From Symbiodinium sp. CCMP2592 (Eukaryota > Sar > Dinophyceae > Suessiales > Symbiodiniaceae): 64,000 nt of DNA. The stretch is taken from positions 220,094 to 284,093 of the forward strand of contig CAJNDT010002768.1 in NCBI GenBank assembly GCA_905221615.1. Reading direction: 5' to 3'. The first letter of the stretch is position 1. Each line of letters starts with the position of its first letter. Of the stretch, positions 1-64,000 are shown one piece after another. Under the pieces are notes generated by a model. That model did not search any database. It saw only the letters and a program-made list of their open reading frames with translations, and was not told where the DNA came from. Both the position numbers and the translations under genes were made by a program.

Positions 1-27
1 CAAAAGGGGTTGTTAGGGTTTACTAGG

Positions 28-345
28 TGGGGCTAGCTGCCTGTACAGCATCCACTGTCGCAAAGACAAGATTTGTCGGATTACGATGATCAGTACTGCA
101 CCCTAGATCCAGCACTTTAACAAGCATTGGATAGAGCAACATGTGTGATGCAGCCCGCCTGGGGAACTGGACGCTCTTCAAAGCTTCATTTGAAACATGG
201 TGGCTAGTTACCTGGACCGCATCCACTGTCGCAAAGACAAGTTGAGCTGGACTATGATGATGAACACTTCATCCTAGATCCGGCACTTTCAAACGATAGA
301 GCAACATGTGCGATGCAGCTCGTCTTGGAAACTTGCCGGCATCTT
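28..345. repeat. Tandem duplication, 171-bp period
   Basis: Two diverged direct copies. The block GCATCCACTGTCGCAAAGAC starts at 48 and again at 219, and similarity continues through the 'CCTAGATCC.GCACTTT' and 'GAGCAACATGTG.GATGCAGC' stretches in both. No convincing protein; the short minus-strand ORFs here simply repeat each other. Likely a two-copy satellite remnant that may continue to the left of the window. Confidence 0.75.
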
Positions 346-833
346 TTGAAACGCCTTGACACAACGTAGCCGCAGACGGCTTCCAGCAAGCTTGAAACTC
401 CGTCTGAATGGACCATACGCGGACCTACACCCTTGGCAATCTAGAATTAAGGTCGCATTTTTTTTAAACGGGGCCCAGGAGCTTCTGAAAAATATTAGTA
501 AATAAGATCCTCTTAAGCCCAATAATGGAAAATATAAAATGTCCCAAAGCCCTACCTAGTTTAGGGTTTAGGGTTGATAGGGTTTAGGGTGATTCAAAAG
601 CACCTGGACACCTCGATCGACCCTATGGGCCGTGTGAAACACAAACCGAAACAGTAGAAACCACGACTAGGCATTGAACTTAGACCCAAACTTCCGAGCC
701 CTCAACCCCAACCCCAAAATCCCCAAGTCCCCAAATCCTAAACCCTAAACCCTAAACCCCAAACCCCGAACCCCCAATGCAAAAAAAAAACAACCCCTCA
801 ACCCAAGCAGCACCAAAATCTTCAACCTAAACA
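346..833. other. Non-coding stretch with telomere-like heptamers
   Basis: No gene seen. Contains degenerate TTTAGGG near 560-595 and CCCTAAA near 735-765, an A-run at 780-790, and otherwise unique sequence. Confidence 0.5.
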
Positions 834-942
834 CCCTAAGGCTCCATGTACCCATATAGTATATACTTGGGCCTTAAAGTACCTATATGGGGACCCCTTT
901 AAGGCTTAAGTATCTACTATAAAGGTACATGGAGCCTTTGGG
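834..942. mobile_element. MITE-like element, family I copy 1
   Basis: Inverted termini CCCTAAGGCTCCATGTACC and its mirror ending CCTTTGGG, flanked by a 3-bp direct repeat ACA (831-833 and 943-945). Family I has CCC..AGG.TCC ends, 3-bp duplications and no coding capacity. It shares these ends with families D and H, so the three probably used one transposase type. The superfamily is not assigned. Confidence 0.75.
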
Positions 943-1154
943 ACACTAAAGCGCCCCAAATCCGAAACACTATTTTCCCTAAACTCTTAACCCTAAGCCC
1001 TAAACCCCTGCACTCTTATAGATCCCCTAAAGGAACCCTTAAAGGAACCCTCGATCCCTCAACCCCCCTAAACCCTAAATCGCGAGCCTGAAAGACGGCA
1101 GCGCCTGCATCTAAGAGCTCCCGGACCTGCCATGGACTCAGGAAAATGAACGAA

Positions 1155-1348
1155 CCCAGAGGGTCCGTATGGGAGTTTCCGAGGGATCCTTATGATAAGG
1201 ATCCTACCATTTAGGGTACTATATTAGGGCCCCCTATTTCGGAAACTCCCATATACACGATTACTATGGAATTAGGTCCCCAAAACCATAAGGGGGCTGG
1301 TCTTTTAGGGCCTAATTCCATAATAGTAGTATATATGGACCCTCTGGG
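1155..1348. mobile_element. MITE-like element, family D copy 1 (with nested C copy)
   Basis: Ends CCCAGAGGGTCC / GGACCCTCTGGG, flanked by GAA on both sides (1152-1154 and 1349-1351). The core has mirrored 'TATGGAATTAGG' and 'CCTAATTCCATA' arms. A family C element sits inside its left arm, so this copy is the older of the two. Confidence 0.8.
1171..1250. mobile_element. MITE-like element, family C copy 1, nested in D
   Basis: Ends GGGAGTTTCC / GGAAACTCCC with flanking GTAT (1167-1170) and ATAT (1251-1254). Other D copies read ATAT here, so this is a 4-bp target duplication with one later change. Family C is about 80-130 bp with an internal 'AGTAGGATCC' motif. Confidence 0.8.
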
Positions 1349-1870
1349 GAAGGGTCCTGTAACGGATTCTTTAAGGGCGCCGTTAAGGGATCCATAGGGG
1401 TTAGGGGTTTGAAGGTTGTTGTTGTTGTTGGGGCTTAGGGTTGGGGGATTAGGGTTTTGGGGCTCAGGTTTCACGTGGTTAGGGGATTTAAGGCTTGAAG
1501 TTTCCTCAAGATAATAGAGTTTTACGGGGGTTTGAAGGTGATGCAATGGGGACTCGGTTTTCAAAATGAGGGCTGTCGTACTTAGAATGACTTCGATGAG
1601 GTAGTCCCTGTCTGTGCTTTTTGGCTGGAGATAAACTAAGGCATCAACTCGAACGGGATCTTGGGTCTTCCTATATACAAGGAGCAAGAGCGAATACGAT
1701 CACCAAGTGTTCAACTCCATGTATACTTAGGGCATGAGTATCCTAGCCCCAAAAAGGTTGACCTTGTTCAAGTATGGTAGGACTTTTTAAACCCCAAAGG
1801 GTTAAAGGTTACCTACTCAGCTACAATGTATATTGTCCCCCAACAAAAGATCTGCCTTGAAGGATTACAG
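1349..1870. other. Non-coding stretch
   Basis: Holds a (GTT)n run at 1413-1426, telomere-like heptamers around 1430-1465 and otherwise unique sequence. A 158-codon minus-strand open frame crosses it and the D element; its composition follows the repeats and it is not called a gene. Confidence 0.4.
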
Positions 1871-1872
1871 TA

Positions 1873-1970
1873 AAAGCCAGACAGTTGGAATATGATTATC
1901 CTAACCCTTCTATGGTAAATTATAGGGTATCCTACCCTGAAACCATATTCCAACTTTCTGGAGTTCCCTG
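1873..1970. mobile_element. MITE-like element, family F copy 1
   Basis: Inverted arms CCAGACAGTTGGAATATG / CATATTCCAACTTTCTGG inside slightly unequal ends (AAAGCC.. left, ..AGTTCCCTG right), flanked by TA on both sides (1871-1872, 1971-1972). Family F is 75-110 bp. A TA flank would fit Tc1/mariner (Stowaway-like) insertion if TA is the duplicated target rather than part of the element. Confidence 0.75.
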
Positions 1971-2407
1971 TAAGTTTGAAGGCCCACAACTCAAAGCCGC
2001 TGCAGGGGACTTGATAAGCCGTCTCGAACTGCCAAGCTGCCTTTGCCGTGGCCTTTTTCCGTAAGTAAGTAGCCCTTTGGCTGCGTCGTATCTTCACAAG
2101 AATATCCGAAGTATACCTCCCTAATATGAGCCCTTCCTTCACGTGAAGGGCGCATGAGCCGGGGCCCTACTTGCGCTCGGAATCTGTACCACCGGTTGCA
2201 CCTCGAGTTCAGATTCTACAGCCAGGATTAATGTACGGGTCTGAACAATCGGCCATGGTCCTCTATAATTAGTCTCTGTACAGCAATAACTGCAGGAACC
2301 AAAAACCTATTGTAGTTGTGCAATTCCCTAAGCTGAAACTTGGCATGTGAACCTGCACCAAAACACAGTGTCAAAGAAGTAGATTACGGCTCGGAGCATT
2401 TACTGTA

Positions 2408-2504
2408 GGGGCCTTAAAAATTAGAATAGGGTTTGGGGGTATATTATTATACCATAAGTATAATAAGGAACCACCTAAATCGTCTTGGTAATTGTTTAGG
2501 CCCC
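2408..2504. mobile_element. MITE-like element, family N copy 1
   Basis: TA-flanked element with ends GGGGCCTTAA / TTTAGGCCCC and a core rich in 'TATATTATTATACCATA'. More degenerate relatives lie near 33286-33404 and 36322-36418. Confidence 0.55.
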
Positions 2505-2514
2505 TACATAACTT

Positions 2515-3125
2515 GAGTAAAACCCCAAGGTCTGAAACGAACCTCGTCCACGTCCGTGCGGCAAGCCTTCAGAAACCTCAGGCACGGAAGGTGCGGATGT
2601 AGAGTGCCGAGCTTCGTACATAGGAGCTCCCTTAACCCTGAATAACCTACCCTTTTATAGGGCTCCTTGTTATGATTTCTTTATATAAGTCCTTAGAAGT
2701 GTAGGTTATTCCGGGTTAAGCTCGGACTAACGAAAGCCGAGAGATGTGTCGTCAATGCAAATCTTCAACTCTGACTCTATGGGTTTGATGGATTTTAGAA
2801 TTATGTTGTAGGCCTCAGGCATTCACCGGCCTTCCTGCCCGGCCTTTACTACCTCAACGAAGCCGTGAATGCACTGCAGGAGAGACTCTACCCAAATCAA
2901 ACTACCTCGGAAGGTAAGCTTCAGAGTTAAGGGTTCAGGGGTCTAGGGTTCATCAGGGCATTTTGGAGACTGCTTGCAGCACGGAGCATAACCCAACACA
3001 CCCAATAGTCAAGAGATCTCCTATACTGAATGCAACAAGAGATCCCTACGCCTGAAACCCTGACAGAGTGAAGCCAGACTCCTGACTAAAACCCTAAACT
3101 GTCAACCTTAACCCCTAAAACCTTA
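2515..3125. other. Non-coding stretch
   Basis: No gene seen. An imperfect inverted repeat (AGGAGCTCCCTTAACCC... / ...GGGTTAAGCTCGGAC) spans about 2620-2730, and telomere-like heptamers appear near 2925-2955 and after 3090. Confidence 0.4.
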
Positions 3126-3128
3126 AAC

Positions 3129-3244
3129 CATAAAACCCTGAACCCTAATCCTAAACAGTAAAACCCTAAACCCTAGAACCGTCCCGCATAAAACCCTGAA
3201 CCCTAATCCTAAACAGTAAAACCCTAAACCCTAGAACCCTCCCA
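3129..3244. repeat. Tandem duplication, 58-bp period
   Basis: Two nearly identical copies of a degenerate CCCTAAA-rich unit. The stretch CATAAAACCCTGAACCC begins at 3129 and 3187, and both copies end 'CCCTAGAACC.TCCC'. Local duplication of telomere-like sequence. Confidence 0.8.
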
Positions 3245-3341
3245 GCGTTGGCCGGAAAAGATTGGAACCAGAACGACCGAGACTCGAAACCCTGATTCAA
3301 CGATCGAGCTTTCGAGCAGCACCCCTGAGAGAAGTCCTATA

Positions 3342-3417
3342 CTAGGATCCCATTGGGTAACTTTATAAGGAACCTAGGACTACAAAAAGGGAATAAGGGT
3401 ACTACTGGGCATCCTAG
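3342..3417. mobile_element. MITE-like inverted-repeat element, TA-flanked
   Basis: Ends CTAGGATCC / (GGC)ATCCTAG, with TA at 3340-3341 and 3418-3419. The core 'TTATAAGGAACCTAGGACTAC' resembles the interior of the compound element at 5926-6149. Confidence 0.5.
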
Positions 3418-3723
3418 TATAACAAAACCTTACAAGACCCGACAATCTCCTGTTCAACCAGAAAGCTACAACATCAATTCGCAAACCCGAAAACCCTCAG
3501 TTCAAGGCCCCAACATCGAGTCATCTAGGCGCGCAAAATATTTGGAACAGAGCGTGGAGTCAAATCATGAAGCAACTTTATTCAGGAACCCTGCGCAATA
3601 ACAGTACTAATCATTCTGACCCCTACAGTGCCCACATAAAGCCGACAGTCGAGATGCTTCCTGGTCTCCTCCGAAATGTTGCCCACGCCCTCAACGGGAT
3701 CCTGACGTCACTGACGTCCAAAC

Positions 3724-3831
3724 CCTAAGACTCCATGTAGCCATATAGTAGGTACTTAGGCCTTAAAGGGGTCCCCATAAGAGTACTTTGAGGCCTGAGC
3801 ACCTACTGTATGGGTACATGGAGCCTTTGGG
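3724..3831. mobile_element. MITE-like element, family I copy 2
   Basis: Ends CCCTAAGACTCCATG / CATGGAGCCTTTGGG with flanks AAA (3721-3723) and ACA (3832-3834), one mismatch. Internal 'AGGCCTTAAAGGGGTCCCCAT' is shared with the copy at 5926. Confidence 0.7.
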
Positions 3832-3939
3832 ACATGGAGGGTTTCACAGCGTTGGGGGTTCCTTTGAGGCCAAGCAGGGCAAGATGCAATGGAGAGTTTT
3901 GCACGGGTGCGACAGGGTGTGGCGGTGGCTTGAGGGTTA

Positions 3940-4022
3940 AGAAACCTTGGGCCTTGATTAGGGTGCCTTCTAACAATCCTACTCCTTTTTTTGGGATCCA
4001 GGCCCAAGGTTTCTTTATCAGG
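3940..4022. mobile_element. Inverted-repeat element, family O
   Basis: Mirror arms AAGAAACCTTGGGCCTTGAT and GGCCCAAGGTTTCTTTATCA around a short loop. Related arms recur at about 28802-28902 and 28968-29010. No clean flanking duplication was found. Confidence 0.5.
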
Positions 4023-4198
4023 TTCCTGTGTTGTTTCGGGCTTGACGGATTTAGGCTTTTGCGCTCTGCCTTAAGCCCCAAAGATGGAGAGTTAAAAACA
4101 GAAGGTTCCGGGTTCTGGGGTTTCAAACTAAGACCGGCCCAACTAAGGCCTTTGCGCGTTGCATCCGCAATGCAAAACTGGGCGATTTCAGGAACACT

Positions 4199-4304
4199 CC
4201 CTAAGGGTCCATGTGCCCATCTAGTACATACTTTACTTTAGCCCAAACTACCTATATAGAGACTACTTCAAGGCCAATGTATATGGGTTCATGGACCCTT
4301 AGAG
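4199..4304. mobile_element. MITE-like element, family I copy 3
   Basis: Ends CCCTAAGGGTCCATG / CATGGACCCTTAGAG, flanked by ACT on both sides (4196-4198, 4305-4307). Confidence 0.7.
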
Positions 4305-4453
4305 ACTGTTCTCTGCAACATGTGGAGGAAAATTACTGTTTTAGCCAATGCCTTCAACATCTCATCCCCGCATATCGACCAGTCAGCCACCGGGGGATGG
4401 CCTCTGCCAAACACGCTAAACACCAAGCAATGAATGAACGTAAGTTTGAAATA

Positions 4454-4939
4454 TCATAATGTCTCCAGCTCCACAAAGCCGCAACAGCGTTGTTTGCACT
4501 TGCAATCTCCCCTCCAGCGGCCCGAGGTGCACGTGGGGTCCTGGAGGTGGAGGGCTCGGCGCAGGGGCAAAAGGCCGTTAAGCTGTATGGGCGGCACTTT
4601 CGAGCGATAGGTCCCATGTAGCAAAACCGGCGGCGGTGTCGCTACTACCCCCCGGTCCCACGTCTCCCGCCAAAAGGTGTGGCCTGACCAGGCTGCGGCG
4701 CACCACATCCCGGCCGTTTCACCCGGGAGGGGCTCCATTCGCCGCAGGACAAAGCGAGACTTGGAGTTGGTTCTCTCAAGCAGCCACACCCGGTGGAAGC
4801 GGCGGTGGGATTCCACCCAGTTGTTGCACCATCGCCGTTGAACGGCGAGCCACCCCGATGGTGTCTGGCCACGGCCTGCTCTTCCGCGGCTTCTTTTCCG
4901 GCGGCTCCGCCGGTGGATCCCTCTAGCAGCAACCGACAC
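4454..4939. other. GC-rich island with overlapping open frames, unassigned
   Basis: Visibly more GC-rich than its surroundings and free of telomere-like heptamers. A 161-codon frame is open on the minus strand (4939 to 4454) and 95-96-codon frames are open on both strands. The minus-strand reading has a plausible mixed composition, for example a W-V-E-S-H-R-R-F-H-R-V-W segment, but no domain, motif or neighbour supports a function. It could be a gene fragment or simply GC-rich DNA in which stops are rare. Confidence 0.25.
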
Positions 4940-4977
4940 CTTCTGCGCGAAACCTGAAACTCCCCAGGCCCTGAAAT

Positions 4978-5089
4978 GGGAGTTTCCGAAAATTAGGGGT
5001 ACCTTATTTTGGGGCCCTTATAATCAGGATCCTATTATTTAGGGTACTATAGTTGGGTCCCCTATTTTCGGACGGTCCCAAATCCCAAA
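4978..5089. mobile_element. MITE-like element, family C copy 2
   Basis: Ends GGGAGTTTCCGAAAAT / ATTTTCGGACGGTCCC, flanked by a perfect 4-bp repeat AAAT (4974-4977, 5090-5093). Confidence 0.8.
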
Positions 5090-5149
5090 CCATCTAGCCC
5101 TTCAGTCCCGACGGGCTCCCGAACTCCGGCATGCGTAAGCTGTGACGCC

Positions 5150-5450
5150 TGGTCTCTCAAGCCAAACACCAAAACCCCCAAATCCCCAACACCAAACCCT
5201 GAAACTCTGCACGTCCCCTTAAACCCTTGCAAACCCTAAACCTGGAAATAGCCTAAACCCTAAACCTGAAGCCCTAAAGCCCAAAATCCTAAAAACCTCG
5301 AAATACTCTGAACTCTAAACTCCTTAACCTGCAGCCCTAAACCCTAAACTCAAAGCCCCAAACCCGAACCCCCTAAACCCTGAGCTCTGAACCCCGAGTC
5401 GAAAGCCCTAAGCCCTAAGTCCTGAACCTTAAGCCATAAGCCACCGTAAG
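5150..5450. repeat. Degenerate CCCTAAA/CCCCAAA tract
   Basis: About 300 bp dominated by variants of CCCTAAA, CCCCAAA and CCCTGAA; no gene. Reads as a decayed interstitial telomere-type array. Confidence 0.6.
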
Positions 5451-5727
5451 ACTTGGGACCCCGGCCGGGTAGTGATAGAACCTGGACGGAGCTCCTCCAA
5501 GTCGATCCCCTGGGGAATATGCGGTTCTTCTTGTTTTGAAGGGTTAGGGTTATATAGGGTAGTAAGGGGTTAGGGATTCGGGCTTAGGGCCATTTAGGGG
5601 GTTTAGTAGACCCTCTATATTCCAGCGCACCTTGAAGGCCTGAAAGGCCAAGAAAACATTTCGACTCTTGACGGACACACGACTACACCTGTTCCCGCAA
5701 TGCCTGAGTCCGACTCTCATCATGCGT

Positions 5728-5795
5728 ACATATATATATATATATCTATGCAAGTATGTATGTATGTGTATATATATATATATATATATATCATT
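5728..5795. repeat. (TA)n / TATG microsatellite
   Basis: Runs of TATATA separated by GTATGTATGTATGTG. Short ORFs of Tyr/Ile repeats across it are artefacts of the microsatellite. Confidence 0.85.
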
Positions 5796-5925
5796 GCCAT
5801 GCTGCAACCTACAAGCGAAAGGGCAAGAATGGTTGCTGCTGCGACGGGAGTGTCAGGGTGGGCAGAGTTGAGCTACCCTAAATGCTAAAACCTAAAACGA
5901 ACCTCGGGCTCCCCCTTATCTGAAT

Positions 5926-6149
5926 CCCAAAGACTCCATGTACCTCTACAGTAGATACTTAGGCCTTAAGGGGGTCCCCATACAGGTACTTCAAGGCCTA
6001 AGTATATACCTAGACCCAAGAGTAGCCTAGGAATAAAAAGGGTGCCCTTTTTGGTTTAAAGGGGTTTATAAGGGAACCTAAGCCTCAAAAAAGGGAATAA
6101 GGGTTTAATCTGGGCCCCAGATACTATATAAGTACATGGAGCCTTAGGG
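5926..6149. mobile_element. MITE-like element, family I copy 4 (compound)
   Basis: Ends CCCAAAGACTCCATG / CATGGAGCCTTAGGG, flanked by AAT on both sides (5923-5925, 6150-6152). It is about twice the family length because foreign sequence (about 5998-6110, 'CTAGACCCAAGAGTAG..GGGCCCCAGA') interrupts the right half. The insert resembles the element at 3342-3417, so this is a nested pair. Confidence 0.7.
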
Positions 6150-6152
6150 AAT

Positions 6153-6815
6153 GCTACTGAATATGGCCGTCACTGCTCATGCCATCCTGGCGTTAACCAG
6201 ACTTCTTGCTCTTATGATGTTTGCTAAGCATATCAGAACTCAATACCGACTTCTTCTATGCAAAACTGTCTCGGTATTCTTGCTGAGCTCTGTGCGAGCG
6301 ATGTCTGTGGGAAGCCGCACGGTGGCTTCAGGCGACCTGCAAGAAATCGATTTGAAGGGGAGAGGTTGCAAACAGCAAGTTGCGTATAGTTTGGTAGCAC
6401 TTCCCACTCCGATTCTCTGGGTTGTAGTTTTGGGGCTCTGAAAAGTATTTATGAATAGGTACCTCTAAAGGAACCATGAAGGGAAATTGAAAAAGTTTCA
6501 GTTTCCCAAATTGCCACCCAGTTCTTCAAGTTGTTTCGAACCGAGAGAAGATTCGCTACTCTACAATTACGTACGGTTTAGCCGGGCATCAGTTTAAGTT
6601 GCCTGACTGTTCTGTGTAGACGACAGACTGGCAAAGGAAGGCACTGCACATGTCGTACACGTGCCAACGCACTTCAACAGCAGCATGAGGTTTTTTGCCA
6701 AACAACACAGACAGGTAGAGCGGTCAAGCAGACGCCTGTTGAAAGCGAATTAAATTAAGCCTAAACCCTCTAAGCTCTCACCCTCCAGCGGTACCCCTAA
6801 ATGCCACCTTTAAGG
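6153..6815. other. Non-coding stretch, nothing assigned
   Basis: A 96-codon plus-strand frame (6151-6441) with a hydrophobic N-terminal half is open here, but nothing supports it as a gene: no recognisable domain and no neighbouring genes. The remainder is unique sequence. Confidence 0.3.
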
Positions 6816-6817
6816 TA

Positions 6818-6915
6818 AAAGCCAGAAAGTTGGAATGTGATTATCCTAACCCTTCTATGGTAAATTATAGGGTATCCTACCATGAAACCATATTCCAACT
6901 TTCTGGAGTTCCCTA
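6818..6915. mobile_element. MITE-like element, family F copy 2
   Basis: Same length (98 bp) and nearly the same sequence as the copy at 1873, TA on both sides (6816-6817, 6916-6917). The similarity implies fairly recent amplification. Confidence 0.8.
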
Positions 6916-7033
6916 TAAGAAACCCCAAATCCCAACACGCTCAGAACCCTCTAAGCTCCGGGGCTCCTGCGTGAACCATGCTGGTTTCAGCTGCACCGGA
7001 GGCACCCGAAGCTGTTGGACGGCCTCAGTGTCA

Positions 7034-7085
7034 GCTAGGGTTTAGGGTTTAGAGTTTAGGGTTTAGGGTTTAGGGTTTAGGGTTC
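7034..7085 (+). repeat. (TTTAGGG)n tract
   Basis: About seven heptamers of TTTAGGG with one substituted unit. Telomere-type sequence at an internal position. Confidence 0.85.
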
Positions 7086-7272
7086 AGCTACGGACAGCAT
7101 GTATACTGCTTCTCCGACTGGAAATAATTCGGTGTAGAAGGACAGAGGGCTCAAACACCTGATAGGAGTTAGAGGAAGGCCTTCTGCCAAAAGACGCTTC
7201 ATTGGCCACCACCTGTCAGCCGTGGCTGCATTACTTGGCAATCAGTGGCGCAGGTGTTGCAGCCACGTCATA

Positions 7273-7388
7273 CTTAAAGACTCATGGGACTAAGTAAGGT
7301 TATAAGTAGGATATAATTTGGATAACCTCACTTTGGGGACTTATAACCCCAATTATAGCCTACTTACTAAGTCCCATGATCCTTTAAG
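7273..7388. mobile_element. MITE-like element, family A copy 1
   Basis: Ends CTTAAAGACTCATGGGAC / GTCCCATGATCCTTTAAG, TA on both sides (7271-7272, 7389-7390). Family A is about 115-125 bp, with mirrored 'ACTTAGTAAG' arms and a core alternating GGTTATAAGTAGG and its complement. It can fold into one long hairpin and codes for nothing. Confidence 0.8.
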
Positions 7389-7462
7389 TAGCAGTGTCCT
7401 TACCAGTCGGACCAGGCCCTCCAGGGCAGCGAGCAGCCTTCCTTGAGACGGCGTTTAGCTTA

Positions 7463-7545
7463 CCTTGGGTTAGCAGGGAATGGAGGAACGGAGTACAATT
7501 ATAACTACTGTTACTACCATTCTTCCATTCCCTGCTAACCAAAAG
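7463..7545. mobile_element. MITE-like element, family L copy 1
   Basis: Ends CCTTGGGTTAGCAGGGAATGG / CCATTCCCTGCTAACCAAAAG, TA-flanked (7461-7462, 7546-7547). The other copy, at 43564, has exactly the same length (83 bp). Confidence 0.75.
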
Positions 7546-7699
7546 TAAGTTAGGGCACCTGTCCTGACGAGATTCGATGCCGTGGATTTCTGCCGCGCAA
7601 CACCGAGTCCTCGACTCGCGCACGCTTGAGGGCGTTGAGCTGTCCACGAAGGGCGCAGAGATTTGTGTGCTTGGCCAATGCTTAGCTAACTACTTACCT

Positions 7700-8410
7700 A
7701 ACCACTGAGCTAACTGACTACTTACGATAGCAACTTACAAGTATCGCAACCACTTAAATGGGGAATTCCAAAACTCGCGGACCCTAATATAGTACCCTGC
7801 ATAGTAGGATCCTTCTTTTATAACCACCAAATAAGGTACCACTTGTTTTCGGAAACTCTCATATATGTATCTCCCTATCTCCCCTAACTAGTAAGCAACC
7901 CATGGGCTATGTATAAGAAGGGGTCCCTTGTGTTTTGAGAATCTAGGAGTGTACGGCAACTGGCTATTGCTCAGAGATTTGGGCTGAAGGTACCCTAAAC
8001 CCAGAACCCTAAACTCGAAACCCTAAACTCTAAACTCTAGACCCTTATAGGGTTTAGGGTTTAGGGTTCAGAGATTGGAGCTTCGGGTGCAGAGGTTGGG
8101 GCTTGGGGCTTTAGAATTCAGAGTTTGGCATTCTCTGTCCTTCAACGTCTGTTCAAGGCTTAGGGGTTCAGGGTTTAGGGGCTTAAGGCCTTGGGTTTAT
8201 GCTCCAGGGCATTTGGGCTTCAGAGAAGCCTCTGAAGGACGGTTTAGGGTTTAGGGTTCCTTGGAGTTTGGCATTTCCCAGCTGGGCCGACCTAAACCTC
8301 ACACATGGAAGCACAACTAAAGCCCCCAAACCCGAACCACTAAGCCCCAGAAATCTCGAAAACAACCAGAGCTGCACCCAGCCACTGCACATCTCGTCTT
8401 AAGATGGGCT
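7700..8410. other. Non-coding stretch with a decayed family C copy and telomere-like tracts
   Basis: A degenerate family C element lies at about 7763-7862 (ends GGAATTCCAAAA.. / ..GGAAACTCTC). Mixed CCCTAAA and TTTAGGG heptamers occupy 7990-8260. No gene seen. Confidence 0.45.
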
Positions 8411-8412
8411 TA

Positions 8413-8550
8413 GTCATAGGGATCCTTAGGGGTGTAGGGGGAGGGGGGGTAGGGGGCCTTAAGGCCCATAATAAGGACTAATAAGGCCTATTTACGGGAA
8501 ATATAGTCCCCTACACCCCTCCCCCCTACACCCCTAAGGATCCCTATGAC
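8413..8550. mobile_element. MITE-like element, family K copy 1
   Basis: Ends GTCATAGGGATCCTTAGGGG / CCCCTAAGGATCCCTATGAC, flanked by TTA on both sides (8410-8412, 8551-8553). TTA is the usual PIF/Harbinger-type target, but the ends do not allow assignment. A degenerate relative is at 46671. Confidence 0.75.
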
Positions 8551-8960
8551 TTAGGGTTTAGGGTTTGGGGTCTAGCTCGTCTTGACATGATAGACAGGTG
8601 AATCCACCGTCATCAATTCCTAAGGCAGGCATGCAAGGCGAACCTGACATGGCTCTTTATTTTAGCTTCAAAAGGTTTCCTATGCAATGACTTCACGGCC
8701 TAAGTGCGTACTCTGTGGGCCAGTGGACACTGAAGGCAAGCCCGAGCAGCCTTAGCAGGCCTTCAAACCTTGAACCGTTAAACCCTGGCGACCTAAGTTT
8801 TTCTTTGAAGGCAACTGTACGTTTCATACTGTGAAATCTGTTCTGCGATCTATCTAGGTCATGATCGCTCAAAGCGGGGTTCGGGATGTATGAGCAGCAT
8901 GTCCACTACATCCAGAACCCGACACACCTAACATTAAGGATGCAAACGCTAAATCCCTAA

Positions 8961-9078
8961 GCCCAGCACCCAAAAACCATAAACACAAAAATCCTAAACT
9001 CAACACTTTGAACCATCCCGAAGCCCAGCACCCAAAACCCTGAACACAAAAACCCCAAACTCAACACTTTGAGTCCTA
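8961..9078. repeat. Tandem duplication, 62-bp period
   Basis: Two copies of a unit beginning GCCCAGCACCC (8961 and 9023) and ending AACTCAACACTTTGA. Local duplication inside A/C-rich telomere-like sequence. Confidence 0.75.
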
Positions 9079-9210
9079 AACACCAAAGTACCAAACTTAA
9101 ACGCTTTTACCCCGAAACTCGGAACCCCAAGTCCCAATGCCTCCAAGGACCTTATAGTTAGGGCCCTAAACACCCCTTAAGGACCCAAAAACCAGGTCCC
9201 TGGAAGCCTA

Positions 9211-9330
9211 CTTGAAGCATCATGGGATTTAGTAAGTAGGTGATAATTGGGTTTATAAGTCCCCTAAGTGGGGTTATCCTAATTACAAGCTACTTATAAC
9301 CTTTCTTACTCAGTCCCATGAGCCTTTAAT
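9211..9330. mobile_element. MITE-like element, family A copy 2
   Basis: Ends CTTGAAGCATCATGGGA / TCCCATGAGCCTTTAAT with TA at 9209-9210 and 9331-9332. Confidence 0.75.
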
Positions 9331-9692
9331 TAGGGTTCACGTTTGAGGGCGAAACCGTCGCCATGGTTCTGGACCGCACTTCGGGTCTATACTACACGCT
9401 GGAAGACGGCGGCACAAGCAAAACGAGCTCAACATACGGTTAACCCTAGGGCTCAAAATGGCCCTAAAAACCTCATAAAATATGGTCTTTAGGCCCAAAA
9501 GCCTTAAAATATGAGTCCTTAGAGCCTTAGGCCCTATAGATCCCTTTAAAGGACCCCTTATAGATCCCCTTTAAAGGAGTCCTTAAAGCCTTATAGGGTA
9601 AGGGTTCAAGGTTGGGGATCGTGGGTCTGGGCTTGGGGGACTCAGGTTAAGGGGTCCGGGTTTACAAAGGGTTTCGTGCTGCAGAATAACAT

Positions 9693-9793
9693 GGGTAGTT
9701 GTCAAAATCAGGGTCCCTTTTGGGGTACCCTAAATATTAGGTGCCGTACGATATTAGGGAGCCAAAAAAGAAACGTAATTTTGACAACCACCC
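9693..9793. mobile_element. MITE-like element, family G copy 1
   Basis: Ends GGGTAGTTGTCAAAATCA / AATTTTGACAACCACCC with 4-bp flanks ACAT (9689-9692) and GCAT (9794-9797). Family G is about 101 bp with an internal 'TTAGGTGCCG' motif. It shares GGG ends and 4-bp duplications with family C. Confidence 0.75.
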
Positions 9794-10174
9794 GCATAGG
9801 CACCCTAGACACTCGATTATTCTCCGCAGCACAGCCGCCGGGGTTGTTGTTGGAGCGGGGGGATTGGCAAGGGTCGGGTTTATGGTGCTCGCATGGCCAT
9901 GAACCCCAAACGCGTATTTGATGTCGAGTTTAGTTCCGAAACACCTTCCAAAATTCCTGGCTTAAGGAATATGTATACCTTAATTCGCATTAGGGATCCT
10001 ACTATGATATAAAGTAGATTCCTTAATGAACGGATTCTGCGAAATGTAAACCTGGAATCTCGAGAGCCATGAACCCAAGACCCTAGACCTACAACCTCAA
10101 AATCCTGAAAGCTTGGACTAGAAAGCAGTGTTACTGTAGTATAGGGGGCCTGATGCCCTAGACCTTAAACCCTA

Positions 10175-10308
10175 CTGTTGATGATATATAAATCCTGCAT
10201 TACCTTAAGGACCCCAAACTACGGGAATTATGGTATATTCCTTACTATAGGCAATGCAGGATAGATATATATATATATATATATATATATCATCATCATC
10301 ATCAACCG
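10175..10308. mobile_element. MITE-like element, family E copy 1, with (TA)n expansion
   Basis: Ends CTGTTGATGATATATAAATC / ..CATCAACCG, TA on both sides (10173-10174, 10309-10310). The right arm has grown a (TA)n run plus (CAT)n, so the element is longer than the about 100-bp family norm. Confidence 0.75.
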
Positions 10309-10456
10309 TAGCAGCCCCAACCCTAAACTTGTAATGTACTCCAAAACCCGACTTGAGCTATGAAGGCGCCAGTATCAGGGAGGCTCCGGGGACTTCGCCA
10401 GTCGACTACACTTGGATGAACCCAACCCTCGGACTGTCATCCGACTTTTTTCATTA

Positions 10457-10579
10457 CTTACAGGATCATGGGACTTAGTAAGTAGGTTATAATTGGGGCT
10501 ATAATAAGTCCCCTAAGTGGGGTTATCCTAATTATAACCTACTTATAACCTTACTTACTAAGTCCCATGAGCCTTTAAG
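10457..10579. mobile_element. MITE-like element, family A copy 3
   Basis: Ends CTTACAGGATCATGGGAC / GTCCCATGAGCCTTTAAG with TA at 10455-10456 and 10580-10581. Confidence 0.8.
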
Positions 10580-10737
10580 TAAGACCAAAAACGTTTAAAG
10601 GGCCCTCTGGAGACCTGATACTTCCATAAAGGACCCGGGACCCTGTCGAGATTCTTCAACGTAGTACCTTGTTGGGTTGGCTTTGCATCTTATTATAGGA
10701 TGCCAAGCATAAATTCAGTTAATTGGAAGGGTCCAGG

Positions 10738-11175
10738 TAAACCCCCAAATCCTACACCCTCAACCCCACCTAAACCCCCAAACCCCTAACCCCCTAAACC
10801 ATAAACCCCAAACCCCTAAACCCTAAACCCCCAAGTCCTAAACCCTAACCCCTAAACCCCAAACCCCTAAAGCCTAAACCCCAAAATCCTACACCCTAAA
10901 CCAAGGTTGTTCGGATGGATGGGACTCAAGGCTTTCGAAATGCCGTCGACTTGAGGGTCGAGGGTGGGTAGGGCTTATAGGGATTAGGGTCTAGGGTGCA
11001 GGGCTTAGGGGTTAGGGGTTTAGGGTTGTAGGATTATAGGATTCTAGGGCAGGGCTTAAGGCTTAGGGTTAAGGGTTTAGGGGTTTAGGGTTATAGGATT
11101 ATAGGGTTTAGGGGCTAGGGTGTAGGGTTTATGTTTTTTGGGTTTGGTAGGGTGCAGGGTCTAAAGGGGAAAGAG
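10738..11175. repeat. Head-to-head telomere-like arrays
   Basis: About 170 bp of degenerate CCCTAAA/CCCCAAA (10738-10905) face about 200 bp of degenerate TTTAGGG/GGGTTTA (10970-11170) across a short unique spacer. No gene. Confidence 0.65.
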
Positions 11176-11270
11176 GGTTTAGGATTCAGGGCTTGTAAGG
11201 GTTCAGGAATGCTGCCCTGCAGCCTTGATAATTACGAATGCTTGAGTTACAGCACTGCGAATAGCATAAA

Positions 11271-11370
11271 CTGGGCTTTTAAGTAACCAGGGAGAAAAAA
11301 GTACAACTTTTTATTTCATAAGCGTTCCTTTAAGAAAAAAGCATTAAAGTATGTTACTTCAACGCCCAGT
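11271..11370. mobile_element. Inverted-repeat element, family M copy 1
   Basis: Ends CTGGGCTTTTAAGTAA / TTACTTCAACGCCCAG around a core with 'AAAAAAGTACAACTTTTTAT'. Relatives at 15704 and, more distantly, 29472. Confidence 0.65.
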
Positions 11371-11579
11371 AAACCTTACATCAGGAACCCGATCTCTCAA
11401 GCTGCACAGCTTTTCTCCCTTCCTTGAGAAGGTGTGCCATGCCGTGGGGTCGACCTTCGGCCCAGGCTACGTGACAAATCTGCCTAAAATCCTGATCTTG
11501 AGCCCCCCAAACTCCTAAACACAAAACCCCAAACCCCGACCTGAGCCTGGAAAGATAAAACTGTTCATTTAATATGCCA

Positions 11580-11715
11580 ATTCTTACTACTATTCTTACT
11601 ACTATTCTTACTGCTATTCTTACTAATTACTATTCTTACTACTATTCTTACTACTATTCTTACTACTATTCTTATTACTATTCTTGCTGCTATTCCTATT
11701 ACTATTACTATTCTT
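11580..11715. repeat. TTCTTACTACTA minisatellite
   Basis: About eleven imperfect copies of a 12-bp unit TTCTTACTACTA. No coding potential. Confidence 0.85.
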
Positions 11716-11797
11716 AACAATGTTACCACCCCGGAACAACAGAGTCGGAATGCGCGAAGCTCTCAGCCCTCGGCCTCTTAAACCCTAAACAAGACCT

Positions 11798-11925
11798 AGG
11801 AGTTTCCGAAAATAGGGGACCCCAATCTAGCACCCTAAATAGTAGGATCCTTAATATAAGGACCCCAGGATACCCTAAATAGTAGGATCCTTATTATAAG
11901 GACCCCAAACTGAGGGGAAACTCCC
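11798..11925. mobile_element. MITE-like element, family C copy 3, internally duplicated
   Basis: Ends AGGAGTTTCCGAAAATA / GAGGGGAAACTCCC with flanks ACCT (11794-11797) and GCCT (11926-11929). The core CCCTAAATAGTAGGATCC is present twice in tandem, which lengthens the element to 128 bp. Confidence 0.75.
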
Positions 11926-11975
11926 GCCTAGACACTGGGTTTGTAAGTAGGTATTAGAGCCTCCTACCCCCCTTA

Positions 11976-12095
11976 CTTCGAAGATCATAGGACTTAGTAA
12001 GTAAGGTTATAAGTACCCTCATTGGGGTTATAAGTAATTATAAGTATAGTTACCTTATTTATATCCCCAGTTACTAAGTCCCATGATCCTTTAAG
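11976..12095. mobile_element. MITE-like element, family A copy 4
   Basis: Ends CTTCGAAGATCATAGGAC / GTCCCATGATCCTTTAAG with TA at 11974-11975 and 12096-12097. Confidence 0.75.
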
Positions 12096-12099
12096 TACC

Positions 12100-13440
12100 C
12101 CCCCTAAGTCCCTATTATCATTCTCAATCCTCCACTCTTAACCTGAACTGCGTGTATTCGTTTTACGACCTAGACACTACCTAAGGCCAAAAGCAGCAAC
12201 CTTTGATTCTCATAAGACCGTAGAGGTCGAGGATTTACTGTAGGGTCAGAGCCCAAAAACATGGTGAAAGGTCACATACTCGGCTGCTCGGTGATCCCCC
12301 GGCTATGTGAAGCATGCCCTCCTCTTTGAGGAGAAGCTCAAATTCCTGCCCTCGAGCACTTTCAATTGCTGCAGCTTCTCATCAGGGCAAGGGGCTTGTA
12401 ATAGAGCTTATAGGGTTCAGGATTCAGGGCGTAGGGGTTAAGGGTAAACTTCAGGTTCTGGGGACTGGGTTCAGAAGTCCGACTTCGTATACCAAGCTGG
12501 GACCCCCACACACGGTCGAGTCATCTTTGGGCCCGAAACCCTGCACTTTACTCCTAGCGACAACTACCGCCTTTGCAAGTTGCTAGCTCCTAGCTTGTTT
12601 CGGGACTGAGGAAGATTGCATACGATTTGGAATTGCTGATCACGTGCGCACGCGAAGCAATGCAGAGGAATCATGTCGCAAAACAAACACAAGATGTCCA
12701 TGCAAAGAATCCAACATTTTAAAACCCTCAACGGCACTAAACCCCTTGCGAACATGAAACAGTTGTTAGGGCTATTTAGGGCTTGGGGTGTAGCGGTTCA
12801 CAGCTTGGGCTTGGGGCTTCAGCGTTTGTACCAGTATGGGGTTTAGTTTAAACAGAGTTTGGGGTTTTCGGGTAAATGGACTTTGGGCTGTTTCTGTTGT
12901 ACAGGGTTTTTAGGGCTTCGATCGTGGCTCGACGCAGAACGCGCACTGCGCCCTTCACATGTGCAAGGCCAAGCACACCCTGCCTGCAGCAGCACGGATC
13001 CAATTTCCCATCAAGATGGTCGTTCCTGCAATATCCCGAACCCCAAACCACCCTGAAACCACAGACCCAAATCCTCAACACTAAATCCCAAAGCTCTGAA
13101 ACTCTCAACCTAAGGCCACTCTATGAAGCCCTACAGAAGCCAATCACATAAAAGCCTGAGAAAGCCTCATGGAGTCCTAGGCCTCACGCATCCTAAACCC
13201 TATCCCCTTAAGCCTTAAGCATAGAGCAGTAACTGAATCTGAAGCTAAACCCTACACCCCCTAATCCCTCCCTAAACAGTAAACCCCCTGAGCCCTCCCT
13301 AAACCCTAAACCCTAAATCCCCCGGTAAACCCTCCCTAAACCCCAAACCCTAAACCCCCTAAACCCTAAACCGGCATGCCAAGAGTTGCAGCCCGAAAGG
13401 ATGCACCCAAAGAGCTGATCTAGGAGTTAAAGGACCCTAT
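12100..13440. other. Non-coding stretch
   Basis: No supported gene. Short frames open on both strands (60-90 codons) overlap one another and lack motifs. The right part (13190-13375) is degenerate CCCTAAA with 'CCCCCTAAACC' variants. Confidence 0.45.
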
Positions 13441-13446
13441 AATCTA

Positions 13447-13555
13447 CCTATAGTCTCCATTGTAGTTCCTTTTTTTGGTTATCCAATTTTATGGTTAGGA
13501 CCCTATAGTAGAGATTTTGGTTAACAAAAACAGGAACTACAATGGAGACTATAGG
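13447..13555. mobile_element. MITE-like element with long arms, TA-flanked (family P)
   Basis: Arms CCTATAGTCTCCATTGTAGT / ACTACAATGGAGACTATAGG, TA at 13445-13446 and 13556-13557. The 'GTAGTTCCTTTTT' segment recurs at 29074-29156, 34600-34688 and 35530-35606, so these share a common core. Confidence 0.65.
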
Positions 13556-13792
13556 TAGTACCCTCACTAGTAGGATCCTGGTTTATATGGGAATTCTGTT
13601 ACTCGTTTTTTCTTTTTTTTGAGGGCCCTTGTCCAACTGCAGTACAGCTAGCATTCCTTACCAGCAGGAGCTAGTGTGTTGGGGCCTCTGTTGGACACAG
13701 CATAAGTCCTCTGTTGCTCGGTTTAGGGTTCAGGGTTTAAGGTTTAGGGCCCATATAGAGACGGAACATACTTGAATATTGAATAGTATATG

Positions 13793-13892
13793 TGAGTTCC
13801 CGAAAATAGGGGACCCTAATCTAGTACCGTAAATGGTAGGATCCTTTTTGTAAGGACCCCGAAATGAGTTGCCCCTAATTTTCGGAAGCTAC
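13793..13892. mobile_element. MITE-like element, family C copy 4
   Basis: Ends TGAGTTCCCGAAAATAGG / TAATTTTCGGAAGCTACC with the family's AGGATCC core. The flanking duplication is not clear. Confidence 0.6.
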
Positions 13893-13969
13893 CGTATGGT
13901 TTTGGGAGTTCTGTCCTTCGTCGTTGTCTGGCCCAGGGTTTCGCAGTGCTCTTGTTTGGGTTTAAAGTA

Positions 13970-14044
13970 AAAGCCAGAAAGTTGGAATATGATTCACAAG
14001 GTATCCTACCCTGAAACCATATTCCAACTTTCTGGAGTTCCCTT
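13970..14044. mobile_element. MITE-like element, family F copy 3 (deleted)
   Basis: TA at 13968-13969 and 14045-14046. Arms match the other F copies, but about 23 bp of the centre are missing. Confidence 0.75.
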
Positions 14045-14189
14045 TAAGCTTCAGGGGTTTAGGGTATAGGGTTTAGGGTTTGGGTCTCGACTTTGAGAGG
14101 TTACAGCACCCCTGCTATCCAGAGCGAGACCAGGATCACCAGAACACTTGGCTTTCCCCGGGCGGTTTAAGTGTTGTAGGGCGTGTAGC

Positions 14190-15040
14190 GGTGTTGAAAC
14201 TGTTGAAGCAGTGAGCCGCAACGCGAGCATCATCAGCAACACTCTCCGATCTCGTGGCCTTTGAATCCCCAGCAGGAGCAGTTCCAATGCTTGGATGGAT
14301 TCCGTGAGCCGCAACGCGAGCATCATCAGCATCAGTTGGAGATCCTTTAAACCTATGGGACGGATTCAGCGAATCGCGACGCGAGCATCATCAGCATCAG
14401 CTGCACTTCCTTTCCACCTCTCTCTCCGATCTCCTGGAATTGGACTTCCTTTCCACCTCTTTCTCCGATCTCCTGGCCTTGGAATCCACAAGCAGGTGCA
14501 GCATGAGTGAGCCACAACACGAGCATCATCAGCTTCAGCTGGATGTCCTTGCCACCTCTGTCCGATGGCCGATGAACCCTCAGCAGGTAAAGGAGGCCAG
14601 GTGATTGGACGGACTCAGCGCCCGCAACGCGAGAATCATCGGCATCACCTGGATTTCCTTTCCACCCCTCTCTCTGATTTCCGCCCCCTGCAGGCAGCAG
14701 GTCGACCCACGCGCAATGCGAGCATCATCAGCATCAGCTGGATTCCCTTTCCGCCTTTCTCTCCGATCTCCTTGCCTTTGGGCCCCGGAAGGGTGCAAGA
14801 GTTCGACCCAATGATTGGATTGATTCAGTGAGCCGCATCGCGAGCATCATCAGCAACAGCGGGATTTCCTTTCCACCCTTCTCTCCGACCTCCTGTCCTT
14901 TGAAGCAGGTTCCGCTGTTCGACACAACAGCGAGCCACAACGTGAGCAGCATCAGTTTGATTCTCTTTCCTCCTCTCTCTCTGATCTCCTAGCCTTTGAA
15001 CCCCCAACAAGTGAAGTCCGACCCAATGATGGGACGGTTT
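14190..15040. repeat. Degenerate tandem satellite
   Basis: At least eight degenerate units, each with a GCGAGCATCATCAGCATCAG-like core near 14224, 14311, 14380, 14519, 14625, 14717, 14839 and 14941. Each core is followed by pyrimidine-rich 'CCTTTCCACCTCTCTCTCCGATCTCCT'-like sequence (shown here as family description; units vary). Core spacing ranges from about 70 to 140 bp. Several frames stay open across it on both strands only because of the repeat. Confidence 0.8.
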
Positions 15041-15703
15041 CAGAGACCCCACTGGAAACCGAAATAACGAAAGCCCCTCTACACCGAAATTAAGAACCCC
15101 ATATCCCTAAACTCCCTACGCTCTATCAGACACCTTAGAAACGCTCGAGCTTTCAAGCACCTCTCCATAATCCCCTATATACCGACAGCTCCTAAACGCC
15201 GAGCACCTAAAAGCCGTAAAGACTATAGCCCGTAACCTCCGCCCACCACCCCCCCCTGCTCTCTATTAAAACCCAAATAGTAAGAGATCTTAAGGTAACT
15301 GTACGTATAAGTACTTATAACAGGCACCCCCAACCAAGGTACTTACTGCCCTAAACCTAAACCACTAAACCACTAAACCCTAGACCCTAAACCCCAAACC
15401 CTTACTTACTACGTCCCATGATCCCCCGAGTAGACCCTCAACCCTCTAGATCCCTTAACGGAGCCCGAATTATAGACCTCTTAAAGGAACCCTCATATAC
15501 TCCTTATATAAGGAGCCCGCGCTATAGATCTCTTGAAGGAACCCTTACAAATTCCTCAAAGGAACACCCTTTGGCTCCCAAAAAGATCCTGGTTCTGCGT
15601 AGACCCGAAACTTATAACTCCAACTAAACCCGAAACCGCGTAGATCCCTTATAGAATCCTTTCGGGAGCATTTGATCTAAACCCTAAAATCCTAAAGCCT
15701 TAT
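15041..15703. other. Non-coding stretch
   Basis: Short fragments resembling other local repeats, such as 'GATCCCTTAAAGGAACCC' blocks near 15440-15560, plus degenerate CCCTAAA near 15350-15400. A lone family-A-like half sequence 'CTTACTACGTCCCATGATC' lies at 15403-15423. No gene. Confidence 0.4.
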
Positions 15704-15806
15704 CTGGGCTTGTAAGCAACCAGGGAGAAAAAGTATTAACTTTTATTTCATAAGGGTTCCTTTAACATAAAAGTATTGAAGTACAGTATGGTACTTCAAA
15801 GCCCAG
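15704..15806. mobile_element. Inverted-repeat element, family M copy 2
   Basis: Ends CTGGGCTTGTAAGCAACC / GTACTTCAAAGCCCAG; the core is nearly identical to the copy at 11271. Confidence 0.65.
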
Positions 15807-15880
15807 TAATAAGAGCCCCTGTGGTACCTTGGGAGAGTGTCTCCGCGCGAGCCGGTTGGCTCGGCCAAGAGGTGCTCCTG

Positions 15881-15989
15881 CCCACAGGGTCCAAAGTACC
15901 GATATAGTAGAACGTAGGGTTTCGATATTAGGAATGAGTACTATGATTTGGGGAAGTACTCCCCATAACAGTACATAGGACCCTTGGGG
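15881..15989. mobile_element. MITE-like element, family H copy 1
   Basis: Ends CCCACAGGGTCCAAAGTACC / ..ATAGGACCCTTGGGG. The interior is the mirror-orientation equivalent of the copy at 36596. Confidence 0.65.
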
Positions 15990-16068
15990 CGTAGAGGCCC
16001 TGATTTCTGGAGTAGGTCGTTCAGGGTTTACCTTAACCCGGAATAACCTGCCTCGTTAAGGACTTATA

Positions 16069-16176
16069 AAGGGAACTCCAGAAAGTTGGAATATGGATTA
16101 ATGGTAGGATCCCCTATAATTTACCTTAAATTAAAGGGGCTACGATAATGATATTCCAACTTTCTGGCTTCTACTG
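16069..16176. mobile_element. MITE-like element, family F copy 4
   Basis: Opposite orientation to copies 1-3, TA at 16067-16068 and 16177-16178. The retrotransposon's target site (16183) begins six bases beyond its edge, so the two insertions are adjacent. Confidence 0.75.
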
Positions 16177-16187
16177 TATAGGGAAAC

Positions 16188-16412
16188 GGCAACGGAGATC
16201 ACAGGATGACGTAATTGGGCTCACTCTCGTTCACTTGCAGAAGCGCACAGAACGCTGTTTCGCTCGACCGCAGTGGTCGGATCCTGATGCCGTGGCTCTC
16301 AAAGGAAGGAGTCTACAAGCTCCAAGAAAAGGGGCCCCTTTACCTCGAGAGGTAACGGCCCACATGACACATGATGCACATGATGCGGCTGATGCGGAAT
16401 GTACAAGTTGCA
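16188..16412 (-). repeat. 3' LTR of element 1
   Basis: 225 bp, matching 28157-28381 at 224 positions. Termini are TGCAAC..GTTGCA in the other copy; here the outermost base is G (16188). On the coding strand the sequence just before it (16413-16424) reads TTTTGGGGCTGG, a weak candidate polypurine tract. Confidence 0.95.
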
Positions 16413-16439
16413 CCAGCCCCAAAAGAAAGACCAGACGCA

Positions 16440-19400
16440 TCAAGTTGTGTCTTGCCACTTCGATCTCAAGTACTGATCAACACGACCAGTGGCCGTTCGG
16501 CCTTTCTTCTTATTCCGCTTAGCGGAAACAAAGTTGGGATCAAAGGCTATGCTCCATAGCCACGTCTTCAGAAATTTCAGTAGTCCAACTCTGCTATCAG
16601 CTCGTTTCTTTGTCATGGCATCGGCAAGGTCATAGTCGGAAGCCAACCAACGTAGTTCACATCGAACTCGCTTTAGATTGTCACGAAGTGCAAATGCTTG
16701 GAGAGCAGCACGCATGTTGGACAATCCAAGAAGCGGTGACTCATTCCGCTCCAATGCGTCGTAGCCGCCCTTCGAGTCCGTGCACAGTATGCCGCGTACT
16801 CGGGTCACCTGCTCTTCCTTGGTCTGCACAAGGTTAGACCGAAGTTCAGTGTCCCCTCCAGCTCCGTGCATCTCCGTCCACAGAAGACGAACTCTGAAGT
16901 TTTGATCTTCGGCCTCGTATACACTCTGGACTTCCGCGTCGTTGGAGCCCAGGGCCTTTCTTTGAAGTTTCCAAGTTCTCCATGACATGAGATTCATGGG
17001 GCAGACCTTTCCGTCGCCGGCTTCAGGGCCTGCGGCTAAGGTCAGAAGTCCTCCGGTGCTGTCACCTTTGGCCCTGTTGTTGTGCGCCTGGTCGCCCATG
17101 GAAATGAAGGTGATGTCTGACCAGTGCTTGGCAGTGGGAAACTTGAAAAATGACAGCTTAAAGGATTCCTGCCGAACTTCAGCAATCATGGCCTGGATCT
17201 CCCTGGCCGTCTGTAAGGTCCCAGATGCAACAGCTTCGGTAAGCAGCAGATTACATCTGCTGCACAGTTGCGGTTGGCTCTGCACCGCGAGCCACTGGAG
17301 AGCTCCCAGAGCCGTCCTGCACGCCGCCAGTTCTCGAGGAAGTAGAGGACCATCTTGTTGTAGTCGTTCGGCCTCGATGTCAATGTCTTCCAGGCCCTCG
17401 ATGTAGTACTCCTGGTCGACAACGATGCGCTTGAAGCCGCTCTTGTCCACCACGGTCGCAATGTCAGTGCCGGCATGTCGATACCGGCCCACTTTTGCCG
17501 TCCCCCACTTGTAGGCCTCGTCAATGCGCTGGCGGATGTCCAGCCACTCCTGGCAGCTTTTATCACCAATGCGGTGAAAGTCGTCGACGTGGCCACCCAT
17601 GGCGCCAATGACTCGCCGATGCGAGCCATCCCATTCCTTGTTGGAAAGCCATATCCAAAGGCATCGTTCACCCATGATGGCAATGGCGCCCAGGGCCGTC
17701 AGTTTCTGATGTAGGTCCAACCATAGGCCGCGTGGTGCGGTCGTCGACCCGTAGATATTCTTCATGATCTTCATAATGCCCTCTTCAGACACGCCGAGAG
17801 CTTGTCGAAGCTCCTCCACCCCAGAGGTGTAGAGGCCTTGATCAGCCTCGGTCGGCATTGTTTGAAGAAACGCCGTCGCCAGATCCAAGCCCTCTAAGTC
17901 CCACTGGTGGTGAGCTGCCATCAAGTACAGTAGGTTACGTCCCAGAGTGGATTGTACTGGCGAAGATGTCTTGAAGGACCTGTCCAGGAGATTCGGGTGC
18001 TGGAAGCCAAGCAACACAATCCTGGCCTTGGCCTTGCGTTGACCCTTGGAGTCATGAAGGGTGCTAGGATTCTCCTTCGCATCCTTCAGGGCCGCATCTT
18101 GATCTTCTGGTGGTACACCTTTCCACGTAAGGACCCACCTGGCGCGCATAATGCGCCCGCTGTCGTAGGCCTCACGGACTTCCCTGTCATCCATGCACTT
18201 TTGAACCGCCTCGTTCTGTATGAAGGAGTCCACCTCCTTCACCTTGGCTCGATGAAACAGCTTCCTCTCCTGATTGGTCAACTTCGCGATGTTGACTTCT
18301 GAATCCCTCATCTTCTTCACCAAGTAGGCCACAGGGTTGCGCTCAAGTCGTTTCTTTTGTCGATTGGATGTTGGGGGTTCCACATCAACCTCAATGCGGA
18401 GAAACTCCTCAACGTCTTCCATGGCAGTGTGTATGTCCAGGGATTTGTCCTCAGCCTGGGCATCGACATAGAGCTGATCCACCCAATCATCCACCTTGGC
18501 TCTCTTGGAATCCGGTTGGTCGTAATCATTGACTTCAGGAGAAGGATGTTCAGTAGGCATTGAAGTGGATGACGTCGCCGCGGGACCTTCATTGGCGGTT
18601 GTCGTTGTTGGTTCGGCTGCTGCTGGCTGTTTGCCTCGAACTCTGCGCGGTGGCCCTGCCGTAGTTGAAGCGTCTGGTTGTTCCGGAAGGTTGGGCATTT
18701 CAATCTCATCGGCGTCGGGCTCTTGATCGGTGATGTCCTGATATTCACGTCTAGGTAGAACATCTGCGAGGGTTCGCCAACGTGAAGGATCTTCCTCGCC
18801 GGAGGTCTCAAACTTGAACCGTTCCACTTCGTCCACGGGGCGAACGCTGTGAACAGAGCACCTCAGGAGTTGATGCCCAATGAGCACCCACACAACATGC
18901 TTCCGGTCGCCTTCATCAGACTGGTGGGGCAGCATCTCGTTGAAGATGACGCGTCCAGGACCCACCCAGTGAGGACGACCAGACTTTTTGAGGCCACCCC
19001 TGTTCCCAGAGTACTGCTCCTTTGGCCAAACCTTTCTCCATACCTTGACCAGAGTCATAGGTGGAAAGTCCCGTACAGGTTGTCGCACAATGGTATTGTT
19101 GAGCTTGGAAAGAACTCGTCGTGCTCGGGTGTGCCGAGCAATCTCCTCGGCCCTTTGCCTGGAAGCCACAATCTTGGCGTAGTCGTCCTTGGGATCACCG
19201 GTTGCAAACGACCGTAGGTCCTCATCGGTCGCACGGTGAGCTTTTCCAAAAGCCCATTGGTGTGCTGAGTAGCCCGCTGTGAACTCTGTCGCATTCAAGG
19301 CCGCCACGGTTAGCTGAAGAACAACTTCAGGAGGAAGTGCGGGGTCGTCTTGGCTGATAGCCGATGCGGTGTGCTTCACATCCTGGATGGCCGCCTCGAT

Positions 19401-20969
19401 GATGCCATTAGCCCACGGTTCCTTCTCTGCCACATAGTGCGTCATGACGTTGATGTCTGAGAAGAACTCTCCCACAGCCGCCGAGACAAAGGACTTGGCA
19501 CTGTCCATGATCACAACCTTCGGTTTGGGGTAGCATCCCAACCATCGCTCAGAGAAGGCCTTGATGAGGTCGCGCCCGGTTTCAGATCGCATTTCCAGGA
19601 AGTTGTACTCGAAGAGAGGCTGGACCACTCGTAGCTTAGTGGTCACATCAATGAACATGAGAAACTTCCACTTGATCCTCCTTCCTGGAGGTATCCACTC
19701 TCCAGAGTCCACCGCGACTGCCTCCCAAGCGCCGTACTGAAGGTGCGTGCTGATAGGTGGTACCTGTCCGGTCGAAATTCCTCCCGGTCGTAGGCTCGCA
19801 CAGGCCGGACAGTAGTGTTGTCGTGCGACCTGAACCTTCCAAGCGGGGTGGTTGGCATCCTGAACAATCTTTGCAAGGTTGCGATTGGTGGGATGCCCGG
19901 CCGCCTTGTGGAACTTAGAGATTTGGGCCTCCCAAGAACGATATTCCTCCTTGGTGACGCCGTCAGGGAGTTGTGGTAGATCAGGTTCCAAGGCAGTCGT
20001 GGGTGTTGCCGGTCTCAGCTCCATCTCCGCGGGATTAGCAACCATGGTGGCATCAACAATCAATGGGAAGCCAAGTTGACGTAGAAGGCTGCGGTCATCA
20101 TTTTGTAGTGATGGAGTCAACCGTGTGGTGTAGGCGGACACACTCAATCGCTGGCCTCGCCATGGTTCCGTCGCATGTAGTACATGAGGAGAAAACTGAA
20201 GTAGTTGATGACGAGATGGCCGGATGTGTCCACTCTGATACGTTCCATCTGGTAGTTGTCGCCTTTTTCGTTGGCCGGGTCCTTCACCAGCAATCCACAG
20301 TCCTCCGCCAGTGAAGTTGCCGGCGCAGGTGAGGATGTTGGTACTGTAACGTAGATTGTGGCTGTCCTTGTGAGGGATGGTGCCACTGTTGAGCCCAAGC
20401 AAGAGGCTCGACCATTGGTGTCCAGGTAGTTGATGTTGTAGGAAGGCGTTGACGTATTGAACGAGTTCTTTGTGACGGTATGTCACATTGGTGACTCCAG
20501 AGAAGGCTCCGTGTGAGTAGCCTCCGAGAAGAAGTCGAGCTCGAGTTCCCGAGGACCACCGATGCTGTTGACCCTCTTTGCGAGTCACCTTGGTGAGGAC
20601 CTGTTCTAATATGCTTTCCAAGGCTTCAAAAGAGAAGTTCTTCATCAGCCGTGCTTCTCGAGCCATGTTTTCCGAAACCAATCGCTCAACTTCAGACATG
20701 GTGAAGTCATCATAAACATCATCTTCTTCACGACAAGCTGGCTCGCCATGTTCCGTAAGAGGATCTTCTGGAGTGGTCTCCGGTTCCGGTTCCTGTAGAT
20801 CACACAGTGAAGGAAGATCATCAGCACGGGCTAGTAGTTGATGATGTCGCTGAGGAACAAGGCGATCGCACCAGTGGCGGGTGATCGCTTGAACCATCCG
20901 CCAGGGGTAGTAGGAGATGACGTCCTGCTGTCGGGAAAGATGGCAGTGGCGATGGTTTCCTGGACACAC
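16440..20969 (-). CDS. Oxygenase-like/integrase/RT/RNase H polyprotein part of element 1
   Basis: 1509 codons counted from a GTG at 20969; the frame is really a continuation of the Gag-protease ORF (from 20984). Residues 195-280 look like a 2OG-Fe(II) oxygenase double-stranded beta-helix: H200-K-D202-S-H-N, F-T-G-G-G-L-W at 219-225, and H265 followed nine residues later by R274 in H-A-T-E-P-W-R-G-Q-R-L-S. Integrase zinc finger: H354, H359, C387, C390. Integrase core: D421, D489 and E525, with the D-x35-E spacing of copia. RT: L-D-L-A-T-A-F with D1029, and H-V-D-D at 1127-1130. RNase H acids: D1293, E1346, D1398 and D1450. The stop lies 27 bp from the 3' LTR. All catalytic residues are kept, so these enzymes could be active if expressed from an uninterrupted copy. 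Confidence 0.92.
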   Translation of the reverse strand: MCPGNHRHCHLSRQQDVISYYPWRMVQAITRHWCDRLVPQRHHQLLARADDLPSLCDLQEPEPETTPEDPLTEHGEPACREEDDVYDDFTMSEVERLVSENMAREARLMKNFSFEALESILEQVLTKVTRKEGQQHRWSSGTRARLLLGGYSHGAFSGVTNVTYRHKELVQYVNAFLQHQLPGHQWSSLLLGLNSGTIPHKDSHNLRYSTNILTCAGNFTGGGLWIAGEGPGQRKRRQLPDGTYQSGHIRPSRHQLLQFSPHVLHATEPWRGQRLSVSAYTTRLTPSLQNDDRSLLRQLGFPLIVDATMVANPAEMELRPATPTTALEPDLPQLPDGVTKEEYRSWEAQISKFHKAAGHPTNRNLAKIVQDANHPAWKVQVARQHYCPACASLRPGGISTGQVPPISTHLQYGAWEAVAVDSGEWIPPGRRIKWKFLMFIDVTTKLRVVQPLFEYNFLEMRSETGRDLIKAFSERWLGCYPKPKVVIMDSAKSFVSAAVGEFFSDINVMTHYVAEKEPWANGIIEAAIQDVKHTASAISQDDPALPPEVVLQLTVAALNATEFTAGYSAHQWAFGKAHRATDEDLRSFATGDPKDDYAKIVASRQRAEEIARHTRARRVLSKLNNTIVRQPVRDFPPMTLVKVWRKVWPKEQYSGNRGGLKKSGRPHWVGPGRVIFNEMLPHQSDEGDRKHVVWVLIGHQLLRCSVHSVRPVDEVERFKFETSGEEDPSRWRTLADVLPRREYQDITDQEPDADEIEMPNLPEQPDASTTAGPPRRVRGKQPAAAEPTTTTANEGPAATSSTSMPTEHPSPEVNDYDQPDSKRAKVDDWVDQLYVDAQAEDKSLDIHTAMEDVEEFLRIEVDVEPPTSNRQKKRLERNPVAYLVKKMRDSEVNIAKLTNQERKLFHRAKVKEVDSFIQNEAVQKCMDDREVREAYDSGRIMRARWVLTWKGVPPEDQDAALKDAKENPSTLHDSKGQRKAKARIVLLGFQHPNLLDRSFKTSSPVQSTLGRNLLYLMAAHHQWDLEGLDLATAFLQTMPTEADQGLYTSGVEELRQALGVSEEGIMKIMKNIYGSTTAPRGLWLDLHQKLTALGAIAIMGERCLWIWLSNKEWDGSHRRVIGAMGGHVDDFHRIGDKSCQEWLDIRQRIDEAYKWGTAKVGRYRHAGTDIATVVDKSGFKRIVVDQEYYIEGLEDIDIEAERLQQDGPLLPRELAACRTALGALQWLAVQSQPQLCSRCNLLLTEAVASGTLQTAREIQAMIAEVRQESFKLSFFKFPTAKHWSDITFISMGDQAHNNRAKGDSTGGLLTLAAGPEAGDGKVCPMNLMSWRTWKLQRKALGSNDAEVQSVYEAEDQNFRVRLLWTEMHGAGGDTELRSNLVQTKEEQVTRVRGILCTDSKGGYDALERNESPLLGLSNMRAALQAFALRDNLKRVRCELRWLASDYDLADAMTKKRADSRVGLLKFLKTWLWSIAFDPNFVSAKRNKKKGRTATGRVDQYLRSKWQDTT

Positions 20970-21017
20970 TTTGGCACGGAAGGCCTTGTGAAAGGAGAGG
21001 TGTCACGAGTGGGTTTT

Positions 21018-21545
21018 TTCGAACTCGAATCTTTGAGAGTTTGAACGTAGTACATGTTGGACGGGATTCGAGAGTTTGAAAGTTTGAAAAGTTTGGAGAA
21101 TGAAGAGTTTGAAGTTTGAAAGTTTGAGAGTTTCGAGTTCGAAAGCTGGCGCGAGTTTGGAACTTGAAAATTTGAAACCCAGGGAATTTGAAAGTTTGAA
21201 GCCTCGAAGATTGAAAGTTCGAAAGTTTGAAAAGGAGAAGGACCGCTGGAGACGCGTAGGGGTTCACAGAGCAGCCCTCAGGCTCGAGTTCGAAAGTTTG
21301 AGAGCTTGGAGTTTGAAAGTTTGAAACCCAGGAAGTTTGAAAGTTCGAAAGCTTCGAAGACTGAAATATCGAAAATTTCAAACTTTGGGGGGTTGAAGGT
21401 TTGAAGTTTTCAAATTTCGAAAGTTTGAAAGTTTGAGAGCCGTGGAGTTCGAAAGTTTGAGATGCTCAAAGTTTGAGAGTTTGGGAGTTTGAAGGTTTGT
21501 AAGTTTGAAGAGTTTGAAGTTTGAATACATTGAAAGTTTGAGTTT
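21018..21545. repeat. Left arm of foldback element: GTTTGAAA array
   Basis: Dozens of degenerate GAAAGTTTGA, GAGAGTTTGA and TTCGAAAG units. In protein frames this gives Phe-Lys-Leu-Ser-Asn-Phe-Gln repeats, which are artefacts. Confidence 0.9.
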
Positions 21546-21639
21546 GAAACCATGTTGACGTCCTCATCTTAGGGTCTGGGCCCGGTAACTCCGAGTCCGA
21601 TTCAATAGCCCGGGACCCCCCCGGGCGAACGGGTAGTCC

Positions 21640-23170
21640 TGGATTTAGGAAGAGGATGAGGGGGGGGGGTGGGCCTGCAGTCCTGGATTTAGGAAGACTA
21701 TGAAGGGGGGCGGTTGTTGTTCTGGATTTAGGAAGACCATGGGGGGGCGGGGGGGGGGGCGGCTTGGAGTCTTCGGCGAACCCCACCGCTCTGTTTAGAC
21801 TGCAAACGCCCCGCTCTGCTAAGCCGCGAAAAAAATTAATGAAAGCGTCTCCCACTTCATACTTCACCAAAAACCAGGATTACGAGCCCCCCCAACCTCA
21901 TACTTCGTCCAAATCCAAGACTTCGAGCCTCCCCCTTCCCCTTACAGTCTTCCTACAACCAAGATGTTAAGCCCCCCTTTCTCCAACACACGCAAAGGAG
22001 AAAGCAACACGAGAACGCTTCAGGGGGTTAAACGCGAAGAATTAAAATTCATCATGAGTGATTCAGAAGCTGTGCAAATGGAGGTGCTCTCTTAAGATCC
22101 CCCTCCCCTGATACGTCGTCCAAATCTAAGACGTCGAGGCGTCCCCTTACAGTCTCCCTGAATCCATGACTTTAAGCCCCACCTTTCTCCAGCACACACA
22201 AAGGAGAAAACAACACAAAAATGCTTCAGGGGGCTAAACGCGAAGATCAAAACTTAAGCATGAATGATTTGGAAGCTCTGCAAGGGGCTGCGCCCCCCCA
22301 ACCCCCTTCTTGTTTTGGACTGCAAACTCCCTGCTCTGTTAAGCCGCAAAAAAATAAAAAAGTAACCCCTTCATACATCACCAAAAACCAGATTACGAGC
22401 CCCGCCCCCTCATACTTGGTTCAAATCCAAGACTCGAGCCCCCCCCAGTCTCCAACACACACAAGGGAGAAAGCACACGAAAACGCTTCAGGTGGATTAG
22501 AAGCGAAGAAGATATCATGAATCATGAGTGATTTTGAACCTCTGCAGATGAGGGGGGGGGGGGCTGCGCCCCCCAACCCCCCCTCGCTTATTTTAGACTG
22601 CAAGCGTACTTCACCCAAAACCCCCCTTCTTTCATGAATGATATGGAAGCTCTGCAAATGGGGGGGGGGGCTGCGCCCCCCCCCCCAACCCCCCGCTGTT
22701 TTTAGACTGCAAACTCCCCGCTCTCTTAAGCCGCGTTTTCTCCAACACACACAAACGAAAAAACAAAAAAAAAAACAGACGAAAACGCTTCAGGAGGGTT
22801 AAAAACGAAGAAAAGAGCATTATGATCATGAGTGATTTGGAAGGTGATTTGGAGGACTAGGTACTTCACCCAACCCCAGTGATTTGGAGGACTACTACTT
22901 CACCCAACCCCCTCTCTCATACTTCGCCCAGATCCAACACTACAAAGCCCCCCTATCATATTTCACCCATGAGCCCCTCGCCACCCCCCGACTAGTACCA
23001 CTAGTCGCCGGGAAAAGTCTTCTCCAAGACACACAAAGGAGAAAGCCACACGAAAACGCATCAGGGGGGTTAAAAGCGAAAATAATATTCATGTTGGGTG
23101 GTTCGGAAGCTTTGCAAATGGAGGGGGAGGGGGGGGATGCGCTTTTAGACAGCAAACTCCCCTTTTTTTT
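21640..23170. repeat. Central repeats of foldback element with G/C-run hairpins
   Basis: A degenerate module repeats about five times. Its marker GCTTCAGGGGG occurs near 22019, 22222, 22484, 22788 and 23056 (spacing about 200-300 bp). Each module has 'CACACACAAAGGAGAAA', then 'GAGTGATTTGGAAGCTCTGCA', then in several copies a G-run followed by CTGCGCC and a C-run, which forms a very stable hairpin. 'TTTAGACTGCAAACTCCCC' follows. No protein reading survives. Confidence 0.75.
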
Positions 23171-23189
23171 TAAGCCGCGAAGAAATGAA

Positions 23190-23510
23190 CCAAAACGTCC
23201 TTTGGGCGTGCTTGAGATATACCGTGAACTAGAATCGCCAAAAGAGAAGGCGTGTGTAAGATGTAAAATTAACCGAAAGCGCCAAATGAGTAAGCGTAAT
23301 ACGACAAATACGATGACCCGGAAAAGCTAAATGAGGGGTGTGCTTAAGATCGCCAACTCAAGGGGTGCGTTTAAGTTACACGGTGTGCTGGAATCGCCCA
23401 ATGGGAGCGTAATAAAGATATGTGGTGAGGGGCTATGATGACCGGAATCGCAAAATGAGGGCGCAGTGAACCGGAATCGCCAACAGAGAAGGCGTGTTTG
23501 TTCCAGATAC
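23190..23510. repeat. Short degenerate repeats in foldback element centre
   Basis: Five or more copies of an about 35-60 bp unit around 'GGAATCGCCAAATGAG' and 'GGCGTG'. No gene. Confidence 0.6.
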
Positions 23511-23554
23511 TTAATTGGGGTTGCGAACGCCACCCATATACGTGACCGCATGTC

Positions 23555-24267
23555 GAGCGCTTCAAACTCTGAAACTTTTCAAACTCGAACTTTCAATCTG
23601 TCAAACTCTCGAACTTTCAAGCTCGAAACTCGGCGGACTTTCAAACTTTCCATCTCTACGCACTTCAAACCTTCAAACTTTGCAAACTTTCAATCTTTCG
23701 AACTCTCAAACTCGCGAACGTTCATCCCTTTCAAACTTTCGATCTCTGAAACTTTCAAACCTTCGAACTTGAAACCTTTCGAAGTTTGAAACCTTCGAAC
23801 TTTCAAACTCGTCACCTCAGCCCAAGCCGAAGAGGAAATCTGAAGCCAATCTGAAGCCAACCTTTCAAACTCCGAACTTTCGAACTTTCATTCTTTCGAA
23901 CTTTCGAGCTTTCAAACTTTCGAACGTTCGAACTTTCAAAGTTTGAAACCGTCGAACCTTCGAATTTGCAAACTTTCAAAGTCTCAAACTCTCAAACTTC
24001 GAAGGCCGATCGAACTCGCCCGCGGGAAAAGTTTGAAGTTTGAGTTTCAAGCAGTCAGTCGAGCTCGAAAGTTCGAGAGTTCGAGAGTTTGAAAGTTTGA
24101 AAGTTTCGAGTTTGAAAAGTTCGAAGTTTGACGCCGGCTAGCTTGTGCACACCAAGGTGCACAAACTTTCGAACTCCTGCACTTTTCGAACCTTCAAACC
24201 TTTCAAAGTTTGAAACTTTCAAGCTTCAACCTCCAAACTTTCAAACTTTCAAACCTTCGAGTTCGAA
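23555..24267. repeat. Right arm of foldback element: TTTCAAAC array
   Basis: Mirror orientation of the left arm (CTTTCAAACT, TTCGAACTTT units), with a short internally inverted patch at about 24030-24125. The arm is about 700 bp against about 530 bp on the left. Confidence 0.9.
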
Positions 24268-27200
24268 CGACCTCGCTCGGGACACCATTCTTGTGAAAGC
24301 CTTCATCGGTTGTCTTAATGGTCCACTTCTTTTGGATGAACGCAGACTCATCGGAGTTCTTCAAGCCGTAGTTGCAACCATCGACTCGGCAGGTGAGCCA
24401 GGGAATATGTTTGGAGTCCATGTAGTCGCTGAGATCGATCATGGGGTGTTGCTTCCAGCCATTGCTTGGATGAGGCCACTCATAGTAGATCTCGATATCC
24501 GGCGTCTCCTCCAAGGCCTCCTTGATGAAGCAATTCACATGCCACAACATTCGCCTTTCCTTTCGACGATCGGACTCCAGTCGTTCCTGTCGCTCCGCGC
24601 GGTTGTAGTCGATGTTGTTCCACGGACACCATTTGGAGTAGGGCAAGGAGAACCACACTCGCAAGGGACGATGTCGTTGTCGTAGAGATCGTAGTTGGTC
24701 CCAGGTAGCTGTCTTGTACAAATCGTAGCCCGTTTGCAGATTGATACTCCTGGGTCGGAGTCCGTGCTGCTCAGCGGCCTGGCTCAGCCAGTTATGTGGA
24801 GAGGCTGACACTTCCCAGAGTCCATCACGATCATGTAGATGTAGACCCATCAGCAGCGAGCTCGTCGCTGCTGTCATCATGGTCGCAAAGGCCATCACTC
24901 GCTTACCCATGGTGTTGGTGCACGGCCGCCAACTCTGATCTACCCTTGGTACTCCTGAGCGTAGGCTGCCGCCAGATCGTTGCCCTGATCGTCCTGCATC
25001 ACAGTCCAACTGGTGGTTGATGCCGCTTCCGGGCTGCTCGTCTGGACGTAGCCCTGAGGATCCAGGGGAGTCGTTGGCGAAGGCACCGTCGTAGGAGTCG
25101 ATGGAGTTGCCGTTGTCGTTGTCGTGGGATTGGCCGCGATGTGCTCCGTGATGGCGGTGCGCAAGACCTCCTCCGCATCGATCTTCCGCTGCATGTGGCG
25201 GCAAATGGTTGCCGTCGGCTTCCGGCCCTGCATAAGGGGCCGAAGTTCCTCCAACATCCTCTTGACCATGCCCGGGTTCTTCGTCTCCGTCGACTGAGCA
25301 TGTGACCCCACTCTGGGTATGTACTGGAGCCTCAGGTCGCAGACGGCACAGTGGGTCCACTGGCCGTGTGCATTCGAAGCGGACCGATCGGGTAGATGTC
25401 GACCTTGACATGGCCAAGTCTCCTGAGAGGCACGGGGATCGCGGGTGTCCGCAGTGACGGCCCGCGCCGGGTCGAGCGGGCGAGCTTTCGCCTTTGCCTT
25501 CGCTTTCGGCGCTGTGGCGCCGTCCAACTGGAACAGCTGAGGGGTCGTCATCGCCGCCATCAAGCTGTGAACGCGAGGAAGAAGTAGTCGGGAGATTGGG
25601 GGCAGCAGTTGCCCTGCACATCTGAGCTGAAGAAGCTGCTGTGGGTGAACTGCGCTGTAGCTCAAGCGACCTTTGATGCAACTGCCAGATCCTATCACGT
25701 GATACGGCCAATTGTTCATCGGTGACATGGTCTGTGGCAGTCATGTCAAACCATGCAGTGGCGAGCTCAAGCGTGTGGTGCTCCAGGTAGGGCTGATTGT
25801 TCTGGGGTTTACTGTGAACTACAACATGAGCTTGCCCATCCAAGTTGGTACATCCTTGGGTGAGGTACTGCGCAATGTCCAAGACATAGTGGCCCTTCTT
25901 ATTGGTTTCGAGGCTGTAGATTTGGGGCGAAGGGTCCTTGGAGTTCATGGCAAGTCCCGTCCCGAAGTCAATAATCATTCCCACACCCTGGGGTCCCAGA
26001 AAGTCCATGCCAACCAAGACGGGGACCAATGACGACTTGTCGAAATGACTAGAGTAGTACTCGGAGGGATTCGGTAGGGTGTACAATGAGAAACTTCGGA
26101 GGGAACCCGACACGCTAGATGACAAAGTGGTTCTTCCAAGGGCCTTGCTCCACTTCCCATTGCCAAACCTGAAGAAGGGACGAGCGTATTGCGCCAGTTC
26201 GATGCGTGCCGAGCGATCACACTGGAGAACCGTCTCTATGAGACTCTTCACAACAGCCTCGGGTGCCGCTGAGGCGGTTGCGCCGCTGTCGAGCATTCCT
26301 TTCCGCGGATCAGAGGAACTTGTCGTAGGCGAGGTAGTGGATTCCAGGGCTTCGGACACCTCGAGGCCACCTAAGAAGAGGTCACTGGAGTAGGCATTGA
26401 CAGAGCGGGACGTAGGATCTTTGGTCTTGCCCTTGCCCTTGCCCTTTTTCCCCATTGCGTAGGATTCCATCCAGTAGCCCTTCTTTCCCTTCCCGGAAGA
26501 GTGACCTTTGTGCTTGCCCTTGCCGATGAAGTAATCCTCGATGTGCTGGTAGTAGCCCTTCTTCCCCTGACCCTTGGATCGACCCTTCCATGACTGTTGA
26601 GGACAATCACGAAGCAGGTGTGGGCCATTGCAGTTGTAGCAGCGAGGTCCAGAAGCCATGGAAGCATTGGCTCCGAACCCCCGGTCTCGACGCAAGGCCT
26701 GGGTGGCCTTCTGGGCCTCTGTCCACGATCGCCTTGCCTCAACTGCCAGTTGCTCCGCAATCTGCTCCGCCTGCTGGGCCTCGCGAAGCTTCTCATCGTC
26801 AGGAGGAGGTTCAGCAGAAGTCGCCTGGTAGGCGAGGTCCTCCTGAGCGTCCCAGCCATTCCAGCTGGAGTAGTCGTCCCAGTCGGCAAGGTAGGCTTGC
26901 TCGTCCCACCAATCAGCTTCGTTGTCCCACCAGTCATCAGCGGGATAGTCCTGGTAGAAGAGGTCGGGGTCCTCGATGTTGGACGCCATGGCCTGGTAGG
27001 ACTGATGGTGCCGGTGTCGCTGTCCTAGCAGTTGTTCGTCCCAGAGGCCTTGAAGAGCCTGGGATACGGTCTCATAGTCGAGGCTGTTTCGCGTAGAAGA
27101 AAGTATATCACGAACTTCTTCTGCACTCAGCCCCGCAGCTTGCAACAACCGCCAGCCACGTAACACGCTCATAATGAAGGAATCCGCAACAGACAGCTCA

Positions 27201-27949
27201 TCGATGGGTCGAGGCGCTGCTTGTCCCAGCGAAGGTGCCTGAACTCTGCTGCCAGTCTCTACTCGCTCATCGCCAGCCGCTGTTTCCCTGTGACTGGGAG
27301 ACGAACCAGTAGCGCCGCGATGAGGTAGCCGTGAATCGTCAGGAACGGGAGATTCAGGGCCTTCGCCTTGTGCCTCACGCTCGCCTTGCGGTGAATCAGG
27401 GTCGCCGGGGGGACCATCTCGCTGGTCCTCATCATTCTCATTCTCGCCATACCACCACCAGCTGCCGTCCTGCCATTCTGCATCTTCCCAAGACTCAACA
27501 GGGGGCAATCCGAAATCCCTGTCGGCTTGGCTAACCCCAAGCTTCTCTTCATGAAGCCTGATCAAGGCTTCTGTGAACTCTTCATGCACCAAAGTCTCGC
27601 GCACCAGGAAGTTTCCCATGGTTTCACCTGGTGAACGTTTGAAGCTGAAGTACTGCTGACAGATCGCGGCGGCATTCGGAAGCGTCCTCCTCACCAGTGG
27701 CGAAGTTGCCAACTGTTGGAGAAAGCGAAGAGTGCCGTCCTCTGCGTCAAAAGGTGCCCGGCTCCACGACATGGCCAACAGTCTTGCTGGCCCTGTGAGC
27801 CGGCTCATGAGCTTCGACGCACAGTAGCGCCGTTTGTAGGTGGGTGTGGCCTGCACGAACCACGCCACCTCCCGCGTGTATCTTCTCCAGCCGCGGGCTG
27901 CACCGTCCCACGATGGTACATGGCCGCCGGCCTCCTTGCTGTCCGCCAT
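24203..27949 (-). CDS. Gag-protease polyprotein part of element 1, with methyltransferase-like segment
   Basis: 1248 codons starting at ATG 27949, about 207 bp after the 5' LTR. Residues 1-135 are a helical, Gag-capsid-like region. 335-366 are Trp/Asp/Tyr-rich. A zinc knuckle is seen at 437-449, C-x2-C-x3-H-x4-C, one residue shorter than the standard spacing. 455-510 are Gly-Lys-rich, suited to RNA binding. The aspartic-protease motif L-D-S-G-A-T has its Asp at 554. From 1046 a Rossmann-like stretch (V-S-A-S-P-H-N-W..) is followed by S-L-P-Y-S-K-W (1101) and Y-Y-E-W-P (1155); these sit where C5-methyltransferase motifs I, IV (PCQ) and VI (ENV) would, but the catalytic Cys is Tyr. Residues 1-1220 belong to the retroelement; the last 28 come from the inserted foldback element. 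The frame looks atypical at about 780-1010, where another frame reads better. Confidence 0.85.
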   Translation of the reverse strand: MADSKEAGGHVPSWDGAARGWRRYTREVAWFVQATPTYKRRYCASKLMSRLTGPARLLAMSWSRAPFDAEDGTLRFLQQLATSPLVRRTLPNAAAICQQYFSFKRSPGETMGNFLVRETLVHEEFTEALIRLHEEKLGVSQADRDFGLPPVESWEDAEWQDGSWWWYGENENDEDQRDGPPGDPDSPQGEREAQGEGPESPVPDDSRLPHRGATGSSPSHRETAAGDERVETGSRVQAPSLGQAAPRPIDELSVADSFIMSVLRGWRLLQAAGLSAEEVRDILSSTRNSLDYETVSQALQGLWDEQLLGQRHRHHQSYQAMASNIEDPDLFYQDYPADDWWDNEADWWDEQAYLADWDDYSSWNGWDAQEDLAYQATSAEPPPDDEKLREAQQAEQIAEQLAVEARRSWTEAQKATQALRRDRGFGANASMASGPRCYNCNGPHLLRDCPQQSWKGRSKGQGKKGYYQHIEDYFIGKGKHKGHSSGKGKKGYWMESYAMGKKGKGKGKTKDPTSRSVNAYSSDLFLGGLEVSEALESTTSPTTSSSDPRKGMLDSGATASAAPEAVVKSLIETVLQCDRSARIELAQYARPFFRFGNGKWSKALGRTTLSSSVSGSLRSFSLYTLPNPSEYYSSHFDKSSLVPVLVGMDFLGPQGVGMIIDFGTGLAMNSKDPSPQIYSLETNKKGHYVLDIAQYLTQGCTNLDGQAHVVVHSKPQNNQPYLEHHTLELATAWFDMTATDHVTDEQLAVSRDRIWQLHQRSLELQRSSPTAASSAQMCRATAAPNLPTTSSSRSQLDGGDDDPSAVPVGRRHSAESEGKGESSPARPGAGRHCGHPRSPCLSGDLAMSRSTSTRSVRFECTRPVDPLCRLRPEAPVHTQSGVTCSVDGDEEPGHGQEDVGGTSAPYAGPEADGNHLPPHAAEDRCGGGLAHRHHGAHRGQSHDNDNGNSIDSYDGAFANDSPGSSGLRPDEQPGSGINHQLDCDAGRSGQRSGGSLRSGVPRVDQSWRPCTNTMGKRVMAFATMMTAATSSLLMGLHLHDRDGLWEVSASPHNWLSQAAEQHGLRPRSINLQTGYDLYKTATWDQLRSLRQRHRPLRVWFSLPYSKWCPWNNIDYNRAERQERLESDRRKERRMLWHVNCFIKEALEETPDIEIYYEWPHPSNGWKQHPMIDLSDYMDSKHIPWLTCRVDGCNYGLKNSDESAFIQKKWTIKTTDEGFHKNGVPSEVVRTRRFESLKVWRLKLESFKL
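24940..25728 (-). other. Alternative-frame segment of the element 1 polyprotein
   Basis: 262 codons open in another frame, overlapping residues of about 740-1003 of the main Gag-protease frame. It reads like real protein: a basic A-K-A-K-A-K-A-R patch, a W-T-H-C-A-V-C-D-L-R-L-Q-Y-I-P-R cysteine motif, a helical L-E-E-L-R-P-L-M-Q-G-R-K segment and Thr/Pro-rich linkers. In contrast, the main frame over the same DNA is Gly/Ser/Arg/His-rich and shapeless. The simplest reading is two compensating frame changes, by mutation or sequencing error, with this the ancestral frame. A real recoding event cannot be excluded. Confidence 0.45.
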
Positions 27950-28144
27950 GAAGAAAAACTCGAGAACGAAGTCAAACTCAAAAGAAAAGAGAAGAGGCAG
28001 TGCCGCTTCACGGAACCACCTGGAGAAAGCCTGTCAGAGCACTTGACAGGTGAGCTGTGCGCGAGTCGGGCTGACGCTGCCAGTCAGCTAAGATCACAGA
28101 AGAGCACAGATCAACGGCAGCTGGCACCCTGGAGCAGAACTCTG

Positions 28145-28155
28145 CTCCGCTACCA
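28145..28155 (-). promoter_or_regulatory. Primer-binding site of element 1
   Basis: One base after the 5' LTR the coding strand reads TGGTAGCGGAG. TGGTAGC is the complement of the GCUACCA 3' end of eukaryotic initiator tRNA-Met, the usual primer of copia elements. The exact tRNA of this host is unknown. Confidence 0.65.
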
Positions 28156-28156
28156 A

Positions 28157-28381
28157 TGCAACGGAGATCACAGGATGACGTAATTGGGCTCACTCTCGTT
28201 CACTTGCAGAAGCGCACAGAACGCTGTTTCGCTCGACCGCAGTGGTCGGATCCTGATGCCGTGGCTCTCAAAGGAAGGAGTCTACAAGCTCCAAGAAAAG
28301 GGGCCCCTTTACCTCGAGAGGTAACGGCCCACATGACACATGATGCACATGATGCGGCTGATGCGGAATGTACAAGTTGCA
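28157..28381 (-). repeat. 5' LTR of element 1
   Basis: 225 bp with perfect 6-bp inverted ends TGCAAC/GTTGCA. It would contain the element's promoter and transcript start. No convincing TATA box could be picked out on the coding strand, which is not surprising for dinoflagellates. Confidence 0.95.
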
Positions 28382-28386
28382 GAAAC

Positions 28387-28590
28387 CATAACAAGGAGCT
28401 CTAAAAGGCGATGCTATTCGGGATGATTGTAGGGCTCCTTTGAAAGGGCCCCGGAGGGTTCCTACAAGGCTTTAGTGCGTAGCCTTGATACTTAGAATGG
28501 GGTTTTGTGGCTCCTGTATAGTACTTAAAGGGGTCCTCAAAGGGATCTATAAGGGTTCCTTAAAGAGATCTCCAGGGTGTAGGGTTTAGG
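28387..28590. other. Non-coding flank
   Basis: Contains 'GGGATCTATAAGGGTTCCTTAAAG' type blocks related to those near 15440, 30600 and 47480; no gene. Confidence 0.4.
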
Positions 28591-28595
28591 GTTTA

Positions 28596-28715
28596 CTTAA
28601 AGGATCATGGGACTTAGTAACTGGGGTTATAAATGAGGTAACTATACTTATAATTACTTATAACCCCAATTAAGGTACTTATAACCTTACTTACTAAGTC
28701 CCATGATCCTCCAAG
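28596..28715. mobile_element. MITE-like element, family A copy 5
   Basis: Ends CTTAAAGGATCATGGGAC / GTCCCATGATCCTCCAAG with TA at 28594-28595 and 28716-28717. The two end types of families A (TTTAAG) and B (CTCCAAG) meet in this copy, which links the families. Confidence 0.8.
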
Positions 28716-28801
28716 TATAGCAATTAACAAGGAACTCCAAAGACTGTTACAACTTCAACTCGGGTTTTTGGAGCTTGGGATTTAGGGTGTCAGGGTTTAA
28801 T

Positions 28802-29010
28802 GGAGGAACCTGATTAAGGAACCCTGGGCCTATTAACCCCATAACAGTGGAGTTCATATACGGAACCCTGATAAAGGCTCAAGGTTTCTTAATCAGGTTC
28901 CTACAGCAAACCCCCAAAACTCCATATGATACCCTTATAGTGTCCGTTTCAAAGGGACCCTCATGGAACCCTACTAAAGGCCCAAGGTTTCTTAATCAGG
29001 TTTCTACATT
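28802..29010. mobile_element. Inverted-repeat elements, family O (two adjacent copies)
   Basis: GGAACCTGATTAAGGAACC at 28804 mirrors GGTTTCTTAATCAGGTTCC at 28881, and a second 'CCCAAGGTTTCTTAATCAGG' arm follows at about 28981. The right arm is duplicated. Confidence 0.5.
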
Positions 29011-29073
29011 AGAGATTCATGGTTGGTTTAGGATTGAGGGTTCAGGGCTTGGCCGGTTTAGGGTCTATGCCCG

Positions 29074-29156
29074 TAGGCTCCATAGTAGTTTCCTTTTTGG
29101 GGATTACCTTCTAGGACTCCGAAATAGGAACCCCGAAGAGGAACCACTATGGAGCT
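29074..29156. mobile_element. Inverted-repeat element, family P
   Basis: GGCTCCATAGTAGTTTCC and GGAACCACTATGGAGC arms around 'TTTTTGGGGATTACC'. Shares the GTAGTTCC core with 13447-13555. Confidence 0.55.
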
Positions 29157-29471
29157 GTAGGGTAAGTCTGTAGCTTATAGTGAGTGGCCACTGGTTGATT
29201 ATCGAAGTTCTCCGGGTATGATTCCTGATTATATTTTAAAGTTTGGGGGGTCGGGGCTAGTTTGGGGTTTGGCAAAGGCTTCAGGTTCAGGGTTAGGATT
29301 CATAAATGCTGATCCTTGAAAATGGCCACGGTTTAAGGTTGGGTTGGGTTTAGGGTTATATAAGGGTTTAAGGGTTTTAGGGCTTGGGATCTGGGCACAT
29401 AAAGTTCAGTTCGCGCACTTACGCACCCGTTCATGCCAACTTTCTAACAAACTCCCGAAACCATACAACTA

Positions 29472-29577
29472 GGCTGTTCAGTAACCCACGGGGAAAAAGT
29501 ATATACTTTTTTAGGCTTCTTATTTTATAATAGGAACCCAGAAACCTGAAAGTAAAAAAGTGTACCACTGAACAGCC
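29472..29577. mobile_element. Inverted-repeat element, family M copy 3 (distant)
   Basis: Ends GGCTGTTCAGTAAC / GTACCACTGAACAGCC with a core 'AAAAAGTATATACTTTTTT' like family M. Confidence 0.5.
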
Positions 29578-29647
29578 GAGACAACCTAGAACCTCAACTC
29601 CTCACCCAAACTCTGCAACCTAAATCCTCGATTCCTGAACCTTAAAC

Positions 29648-29751
29648 AGGAGTTCCCCGAAATAGGGGATCCAAATATAGCACCCGAAAATAGTAGGATC
29701 CTTATTATAAGGACTCCCAAATAAGGTACCCCTAATTTCGGAAAAACTCCC
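29648..29751. mobile_element. MITE-like element, family C copy 5
   Basis: Ends AGGAGTTCCCCGAAATAGG / CCTAATTTCGGAAAAACTCCC with core AGTAGGATCCTTATTATAAG. No clear flanking duplication. Confidence 0.7.
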
Positions 29752-29754
29752 AAC

Positions 29755-30240
29755 TCTCTGCAACCCAAAGTTTCACCTCCTACGACAGAGCCTCTTCAAT
29801 TCAGGGGTATCGTGTTTAACGGGCCGCATAGTAAGGAACCTCCTATTTGTGTAGTGCCGGTCTATGATATTTGTGTGGGAGCCTTCTAACAACGAGTCCT
29901 TAAAGTCTGAGGCACTGCGAGTTGGGGGCTGGAGCCATCGTCGATCATTTTTCGCGCACAAGGCGCATGCAATGGAGCACCGCATTTTGCGGTCCTTCGG
30001 ATTAGCTGCCCTAGATTCCCAAAACCTTTTGGTTTAGTGTGGCAACCTCAATAGACGGTCAAGCTCTATACTCATATCCTAAATGTCACAAGCTAAATCC
30101 CGATGTATCTAGCCCTGACCCTAAGACCCAAACCGAACCCTAAACCCTAAACCCATAGGACTCTCTTAAACCGGCCCTCTCAGCCAGCTCGTGGGTGCCG
30201 TCCCGTCGGCTGTTTGCCGTGGACGGAGACCACGACTCAC
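29755..30240. other. Non-coding stretch, nothing assigned
   Basis: Unique sequence with a short CCCTAAA tract at 30134-30152. A 70-codon minus-strand frame is open but has no support. Confidence 0.35.
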
Positions 30241-30242
30241 AT

Positions 30243-30337
30243 GGGAGTTTCCGAAAATACAGGACCCTAAATAGAGTACCCTAAATTGTAGGATCAGGAT
30301 CCCAAAATAAGGTGCCCCCTAAATTTGGGAAACTCCC
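30243..30337. mobile_element. MITE-like element, family C copy 6
   Basis: Ends GGGAGTTTCCGAAAATA / TAAATTTGGGAAACTCCC, flanked by a perfect ACAT repeat (30239-30242, 30338-30341). Confidence 0.8.
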
Positions 30338-30462
30338 ACATCTTTCACAGATCTGGGAGAGGTTCGAAGCTTTCGGAAGTATATAATCAGGCTAAACCTG
30401 CAGTCTCGTATAGTTTCCCGCTTGGGGAGGGTTTGCCAGTTATCTTGTTAGGATCCTTAAGA

Positions 30463-30563
30463 CCAAGAGGGTCCATATACAAGACCATTATGCAATTAGG
30501 TCCCCAAAACCATAATTAATAGGGATGGTCTTTCTGTACCTAGTTCCATATTGGTATTGGTGA
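30463..30563. mobile_element. MITE-like element, decayed family D copy
   Basis: AGAGGGTCCATATAC, 'ATTATGCAATTAGGTCCCC' and 'ACCTAGTTCCATATTGGTA' match D arms, but the right end is lost. Confidence 0.5.
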
Positions 30564-30899
30564 TTATTAAGGCCTCTATAATATATTACCCTTATAGATC
30601 CATTATAGTAACCCTTATAGACCCCTTTAAAGGAACCCCAAGCTCCATAGTAGGATCCTCAAGGCAGGAGGGAAGCAAACAGCAACGACAACGTGGAGTC
30701 TGCTGCACCCGAGACTTTGAGGCCTCAGTCGAACATCCTCTCTTAGGGTTTAGGGGTTTAAGGTTTAGGGCTGAGGGCTTAGAATCTACTTGTCGAGTAT
30801 CCCGAAGAACTAAAAGGTTAACCGTTGGGAGTAGCATGGGATTCTGTGGGGATTACAGGACACCGAAAACCAAAGGCTACCTACTCTAGTACTAGGATA

Positions 30900-30998
30900 C
30901 TGTTGATGATAAATCCTGCATCACCAATAGTAAGGAATATACCATATTTCATATAGTTTAGGGTCCTGAAGGTAATGCAGGATTTATGTCATCAACCG
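30900..30998. mobile_element. MITE-like element, family E copy 2
   Basis: Ends CTGTTGATGATAAATCCTGC / GCAGGATTTATGTCATCAAC then CG, TA at 30898-30899 and 30999-31000. Core 'AAGGAATATACCATA'. Confidence 0.8.
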
Positions 30999-31253
30999 TA
31001 GGATGAAAAGCAGCTCCTTGCCTTGCTATCGCTTATATGGGAGATCACTGGTAAATCCTGAATTGAAAACTCTGGAAGAGACGACCGTAAACACTGCAGG
31101 CAGTGGAACTCTTGTAGAACCCCAAAAAAACCCGTGGTCACATGTAGGGCTTAGGGTGTAAGGGCTTCCCGTGGCGAACATGGGGACAGTCAAACTTGCG
31201 GTACGGCTTTTGGCTAAAATGTAGTAATTGCTAGTGGGCACGAGGCGATACTA

Positions 31254-31441
31254 CGGTTGATGATAAAAATCTGCATTACCCATACCCAGAGGCTCCATAT
31301 ATAGTACCATTATGGAATTAGGCTTTGGGGACCTAATTCCATAATAGCACCATATTTGGAGCCTCTAGGATAATAAGGAATATACTATAATTCCCATAGT
31401 TCAGGGACCTTAAGGTCATGCAAGATGTATATCATGAACCC
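31254..31441. mobile_element. MITE-like element, family E copy 3 (with nested D copy)
   Basis: Left end CGGTTGATGATAAAAATCTG; right arm is worn (CATGCAAGATGTATATCATG). TA at 31252-31253 and 31442-31443. Interrupted by a family D element at 31285, so this E copy is older. Confidence 0.7.
31285..31369. mobile_element. MITE-like element, family D copy 2, nested in E
   Basis: Ends CCCAGAGGCTCCATATATAG / ..TTTGGAGCCTCTAGG with ATA on both sides (31282-31284, 31370-31372). A compact 85-bp copy with a nearly perfect hairpin. Confidence 0.8.
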
Positions 31442-31444
31442 TAA

Positions 31445-32340
31445 ACCCTAAACCCTATAATTAGATCCCTTAAGGAACCCCTTGAAGGTACCCTTATAGA
31501 TCCCTTTATAAGAACCTCCTTATACCATCAAGACTAGTTCTTTCGACCCCTATCGTAACTCCAACCTGCTCCCATGGATCAGATTGCCAAAGGGTCCATT
31601 CTATCTCCGAGCATTCGGTGGTATCGTTTATAGGGTGAAGGAGTACCTTAAGGACGAAAAGAACCATAAAATGGGTTTGGGGTTCATATTCCTTACTAGG
31701 ATTCATAGTATATGGGCATAGGGCCCCTGCTTTTAAGGGTCATGTGGTCCTAAACGTACTGTCTGCGTCCATGGATGGTGGTGCTTCCTCATATACCATT
31801 ATAATGTAGTAAGATTCGATAGACTGATAAGATATACCATAGTATACCCTGGTATACATACTACAATGCGTCAGTTAGGGTACGGCCACCAGGTCTTGTT
31901 GCGTATAAACCCTTGCATCTGCCTAAGCCTGCAGTAACTGCAAGAACTGCTAGAGCTTCTAGAGGATTTCAATCAGCATGTGGATGTCCTGAAAGCTTAT
32001 CCGGAGTTTTATGCAATTTAGCGCTACAACGCCTTCTGTGCACCCTTGGACTACCTTCTGAAGCAGCAAGAAATCTATGGACCCTTCGGGTTTAAGAAAT
32101 GATCTATCGGACCGGACGTGGGCTTCGCTGCGCTTGCAAAGCTGTCGACGTCCGAGGTCCGGTATGTGATTGTCGCAATCGTCGTGGGATCCAAGTGCGG
32201 ACTTCGGCTTCATGGTTTAGGGTTTACACCCAGAAGCGTGAAGTAAATGCGGCAACCGAATTTCCGTGAGACGAGAGACAGACTCCGACCTTGCTGGACC
32301 CGAGAAAAAACCCATGCTTTGTATGGCTGTCATCACATCC
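31445..32340. other. Non-coding stretch, nothing assigned
   Basis: Opens with two CCCTAAA units and 'GATCCCTTAAGGAACCCCTTGAAGG' type blocks, then unique sequence. Frames of 60-84 codons on both strands overlap and carry no motifs. Confidence 0.35.
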
Positions 32341-32345
32341 CTATA

Positions 32346-32457
32346 CTTGGAGGCCCTTTTGACTTAGTAAGTAGGGTTAGCAAGGTGGGTTATGGGGCTG
32401 CTAATAGGGTTTGTAGGGGATACTAAGTAGACTTACTAAGTCAAAAGGGCCTCCAAG
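32346..32457. mobile_element. MITE-like element, family B copy 1
   Basis: Ends CTTGGAGGCCCTTTTGAC / GTCAAAAGGGCCTCCAAG, then mirrored TTAGTAAGT arms; TA at 32344-32345 and 32458-32459. 112 bp, the same length as the copy at 37723, and nearly identical to it. Confidence 0.85.
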
Positions 32458-32461
32458 TAGG

Positions 32462-34120
32462 GCCCTATAGCAGTCTACGGTTTAGGAACTTTGGGCTTCA
32501 GGGTGCAGGTTTAGACCGGTTTGGTGCTTCGTCTATATTTGCTTGTCTATGTTTTGGGCGTAGGGTTATGGGTGTCCGTACTGTTTGCTCAGGTGATTAA
32601 AGCATATGTAAAGGTTGTAGTATGTGTAAGTTTAACTGTTTAGACATATCACCAATGCTATCCGTTCCTTTTCGCCTTGCAATCCTAGACAATGCACGCT
32701 GCAATCCGAAGCATCCTGCCTCCAAGACCCTGACAAACAGGGCCTTAATACTAAGGTTTCGGGATGTAATGCAACCCAAAACCCAAAACCCAAAACCCTA
32801 AACCCTAAGTATATGCTGATTTACGGGAGGCCTCAACTTAAACCGTCGAGACTGGCCTGAGACAGCCTCAGGCCGCTGTGGTACGTAGGGTTTAGTGCAG
32901 ATCCTTGGTACAAGAAACTACCTATCTCCACGGGTCCGAATATCGGGATCCATATTAAAGCTATATTTAAGATTAAGGTAGGGGGATCTTAGTCAGTGGT
33001 CTGCTTGACGATAAGGCATAAGGCATAGCCTGATACGAATACTAAATGTCTTGCAGTCTTGCACTCATAGTACGTATACAGCATAGGGTAGATGGACCTA
33101 AACCCTAAACCCTTAAACCCTAAACCTTAAACCCCTAAACCCTTAAGCCCTAAAACCTTACACCCTAAACTCCAAACCCTAAAAGCTTAAAAAACCCTCG
33201 ACCCTAAACCAGTAGCACAGTCTCAAAGCCTCTTGGGTCGAGGAGGGCAGATGTTGAGCTCTTGACTTTGGCTTTGGGGCTACATGTGGCGGCCCTAATA
33301 ATTAGAATAGGACTTTTTTGGGGGAGTTCTTGATTCTACCTGATGATAACAATATAAAAGTATAAAAGGCCCTAAACCCTGTTCTAATTATTAAGGCCCC
33401 TATTATATCATGTTTTTGGTTTGAAGGGCTTCAGGACCAGATGCAGGGCTTCTTTCCCTTCCCAGCCGGCATGGGCCAAAGGCTCCGCGCAAAGGAACCG
33501 AGGGCTTTCTCGCGACTTCTAGGCATGTCCCTGAGTAACCCCTTTATAATAAGGGTACCCTTTTTCCTACTCTTTGTTTTTAATAAAGGGACCCTAAACT
33601 AAAAAGTGCAAAAGGGTAGTACTCAGGAACCTAGAAGATGTTGCGGCTTTTCGGTCTGAGGTTTCTTCGGATTCTTCGGTTTTCCGAGAGTTTAGCTTGG
33701 AGGGCAAAGTGTTTAGGGTGTGTTGGTGCTTTTGCGCGGTGGTTGGGCGCTCACACTCTTAACTAGACTCGACACAAGTCGACATGACCTTAAACTCCAA
33801 TCACACCGTAAACCCTAAACCCCGCAATGCTAAACTCTGCGCGAAAACCAAAACCAAGCCTGCCAAGCTTCAGCTTTAAGACCCTAAAGCCCCGCGGTCC
33901 GTGACACGCCTCAGGGCGCAACAGCCGGAGCACCTAAGTCGAGGCGCTCAAATGTACTTCTATCGGCTCCGGGCTCCCGAAAGGGGCCTAGGGTTTAGGG
34001 TTGAGCTCCAGTTACTTAAATAGAAGGCTTCCGGGTTACATAAGGTGTGCTGAGAAACCTCCTGTTTCGGTAACTCGCGCCCTGGATTACTGTTGGTAGA
34101 CCTGCCTGTTGACATCGCAG
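32462..34120. other. Non-coding stretch with telomere-like tract and decayed inverted repeats
   Basis: Degenerate CCCTAAA at 32778-32806 and 33098-33215. A decayed family N relative spans about 33286-33404. An inverted repeat with 'CCTGAGTAACCCCTTT' and 'AGTACTCAGGAACCT' ends spans about 33530-33632. No gene seen. Confidence 0.45.
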
Positions 34121-34122
34121 TA

Positions 34123-34225
34123 CAGTAGACGCCAGAAAGTTGGAATATCATTGTCGTAACCCCTTTAAGGTAAATTATAGGGGATCCTACCATTAATCCA
34201 TATTCCAACTTTCTGGAGTTCCCTT
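34123..34225. mobile_element. MITE-like element, family F copy 5
   Basis: Arms CCAGAAAGTTGGAATATCA / ATATTCCAACTTTCTGG, TA at 34121-34122 and 34226-34227. The CAGTAGACG end matches the copy at 16069 rather than copies 1-3, so two subfamilies exist. Confidence 0.75.
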
Positions 34226-34229
34226 TATT

Positions 34230-34595
34230 TGGGCTTAGGGAGTGCCTAGGGTTTCTGATTTGTTTGATCCTCTTTCCATGTTCCGGGTTGAGGCATCTGG
34301 ATACTGGGGCTCGGGGTTACATCGTCGCCTTTGCTGAGTGTAGAATCGCTGCAGCCTGGGTCTCTGCCGCAGTTTCACCTAAACCCTAAAGGCCGAAATC
34401 CTACACCGTCTACACACCATTGACCCTACAGTTTCCCAAAGCTGGAGGACGCAATAAGTGCTACGTAAATTGCCCAACGCTCAGTCTTACGTATTTGTTG
34501 ATGGTTCAATCGCTGCTCTCTTCTTGTACGTTCTTAGCATTGCCATTGGCTGGTTATCCGAGAGAAAGGAAACTACATTATTGGAGACTTTTAAT
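34230..34595. other. Non-coding stretch, nothing assigned
   Basis: Unique sequence. A 77-codon plus-strand frame (34458-34691) begins with a hydrophobic stretch but runs into the inverted repeat at 34600, so it is not called. Confidence 0.3.
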
Positions 34596-34599
34596 ATAC

Positions 34600-34688
34600 C
34601 CATAGGCCCCAAAGTAGTTCCTTTTTGGGGTTCATATTTAGAATCCTATAAGGAAATCCCAAAAAGGAACTACTTTGGGGCTTCTGGG
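34600..34688. mobile_element. Inverted-repeat element, family P
   Basis: CCCATAGGCCCCAAAGTAGT and ACTACTTTGGGGCTTCTGGG arms around a short loop. Ends CCC..AGG resemble those of families D, H and I. Confidence 0.65.
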
Positions 34689-34772
34689 TAGTTATTACAT
34701 CGAATAACCTCAGTCCTGGTAATTCTGTAGGACTTGCTGGCCTGTGCGCAACACCAGCTTCCTGAGCCGGTA

Positions 34773-35017
34773 CTTACGTGTTCATGGGACTTAGTCAGTC
34801 CGGTTCGAAGTACCTTGATGGACCTTATCATCAAGAAGTTAGAAGAATAGCTGAGCTTATTTACTACATTACCTAGAGGCTCCAAATATGGTGCTATTAT
34901 GGAATTAGGTCCCCAAAGCCATGATATGGATGGTCTTTCGGGACCTAATTCCATAATGGTACTATATATGGAGCCTCTGGGTTAGACTTTAGATACAAAG
35001 TCCCATGATCGCTCAGG
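34773..35017. mobile_element. MITE-like element, family A copy 6 (with nested D copy)
   Basis: Worn ends CTTACGTGTTCATGGGAC / GTCCCATGATCGCTCAGG, TA at 34771-34772 and 35018-35019. About twice family length because of the D element inside. Confidence 0.65.
34872..34981. mobile_element. MITE-like element, family D copy 3, nested in A
   Basis: Ends CCTAGAGGCTCCAAATATGG / ..TATGGAGCCTCTGGG, TTA on both sides (34869-34871, 34982-34984). Confidence 0.8.
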
Positions 35018-35284
35018 TAAACAGTTCAATCAGATGCGGTTTGGTTTAATACGCACCTGCGCAAGACATGTCAGCAGGAATAGCACCACAAAAACACCAC
35101 GTCGACTGTTCCTATCCATGACAGCTGCTGGCCGGTCCCGAGATTTGAACTTAAATCACACATACCAAAACTGCTGAATTCAAAACCTTGAATGCCTGGA
35201 AGCTCTAATGCCAAAACTGAAACCCGAATGCTACATGCCCCAGTGCTTCAAGCCCACCCCGTAGGCCCTCGCCCTTGAGCCCCC

Positions 35285-35396
35285 AATCCTAGTTCCCCAA
35301 ACCCCAAACCCTAAACCTTAAACCCTAAACCCTAAACCCTAAACCCTAAACCCTAAACCCTGAACCCTAAACCCTAAACCCTAAACCCTACTCCGA
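35285..35396 (-). repeat. (CCCTAAA)n interstitial telomere-type tract
   Basis: About fourteen heptamers, most perfect CCCTAAA, the longest clean run in the window. A short opposite-orientation run (TTTAGGG) follows at 35680-35720. Confidence 0.9.
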
Positions 35397-35529
35397 AACC
35401 TGGAAACCCGAAGCCCAAACCCTGGTCCTCTGATCCAAAAAAAACCAAAGTCCTCACCAAGGAACACGGCAGCATCGGATTCGTCGACTCACATCATGCT
35501 GCAGCAGCCTGTGAGTACTTACTAATTCG

Positions 35530-35606
35530 CCCCATAGTTGTTCCCTTTTCGGACTGCCTTTGAGGAGTCTAAATATTAACCCCAAAAAGGAACTACTATG
35601 GGGCCT
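35530..35606. mobile_element. Inverted-repeat element, family P
   Basis: GCCCCATAGTTGTTCCC and GGAACTACTATGGGGC arms; the loop has 'AGTCTAAATATTAACC'. Confidence 0.6.
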
Positions 35607-35724
35607 ATGGCCTACGGGTGCAGAAACCCGAGATTGAGCTGCGTAGATACCTGACTTCGGGGCCCCAACCAGGGCGGTTTAGGGTTTAGGGTTTAGGGTT
35701 TAGGGCCAGTTTAGGGTTTAGGGC

Positions 35725-36590
35725 TCCACAAGTGCTAGCCTGATGCCTCCTATCCCGATTCTAAACACTATAACTGTCATTTATGTAAAGCCCTGATTCA
35801 TCAACTCCCTTGTTTAAGGGCCTCAATATTTGGAGCCTCATAATAATCCTGATTAAAGTAGGGGGAATAATCGACCATGGGTCTACATCAGTTAGGGCCC
35901 TTTGGTTATCAGATCCAGTTCAAGAATGGGGACGTCGAGGTGGTGGCAGAAGGGTCGCGAGTGTAATATTTCCCTGTACTGTAATAAGATTATAGGCGGG
36001 CTTGGGAACCTGGATCTTGAAGTGGTGTAGAGCTTCGAGCTCGGCAGTGAGATGCGGACTCTCGGGGCCTTCATACTTAGACTAGCGTTTTGGGGAGCAT
36101 TCTACTGTAGTTACAAAAATGAACGCCCAAAATAGGATAGGTAATTATGAAGGCCGCCATAGTACTAGAAGTCCTTTTGTGCAGTTGCCTGACTACCTGA
36201 TGTAGGGTCCAAAGGCCTGAACCCTCTGCGTGCCTGCGCCCGATTTGAACGCCTCTACCTGGTAAAGGAGCGCAAGGGCGCGACAGGAGAGGCTCGCGGT
36301 GCACAGGGTACGACTCATATGAAGGAGCCTTAATAACTGGAATTAGGGCTTTGGGGTATATTATACCATAGTTATATTAAGGAACCCTAACAAAAGCGTA
36401 GGTCAGTATCAAGGCCCCTATATCAGAGTTTTGGGTTGAGGGTATATGCAGGTTTCATGGGTTATTCGACACACTCTCGTACAAGTTAATTACAGTATGT
36501 CGGGCTCCCTCTAAGGCATCACTTCTTGGAGGAGCGAAAAGATGAGAACTGAGCAGCTCTCGCGCTGGTCGTATCGGCTTCTGATGCTCC
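35725..36590. other. Non-coding stretch with decayed family N copy
   Basis: Family N relative at about 36322-36418 (GGAGCCTTAATAACTGGAAT ... CAAGGCCCC). The remainder is unique; frames of 60-75 codons lack support. Confidence 0.4.
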
Positions 36591-36595
36591 AAATT

Positions 36596-36704
36596 CCCAA
36601 AGGGTCCTATGTACTGTTATGGGGAATACTTCCCCAAATCATAATAGTAATTCCTAATATAGAAACCCTACATTCTACTATATCGGTACTTTGGACCCTT
36701 TGGG
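36596..36704. mobile_element. MITE-like element, family H copy 2
   Basis: Ends CCCAAAGGGTCCTATGTAC / GTACTTTGGACCCTTTGGG, flanked by ATT on both sides (36593-36595, 36705-36707). The best preserved H copy. Confidence 0.8.
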
Positions 36705-36709
36705 ATTGC

Positions 36710-37720
36710 AGGGACGAAGGGACGCGCCGCGTTGCCTTCTAACATCTGGAGCCGCCGGCCAGCCCTGCAACGAATGAACCGAACAAGACTCAATGAAGGT
36801 GAGTTCCAAATACCCATGTTCAAATCCTGCAACTCAGATCCTGTTCAAAAAGTTTGCCTGGATTCTGCTCGCACTGCATGCTCAACCCTGAACCCGAAAC
36901 CCTGAACCCCTTAAACCGAAACCTCAAAAGCCCTAAACAAAGCCCAAAACCCCTAAACCCCGAAACCCCAAAACGAGGTCATCGAAAGCTGAAAAGCAGC
37001 CTTGCCTGAAGGATCTCTCTCAGAGTTTGGGATTGACTATAGTGACTTTAAGGCTACAAGGATATTTCTGCACCGTATAAAAACTGTATACAACCTGAGG
37101 CAATCTGAACCCCAGCGATTCCTGACACCCCAAAACCCCAAAACACGTGGCCTCCTGCACTTCTTGCAGCGGTTTGTTGGAAACGTCATCGGCATAGCTC
37201 ACCTTGTGCAACCGGGACCTGACAGTGCAGAGGTCTAGGGTTAGGGCTTCAGGGTTGTTTCTCACTGGCCCCAAAACCCAAGGGAACAAAAGTTGAAACT
37301 TTGAGAATCGACTACACTATAAGAACCTCAAAAGTTGAAAAGTTGAGTTTACAGCCAATAGGGTTCAGGTGTTTAGGGTTCAGAGGTTTTGTGTTTCGGG
37401 TTGTTTAGGAATTGGGGTTGTTTAGGGGTGTGGGATTTGGCTTTAGGGTTTAAGGTAGTTGGTTGCTTAGGGGTCCAGGATTTCTTGGTTTAGGGTCTAG
37501 GAAGGGGTTTGGGGTTTGGGGGTGTGGATGTAGGAGTTTGTGGATTGAGGGCTTAGATAGGCTTTGCTGGTTTGGAGGTATATAGGGAGTGTAGAGTTTA
37601 CTATGAGCTTAGTTTACCTTTCGGGGGTTTAGGTTTAGGATGGTCTAGGGCTGAGGGGTTGTCGGGTTTCGGGAGTTCGCGGTTCACTTCCCGTAAGGGC
37701 ATCCGCAGGAGTGTAGGGTG
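36710..37720. other. Non-coding stretch
   Basis: Degenerate CCCTAAA/CCCCAAA (36880-36975) and G/T-rich degenerate TTTAGGG sequence (37225-37640). An 89-codon minus-strand frame lacks motifs. Confidence 0.45.
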
Positions 37721-37722
37721 TA

Positions 37723-37834
37723 CTTGGAAGCCCTTTTGACTTAGTAAGTAGGGTTAGTAAGGTGGGTTATGGGGTTTCTATTAGGGTTTCTAGGGGATAC
37801 TAAGTAGACTTACTAAGTCAAAAGGGCCTCCAAG
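37723..37834. mobile_element. MITE-like element, family B copy 2
   Basis: TA at 37721-37722 and 37835-37836. Differs from the copy at 32346 at only a few positions, which points to recent movement. Confidence 0.85.
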
Positions 37835-37929
37835 TAGGCTTTGGGGTTCGCAAGATCCTGTACACAAACCCCATTGACGACTGCAGGTTCAGAACCATAA
37901 CCCTTAGCCCTACACCCCGAAGCCTCCGC

Positions 37930-38350
37930 GGTGTAGTGTTAAAAACTGAAAAAATGGAAAACGGTGTTTTTTACAACAGATATATACTAATAATTGAAAA
38001 AATCGAAAATAGTTAATAAAATATATATTGCTAATAACTGAAAAAATCGAAAATAGCTAATATAATGTATAAGTATATATATATATATATATGGTACCAA
38101 TAAAACATTTATAACTTCAGATCCGAAACTCGAAGCTATTCTCGGACCCTGACAGAAATGATCCCGAAAGCCAAGCCCCGATCTCTGAATGCAAGCCGAA
38201 ACAACGAAGAGCCTACATGTACGGTATATGACCCGGAGAGCCCAATACCCCTTATTTAAGGAAAATACCTTAACAAATAGGAGACTTAATATAATGATTT
38301 TAAGGTACATGCCTTAATTAAGAAATATACCTTAAATCATAGGGGACTTA
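37930..38350. other. AT-rich non-coding stretch
   Basis: Three direct copies of an 'ATACTAATAATTGAAAAAATCGAAAATAG'-like unit lie at 37940-38060, followed by (TA)n at 38075-38092. After that come palindromic 'CCTTAAATCATAGG' pieces at 38255-38345. A 107-codon minus-strand frame is a product of this AT bias. Confidence 0.5.
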
Positions 38351-38354
38351 ATAT

Positions 38355-38455
38355 GGGTGGTTGTCAAAATTATAGTCCCTTTTTGGATACCCTAAGCAAT
38401 AGGTGCCGCATTATAATAAGGACCCAAAAAGGGACCCTAATTTTGACAACCACCT
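38355..38455. mobile_element. MITE-like element, family G copy 2
   Basis: Ends GGGTGGTTGTCAAAATTA / TAATTTTGACAACCACCT with flanks ATAT (38351-38354) and ACAT (38456-38459). 101 bp, the same length as the copy at 9693. Confidence 0.75.
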
Positions 38456-38705
38456 ACATGTACGGTAGGTGGGTTTAGGTTTTCTTATTGGGCGCCTTTT
38501 TGGGTTTAGGGTTTCTTAAATCTCAGTGCCTTTCCGTCGTGAATGTGCCGCACATCATGCAACGATGAATAGACTTTCAGGTGCAGGCTTCAGGGATTGA
38601 AGCTTTCAGATGTCTAGGGTTTAGGGTGCCGGGCCCTCCGGGGTTGCAGAGGCAAGTCCTACAGCACAGCCCCATCACACTGCTGGAACTTATGCGCATC
38701 TAAGA

Positions 38706-38819
38706 CCCCGCAAAAGGCTCCATGCAACTAAGTACTACAGAATCAGGCCTGAAAGGGGCTTCCATATGGGTACTTTCAGGCGCGAAGTATATACCATGTA
38801 CGCACGAGGAGCCTCGGGG
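38706..38819. mobile_element. MITE-like element, family I copy 5 (worn)
   Basis: AAGGCTCCATGCAACTAAGT and TACGCACGAGGAGCCTCGG arms with the internal 'AGGCCTGAAAGGGGCTTCC'. No clear flanking repeat. Confidence 0.5.
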
Positions 38820-39575
38820 ATCTCAAAAAGCTGAGGGCAGGGCTTGCCATCTATACTCACGCCTCTGGAATCGAGGCGATTTTTCCTGGCAGGGATGTGG
38901 CCCATGCTGCGAGAGCCTTTTGGCACCTACACTTCGTGGTTCAATACCCAAAGAACCTACGAGGGTCGTCAATCCTGCGCATGCCAGCACTCCAGAAAAT
39001 GTTCCTGTTGCAGCAGGGTGCAGTATAATAATGTAGGTTGCTTTACATAAGCCACATTCGCACACTTATGGGATCATCGGCCTTTGTAGCTGGGGTTAGT
39101 GGAAGGGTTAACTATAATCCCCGCCACAAATAACCCCAATGAAGGTACCTATCATCTCATACTTGCTCTACCTAAACCCCTTCGTGCTCGAATGTTGAGG
39201 GACTCGGTCCACTTTGCAAGAAACCCTCTAGCTGCAGATTGCATGGTGCTGAGGCATTACTTTTGGATTTGGGGTTTACGGTTTAGGGCTTACGGCTTGG
39301 GATTTATCCCCGTTGCAGGCTCTTCTCTAACCACAAGCTGGGGCAGCAAAAACGAAGAGGGAGAGCGAGCGAGAGAGGGAGAGAGCCTTGGTTAGTCTCC
39401 GGTACTGTCATTAAACTTTTGGGACTTGAAGGTTAAGGACTAGGATATGAAATAGTGCCGTCGCCAGCAGACGCAGTTGAGGATAAAGTTTTGGGGTTTG
39501 CGGCTTTGGTGATTCATGGTTTGTTGTTCGGCCCAATCGGAGAGTAAATGTTGGGATTGGTCTGGACTTTTTGGC
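38820..39575. other. Non-coding stretch
   Basis: A worn family-A-like hairpin lies around 39062-39150 (TTATGGGATCATCGGCC..). Frames of 68-104 codons overlap on both strands at 38720-39065 and are not credible. Confidence 0.35.
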
Positions 39576-39728
39576 GTATCCTTAAGGGAGGGGGGTCCAA
39601 GGGGGGTATATAGCCTAGTGATCCCTAATTCTCTCTAGTAGTACTCCCTAATCTAAGGTTCCCTTACCGTCCCCTAAGGATTCCTTATACCCTCCCCCCT
39701 TGAACCACCCTCCCTTAAGGATCCTATA
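39576..39728. mobile_element. MITE-like element, family J copy 1
   Basis: Arms TATCCTTAAGGGAGGG / CCCTCCCTTAAGGATCC with a second mirrored 'GGGTATA'/'TATACCC' pair inside. The second copy is at 47137; this one has a seven-base extra stretch (AGTAGT..) in the centre. Confidence 0.75.
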
Positions 39729-39834
39729 GACTTTGGCTTCTTTGGCCTGCTTGGGACTGAAATTCAAAGGCCAGGCTGAGGAGAGCTCAACGTAACCAAA
39801 CTTCAACCAAATCCCACATCCTATAACACATGAA

Positions 39835-39943
39835 CCCTAAGGGTCCAAGTACCCAAATACCAGGGTTTCAAGGTCCAAAAACCATTCAGAGTATGGATTT
39901 TGGGCCCTGAAACCCTACTACTTGGGTACTTGGACCCTCTGGG
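39835..39943. mobile_element. MITE-like element, family I copy 6
   Basis: Ends CCCTAAGGGTCCAAGTACCC / GGGTACTTGGACCCTCTGGG, flanked by GAA on both sides (39832-39834, 39944-39946). Confidence 0.75.
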
Positions 39944-39946
39944 GAA

Positions 39947-41270
39947 TATCTGAAAAATATTCGTAAATAGGGTCCTATAAAGCTCAATAAGGGAAAATAT
40001 AAAATGTCCCAAAGGCCTACCCAGAGAATCCTGAATATACACTAAACCCTAAACCCTAAACCCTAACACATAAATAGTTCAATCACTAAGAGACAAGTCA
40101 GCCTTCGCCCGAAACCCAGGCGCCTATTTTTGCTTTTGTCAGACTCCTTGTTGTTCTTCAAGCAGCTCGGATGTCGCCTTTGGAAGTTTGGGTTCGGGGA
40201 AGAATCGTGAGACCTATGAGAGTATAACTTTACATATAAGTATTTATAACTCCAATCCAGGTACCTATGTATAACTGACTAAGTCCCAGGAAGTAGGGCT
40301 CCGTTGAAGGTTTAGGGTTTAGACCCCCTTGAAAGTAATCTAGAGGGACTCTAGAAGGGCTTAAGGAAGGAGTCTGTAAGAATTCCATAAGCGTTGATTG
40401 GTCAAGAGTATTAGGGTTCTAGCTTTTCGGGTTGAGGCGTTCAGGATCTACAGAAAGTTCGACAAGCCTTGGAACATGGATTGAGGGTTGTTGTTGCTGG
40501 GGTTCTCCGTGCTGTTTTGCTTGAATCGAAGGACATGAAGAGAATGACATCCCTAAGCTCTAAACCCTAAACCTTAAACCCTAAATCCTAAACCCCAAAA
40601 CCCTGAGCCCTTTCCTTGGTCGACTTCTGGAGCCCCTCCGACAAGTTAAACTTTTAGCCTACTTGTTACAACTCATATGGGAGTTTCCGAAAATCAGAGG
40701 TACCTTATTTTGGGTTGAATGATGTACCTTTCAGCCGGAACATCGCAAACAAAGGCAAACTCGAGTGGCACTTCGCTCTCCAAGAAAATTCAACCCCTTA
40801 ATACGGCATCTTAGCTATACAAAAACAGAGTGCAACTTTGCGCTACATCGACAACGAAAGCTAACCTTCAGAAACATGTGGGTGGACATTGATGCAGTTC
40901 AATAGACACCAGATACCGACATAATTAAGCAATGCCCTACCGCGATCAGCGAGCCACGACTAAGCCCATGCACCAAAAATCGCCCCAACCAGCATAGTGA
41001 ATAAGGGGGACAGTGAGAAAAAAACCGCAGACAGAAACCGGAAATGGCTGTGAATACGTAACATGGAGCCCCACACTACTCACGATAATTAACAACTGTA
41101 TAGAAATCTGTAGCCAGGAACGTTCTCTAAGTTGCACTTAACCGAAAACACAGCCTAACACGTACAACACTGGTAAAACAACAACCCTTGTGCATAAAAC
41201 CGGTGTACCGCACTGCGCCCTCGTAAGCCCCGGAACTGTTATGGAGCGCTTTGGAACTGCAAAACCCTAG
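39947..41270. other. Non-coding stretch
   Basis: A half copy of family C (ATGGGAGTTTCCGAAAATC, 40676-40716) ends abruptly in unique sequence. 'AAATATTCGTAAATAGG..' at 39955-40015 repeats a block near 485-545. Short CCCTAAA runs occur at 40043-40068 and 40560-40605. No gene. Confidence 0.4.
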
Positions 41271-41278
41271 CCTAAGCC

Positions 41279-41400
41279 TGTCTATCTATCTATCTATATA
41301 TATATATATACACACACATATTTATCGATTTATTTATATGTGTATATAAAAATATATCTATTATATATATATATATATAAATATATATATACACACACTA
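41279..41400. repeat. TATC/TA microsatellites
   Basis: (TATC)n passing into (TA)n, (CA)n and TATATAAA-type runs. Confidence 0.9.
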
Positions 41401-41602
41401 GAACCACACACACTATAGTATAGAACCTTATAACGTGCTGGGCCCTGGGCTTTATCTCGGGGAGATCTTCGCTCTCGGGCCCCTCGGAATCCATGGCAAA
41501 CGCATTGCCAGCCTCACGGCAGCTTTGGGGAGCTTGGGGTGTAGGTTTTTAGGGTTTAGGGTTTAGGGTTTTGGTCTTTAGGGTTTAGGAGTTAGGGCCT
41601 AG

Positions 41603-42025
41603 GGCGTGCATGCATGGATTTATGTATGTATGTACGTATGTATGTATATTGGTTGGTTTGATGGTTGGCTTGTTTGTTTACCTGTTTGTGTGGCCGCTTG
41701 TTTGTTTGCTTGTATCTTTCTTTGTTGGTCAGTTTCGGTTGTTCCTTTGGTTGTTTGCTTTTTCTGTGTCTGATTGCTTTACATGCAAGCAGGCATGCAT
41801 GCAGGTACATATCGATATATCGGCTTGTTTTCGATTGCTTGTGTGTGGTTGGTTACTTGTTTGCTTGTTTGTCTGGTTGTTCGTTTGCTTGTATGTGTGT
41901 ATGCATCCATGCATGCATGTATGCGTGGAAGCATGTCTGTCTGTATGCATGCATGCATGTCCGTATGCATGTATGTATGTAGGTATGTTACGTATGTGTG
42001 TACGTATTTACGTATGTAAGCAAGC
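41603..42025. repeat. Degenerate tetranucleotide microsatellite
   Basis: About 420 bp of TATG, TTGT, TTGC, GCAT and TGTC tetranucleotides in patches. Because the period is four, all frames stay open and give 70-150-codon ORFs of Cys/Met/Val/Leu or Thr/Tyr/His; these are artefacts. Confidence 0.85.
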
Positions 42026-42302
42026 CTTGGACGCCAAACCACATCATAAGCCAGGAGCCAAAAAGCCCTTGTAACCACAAACAGCGACTACTCCAAAACC
42101 GGAAAAAACCCCGTCCGCCCTTTAAATGAATGGAAGCCCAACACCTGCGGCCTGTTTTCCTGGCGTCCCTATGTTAAACACTGGTTGCGGAACCCTAAAC
42201 CCGCTTTTTGAGGTGGTTCCGGGAGTAAAGCACTCAGCCTCGCGCCTGAACCGCCTGAACCCTAGACAGCGGCCCGTGTCGTAGCCCTACTCCTAAACCC
42301 CG

Positions 42303-42428
42303 CTTGGAGGATCATGGGACTTAGTAAGTGTAAGTAAGGTTATAAGTAGGTTATAATTAGGATAATCCCACTTAGGGGACTTGTAACCCCAGTAATAACC
42401 TACTTACTCAGTCCCATGATCCTTTAAG
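42303..42428. mobile_element. MITE-like element, family A copy 7
   Basis: Ends CTTGGAGGATCATGGGAC / GTCCCATGATCCTTTAAG; flanks CG and CA, so the TA duplication has decayed. It carries a small internal tandem duplication (GTAAGTGTAAGTAAGG). Confidence 0.7.
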
Positions 42429-42431
42429 CAC

Positions 42432-42662
42432 ACCCTAAACCTAAACCCCAAACCCAAATTCTGCAACCTGACGCCTCAACCCTAAACCCTAAAATCCTAC
42501 AATCCTGCACCCTAAACCCGAAAACCCTAAACCAAAAAATGCTTAAACCCTAAAAACTAAACTCTGAACAAACTACACCCTAAACCCTAAACTCTAAACC
42601 CTACACCCTAAACCCGGAAACCCTAAACCCTAAACTTCTACACCCTAAACCCTAAACCCCAC
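42432..42662 (-). repeat. Degenerate CCCTAAA array
   Basis: About 230 bp of CCCTAAA with frequent one-base variants (CCCTACA, CCCGAAA). The opposite orientation follows at 42778-42945 with TTTTGGGCTT variants. Confidence 0.8.
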
Positions 42663-42949
42663 AAATCGCCTGTCTTCGCGGCGTCCCGGTTTCCGCTATC
42701 CGCGGGGATGCCTTGGGCGAAGATCGCGGAGATCTCCCGGTCGGAGAACCTCCGCGTTTTGGGCTTTTTGGGGCTTTTTTGGGTTTAAGGTGTAGGATTT
42801 GGGGTTTAGGGTTTAGGGCTTTGGGCTTTTGCGGCTATTTGGGTTTCAGGCGCAGGGTTGGGGGTTTAGGGTATAGGGCTTTGGGCTGTTTGGGCTTTTT
42901 GGTTTTGTTCGGGCTTTTTGGGCTTGTTGGGCTTTTGGGTTTAGGGCTT

Positions 42950-43560
42950 AATTAGAAGACTTTAGCGAATGCTTTATGAGGTATTTATTGGATTCTGTTG
43001 GATTTTGTGATTATAAAGATTTAACTAGGGTTATAAAGGCGTTTTTCTGGGGATGTGGCCGGCGTTTTGATAGAGTGCTTGGGGTTTGAAGCACTTTGCA
43101 GGGCAGTTGTACTAGCGGCTTGCGTTTATAGGTCTTCAGTTGCACTAGCCTTAGGGCTTCTAGGATCTGTTTTAGCTTAGGGAATGCTTCTGCTGCACGG
43201 CTTTGGAATCATGTTGGGCATAAACTTTGGAGTGGAGGTGATTGGGTCAGCTGTATCCCTAAGCCCTAAACCCTCTTTTGTAGTTTTTTTGGGGATGCGG
43301 CTCTGTGACGAGGTAGAGTCGCAACGTTTACTCCCTGGCGCCTAAATCCAATTTCGAACCTGCCGCCCTGAACCAAAACGCATCAAACATTAGAGCCGCA
43401 GCCCGAACACCAAAAGTCCAACAGCCTAACCCCTACATCCGAAACCCCATAGGTGAAACCACCAAACTGTATAGCACATCAAGCAAGCACCAGACCCCAC
43501 AAATCCTAAACCCAAAATTGCCAGCTCTATAGAAGCCCCAAAGCTAGAAATCAACAAAAC
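42950..43560. other. Non-coding stretch, nothing assigned
   Basis: Unique sequence without an ORF of note; A/C-rich telomere-like decay at 43370-43530. Confidence 0.4.
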
Positions 43561-43563
43561 TTA

Positions 43564-43646
43564 CCTTTGGCTAGTGGGGAAAGGAAGAATTGTAGTAATA
43601 GTAGTTAAAATTGTACCCCATTCCTCCATTCCCTACTAACCAAAGG
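43564..43646. mobile_element. MITE-like element, family L copy 2
   Basis: Ends CCTTTGGCTAGTGGGGAA / TTCCCTACTAACCAAAGG, TA at 43562-43563 and 43647-43648. Confidence 0.75.
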
Positions 43647-43924
43647 TAAGGATACCCTGAACTCTGAGGCCCTAAACCTTAAAACCCGAAACCCTAGAAC
43701 CCTAAACCCTAAACCCCTAAACCCTTTATAGATCCCTTTGAAGGAACTCTTATAGAACCCCTTATAGATCCCCTTAAGGGGCCCTAAACCCTAAATCCTT
43801 CTTTCGAAGAGGCGTCCGGAGTTCGGAGAGCTCGGCGAGGACGGCTGCGCCCCAGGCAGTCCCAAGGAACCACCCGACTTGGGGCTCGTCACTTCCTCCT
43901 CCTGGGATTTAGTCGGTGTAGGAC

Positions 43925-43992
43925 TTAGGGTTTAGGGTTTAGGATTAAGGTTTAGGGTTTAGGGTTAGGGTTTAGGGTTTAGGGTTTAGGGG
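43925..43992 (+). repeat. (TTTAGGG)n tract inside a short duplication
   Basis: About nine TTTAGGG units. 'GGGGCTCGTCACTTCCTCCTCCTG' occurs at both edges (about 43882 and 43989), so the tract sits between a direct repeat. Confidence 0.75.
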
Positions 43993-44012
43993 CTCGTCAC
44001 TTCCTCCTCCTG

Positions 44013-44144
44013 CTTGGAGGGTCGGGGGACTTAGTAAGTAGGTAGTAAGTAGACTTATAAATACCCTAAAAGGAACCGTAATTGGGGTTATGGTACTTAT
44101 CAGTCCCTAAAATAACCAGTTACTAAGTCCCCCGACCCTCCAAG
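44013..44144. mobile_element. MITE-like element, family B copy 3
   Basis: Ends CTTGGAGGGTCGGGGGAC / GTCCCCCGACCCTCCAAG with TG on both sides (44011-44012, 44145-44146). TG here fits a duplication that need not always be TA. Confidence 0.75.
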
Positions 44145-44234
44145 TGGGATTACTTGGAGCGGCAGGGGACGTAGCAAGGGTTCTTGAAGGACTCCTTAAA
44201 GGGAGGGATCTATGGGGTTTAGGTTTAGGGTCTA

Positions 44235-44354
44235 CTTGAAGGGGCAGGGGACTTAGTAAGTAGGTCATAAGTAGGGTTATAAGTACCCTAAATGGAGTTG
44301 CCCCAATTATACACCTACTTATAAACGACTTACTAAGTCCCCTGCCCCTCCAAG
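44235..44354. mobile_element. MITE-like element, family B copy 4
   Basis: Ends CTTGAAGGGGCAGGGGAC / GTCCCCTGCCCCTCCAAG, TA at 44233-44234 and 44355-44356. Confidence 0.8.
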
Positions 44355-44541
44355 TAGTCGGTTTAGGATTTAGGTTTCAGGGATGGTTTTTGGGAGGTTT
44401 AGGGTTTAGGGCTTTGAATTAGGGTTTACAGGGTTTAAGGATGTTTTTGGGAGGTTTCGGCTGTAGGTTCCGGGTTTGGGGGGTGTTTGGGGCTTGGGGT
44501 TTAGGGTCAGTTCCTCCTCCTGGGAGTTTCTCTTTCTTGTT

Positions 44542-44543
<2 letters not shown>

Positions 44544-44576
<33 letters not shown>

Positions 44577-44632
44577 CTCTCTCTCTCTCTCTCGCGTTCT
44601 CTCTGTGTCTCTCTCTCTCTCTCTCTCTTTTT
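44544..44632. repeat. (CT)n microsatellite
   Basis: CTCTCT runs with occasional TTT, TGT and GCG interruptions. Ser/Leu or Arg/Glu ORFs across it are artefacts. Confidence 0.95.
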
Positions 44633-44639
44633 GTGTCCA

Positions 44640-46076
44640 CGGTTTGGCGCTTTATAGGGATGATGGGCTTAAAGTATGTGGCTCGTAAGGTTTACGGGCT
44701 TTTCATAGATCAAGATCACAGGGAATTTAGGGCTTTCAAGGTTAGGGTTTAAGGTTCAAGGTGTAGGGTTCAAGGTTTAGTAGGGTGTAGGGTTCAGGGT
44801 CCTGGGAGCTCACTGTCTTGGTGGCTGAGTTGTGTTTAGGGTTTAGGGTCTAGGTTCTACAACAGTTATGGGGTTTAAGCTCCAGGGTCTTGAGCTAATG
44901 GCTTTCGGGGTCTGCGCGTTCGGAACATTTGGAGCTTAGGGCCTTGTAGGGCACAGGAAAGTTTTCCGCCTTAAAGTAAGTTTCTACTAGCTAAAGCATG
45001 AGTGAAAACTACAGGACCTCAAGTTGTTCGCGGTTTAGGCATTGAGATGGAGAGGGGTTTGGGGCTCATGATTTCGACTGCTTCGGGGTCTGAGGCAGCG
45101 GGTGTGGGCTGAGTGTGTCAGCCTCCAAGGTGCATAGATGGTCAGAAAAAGTCTCAGCCCAGCATTTCCAGTGTACCCTGACCGCTCCATGCTCACCCTT
45201 GGCATAGCCCTATCGAGGAAACCCTAAACCCTCCACCCCTCCTGTAACCCTAAACCCTAAACCCTAAACCTCAAGCCAGAAAACTGTCAGACTCTACACT
45301 CTGCATCCCCTGACTGCAAAAACTCAAAGCCTCACGCAACTGGAGGACGCCGTGCAAAAAAAAAACAAAAACCAATAAGTAATCTAAACCGCTGAAAACT
45401 AAACACTAAGCCCCAAACTCTACATTATGGCGTTGGGGGTTCCTTTAAAGGAGTCTATATGGGTTACTATAAGGGAAAGTGCTGAACCCCTGCAAAGCAA
45501 TCCGAATACAACAGGACTCCTCCGTTTCTCCAGCGATCTCACCAGGGGCCAACTGCAGAAGGGGAAGCAATGGGCTGTAGGGTTTACGGGGTTTAGGGGT
45601 GTTAAGGGGTGTAGGGGATTAGGGGTTTAGGGTTTTGGGGGTTAGGGTTTAGGGATTTGGGGTTTAAGGTGAAAGGGGAGCCGTACACCTTTTTGGAATG
45701 TCCTGTAGAGAGGTTCTAATATATTACTTTATTTTGTACCGCTTCTACGGTATTTTGGAGGTGTTTCTAACGGTTCGATTGGTTGCTCATAATAATCTTT
45801 GGAAGGGAATCAGGTGTGGTGTTGGATGTTGGAGAGAAGACTATACCCCCCCTTAGAACCATGATAAACATATTATCAATTATCTCTAATGGTCTCTTGG
45901 GTTTTACATGAACAAAAACAAATCCTGAGGATACTATAGAAGAGAGTTTTCTGGGTTTGGGGTTTACGACTCAGGAGTCTTAGGGCCGTTTAGGAGTTGA
46001 GTCCTGAAACTGGTGCCTCGGCAAAGAAGAGCGTGCTTTGAACCAGAAGTTTGGGAAGCTCTGTCTTCAGAAGTCC
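44640..46076. other. Non-coding stretch
   Basis: Mixed-orientation telomere-like heptamers at 44725-44870, 45225-45270 and 45575-45670, an A-run at 45357-45371, and otherwise unique sequence. No gene. Confidence 0.4.
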
Positions 46077-46078
46077 TA

Positions 46079-46181
46079 CTGTTGATGATACAAATCCTGC
46101 ATTACCTTAAGGACCCTAAACTATGGGAACTATGGTATATTCCTTATTATGGGTAATGCAGGATTTAAATCATCAACCGTC
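46079..46181. mobile_element. MITE-like element, family E copy 4
   Basis: Ends CTGTTGATGATACAAATCC / GGATTTAAATCATCAACCG, left TA at 46077-46078; the right edge has an extra TC before TA. Confidence 0.75.
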
Positions 46182-46221
46182 TAGCAAGAAAGCCCTCAAC
46201 AGCCTTAGAGCTAGCGGCCAC

Positions 46222-46277
46222 AAAACAAAACAAAAAAAAAAAAAAAAGCAATAAAAAACAAAAAAAAAAAAAAACGA
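46222..46277. repeat. A-rich tract
   Basis: Two poly(A) runs (15-17 A) separated by GCAATAAAAAAC. No adjacent retroposon body was recognised. Confidence 0.7.
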
Positions 46278-46670
46278 ACTCCGAGGCCCCACCTCCCTTA
46301 CCCACAAGCCGAAACCTAATGGGCCAAGAGACTGTCATGAAGTCGGCTTTAGCCTAGGGTTTAGGGTTTACGGGTTTAGGGGTTTAGGGTTTAAGGCTTT
46401 AGCTTTAATAAGAAGGCCGCAAAATAGAAGGTCAAAGGGTCTCAACCCTCTAAACCGTGGAAGCCGAGGCTGTGGCACCCCCCGCTTCAAACCGAGCCCA
46501 ACCGCAAAATCCCAAACCCGAAACCCTCAAAGCCCTATCCCTAATGCCGAAGGGTCCAAAGAACCCGACAATTAGGTACTTATAGGATTTGGGTTTGGTG
46601 GTCATGTAGGTTGCTTAAGTTAGGGTTGCAAGCCCAGCGGCCCTGACCCCGAAACCCGAACAATTCCTAA

Positions 46671-46790
46671 GTCATAGGGACCCTGAGAGGGTTGGGGGAG
46701 CGGGGGTAGGGGGCCTTAATGCCCATAATAAGGACCTAATAAGGCCTATTTAAGGAAGTATAGTCCCCTATACCCGCTATACCCGAACCC
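46671..46790. mobile_element. MITE-like element, family K copy 2 (worn)
   Basis: GTCATAGGGACCCTGAG left end and the core 'GCCCATAATAAGGACCTAATAAGGCC' match 8413-8550; the right arm is lost. Confidence 0.55.
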
Positions 46791-47136
46791 CTAAACCCCT
46801 GAACCCCTAAACCCCTAAAACCTAAACCCTAAACCCCTAAGCTCCTACATTACTAAACCCACACTGAACCCCCCTGAACCCTGAGGCAAGGCACGGGTCG
46901 GTCCGACCCACGTGCGACCGGCCTCAAAACGGCGAGTGTGGGCTTCGCTTCTGAATTCAATTCAAGGCCAGAGGTTGAGGTTGAACGGTTTAGCGTGCGC
47001 GTTTTCGGGCTCAGGGCTTGGGGTTTAGGGTTTAGGGTTTAGGGTGTAGGGTTCAGGGCTTGGGGTCCAGGGTGCTTCGATGTTTCGAAGCTGCGGTTTG
47101 GTGCGTCGGGTCTTTTGGTGGGTTGCAGAAGTTGTA
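46791..47136. other. Telomere-like tracts and unique sequence
   Basis: CCCTAAA/CCCCTAAA at 46786-46855 and TTTAGGG at 47020-47065; no gene. Confidence 0.45.
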
Positions 47137-47282
47137 GTATCCTTAAGGGAGGGGGGTCCAAGGGGGGTATATAGCCTAGTGATCCCTAATCCTCCCTAGT
47201 ACTCCCTAAGGTTCCCTTACAGTCCCCATAAGGATTCCTTATACCCTCCCCCCTTGAACCACCCTCCCTTAAGGATCCTATA
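47137..47282. mobile_element. MITE-like element, family J copy 2
   Basis: Arms TATCCTTAAGGGAGGGGGG / ACCCTCCCTTAAGGATCC. Nearly identical to 39576-39728 apart from a short central deletion. A stray extra 'CCCTCCCTTAAGGATCCTATA' end is found again at 47371-47392. Confidence 0.75.
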
Positions 47283-47429
47283 ACCCTAAACCCTAAACCC
47301 TAAACCCAAAACCCTAAACCCTAAGGACCCTAGAACCATAACCCTAAGAGCCCTCGAACCCCGAAGCCCTACCCTCCCTTAAGGATCCTATAAAGAAGAG
47401 CTGGAGGAGAGACTCCTCCTGGTTGATCA

Positions 47430-47641
47430 CCCAATACTTAAAGGCTCATGGGACTTAGTAAGGGTTCTTAAAAGGCTCCTTAAAGGGATCTATAGGGTTC
47501 CCTAAAGGGCTCTATGGGGTTTAGGGTTTAGGGTCTACTTAAAGGCTCATGGGACTTACTTAGTAAGGGTTCTTAAAGGCTCCTTAAAGGGATCTATAGG
47601 GCTCCTTAAAGGGCTCTATGGGGTTTAGGATTTAGGGTCTA
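47430..47641. repeat. Tandem units built on a family A end, about 104-bp period
   Basis: 'TACTTAAAGGCTCATGGGACT' occurs at about 47429, 47533 and 47640, each of the first two followed by 'GGGATCTATAGGG' and 'GGGCTCTATGGGGTTTAGG'. The third start is the left end of the intact element at 47642. The element's end plus its left flank has been duplicated twice. Confidence 0.8.
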
Positions 47642-47757
47642 CTTAAAGGCTCATGGGACTTAGTAAGTAAGGTTATAAGGAGGTGATAATTAGGATAGCC
47701 CCACTTAAGGGACTTATAACCCCGGTTACTTATTACTGAGTCCCATGATCCTTAAAG
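47642..47757. mobile_element. MITE-like element, family A copy 8
   Basis: Ends CTTAAAGGCTCATGGGAC / GTCCCATGATCCTTAAAG, left TA at 47640-47641; the right flank is CA. Confidence 0.75.
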
Positions 47758-47782
47758 CAGGCCGTGATCGGGCCGTAGCATA

Positions 47783-47988
47783 CCCAAATGGGTGGTTGTC
47801 AAAATTAGGATCCCTTCTTGGGGTAGCTTAAATTTTAGGTGCCGCCTTATACTAAGGACCCAAAAAGGGACCATCTTCTTGACAAGCACCCAAGTGGTCC
47901 TAGTAGCTGTTATCGGGATACCTCCCAAGTCATAGTCACAATACAGCAACCCTACGTTCTACGATTTAGGTACTTAGGACCCTTTGGC
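47783..47988. mobile_element. MITE-like element, family H copy 3 (with nested G copy)
   Basis: Left end CCCAAA, then after the G insert 'GGTCCTAGTAGCTGTTAT', right end GTACTTAGGACCCTTTGGC; ATA on both sides (47780-47782, 47989-47991). Confidence 0.7.
47790..47891. mobile_element. MITE-like element, family G copy 3, nested in H
   Basis: Ends GGGTGGTTGTCAAAATTAG / TCTTGACAAGCACCC with flanks AAAT (47786-47789) and AAGT (47892-47895). Confidence 0.75.
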
Positions 47989-48050
47989 ATACTGATTCTA
48001 GTCGTGCTCATCTTCCCGCATGAGGACTACTATACCAAGGGTACCATAAT

Positions 48051-48159
48051 CCCAGAGGGTCCATATACACTACTATTATGGAGTTAAGCCCTAAAGACCA
48101 TCCCCATTATGGTTTTGGGGACCTAGTTCCATAATAGTCGTGTATATGGACCCTCTGGG
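48051..48159. mobile_element. MITE-like element, family D copy 4
   Basis: Ends CCCAGAGGGTCCATATACAC / GTGTATATGGACCCTCTGGG, flanked by AAT on both sides (48048-48050, 48160-48162). Confidence 0.8.
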
Positions 48160-48239
48160 AATACAGGTGCGCTAGTAATTGGCCTAGGGTTTCGGGCTAC
48201 GTCCTGAGGAGAAGCTTAACTCAGGAAGCCTTTGAAGTA

Positions 48240-48340
48240 CGGTTGATGATATAAATCCTGCATTACCCAGAACAAGGAATATAACATTGTTCCCATAGTT
48301 TAGGGTCCTCAAGGTAATGCAGGATTTATATCATCAACAG
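48240..48340. mobile_element. MITE-like element, family E copy 5
   Basis: Ends CGGTTGATGATATAAATCC / GGATTTATATCATCAACAG, TA at 48238-48239 and 48341-48342. Confidence 0.8.
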
Positions 48341-48344
48341 TAGT

Positions 48345-49630
48345 AGTACAACTTATACTGGATCGTGTTAGAAGAATTAATTAAGTTAAGCCACCATTAA
48401 AAGGAACCACATGATTTACTATAGACCCTACTATGGTATCTTAAACGCCCGGTGGGCCTTAGTACAGGCTCGAATTGGGTGACGAGTGACAAGTACCAGA
48501 AGCCCAACACTCTTAAAGGAACTGTGGTTAAGTTTAGTCCTGGGTTTTTTGAAGCTCGGTTTAGGATGTAGGGTTTATAGGATTTAGAGATGACTGTTCA
48601 TTTTCTGGCCATGAGAACATGAAGCTATTGAGCATGCCCCAATGCGCCACATATTGCGCCAGGAAAAGGAACTCTGAAACTGCGACATCAACCCACAAAA
48701 AATGAAAATAATAATCCCTATATTACCCCCATAAGGAATACATTTTTCATTTTTTGGGGGTTCTTAAGCACATAGTAGAACCCAAAGGAGATCGCAATTG
48801 CACAGGGCCCAGGACCTTCCCCAAGCTGCCCCCAGAGCAACGGCTGAGATCCGCGCTCATTATGCGGATTTAAGGAAAGAATTTTGGCAAAGTCCTTGGC
48901 TGCCGTGATCTCCGAAAAACGCGCGGACAAGATGAAGTGGGTTCAGGGTGTGGAGAGATTTGGTAGGTCACGATGTAGGGCAGACTTCAGGAAACGGGTG
49001 CGGGGGAAGGATTGAAGTCGACTTGGGGCCCTTAACCCTAAACCCTAAAGCCTGGAGCTTGAGGTTGCCGGACGACGTTCATGCACCGTTGAACCTAAAT
49101 GCCTAAACCCCAACCCACTAGATCATAAACCCTGTATATAAAAATCAGTCCTGAAACGCGCCGGCCTGAAGTCCTAATGCATGAGACAGGCAACGAAAAG
49201 CAACACGAGATGTGCTTCAGAGTGTACCTGTGGCCCAAAGACATACCTTTCGAAGGAACTATGTATATAGAAACCGTGATCAGGAATCCCAAAAGTGTAG
49301 GTCTTTTCGGTTACAGGTCTAGGTTGGTTTAGGGCCCGAGCTTCGGAACACCGAGAAACACCAATTATCAGGCTCGTGCGGGCCGGCCCCCACTGCCGAA
49401 ACGACCTAATGTAGGACCCTGATTAAGAAACCTTGGGCCTTTATTCGCCTCAGCCCCGGCCGAAGCGGTCAGAGGTTCCTATTCGGATTTCCTCTATTCC
49501 CCACCTCGAAAATCCCAAAATCCACCGCCCCGCCCCCCTAAAAAATGGAAACGTGTCAATGAGCCCCAAGGTCCGGCGGTGAATTTTCGCCTTCTCCAGT
49601 GGATTTTAGCGCTTCCTCCACCCCTCCCCT
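48345..49630. other. Non-coding stretch, nothing assigned
   Basis: Unique sequence with few repeats; 'CCCTGATTAAGAAACCTTGGGCC' at about 49418 is a half copy of family O. Frames of 65-70 codons lack support. Confidence 0.4.
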
Positions 49631-49676
49631 CCCCACCCCACTCTCCCCCCCCCTCCCCCCCCCTCCCCCCTGTGCC
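49616..49676. repeat. C-rich tract
   Basis: CCACCCCTCCCCTCCCC passing into runs of up to ten C. It lies at the change from MITE-rich DNA to the second retroelement and may mark its left edge. Confidence 0.75.
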
Positions 49677-49679
49677 GAT

Positions 49680-50225
49680 ACACCCCCAAGGGATACTCCT
49701 TGTGAGGAGGTGTATGACCAGTTATTCCCTAAGGATCAAAGGGCAGCGCCCTGCACACGGACAGTAGTTGTTTTGTCTTGCTACGCAAGGAGAGCTTGTC
49801 TTGTCTCAATATGGTAAAACCACTGTGAGCCAATGGGCAGCGGAATGTATATGTATGAGCATGCAGCCATTGCTGTAGGTACCTGTTAGAGCTACCCCTT
49901 TAGAGGTTTATGGTTTCAAACAGACACTAATTTTCTTTTACCGGAAGCATGGCCGCACATTCACACATATACTGTTATGCCCACTGTCACAGTTGCGGAG
50001 TTTGGACTCATTATAAAAACAGCATATTGTTTATGCTAGGTTTAGCACTGAAGTACACTGCTGAGGACACTCCACTCATTTTGCACACACACTCATGCAT
50101 GTTGGTCAGAGAGATCATCTGTACAAGATCATGTCTGGTGATGTTTTCTACATCGAATTATGCAGCCTTTCACTTTGCTCTTGTTAGAGCTTTGTGAGTC
50201 ACTGTTGTGAAACTCTGAGATTCTC
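49680..50225 (-). other. Probable 3' non-coding end/LTR region of element 2
   Basis: About 550 bp without an ORF between the last stop and the C-rich tract. The 3' LTR is expected here, but without the 5' copy it cannot be delimited. A palindrome CTGAGATTCTCTTATCTCAG lies across the stop of the last frame (about 50214-50233). Confidence 0.4.
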
Positions 50226-51650
50226 TTATCTCAGATTTGGATCCAGGTTTGGATCATAGGCTCGAGCGTAGACGTTCGGATGTGGCTCATCCGGGTCTGA
50301 GTGATCTTCTTCGGAACTTGAGAAGATTCCGAGTAATCTGTTCTCAGCCCTGGTGAAGGCGGCGTCTGCAGTATCATATCCATGGTTGGATGTTGTCGCC
50401 TTTGGCTCGGCCTTTGAAGCAGCTTGTGAGCTGACTGGAGTTGCCTTGGCTTTTGCCGGTTGCGGCTGCTTAGCCTTTGCCCGTTCAGCCCTTCTTCTTT
50501 CAAGCTGTCCGTCTGAGGACGCCCATGATCTTTCACTTTCATCTCCTGAAGGAGATAAGGCGTGGGCATAGAGGCTATTCCAGTACTGTGGTGCAGAAGG
50601 AGTTAGGACTTCTTCATTGTCAGATTCTGACTGGTCTTCCTCAGAGCTTTGGTCGTCAAAGAGTGTCTCGAGGACATTTTTGAGATTGTTATTTCTTCGC
50701 TCTATCTCTAGTGAGGAATGGACCAATTGGTTAAAGACTGTCCTTGAGTCCTTCAGTGCTGTTAGAAGGATTTCCACTCTGGATAGAGTATCTTGGATGG
50801 TGTCAAGATGTTCCTTTCTTTCCTCCTTGTCTCTCTGGATAGAGCCTCGCAATGCTTGTGCGATTCTGAGGAGGTCTGTGTATTTCGCAAGAGGCATAGT
50901 TACCGTTTGATTGTCATGTATGACAGTTGTTTCGTCGCCGCTTAAGTTCCTGAATAGGACTTCCACGACTGGTAGGAACTCCGTGCTCCACGGTTCCTCT
51001 TCATCATATGTTTCTACGTGCTGTAGCACGCGTTGTGTAAACTGGCCGGCTGCTTCTACCGTTGCATCGATAGAGCTGACGTGTCTTGCTACTATGTTTC
51101 GGCACGTAACGTTAATTGCCTGGCCTTGATTGGCTTCGTCAAGTGCAGCGTCTGCATAGGTGCAGAGTCCACTGTTGTGGGCTTCTCTAGCTGCCTTTCG
51201 TTGAATGCGCCGATTTTGACCTCCTCTTCTGGTAGGACCTTTTGGTCTTGGAGGATCAGAAGGTACTGTTCCTTTCGCCTTTGGCGGAGGACTCTTAGGT
51301 GGAGGTGACATGTTTGCCTTGTTAGGCCCTGGTGGCATTGCCTTGGGCGCTGATGACGATGCGGCACTTGAGAGTGCAGATGTACCTCTGGCTTTTGCCG
51401 AAGATCCCTTGGGGATCGATGTATAGGTAATCTGCATGGCTTCTTCGGCCATTTGTGCATGCAAGGCATCCTTGAATAATTGTGTCATGTGAGGAGTGTT
51501 ACTTGCATCATCGTAGGTCTGGAAGCGCTCAATGTCTCTTTCGGTGCCACGTGGTCGTGTATCACCTCTTTGGAAAGGATCGTTCCTGCGAATCTCCGCA
51601 ACTTGTACTGCATGGAGGCAGTTTTTGCACAGCACCTTCCTTGCAAACAT
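50226..51650 (-). CDS. Element 2 second coding region, part c (coiled-coil C-terminal part)
   Basis: 474 codons. It starts with F-A-R-K-V-L-C-K-N-C-L-H-A-V, which looks like the continuation of the Cys motif at the end of part b. Then come basic Pro/Lys-rich linkers (about 85-150) and a helical region (about 160-345), whose second half (S-I-Q-R-D-K-E-E-R-K.. to about 345) has heptad-like spacing typical of coiled coil. The tail is acidic and Ser-rich. No enzymatic motif. The 89-base overlap with part b and the split of a Cys motif suggest a +1 frame change rather than a separate gene. Function unknown; an assembly or structural role is possible. Confidence 0.6.
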   Translation of the reverse strand: MFARKVLCKNCLHAVQVAEIRRNDPFQRGDTRPRGTERDIERFQTYDDASNTPHMTQLFKDALHAQMAEEAMQITYTSIPKGSSAKARGTSALSSAASSSAPKAMPPGPNKANMSPPPKSPPPKAKGTVPSDPPRPKGPTRRGGQNRRIQRKAAREAHNSGLCTYADAALDEANQGQAINVTCRNIVARHVSSIDATVEAAGQFTQRVLQHVETYDEEEPWSTEFLPVVEVLFRNLSGDETTVIHDNQTVTMPLAKYTDLLRIAQALRGSIQRDKEERKEHLDTIQDTLSRVEILLTALKDSRTVFNQLVHSSLEIERRNNNLKNVLETLFDDQSSEEDQSESDNEEVLTPSAPQYWNSLYAHALSPSGDESERSWASSDGQLERRRAERAKAKQPQPAKAKATPVSSQAASKAEPKATTSNHGYDTADAAFTRAENRLLGIFSSSEEDHSDPDEPHPNVYARAYDPNLDPNLR

Positions 51651-53604
51651 CTCTTGCTTGCTTGAGCTGGTAACAGCTGTCTGAGAGATGGTAGACTTCG
51701 CTTCGGGAAGTATGCCAGATAGGTCGCAGATCAGTTGTTTCTCCGGAATTGACCCTGTTGGGTCCTAAAGGTTCACGCGTCTGCGGTTCATCCTCGGGTT
51801 CGAGGAATGGAACTCTTTGGTTCGCTGCTGCTTTTGATTTTGGTTGTTGGCGCTCCATACATCTGATAGGAGGCCTGGTAATCTGCTTCCACATCCAGTG
51901 TAAGCCCATTAGCAGCAGGAACACATTCCACGCGATGCTGAAGACGGAGAAGTCTTGCTCACTGGTTAGTGAGTCTGGAAGTGAAGTTTCATCAGTCTTG
52001 ATAGACTCTGCGTTTGCTCCACCTCGGTTGCGGTGTCCGAACCAGCCCGACAATCCCGCTGCTGTAGCAGCTGTTCTGAGTGCCTTGCCGCTCGGAGCAG
52101 ACGGTGGACGCGATGCCTTCCTTCTTCTTCTCCGGCTGGAGGATTCGTCCTCTTGTTCCTCTTCATCTCTCTGAGCAGACATCAAGTTTGATGTTTCTCT
52201 TTCGTGTTCTTCGATGTCACTTTTTGTTGGTGACGGTTCTTCTTCTAGTCCATCCAGCTCTTCCAAAGACATGTTGAGCTTGTCAACAATATTGGTTCTT
52301 TGAGGCCTGGACCTTGATCTTGGTAGATCTTGTTGTGAAGAGGACGATGATTCCTGGTTCCTTCTTGGAGGAGGACCTTCAGGCTCGCTGGGACGTTCAG
52401 GCTGTGGCCACTCCCAGAATCTTCCATATCTGTGATGGCTACCTGATGGTTGCGATTTGTCGTACCAGCTGTTGCCGGATGAGTAAACGAATGAATCGTT
52501 GTAACCCCAGTATTCAGCATTACGCTGCTTGTAAGCCTTTCGCTTGTCAGCGATCTTTTGGACCTGGGCATCTGACCGGTTGTGTTTCCCTTTTGTAAGG
52601 ATTGGTTGTATCGTGAAGCCCAAAGGGCTGTGCCAATCTTTGTCAGAGGGACTCAACCATAGGTCAAGGTTAGAAAAAGTTGAATAGTACTGCTTGACTG
52701 AGACAAACAGACGGATATCAATATCCCTGTTATTGTTCATGTCCTGCCACATATCTGAGATTCGTTCCCAGTATGTTCTTTCGGCGGCAGGTGTGACCTC
52801 TCTTGGACTAGGTGACGCCGTGTGCGGCGTTTTACTCCAGTCAAGGATATAACTGTTGATACAGTCAAGGTCAGCAACTTTCTTCGCCGGGTCCGCCGGT
52901 AGACGATCTGCACGTGCCAGTCTGTGCTGGTCGGAGTTGTTCAAGCAAAGATGTCGCACTTGTGAGTGCCTTCCTGCTATTTTGTTGAATGCTGCAAGTT
53001 TCTTCTCCAGGTATAGAGAAAACAAACTGTTTCGCGGGTGAACGTCTCCACCTTTTAAGGTGAGCCTCGACGCAATATTATTGAGATCTCCCGCTATTAC
53101 ATCCGGTTTAAAAGGGAGAATCTCGTTGAGGAACGCGTTCACCAGTTCGCGTCTCTGTTCTTCCTTATGAGTCATGAACGAGTTGAAATGGACGATCGCG
53201 ATGGTGATGACCTTGTAAGGCCCTTTTGTACACCACATCTCGTCAAGATCGTTAGATGCTTCTTGTGAGAAGATCTCTGCGTATGACTCAAAGTCTTCCT
53301 CTGGTGGCTCATCACCCTCGACATGGCCGTTCCATTCACAGAGAATCGGCGAGGGGTCGAGGTTCGACAGTGTCAGGCACGCCTCTGGTGAGAGGTAAGA
53401 GCCATCAGTGGGTCCATCCTTGTCAGGATTTTTGCCCTTGAGTGGGTCATATCCGATAATCTGCATGAACTCGTCTCTCGTCATCCTTTGGCCAGAATAT
53501 GGGTGGACCCATTCTTTTGCCTCCTGGTATGGTACTGTGGTACCCAAAGGTGAGGCGGCATACCGCACCGTGGCATGCCCACAGTCGCTTCTTGGGACCA
53601 CCAT
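51562..53604 (-). CDS. Element 2 second coding region, part b (EEP-like C-terminal half, membrane segment)
   Basis: 680 codons from ATG 53604, though the true start is probably upstream in another frame. Residues 131-145 (V-I-T-I-A-I-V-H-F-N-S-F), 168-176 (V-I-A-G-D-L-N-N) and 318-328 (P-S-D-K-D-W-H-S-P-L-G) look like the later motifs of endonuclease/exonuclease/phosphatase (DNase I/APE-like) enzymes, the last resembling their S-D-H-x-P-L end. The early motifs are in part a. Next come acidic and Arg-rich low-complexity regions, one hydrophobic segment at 552-571 (F-S-V-F-S-I-A-W-N-V-F-L-L-L-M-G-L-H-W-M) that could cross a membrane, and a Y-H-L-S-D-S-C motif at 638-644. The domain is split by a frame change, so activity from this copy is doubtful. 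Confidence 0.6.
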   Translation of the reverse strand: MVVPRSDCGHATVRYAASPLGTTVPYQEAKEWVHPYSGQRMTRDEFMQIIGYDPLKGKNPDKDGPTDGSYLSPEACLTLSNLDPSPILCEWNGHVEGDEPPEEDFESYAEIFSQEASNDLDEMWCTKGPYKVITIAIVHFNSFMTHKEEQRRELVNAFLNEILPFKPDVIAGDLNNIASRLTLKGGDVHPRNSLFSLYLEKKLAAFNKIAGRHSQVRHLCLNNSDQHRLARADRLPADPAKKVADLDCINSYILDWSKTPHTASPSPREVTPAAERTYWERISDMWQDMNNNRDIDIRLFVSVKQYYSTFSNLDLWLSPSDKDWHSPLGFTIQPILTKGKHNRSDAQVQKIADKRKAYKQRNAEYWGYNDSFVYSSGNSWYDKSQPSGSHHRYGRFWEWPQPERPSEPEGPPPRRNQESSSSSQQDLPRSRSRPQRTNIVDKLNMSLEELDGLEEEPSPTKSDIEEHERETSNLMSAQRDEEEQEDESSSRRRRRKASRPPSAPSGKALRTAATAAGLSGWFGHRNRGGANAESIKTDETSLPDSLTSEQDFSVFSIAWNVFLLLMGLHWMWKQITRPPIRCMERQQPKSKAAANQRVPFLEPEDEPQTREPLGPNRVNSGETTDLRPIWHTSRSEVYHLSDSCYQLKQARDVCKEGAVQKLPPCSTSCGDSQERSFPKR

Positions 53605-56600
53605 TCTTAGGCTTCATTGTTCGATGACGGTAAAAGTGGTGGACGAGAGCGATGTCTGTTGTTGGGTCACCCTTGACTCCAATATACATCGAGGGTGCCT
53701 CAGGCTCCTTGGGAGGAGAGTGGATTAGCATCCCCCTGTATTCGTGTTTTCGCATGGTTGCGATCGAATACTCTGACGCAAGTGCTCCTGCCTCGAGTAC
53801 GAGGGTAATATGAGCTGAGTTGTTGAAGCACATGTCAATAAGAGGGTGATAATCGAATCCCTTCTCAGGTTTGAGCTTCTTTTTGGGATTCCCTGCGGGC
53901 ACCGGCGCTCGATCCATATTTCCCCAGTTGAATACCACTAGGTTCAGCGATACGCTGTCTGGGTTTGAGCCTTCAATGTATTCTCTCTTCTCATTAACAC
54001 CGGCCATCCTATTGCGAACTATCTCGTAATGTGCGTCGAGCACCAGTTTGTCTTCGTGGCCAGTAAGAGAGAGAAAAGAAGCCGGGTGGCTTGTTCTAGA
54101 GTCCTTGATATTGATGTGACTCTTGTTAATGCTCTTATATTCCTCCAGGGTTGGAGCCTCTGTGGAGCTGTCATACGTATTCGGAGGATTGTTCCTAATA
54201 TCATCAAGGCTGCATGGATCAACGCCTGGATGGTCCTTTTCGAACAGACTTCTTGCGTGTTCGCAATACATGTTGATTTTCTGGACTGCCAAATCTACGT
54301 CCTCATGTGTGAGGATGGCCTCGTATAAAAACTGACGCTCTTCTGAGGTCATTCCTGCTCTCACTTTGGAGGTCTCAAGGCAATCGATTGGCAAGACGCA
54401 CTCGCACATCCGTTGTTTACCCTGTGGGGTAAGTCGACAATCTGCACATACAATCGTTCCACAGGAATAGCAAAAATAGCCTGTAGGCTGTTTGCAGAGA
54501 TCGCAGAGAGGATTGTCTGGTCGAGGCAACATTCGTATCCTTTGGTTAAGGCTCATGGCTGTCCTGCGTACTCCTACAAATCTCTCCTTGTTAGGAGGTG
54601 CAGAGGAGGAAGATGCCGACTCTCTGGGTCTGTCCCACTCCTCTTCGTCAGGAGCCTCAGAATCTTTGATCATGAGTGGACTTCGGATTTTTCGATTCCA
54701 TCGACTAACCCAGATTCTCTCTTGCATTTCCTGTTGCATAGCCGGGTTAGACGGTGACTTCGAGATTCGGTGCTTGGTATTTTCTCGAATTCGAGCGCTG
54801 ATGCGCTCATGTTCTCTTACGAGGTCTTCCTCATCAGCAGGCTCCTCGTATTCGAGGTTGAGCTTGCTTCTGTTGACTCGATAATAGGTTTCTGTTTCAG
54901 GATCGAAGAGAACTAGGAATTTTTCCTTCTCCTTTTTAGGAGATTTTGGTTTCTTTGGCTCTTCGTCTGAACTCTGGACATATTCTGTTTCAGGCCTTGG
55001 TTGGTCAAGTTTGACCTTCTCAAGTTTCTCTGTGATCTCTTCCGTGGGAGAATCTTTCTTCTCCTCTGTCGCTGCAGGTGCTGAGTTCGTCTTGTGAGAC
55101 GGATTAACATCAACTCGGAGTTCAGAGGATGACGAAGATTTTGAACTCTTTTCGCTCTTCTCGCTCTTTTCGCTTGATGCCGACTCAACGTCTGATTCTT
55201 CGTCACAATCCTGGTTAGGATCTGGTTCCTCAGGTTCCGTCTCTGTTCCAGAAGATTCTTCCTTGGGAGGAACTACGTTGGCAGAAGTATCCTGAACAGG
55301 TTCTGGAGGTTTGTGACCTGTCGTTATCTTAAGAACTTCAGTGGCGCTTCTGGTGCCGTCGGAGTTCCAGAGCTGTCCCATAAGACTGTCCGGATCCTTG
55401 TCGGCCTCGGCCTGCCGGGCGAGCTTGGATCTCGGATGGATCTCCTTTGCAGTAGTCTCCGTTTTCGGAGGTACTTCACCTGCAGAAGCGGTTTGCTCCA
55501 GGTTTGGAGCTGTGTCAGCCTCTGTATTTGGCAGAGAGAAAGACTTCTTGTGAGAAGATCTAGCCTTGGGAGGCTCTGGAGGCAGATTTCGCCTTGACAT
55601 CTTGCGAAGTGTCGATTCGATCTCTTGGCCGTAATTTGAGCACCATTTCTTCGACTCGTAAGTCGCTGACGGCATCTGTTCGGAGCAGTGGTCTGCCCAC
55701 CATGGTCCGATGCTCTTGAGCTCATCGTATTGCGATGATACCCAGAGTGTTTCAGAGGGTGCAAATACGGCGCTAAGAGTACGGGCATGCACTACCTCTG
55801 GTGTAGCAAACATCCCTGCTTGGGACTGCCACATGTTTGTGACTTCGTTCACTACGTTATTTGCGTCGAATACTAGAAGCAGTGCCTTGTTGGCACGCAG
55901 CAAAGTCGGATTAGGATTCGCCAGGTTTAGCGTTGAAAACTGAACAGTGTCCCTGTTGGAACGACTGTTTTCATTCACGAGAGCTTGAAGACCTGGTGAG
56001 GTAACCACCTGCGATAGGAGGTTTGATGGTACCAGACCATGCCTCAGGATTGAGGATAATGCCTGTAAGTCCGTGGCATGCATGATGTAACAAGGGTTGT
56101 TCTGTCGAACAAAATCTTCCATGCCTACGGGCCTTGGCGCGTTAGTGGAGAGACGCTGTGCATGGGACTGCACAGGATTGCTCCCCGTTGCCATGAAGTC
56201 TGAGATGGTCATGTGTGACCTTGGCCTCTCTTCTTCAGGATCTGGTTCTTCAGCTCTTGGTAGAGTTCGTCGTGAACCGTGTCCTCCAACTGCCGAGAGG
56301 AAGAGTTTGGTCATGGTCATCACATTTGCATCCTGTGGGATGGTAACGGCGGCAACTGTTGTTTCAGCCTTGCCATCTTGGTCATAAACCATAGTGACCA
56401 CGAACCTGGACTTAGTGTTAAGGAGGACACCAAGCGCGATCTCTTGTGGTGAATATTGTGCGAGCTCTGCATCGGCCAACTTGGACATGTCCAGAAGATA
56501 ATTGTGTTGGCCAGCAAAAAGATCTTGGCGCTGGTTCTGAAGGTGTCTTGTTGAGTGTGCCAACCACCTTCCGACTTTGTTGGTCTTGGAAAGAATGTGG

Positions 56601-57151
56601 AAGCACATCTCTGGTGAGAGACCTGTTACCTCTGTCAGTCTTGGCACTGAGGAGGAATAGTCATATTCTCCCGATGCATCAAGACTCACACATTGTTTTA
56701 CCTCCTGTGGGAGGCCAGTCTGAAGGTGATGTGCAAGCATCGTACAGAACTGGCGTGGATCACGAGCGTGATTACCCACGTTGTTATCCCAGTATAAAAG
56801 GGGACTGTTGTCCCATGGTCCTTGAAGGACTCCTTCGTAGAGCCTGACTCCATGTCTGGAGATTGGAGTGAGCCTTGCTCGACTCGCATGGCCACATCGT
56901 AAGATCAGGTCAGCAAGATCTCTTGGACGCGGATTGAACACCTGTTGGTGACCCATGTAAATGTATGGAGGCTCGTTATTTTTCTCACGTTTGTGAAATC
57001 GGTGTCCACCGTGTTCGGTGTGTCGACGTGATGCTTCCCGACGAGACTCGGGGTAAGAGCTATCCATGTGTGGATGTCGCTCATGGTATGCCTGTACTGC
57101 CCTTGGTAGGGCGTGTCCATCACGGCTACGGAAGTTTGATCGTGTGCTCAT
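53447..57151 (-). CDS. Element 2 second coding region, part a (Tpt1/ART-like, zinc module, EEP-like start)
   Basis: 1234 codons from ATG 57151, 224 bp after the stop of the RT ORF. Residues 352-377 (P-C-Y-I-M-H-A-T-D-L-Q-A-L-S-S-I-L-R-H-G-L-V-P) and 422-465 (A-L-L-L-V-F-D-A.. M-F-A-T-P-E-V-V) resemble the fold of Tpt1/KptA RNA 2'-phosphotransferases and ADP-ribosyltransferases. 520-800 are low-complexity acidic/Ser/Lys. 883-924 hold about ten Cys in C-x2-C pairs, a B-box- or RING-like zinc module. 1070-1080 (L-N-L-V-V-F-N-W-G-N-M) and 1114-1121 (H-I-T-L-V-L-E-A) match the first EEP-nuclease motifs, with N1075 and E1120 as likely metal-site residues. The frame overlaps part b by 158 bases. All domain calls are by eye; the ART call is the weakest. 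Confidence 0.6.
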   Translation of the reverse strand: MSTRSNFRSRDGHALPRAVQAYHERHPHMDSSYPESRREASRRHTEHGGHRFHKREKNNEPPYIYMGHQQVFNPRPRDLADLILRCGHASRARLTPISRHGVRLYEGVLQGPWDNSPLLYWDNNVGNHARDPRQFCTMLAHHLQTGLPQEVKQCVSLDASGEYDYSSSVPRLTEVTGLSPEMCFHILSKTNKVGRWLAHSTRHLQNQRQDLFAGQHNYLLDMSKLADAELAQYSPQEIALGVLLNTKSRFVVTMVYDQDGKAETTVAAVTIPQDANVMTMTKLFLSAVGGHGSRRTLPRAEEPDPEEERPRSHMTISDFMATGSNPVQSHAQRLSTNAPRPVGMEDFVRQNNPCYIMHATDLQALSSILRHGLVPSNLLSQVVTSPGLQALVNENSRSNRDTVQFSTLNLANPNPTLLRANKALLLVFDANNVVNEVTNMWQSQAGMFATPEVVHARTLSAVFAPSETLWVSSQYDELKSIGPWWADHCSEQMPSATYESKKWCSNYGQEIESTLRKMSRRNLPPEPPKARSSHKKSFSLPNTEADTAPNLEQTASAGEVPPKTETTAKEIHPRSKLARQAEADKDPDSLMGQLWNSDGTRSATEVLKITTGHKPPEPVQDTSANVVPPKEESSGTETEPEEPDPNQDCDEESDVESASSEKSEKSEKSSKSSSSSELRVDVNPSHKTNSAPAATEEKKDSPTEEITEKLEKVKLDQPRPETEYVQSSDEEPKKPKSPKKEKEKFLVLFDPETETYYRVNRSKLNLEYEEPADEEDLVREHERISARIRENTKHRISKSPSNPAMQQEMQERIWVSRWNRKIRSPLMIKDSEAPDEEEWDRPRESASSSSAPPNKERFVGVRRTAMSLNQRIRMLPRPDNPLCDLCKQPTGYFCYSCGTIVCADCRLTPQGKQRMCECVLPIDCLETSKVRAGMTSEERQFLYEAILTHEDVDLAVQKINMYCEHARSLFEKDHPGVDPCSLDDIRNNPPNTYDSSTEAPTLEEYKSINKSHINIKDSRTSHPASFLSLTGHEDKLVLDAHYEIVRNRMAGVNEKREYIEGSNPDSVSLNLVVFNWGNMDRAPVPAGNPKKKLKPEKGFDYHPLIDMCFNNSAHITLVLEAGALASEYSIATMRKHEYRGMLIHSPPKEPEAPSMYIGVKGDPTTDIALVHHFYRHRTMKPKNGGPKKRLWACHGAVCRLTFGYHSTIPGGKRMGPPIFWPKDDERRVHADYRI

Positions 57152-57375
57152 TACGGCACGATGACCAAACGGGATCAGGAATGCTTGGTTAGCTCAAAAG
57201 GCTGGTTGCTGTGAGGCTCGAGGCTGAAAGCGGCTGCGGATGATACAGAACATATAGTTCTCATGAACATGTCCGATCTTGATGAAAACGCAGCCTGCAG
57301 ACACAAATTTTCTTTTAGACGAAAAACAGTCTAAATAGAAAATCCAGCACATGGTTGTGCTACCAGCAAACAAGA
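57152..57375 (-). other. Gap between the two coding regions of element 2
   Basis: 224 bp without a long ORF. It could hold an internal promoter or splice-leader acceptor for the second region. Nothing specific is recognisable. Confidence 0.4.
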
Positions 57376-60300
57376 CTACCACCATGTTCCTTGGCAGTAA
57401 AATAATCGGTAAATCTCTGTTGAGACATCAATTCCAAGGAAGGCTACCGCTGTAGCGGCATTCCTAAGGTTGTCTATGATCCACCGAACAGTGAAAGCTT
57501 TATGTTGAAGAAGTTCACGGAAGGGTGGATGAATGTCTGTTTCTGGTAAGTTTCCTGTTTCCAGAGCCTTGATAAGCTCATCAGGTTGTGCCGAATGCTT
57601 TGTTAATGCATCAGCTAGGCAGTACTTCGAGCTTACATGAGCTAGATCATCTAGAGATCCAGAGTTGGATTCCTTACGAAGCATCTGTATAAGATGGTGA
57701 GTTTCCTTTTGCTCTGGAAGGTGTGTCGTGCCTGCTGTTGTCACAAGATTGTTCGCATCTGTTCTGATATGTATAGGTACGGTCTCTGATGAGAGATCTG
57801 CCCAAAGTCCCTTGAGGAACAGGCAGGTACCAAAGCAACGCATCAGTGCGTTAAGCTCTGCCACTGTTGTGGACATTGTGGTTGTCGTAATCTTGTGAGA
57901 CTCATAATCCACCAGGCTACCTCTCGAGGATGTTTCCTTAATAGAGGATTCAGAGAAATCGTTCTTCTTGGAAGAAGCAGCTGCTGCTGATTGTTTCATT
58001 CCCTTTAGCTTTGGATTTCGATCTTCAGCAAGGAAAATAACATGTGCTCTCTGAGATGATTTGTCATCATTGTTCCTGTAGGAAGCATCAGGGTAACCGA
58101 GGATTCTGAGATTTCCTTTCAGCGGCCAAAAACGCAATTCTACTTCGGTAGACTTCAAAATCCTAACAAGTTTGTTCAGTTCTCGAATATCACCGATAGT
58201 AGGCTTGGCAGCCTTGCTCGCACACCTACTGAAGCGATAACAGATGTGAGCTTGAGTCCGGCTTTGTAGCCAGTTGATCTGTCCTAAAACACTTCTATAA
58301 GCAGTGTGCTGCTGTGGTGTGCATTGTTGCTCATTGTTGAGCTTCTTGTCAAAAACAATTTCTTCTAGAGCTTCAACAGCTAGGTTCTGATTTACTGAGA
58401 TATGTGCTGGCACTGATGCTGTAGCATCCTTCCAGACTAATCTCTGTCCTACAAACATAATATCATTCGTGTCTTCAGAACCTACTGCAAATTCCTTTTT
58501 GATCGATTCAATCACGGCCTTACGAAAGGTGTCATCACCGGCCATGCACAGGTCATCTACATGCAAACAGACTACTCCATGTACCTGTCTACCCTTGGCA
58601 TTGTTGCCTGCTATGGGATCTAGGAGATAGTCAATCGCTGATTCCATGGTCTTTGGCTGAGACTTCTTGAGCTCAGCATCTGCTGTTGCAGACTTCTTAC
58701 CATACAGAACATATGTACAGCGATCCGCACGGGTTGGCACCAGGCCATAAGACAGGAGTGCCTTATCAACGATGTTCCACCATCTTCGAGGTGCATCGTT
58801 AAGTCCATAAGCGGGTTTCTTCATCCTCGCTGCAATGTAGGAAGGATAACCTGCTTCAGGAGGAATCTGACAGATTATGTCTCTCGACTCATCATAGGCT
58901 TCACCCTGCAGGAAAGCAGTCTTTAGGTCGATGTGTGTCAGATTCCACAGCTTGTTAGCTGCTAGTTGAATCGCTAAGCGGAAACCTGGGCGACTCGCAG
59001 CAGGACTATCAGTTTGCTGAATGTCCTTCTGTCGATCCTGGAAACCTCTCAGGACCCATCGGGCCTTGCACTTAAGGAAGTTTCCGTCCTTGTCTCTTTT
59101 TAGAGTCAGGACCCATCGACCAGTGACATAATTTCGGATGTTTCCGAGTTTCCGTGTATCAACGAGCTCAAAGACATCATTGTCTAGCCAGCTCTGATAT
59201 TCTGCTGCTTTCGCTTCATCAAACTGTTTCTTCATCTCACGCTTTTCCTTGGCGGTTGCCTCCTTCCGCTGTGCCTTCTGGGTTAAATTCGCTGAGTTCC
59301 TGGGGGAACTTAGAGATAAGGCCTTGTCCTCTTCCGTGAGAAGGTCATACTCTTCACGGATGTCAGATCGGGACCTTTTGGTGGGTTTATACCGTGTTCG
59401 GTCTGACCTCACTCTTGATGTTACCTCTCTGATGTCTACGGGTCCGCCATGCATGTACCGAGGCATGGAGAAAGAACCTGTGTTACTGCACAGTTTCTGT
59501 TCTTCTGTGAGAAGGACCCAGTCCTTCTCATCTACGACCAAGTCACCTTCCTCATCAGAGTAATACCTTGTGTTCTCTGACTCGGCATCGCTCTCCGGTT
59601 CTGGTGAACCAGAAGTGTGAGGAGGAGCGGACGGTTGTCCGGGGTCGTCTGGGACCAGTTCTTCTTCAGTGTCTTCTTCATCTTGTTGTAACGGAAGAAT
59701 GGGTCCCTGTGGATGTGCCTTCGGTTTAGGTTTTGGTGTCGGCACCTGTGAAGGTGATTTCTGTTTGTGTGGCGAAACTTTCCTTTCCGATGAAGACCTT
59801 GGCGACACATCACCCCCCAGACGCCGAGGAGACGGAAGGCGAGGAGGCGGATGCATGCGAGGTTTAGCCCGAGCAGGAGCCACGGGCTCATCGGAGGAAA
59901 CGGCCGGTAGTCGCGGTGGAGGTATGGGAGGAGGAGGACGCGACGGCGGCGTGCCGGGAGGCATCGGCTGATCTGGTTCCGGCATAGAAACATCGTCAGA
60001 TGTGATCCGTGAGCGATTAGTGCTCATTGGTTCCGACGGGTCTGACGGCGAAACCTCTTCGTCCGACATGATTACATCCGGCGGTGTTCGCACGGACGGT
60101 GAAGTCTTGCCGCCTGTCATCTGGAATAGCACCCCCGAGAAGGTTGATGGGTGTACTTTGTTCCAGGAAACCTGGTGCGGCAAGCAACACGTCATAGTCG
60201 AATTGGGCTTCTTCTTGTTCCAGAAGACAAGAACGCCATCAGTTACACTGGTGAGTGCTTTGACTGTTCCAAATGTACCTCTGTATAGAGTACACTGTTC

Positions 60301-63300
60301 GAAACCAGACCCTGGTAAGAGTCTTGATCTAAGGCGAGTAATGTCTGACACCAAGGCATCAAGGGACGGTGATGGTTTGGAATGATGCAATGGTAATTCA
60401 GTTTTACTCGATAAAGAATTTACTCTAGCAACAAGTGATCTGATTTTCGGATCTTGCAGGAGTTTTGAATCCTTGAGAGGATTTGTTGTCAAAAGTGAAT
60501 ACTCCTGATCAAGAAGTTCCGAAAGTCCCTGGAGGCATTCATCTCCAGAGTATTCTAGTATGTCTGTGACTAAAGACAGATGAGATGCATACGCATCTCG
60601 TTTCAGGAATCTTGCCAAACACGAGGCAAAGGTCTCACAGAATTCATAAGGATACACTTGTGCGAGTTTCGTTTTAAGACCGTAGCCTTGAATACCCTTT
60701 TCGTCTCCTGGTGGAGATGTTGGAGACTTCGTTTTGGCAGAATGCCTCTGGAGAGGAATTAAAACTTGCGGTGGCAAGTTGTGCATAAAAATCGAGGATT
60801 TCGATTCATAGTATCCTGTTGGATCTTTCATGCCATAGGCCTGTAGGTTACAGACCTCATAGCTGATCTTATGATTAGAAAACAGGCGTTTTGCTTCTGG
60901 TGAAGACCAGAGCCTGCTGTAGTATGGGTTCTCAAGAACAAAGTAACGTCCGAGCTTCATTTGGTGGTCTGCGACCGATTCACAGAATTTTAAAACAGAA
61001 AGTCTCTTGGCAGAGCCTTTCTTCCACTGTGAGTACCAGCTAGACCACTGAGAATGGTCCGGTGACATAACAATAATAGTAGGTTCTTGTTCCTTGATGA
61101 TCCTAAGAAGATTGGAGCGACCTTGCGGTTGCTCAAGATCTAGACCGCTACGCAAATCGACTGGCTGACCTACTCGAAGACCTGACAGGGCAGCCTTGTG
61201 ACTCATGCGGGGAGATCCACCGTAGAGTTCTAGGAAGTCAATCTTCCCAGTGCTGGTGACCTGCCAGTGACACTCTTGATGTGGAATCGTTAGGTCTGTC
61301 GACTGCAGGGAAGCATCGAAGGTGACCATGCAACTTGCGTGGTCAGAACCTTCTGACGTCAGAGTTTCCTCATCAGGCGCGAGAGGAATCTCCACATCAG
61401 ATGTTATGTCATAGTTTTTCCTCAGTTTTGAGATATTGACACGGACGATGCGTGTTCCAAGATCCACACCTACCATGGATCCTCCGAGTTCGGAGATCAC
61501 CTTACCTTTTAGCCAAGATCCATGTTTGGACCCAGTGGATCCAATCTTAGACTTATCTTCTGACCAGTAGAAAACCTTATCTCCCAAAGAGAAAGGTCCT
61601 TGGGTCATTGACAGTCTGGCTGCAAGATCTCTACGCAGATCATCAGATTGGCGTGCCTCTTGGTAAGCCCTGTTGGCAAGCTCCTTAATGGCTCTCGCAG
61701 TGACTTCCGTATCAGTTGGATTACCTGTCAACTGATTGGGATCAGCGTTCTCTGGTGTTATAACATCTCGAGGACGCCTTCCAAAGGCCATTTCTAAAGG
61801 AGTAACTCCTCCGTAGGTAATCGAAGAGTTTCTTGCCAAACATGCTTGGCGAACGAGGTTGCCATACTTCATGGTGATTCCGTTATACTGCGGGTCACCA
61901 TCCTTCAGGATCTGAAGTATGAGCTTAATCTGATGCTTCAGCAATCTTACAGCAGCTTCGGCCCTGTTGGGCCATGGTGTTCCAGGTCCTGTTGCCACAG
62001 GCTTGATATTCTGCCGATTGTAATAAGCCTCCATTTTTGGAGTCATGAATGCTTGATCTCCAACTACAACCTTTGGGTTGATCTGAAATTTTTCAAAGTA
62101 GTCATTCATAATCGACATTGTAGTATGTTCTTCTTTATCCTGGACTACTTCGGCAGTCAACAAGTTTGTTGCTCCATCATAGAGAATAAGAAATACTAAG
62201 CGACTATCCTTGCCGGGAATTGGAAGCTCACCGTGATCTACGAAGGTGAGATCACCGAAAGTCTCTGATCTTAGACCAGAAATCTTCGCTCTCGAAGGAG
62301 CTCTCACATGTTCCTGGCAGGCTGAACACTTTTTGACCAGTTGGTCATATAGCTCGTAGATCTCCTTTGGGATCTGTAAGGCTTTTGTGCGTCGCTTGAA
62401 CTGATCCGTACTCATATGACGGTGCTTAAGGTGAAGCTTATAGAGTTCTACAGGGTCCTTAAGCTTCTCATGAATCCTGCGAAGAGCAATGGGAAGAGAT
62501 GGCGATGGTTCCGCGACAATCTCTTCACCTGTAGGTGAGTCTGTACCAGGAGCCGGGTATTCTCTTGACTCAAGTGGTCTTACCTCCGTCCCGTCATCAG
62601 CTCCTGGGACCTTAGACTTCTCTTCAACAGGAGATTTAACCGCATATTTGCGGGATTTCTTCAAAAGGTTTTTAAGACCCTTTGGAGTCTTTATCTTCGC
62701 AGGTGGAACCTCAAGTCTTTCTTCTTCTGGAGGTTCATGTGGTGCAGAAGATTCTGCAGGTTTGTCCCTAGAACCTGATGATGGTTCCGATGGTCCGGAA
62801 GGCTCAGGAACATCACCAGATGGTTCTGGTGGATCAAGTTTCTTGGCAGATGATTCTGCCGGATCAGATGGAAGAGGCTTCTTTTTGCCTGAAATCCTCT
62901 TCGGTGGTGGATCAGCTGCTCCCTCAGGTGCCTTGTCACAGCCCTTGAGGTACGTGTGAGCCTTTTTCTGTCCGGCACAGGCTGGACAGCGACCTTCCGG
63001 TATCCTAACATAAGGCTTATTGGCTCCTAGAGCAGTCTCCGTCGCACTGAACGACGTACCTGACTTAGGAAGGTACTTCCTGGTGGAAGTAAAGCCTAGA
63101 AGGTCCAATACCAAATGGTTATTGGTACTAATCGGAAGAGGGGTTTTGTACAAACCGAAAGCTTCACACGTTGCTAGGTCAGCTGTTGGACTACACTCGA
63201 GGGTCATTCTTAGATTTCTCATCTGTTCAATGGAGAACAAAATGGGGACTCTTCCCTGATCCAAAACTTCTATGGTTGTATCTCTTCTTGGAGTTGTGTT

Positions 63301-64000
63301 AAACCATAGAGTTACACGCTCCTTGATAAGAGCTGTTTCACTATCTGCGAAAGAGAACTTCGTGTTCGAAGGTGAAAAAGTGAAATCAATCATGCCTGGG
63401 GCATGTTGCTTCACGGCCTTGATAAGCCTGTTCACCGCATAGCGGGAACCCATAGCCCTAGTACAACCAGAGTCAAGAATGACAAAGGTAGGGCTCTTAT
63501 CAAGATTGATCCGCTCTGTGAGAGCAGATAGGACGGTGTGCTGCAACGGAAACACCGCTGTTGCAGTTTCAACACCTTGCCCCTCGGATGGTTCAAAGAC
63601 CTGGGGCACGTAACTCACTGATGAGTTGTACACGGGTTCTTGGTGCGCGCTCGGATCTGTGCCTCTACCTGATGATCCTGCTTGATTTCTTCTCTTCTTT
63701 CTCCGTGTTTTTCTTCGTGAGGCTTGTGATGCATAGTATGTATAAGACGTTTGATCGTCATAAGCGGCATAATTCCAACTGGAGTCAGTATAATAACTGT
63801 CCTCATACCATGAATCCCAGCTCGGTGCGGTGGAACTCTCATAGGCCTGTGGAGATCCAGTTTGGTCTCCTTGTAAGGAGGCAGACTTAGCTGTATCCTT
63901 ACCTTTGCCTTTTGATTTTGTACCCTTGAAGGAGCTTCCTTTATCTCCTTTGTCCTTTCCTTTTCCTTTGCCTTTTCCACCTTTTCCTTTTTCTTTTCCT
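57376..64000 (-). CDS. Gag(end)-protease-integrase-methyltransferase-like-RT-RNase H polyprotein of element 2 (partial)
   Basis: Open to the window edge; numbering is from the GTG at 63633 (2085 codons). Upstream of it the same frame reads Gly-Lys repeats then a Trp/Tyr/Asp-rich stretch, the end of Gag. Protease: L-D-S-G-C-T, Asp 54. Integrase zinc finger: H401, H406, C436, C439. Integrase core: D466, D526, E559. Residues 798-1010 look like a cytosine-5-methyltransferase-like Rossmann domain: D-F-L-E-L-Y-G-G-S-P-R at 799-809, S-P-D-H-S-Q-W-S at 857-864 where P-C-Q would be, and F-V-L-E-N-P at 898-903. The catalytic Cys is absent. A Pro-rich spacer (1220-1330) follows. RT: H-I-D-L-K-T-A-F with D1569, and H-V-D-D at 1691-1694. 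RNase H acids: D1849, E1926, D1959, D2008. The reading frame is intact over the whole visible part. Confidence 0.92.
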   Translation of the reverse strand, partial: GKEKGKGGKGKGKGKDKGDKGSSFKGTKSKGKGKDTAKSASLQGDQTGSPQAYESSTAPSWDSWYEDSYYTDSSWNYAAYDDQTSYTYYASQASRRKTRRKKRRNQAGSSGRGTDPSAHQEPVYNSSVSYVPQVFEPSEGQGVETATAVFPLQHTVLSALTERINLDKSPTFVILDSGCTRAMGSRYAVNRLIKAVKQHAPGMIDFTFSPSNTKFSFADSETALIKERVTLWFNTTPRRDTTIEVLDQGRVPILFSIEQMRNLRMTLECSPTADLATCEAFGLYKTPLPISTNNHLVLDLLGFTSTRKYLPKSGTSFSATETALGANKPYVRIPEGRCPACAGQKKAHTYLKGCDKAPEGAADPPPKRISGKKKPLPSDPAESSAKKLDPPEPSGDVPEPSGPSEPSSGSRDKPAESSAPHEPPEEERLEVPPAKIKTPKGLKNLLKKSRKYAVKSPVEEKSKVPGADDGTEVRPLESREYPAPGTDSPTGEEIVAEPSPSLPIALRRIHEKLKDPVELYKLHLKHRHMSTDQFKRRTKALQIPKEIYELYDQLVKKCSACQEHVRAPSRAKISGLRSETFGDLTFVDHGELPIPGKDSRLVFLILYDGATNLLTAEVVQDKEEHTTMSIMNDYFEKFQINPKVVVGDQAFMTPKMEAYYNRQNIKPVATGPGTPWPNRAEAAVRLLKHQIKLILQILKDGDPQYNGITMKYGNLVRQACLARNSSITYGGVTPLEMAFGRRPRDVITPENADPNQLTGNPTDTEVTARAIKELANRAYQEARQSDDLRRDLAARLSMTQGPFSLGDKVFYWSEDKSKIGSTGSKHGSWLKGKVISELGGSMVGVDLGTRIVRVNISKLRKNYDITSDVEIPLAPDEETLTSEGSDHASCMVTFDASLQSTDLTIPHQECHWQVTSTGKIDFLELYGGSPRMSHKAALSGLRVGQPVDLRSGLDLEQPQGRSNLLRIIKEQEPTIIVMSPDHSQWSSWYSQWKKGSAKRLSVLKFCESVADHQMKLGRYFVLENPYYSRLWSSPEAKRLFSNHKISYEVCNLQAYGMKDPTGYYESKSSIFMHNLPPQVLIPLQRHSAKTKSPTSPPGDEKGIQGYGLKTKLAQVYPYEFCETFASCLARFLKRDAYASHLSLVTDILEYSGDECLQGLSELLDQEYSLLTTNPLKDSKLLQDPKIRSLVARVNSLSSKTELPLHHSKPSPSLDALVSDITRLRSRLLPGSGFEQCTLYRGTFGTVKALTSVTDGVLVFWNKKKPNSTMTCCLPHQVSWNKVHPSTFSGVLFQMTGGKTSPSVRTPPDVIMSDEEVSPSDPSEPMSTNRSRITSDDVSMPEPDQPMPPGTPPSRPPPPIPPPRLPAVSSDEPVAPARAKPRMHPPPRLPSPRRLGGDVSPRSSSERKVSPHKQKSPSQVPTPKPKPKAHPQGPILPLQQDEEDTEEELVPDDPGQPSAPPHTSGSPEPESDAESENTRYYSDEEGDLVVDEKDWVLLTEEQKLCSNTGSFSMPRYMHGGPVDIREVTSRVRSDRTRYKPTKRSRSDIREEYDLLTEEDKALSLSSPRNSANLTQKAQRKEATAKEKREMKKQFDEAKAAEYQSWLDNDVFELVDTRKLGNIRNYVTGRWVLTLKRDKDGNFLKCKARWVLRGFQDRQKDIQQTDSPAASRPGFRLAIQLAANKLWNLTHIDLKTAFLQGEAYDESRDIICQIPPEAGYPSYIAARMKKPAYGLNDAPRRWWNIVDKALLSYGLVPTRADRCTYVLYGKKSATADAELKKSQPKTMESAIDYLLDPIAGNNAKGRQVHGVVCLHVDDLCMAGDDTFRKAVIESIKKEFAVGSEDTNDIMFVGQRLVWKDATASVPAHISVNQNLAVEALEEIVFDKKLNNEQQCTPQQHTAYRSVLGQINWLQSRTQAHICYRFSRCASKAAKPTIGDIRELNKLVRILKSTEVELRFWPLKGNLRILGYPDASYRNNDDKSSQRAHVIFLAEDRNPKLKGMKQSAAAASSKKNDFSESSIKETSSRGSLVDYESHKITTTTMSTTVAELNALMRCFGTCLFLKGLWADLSSETVPIHIRTDANNLVTTAGTTHLPEQKETHHLIQMLRKESNSGSLDDLAHVSSKYCLADALTKHSAQPDELIKALETGNLPETDIHPPFRELLQHKAFTVRWIIDNLRNAATAVAFLGIDVSTEIYRLFYCQGTWW

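Follow-up and report, generated by a model that had tools for sequence, protein, structure and literature searches.

A Ty1/copia-type LTR element of Symbiodinium sp. CCMP2592 occupies positions 16183-28386 on the minus strand of the 64,000-nucleotide stretch analysed here (the window; Table 1). Its two LTRs are 100% identical across 224 bp, and a target-site duplication, GAAAC, lies at 16183-16187 and 28382-28386; a single base, 16188, separates the left GAAAC from the identical LTR block. Copia classification follows from the identical LTRs with a short target duplication, and from a copia-type reverse transcriptase preceded by the integrase, as judged by domain order and catalytic residues. 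The reverse transcriptase matches Pfam RVT_2 with E 1.7e-5 and 25 bits, under the cut-off of 31.6, which the second copia element of the window exceeds; the reverse transcriptase regions of the two elements share 24% identity (E 8.8e-21). A scan of the window against Rfam, with gathering thresholds applied, gave no match. The dinoflagellate spliced leader, a 21-mer, matches the genome exactly 217 times in forward and 212 times in reverse orientation (reversed control, 0), as expected of a dinoflagellate host, and is absent from the window with up to 3 mismatches allowed.

Table 1. Features of the copia element, in window coordinates and in element order.
Feature	Position	Strand	Details
5' LTR (upstream in element orientation)	28158..28381	-	pairs with 16189-16412
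ORF 1: Gag, CCHC zinc knuckle, protease, first part of conserved 'MT' block	24203..28033	-	
CCHC zinc knuckle (weak), in ORF 1	26597-26644	-	
Protease motif DSGA, in ORF 1	about 26273-26290	-	
Conserved Cys/His-rich coding stretch, frame other than ORF 1	24940..25740	-	codon model and fetched loci
'MT' block, N-terminal part	24290..24853	-	W-E...P-H...GYDLY...W-F-S-L-P-Y-S-K-W...Y-E-W-P...C-R-V-D-G-C
Foldback insert inside 'MT' block, between ORF 1 and ORF 2	20995..24289	.	
ORF 2: 'MT' block end, 2OG dioxygenase, integrase, reverse transcriptase, RNase H	16440..21002	-	
'MT' block, C-terminal part	20823..20993	-	C-P-G-N-H ... Y-Y-P-W-R-M-V
Fe(II)/2-oxoglutarate dioxygenase domain, TET/JBP affinity, before integrase	20058..20573	-	Pfam Tet_JBP, own-genome profile, 61-row alignment
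H-K-D-S-H-N	20355..20372	-	predicted iron ligands H211, D213; invariant N216
HATEPWRGQR	20148..20177	-	predicted third iron ligand H276, 2-oxoglutarate-binding R285
Integrase	18813..19940	-	H-H-C-C finger from residue 365; acidic D500 and E536, 35 residues between
Copia-type reverse transcriptase	17133..18335	-	HVDD at residue 1138; Pfam RVT_2
RNase H with acidic motifs	16503..17132	-	
3' LTR	16189..16412	-	pairs with 28158-28381

Judged by its LTRs this copy is young, but an insertion has disrupted it, as have what look like frame shifts in its Gag ORF. Copies of a 10-bp direct repeat, CTTGTGAAAG, flank the foldback insert (20985-20994 and 24290-24299), whose inverted ends lie near 20999-21048 and 24237-24286. 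The insert divides the 'MT' block of the window copy, a point absent from the preliminary description of this sequence. Within ORF 1 the codon model favours an alternative frame at about 25.46-25.16 kb, and the alternative-frame product of the Cys/His-rich stretch matches 17 of 20 loci fetched from the same genome. Part of the Gag ORF, somewhere in residues 764-1031, is apparently read outside its ancestral frame, which the preliminary description likewise does not mention; the conserved coding sequence, lying outside the frame of ORF 1, implies that this copy has undergone a pair of frame shifts that compensate each other.

Between the protease and the integrase lies a domain with the motifs of a 2-oxoglutarate (2OG)-Fe(II) dioxygenase. 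The preliminary description had placed an H-x-D-x-H-N motif at residues 200-205 of the pol ORF; the motif is there, at a different position: H-K-D-S-H-N occupies 211-216 of the stop-to-stop pol ORF. GGGLW and the H-A-T-E-P-W-R-G-Q-R context, reported along with it, are found at 232 and 276-285. That an H-x-D...GGxLW pattern is unique in the window carries no weight as evidence, because the pattern was drawn from the same sequence.

With the whole ORF as query, Pfam Tet_JBP covers pol residues 182-291 (E 6.7e-4), and with a 220-residue domain piece it is the sole Pfam family matched (E 1.1e-5 to 2.5e-5, under the cut-off), while none of eight shuffled controls and not the one reversed control matched. 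The curated Tet_JBP cut-off of 34.9 bits is not reached by the window domain, which scores 24-25 bits, the highest (24.5) among 45 relatives (61 domains minus near-duplicates and one with a stop), nor in the whole genome, where the top score is 29.6 bits; the genome's four Tet_JBP places are all members of the window's own domain family (80-97 bits). Against an own-genome profile that includes the window sequence, the domain scores 223.5 bits. At the level of motifs, TET2 chains in the PDB (HRDLHN, HATTP...TRISLVFY) resemble the window domain (HKDSHN, HATEP...QRLSVSAY). The top PDB chains for the domain profile are 8jkk, named a JBP1/TET domain protein, and 7vpn (CcTet), the latter at only E 1.2-1.3, with unrelated caspase chains next at 1.5-1.6. 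A designed beta-trefoil was the only PDB sequence match of the single domain and was judged to be chance. The AlphaFold model of the window domain from single-sequence input has a pLDDT of 34.0, a confidence too low for a double-stranded beta-helix to be recognised or rejected.

A search of the host genome returned 4901 candidates in total; all 150 places that were scored match the domain, and 149 of them lack an in-frame stop. Far from being lost in most copies, the H-D-H-R set survives in full in 59 of the 61 domains sampled (H211 in 60/61, D213 in 61/61, N216 in 61/61, H276 in 61/61 and R285 in 60/61), compared with a mean column conservation of 0.45. The dN/dS ratio lies at 0.05-0.45 in 20 of 21 pairs, the remaining pair giving 1.05 at a dS of 0.95; in three element pairs, two of them with few changes, it is 0.07-0.10 for the 2OG domain and 0.02-0.12 for integrase and reverse transcriptase. 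Judged from these ratios, purifying selection keeps the domain. The order Gag-protease-MT-2OG-integrase-RT-RNaseH recurs elsewhere in this genome: of 20 loci picked by hand, 16 have it, and 12 of the 16 have a single ORF of 2780-2896 aa. LTR pairs are present in 17 of the 20 loci and 100% identical in 15; the integrase stretch is matched in 18, and the gag, knuckle/protease and MT stretches jointly in 16. The 2OG domain is also found in divergent copia lineages. As the H-x-D...H set and the later Arg are conserved in 59 of the 61 alignment rows, assignment to the 2OG-Fe(II) dioxygenases is well supported by the sequences, and our best reading of the domain is a dioxygenase with TET/JBP affinity that does not reach formal membership of that family. 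The Pfam matches, the conserved set and the likeness to TET2 thus agree with the preliminary description, which had favoured an oxygenase of this superfamily leaning towards TET/JBP.

The same description had called a stretch between the protease and the integrase zinc finger C5-methyltransferase-like, a claim that was not sustained. Comparison by hhalign with five phage enzymes and M.HhaI gave E 0.1, a value from small alignments of low power that 2 of 10 column shuffles equalled, and the only candidate site for the Pro-Cys of motif IV has Cys in 7 of 17 rows and Tyr (TAC) in the window. The 'MT' block had no Pfam match, either for the window sequence or for 16 members, and none in PHROGs or NCBIfam; in the PDB the best single-sequence E-value was 1.3, and the profile found a C-type lectin at an unconvincing 0.071. 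A related block is present in the second copia element (hhalign E 3.1e-5; Smith-Waterman score 78, equalled by 2 of 1000 shuffles), so the 'MT' block is a shared domain. Its C-terminal part is matched in 17 of the 20 loci, and by sequence conservation the block is a real domain.

Beyond the host genome, scans that reach close relatives only found the 2OG domain neither in viral contigs nor in bacterial and archaeal genomes or phages, the 'MT' block not in viral contigs, and the reverse transcriptase not in viral contigs or plasmids. A pattern search of viral contigs returned 32 loci, 24 of which encode the peptide pattern, none (0/24) with an upstream H-x-D-x-H-N.

That the active site stays intact in related elements hints at chemical editing of nucleic acids by the elements, to their own benefit. 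The dioxygenase probably acts on nucleic acid and counters host base-mark silencing; its substrate and purpose are what we infer. In the joint explanation that we favour, with about even confidence, a Ty1/copia element carries a TET/JBP-affine dioxygenase that hydroxylates bases to escape such silencing. The protease would free the dioxygenase, or leave it joined to the integrase, within the particle; with Fe(II) and 2-oxoglutarate the enzyme would hydroxylate the methyl group of a pyrimidine, be it thymine or 5mC, or else a related base. The target may be element cDNA, chromatin at the target site or the element's own copies, and the benefit would be evasion of the base-mark silencing that the host applies to mobile elements; the 'MT' block, as a second conserved domain, may support or target the oxygenase. 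A bolder version, which we hold to be possible if doubtful, is that this is the first known retrotransposon-borne TET/JBP-type oxygenase, packaged beside the integrase with a partner domain and rewriting thymine, 5-hydroxymethyluracil (hmU) or 5mC on the incoming cDNA or at the insertion site. If true, dinoflagellate hmU chemistry would be part of a host-element arms race; if abundant retrotransposons carry a selected base oxygenase, hmU becomes testable as part of the genome's conflict with its mobile elements.

Chance resemblance of the motifs within an unconstrained spacer would fit the single-sequence Pfam score under the curated cut-off, and is hardly credible given the retention of all four residues in nearly every copy, dN/dS values mostly well under 1 and the 149 stop-free places; the copies examined already refute it. 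A protein hydroxylase of the prolyl-4-hydroxylase type, acting on Gag, integrase or a host protein and not on nucleic acid, is a more serious alternative that we nevertheless consider unlikely. PF13640 (2OG-FeII_Oxy_3), a family that includes such enzymes, is matched by 4 of the 45 relatives and gives their best single Pfam E-value (2.2e-6), and an H-x-x-x-P-W-x-G-x-R end also occurs in prolyl-4-hydroxylase-type enzymes. Against this, Tet_JBP is matched by 19 of the 45 (E up to 0.1 for both families) and by the window domain itself, a genome-wide Tet_JBP search returns the window's own domain family, and H-x-D-x-H-N with its invariant Asn agrees with TET2.

The purpose of hmU in dinoflagellate DNA is debated. 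Self-marking instead of erasure, in which hmU would be made on new copies that then pass for the chromatin of resident repeats or integrate where hmU is plentiful, would suit the position of the dioxygenase domain next to the integrase and the enrichment of the base on most repeats of Breviolum minutum, as reported in a study mapping hmU in dinoflagellate DNA (PMC11071213). It would be costly if hmU silences elements, as suggested by the title of a 2024 paper, which links the dinoflagellate hmU enzyme to transposable-element silencing, and we regard it as decidedly improbable. An RNA demethylase clearing methyl marks from element RNA, to which we give little credence, has a precedent in the AlkB-type 2-ODD of Phalaenopsis Ty3/gypsy elements, with m6A demethylase activity on RNA in vitro (PMC9289625). 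However, that domain is a separate Gypsy ORF, whereas ours lies inside a copia polyprotein before the integrase. At E up to 0.1 the 45 members match five families in all, and the AlkB-type PF13532 is none of these.

With Ty1/copia LTR retrotransposons the window element shares the Gag-PR-IN-RT-RH order, short LTRs and a 5-bp target duplication, and it differs from them in two additional domains between protease and integrase. The Phalaenopsis elements are likewise LTR retrotransposons that captured a 2OG-Fe(II) domain; in that angiosperm survey, 15 extra domains were confined to Gypsy-type elements, with none in Copia-type elements (PMC9289625). DNMT-bearing retrotransposons are known from Symbiodinium and from the charophyte K. 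nitens (de Mendoza 2018, PMC5890265), so that dinoflagellate retroelements with a presumed base-modification enzyme have been described before; those enzymes are recognisable cytosine methyltransferases, unlike the 'MT' block, and according to that paper no DNMT domain is present in the Copia elements of Symbiodinium. Also among the nearest known systems are fungal DNA transposons (Kyakuja, Dileera, Zisupton, EnSpm, Helitron and others) that encode TET/JBP dioxygenases and for which escape from silencing has been proposed, in a fungal survey that found no retrotransposon encoding TET/JBP (Kojima 2025, PMC12730594). Both systems have a dioxygenase encoded by a mobile element, a 2-His-1-carboxylate set and mostly undisrupted frames; the fungal carriers are DNA transposons, whereas the window domain sits inside a dinoflagellate copia polyprotein and its Tet_JBP match is under the cut-off. 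If the proposal made here holds, capture of TET/JBP-type enzymes would no longer be confined to fungal DNA transposons and would include LTR retrotransposons, in which that survey found none.

Searching the Symbiodinium sp. CCMP2592 assembly (1,098,105,373 bases in 5383 contigs) with the Fe(II)/2-oxoglutarate (2OG) dioxygenase domain of the window's Ty1/copia element gave 4901 first-look candidates, 150 of which were scored (the window's own place included); all 150 match at E 7.8e-24 or better, and the domain is stop-free in 149. The assembly also holds 429 exact copies of the dinoflagellate spliced-leader sequence, versus none of the reversed control, and the host is thus a dinoflagellate. 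From the 150 places, 20 long loci (~10 kb) and 40 short loci were taken by hand.

The preliminary description had named loss of the H-D-H-R active-site set in most related copies as evidence against its reading. Alignment of 61 domains revealed that His211 is conserved in 60, Asp213 and His276 in all 61 and Arg285 in 60, so that the set is kept whole in 59/61, against a mean column conservation of 0.45. The two altered domains (L083, first His to Arg; L094, Arg to Lys) lie on long branches of the domain tree. Pairwise dN/dS of the 2OG domain was 0.05-0.45 in 20 of 21 pairs with dS 0.02-1.2 (median 0.196; the remaining pair gave 1.05 at dS 0.95), some sequences recurring in several pairs and the copies, collected by similarity, being biased towards conserved ones. 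In three element pairs the domain's dN/dS was 0.07-0.10, similar to the core enzymes, two of these pairs having few changes.

The domain order sought in other copia elements was likewise found: all nine stretches of the window element occur in the same order in 16 of the 20 long loci of this genome, a count that does not describe a random sample because these loci were hand-picked and are mostly nearest relatives. A single ORF of 2780-2896 aa surrounds the 2OG domain in 12 of the 20, and LTR pairs (118-299 bp) are present in 17, of which 15 are 100% identical and two 99.5-99.6%. Among the exceptions, L047 matches the end of the MT block (the conserved stretch between protease and 2OG domain) and what follows it but nothing earlier, L058 lacks MT and knuckle/protease matches, and in L059 and L060 the 2OG domain is the sole window stretch matched. 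Pfam (RVT_2) identifies L058-L060 as copia elements too, and the MT profile found no MT block in them. In L059 and L060 (contigs C502 and C2669), CCCH zinc fingers precede the 2OG domain within copia polyprotein frames given as 4665 and 4848 aa long; frames of 4843-4855 aa occur at over a dozen of the 150 scored places. In the tree of the 61 domains, a supported 22-row set (98/85) holds the window's own domain and the 17 loci with the same type of element. These 18 rows, labelled beforehand, do not form one clade (5 changes); the remaining four rows of the set, L061, L062, L098 and L099, are from places with an MT match immediately upstream as well.

The window element is a minus-strand LTR retrotransposon whose two LTRs are 100% identical, with GAAAC on the outer side of each. 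It is young by its LTRs, yet not intact: the foldback element splits the MT block, and the Gag ORF is partly conserved in another frame, as indicated by a codon model (clearest at ~25.46-25.16 kb) and by the matches of relatives.

Features of the window element and of the remaining window
Feature	Position	Strand	Content
LTR	16189-16412	minus	224 bp
LTR	28158-28381	minus	224 bp
ORF 1	24203-28033	minus	Gag, weak CCHC knuckle, protease motif, beginning of MT block
ORF 2	16440-21002	minus	Remainder of MT block, 2OG domain, integrase, reverse transcriptase, RNase H
Foldback element, ~3.3 kb	20995-24289		Between both ORFs; TTTGAAAG-type repeat arms; 10-bp direct repeat (target duplication) each side
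Second copia-type element	57376-63999	minus	RVT_2, E 5.4e-17; no 2OG match
MT-related stretch of second element	~60610-61302		3' of integrase
ORFs beyond second element	50226-57193	minus	
ORF beyond second element	53447-57193		B-box zinc finger barely at its cut-off (E 4e-5); weak Tpt1/KptA-like match (E 0.068)
Telomere-like CCCTAAA tracts, dispersed	e.g. 681-805, 10759-10912, 33093-33181, 35254-35355, 42448-42661		
61-nt repeat	14310-14990		Eight diverged copies; common GCGAGCATCATCAGC-like start

The MT block is well conserved (mean column identity 65% in 16 sequences), and a genome search with it gave 441 candidates, of which 150 were scored and 132 match, many weakly. In another lineage it shares a frame with the 2OG domain in two places, on contigs C4944 (1793 aa) and C2 (975 aa), at 22% identity and E 1e-4. 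It had been read as C5-methyltransferase-like, and the order of its motifs does resemble a methyltransferase, but none of the comparisons made supports that family, and the would-be catalytic cysteine is variable (C in 7 of 17 rows, F in 4, G in 3, and Y, S and P in one each); it is best regarded as a conserved domain without an assigned function. On contig C763, the two parts of an MT block lie ~33 kb apart (53654-54192 and ~87377, the latter L047), as if a further element were also interrupted within its MT block.

Tet_JBP is the sole Pfam family matched by the window's 2OG domain piece, at E 6.7e-4 with the whole ORF and 1.1e-5 to 2.5e-5 with pieces, below the curated cut-off every time; none of eight shuffles nor the reversed sequence matched it, the best control match being to a different family (E 0.035). 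At the iron and 2OG sites, the TET2 chains of the PDB have HRDLHN and HATTP...TRISLVFY, and the window domain has HKDSHN and HATEPWRGQRLSVSAY. When 45 relatives (the 61 domains minus near-duplicates and L098) were scanned one by one at E up to 0.1, 19 match Tet_JBP and four 2OG-FeII_Oxy_3, while three unrelated families match one relative each. A genome search with Tet_JBP matched four of 150 scored places; each of them stays below the cut-off and belongs to the window element's 2OG domain family. Against the PDB, the domain profile ranks the TET/JBP-type chains 8jkk and 7vpn (CcTet) first, which is a hint rather than a result because E is 1.2-1.3 and caspase chains score nearly as well. On this evidence the domain is assigned to the 2OG-Fe(II) superfamily, with an affinity to TET/JBP but without being placed as a member of that family.

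The dioxygenase would probably be carried in the particle, because it is part of the polyprotein and adjoins the integrase. From its affinity and the host chemistry, the likeliest substrate would be a base methyl group in DNA, with RNA and proteins also possible. Counter-silencing may reasonably be proposed as its purpose, since Breviolum repeats are mostly enriched in 5-hmU (PMC11071213), and the title of Li and colleagues (PNAS 2024) ties an enzyme for 5-hydroxymethyluridine to transposable-element silencing.

Among the matches listed, the literature searched held no report of a 2OG or TET/JBP domain in a dinoflagellate copia element, which is not proof of absence because some of the searches matched nothing and others covered a part of their matches. 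Unannotated sequences like this one may well exist in dinoflagellate proteomes. As regards TET/JBP enzymes in mobile elements, Kojima 2025 (PMC12730594) describes such dioxygenases in fungal DNA transposons and found no fungal retrotransposon that encodes one. As regards methyltransferases, de Mendoza 2018 (PMC5890265) describes Symbiodinium Copia elements as lacking any DNMT domain, whereas PMC12344493 places some DNMT3 members in Copia and DIRS elements. In an angiosperm survey (PMC9289625), the extra domains recorded were confined to Gypsy-type elements, and the AlkB domain of an orchid Gypsy element described there is the nearest retrotransposon precedent for the 2OG domain of the window element.
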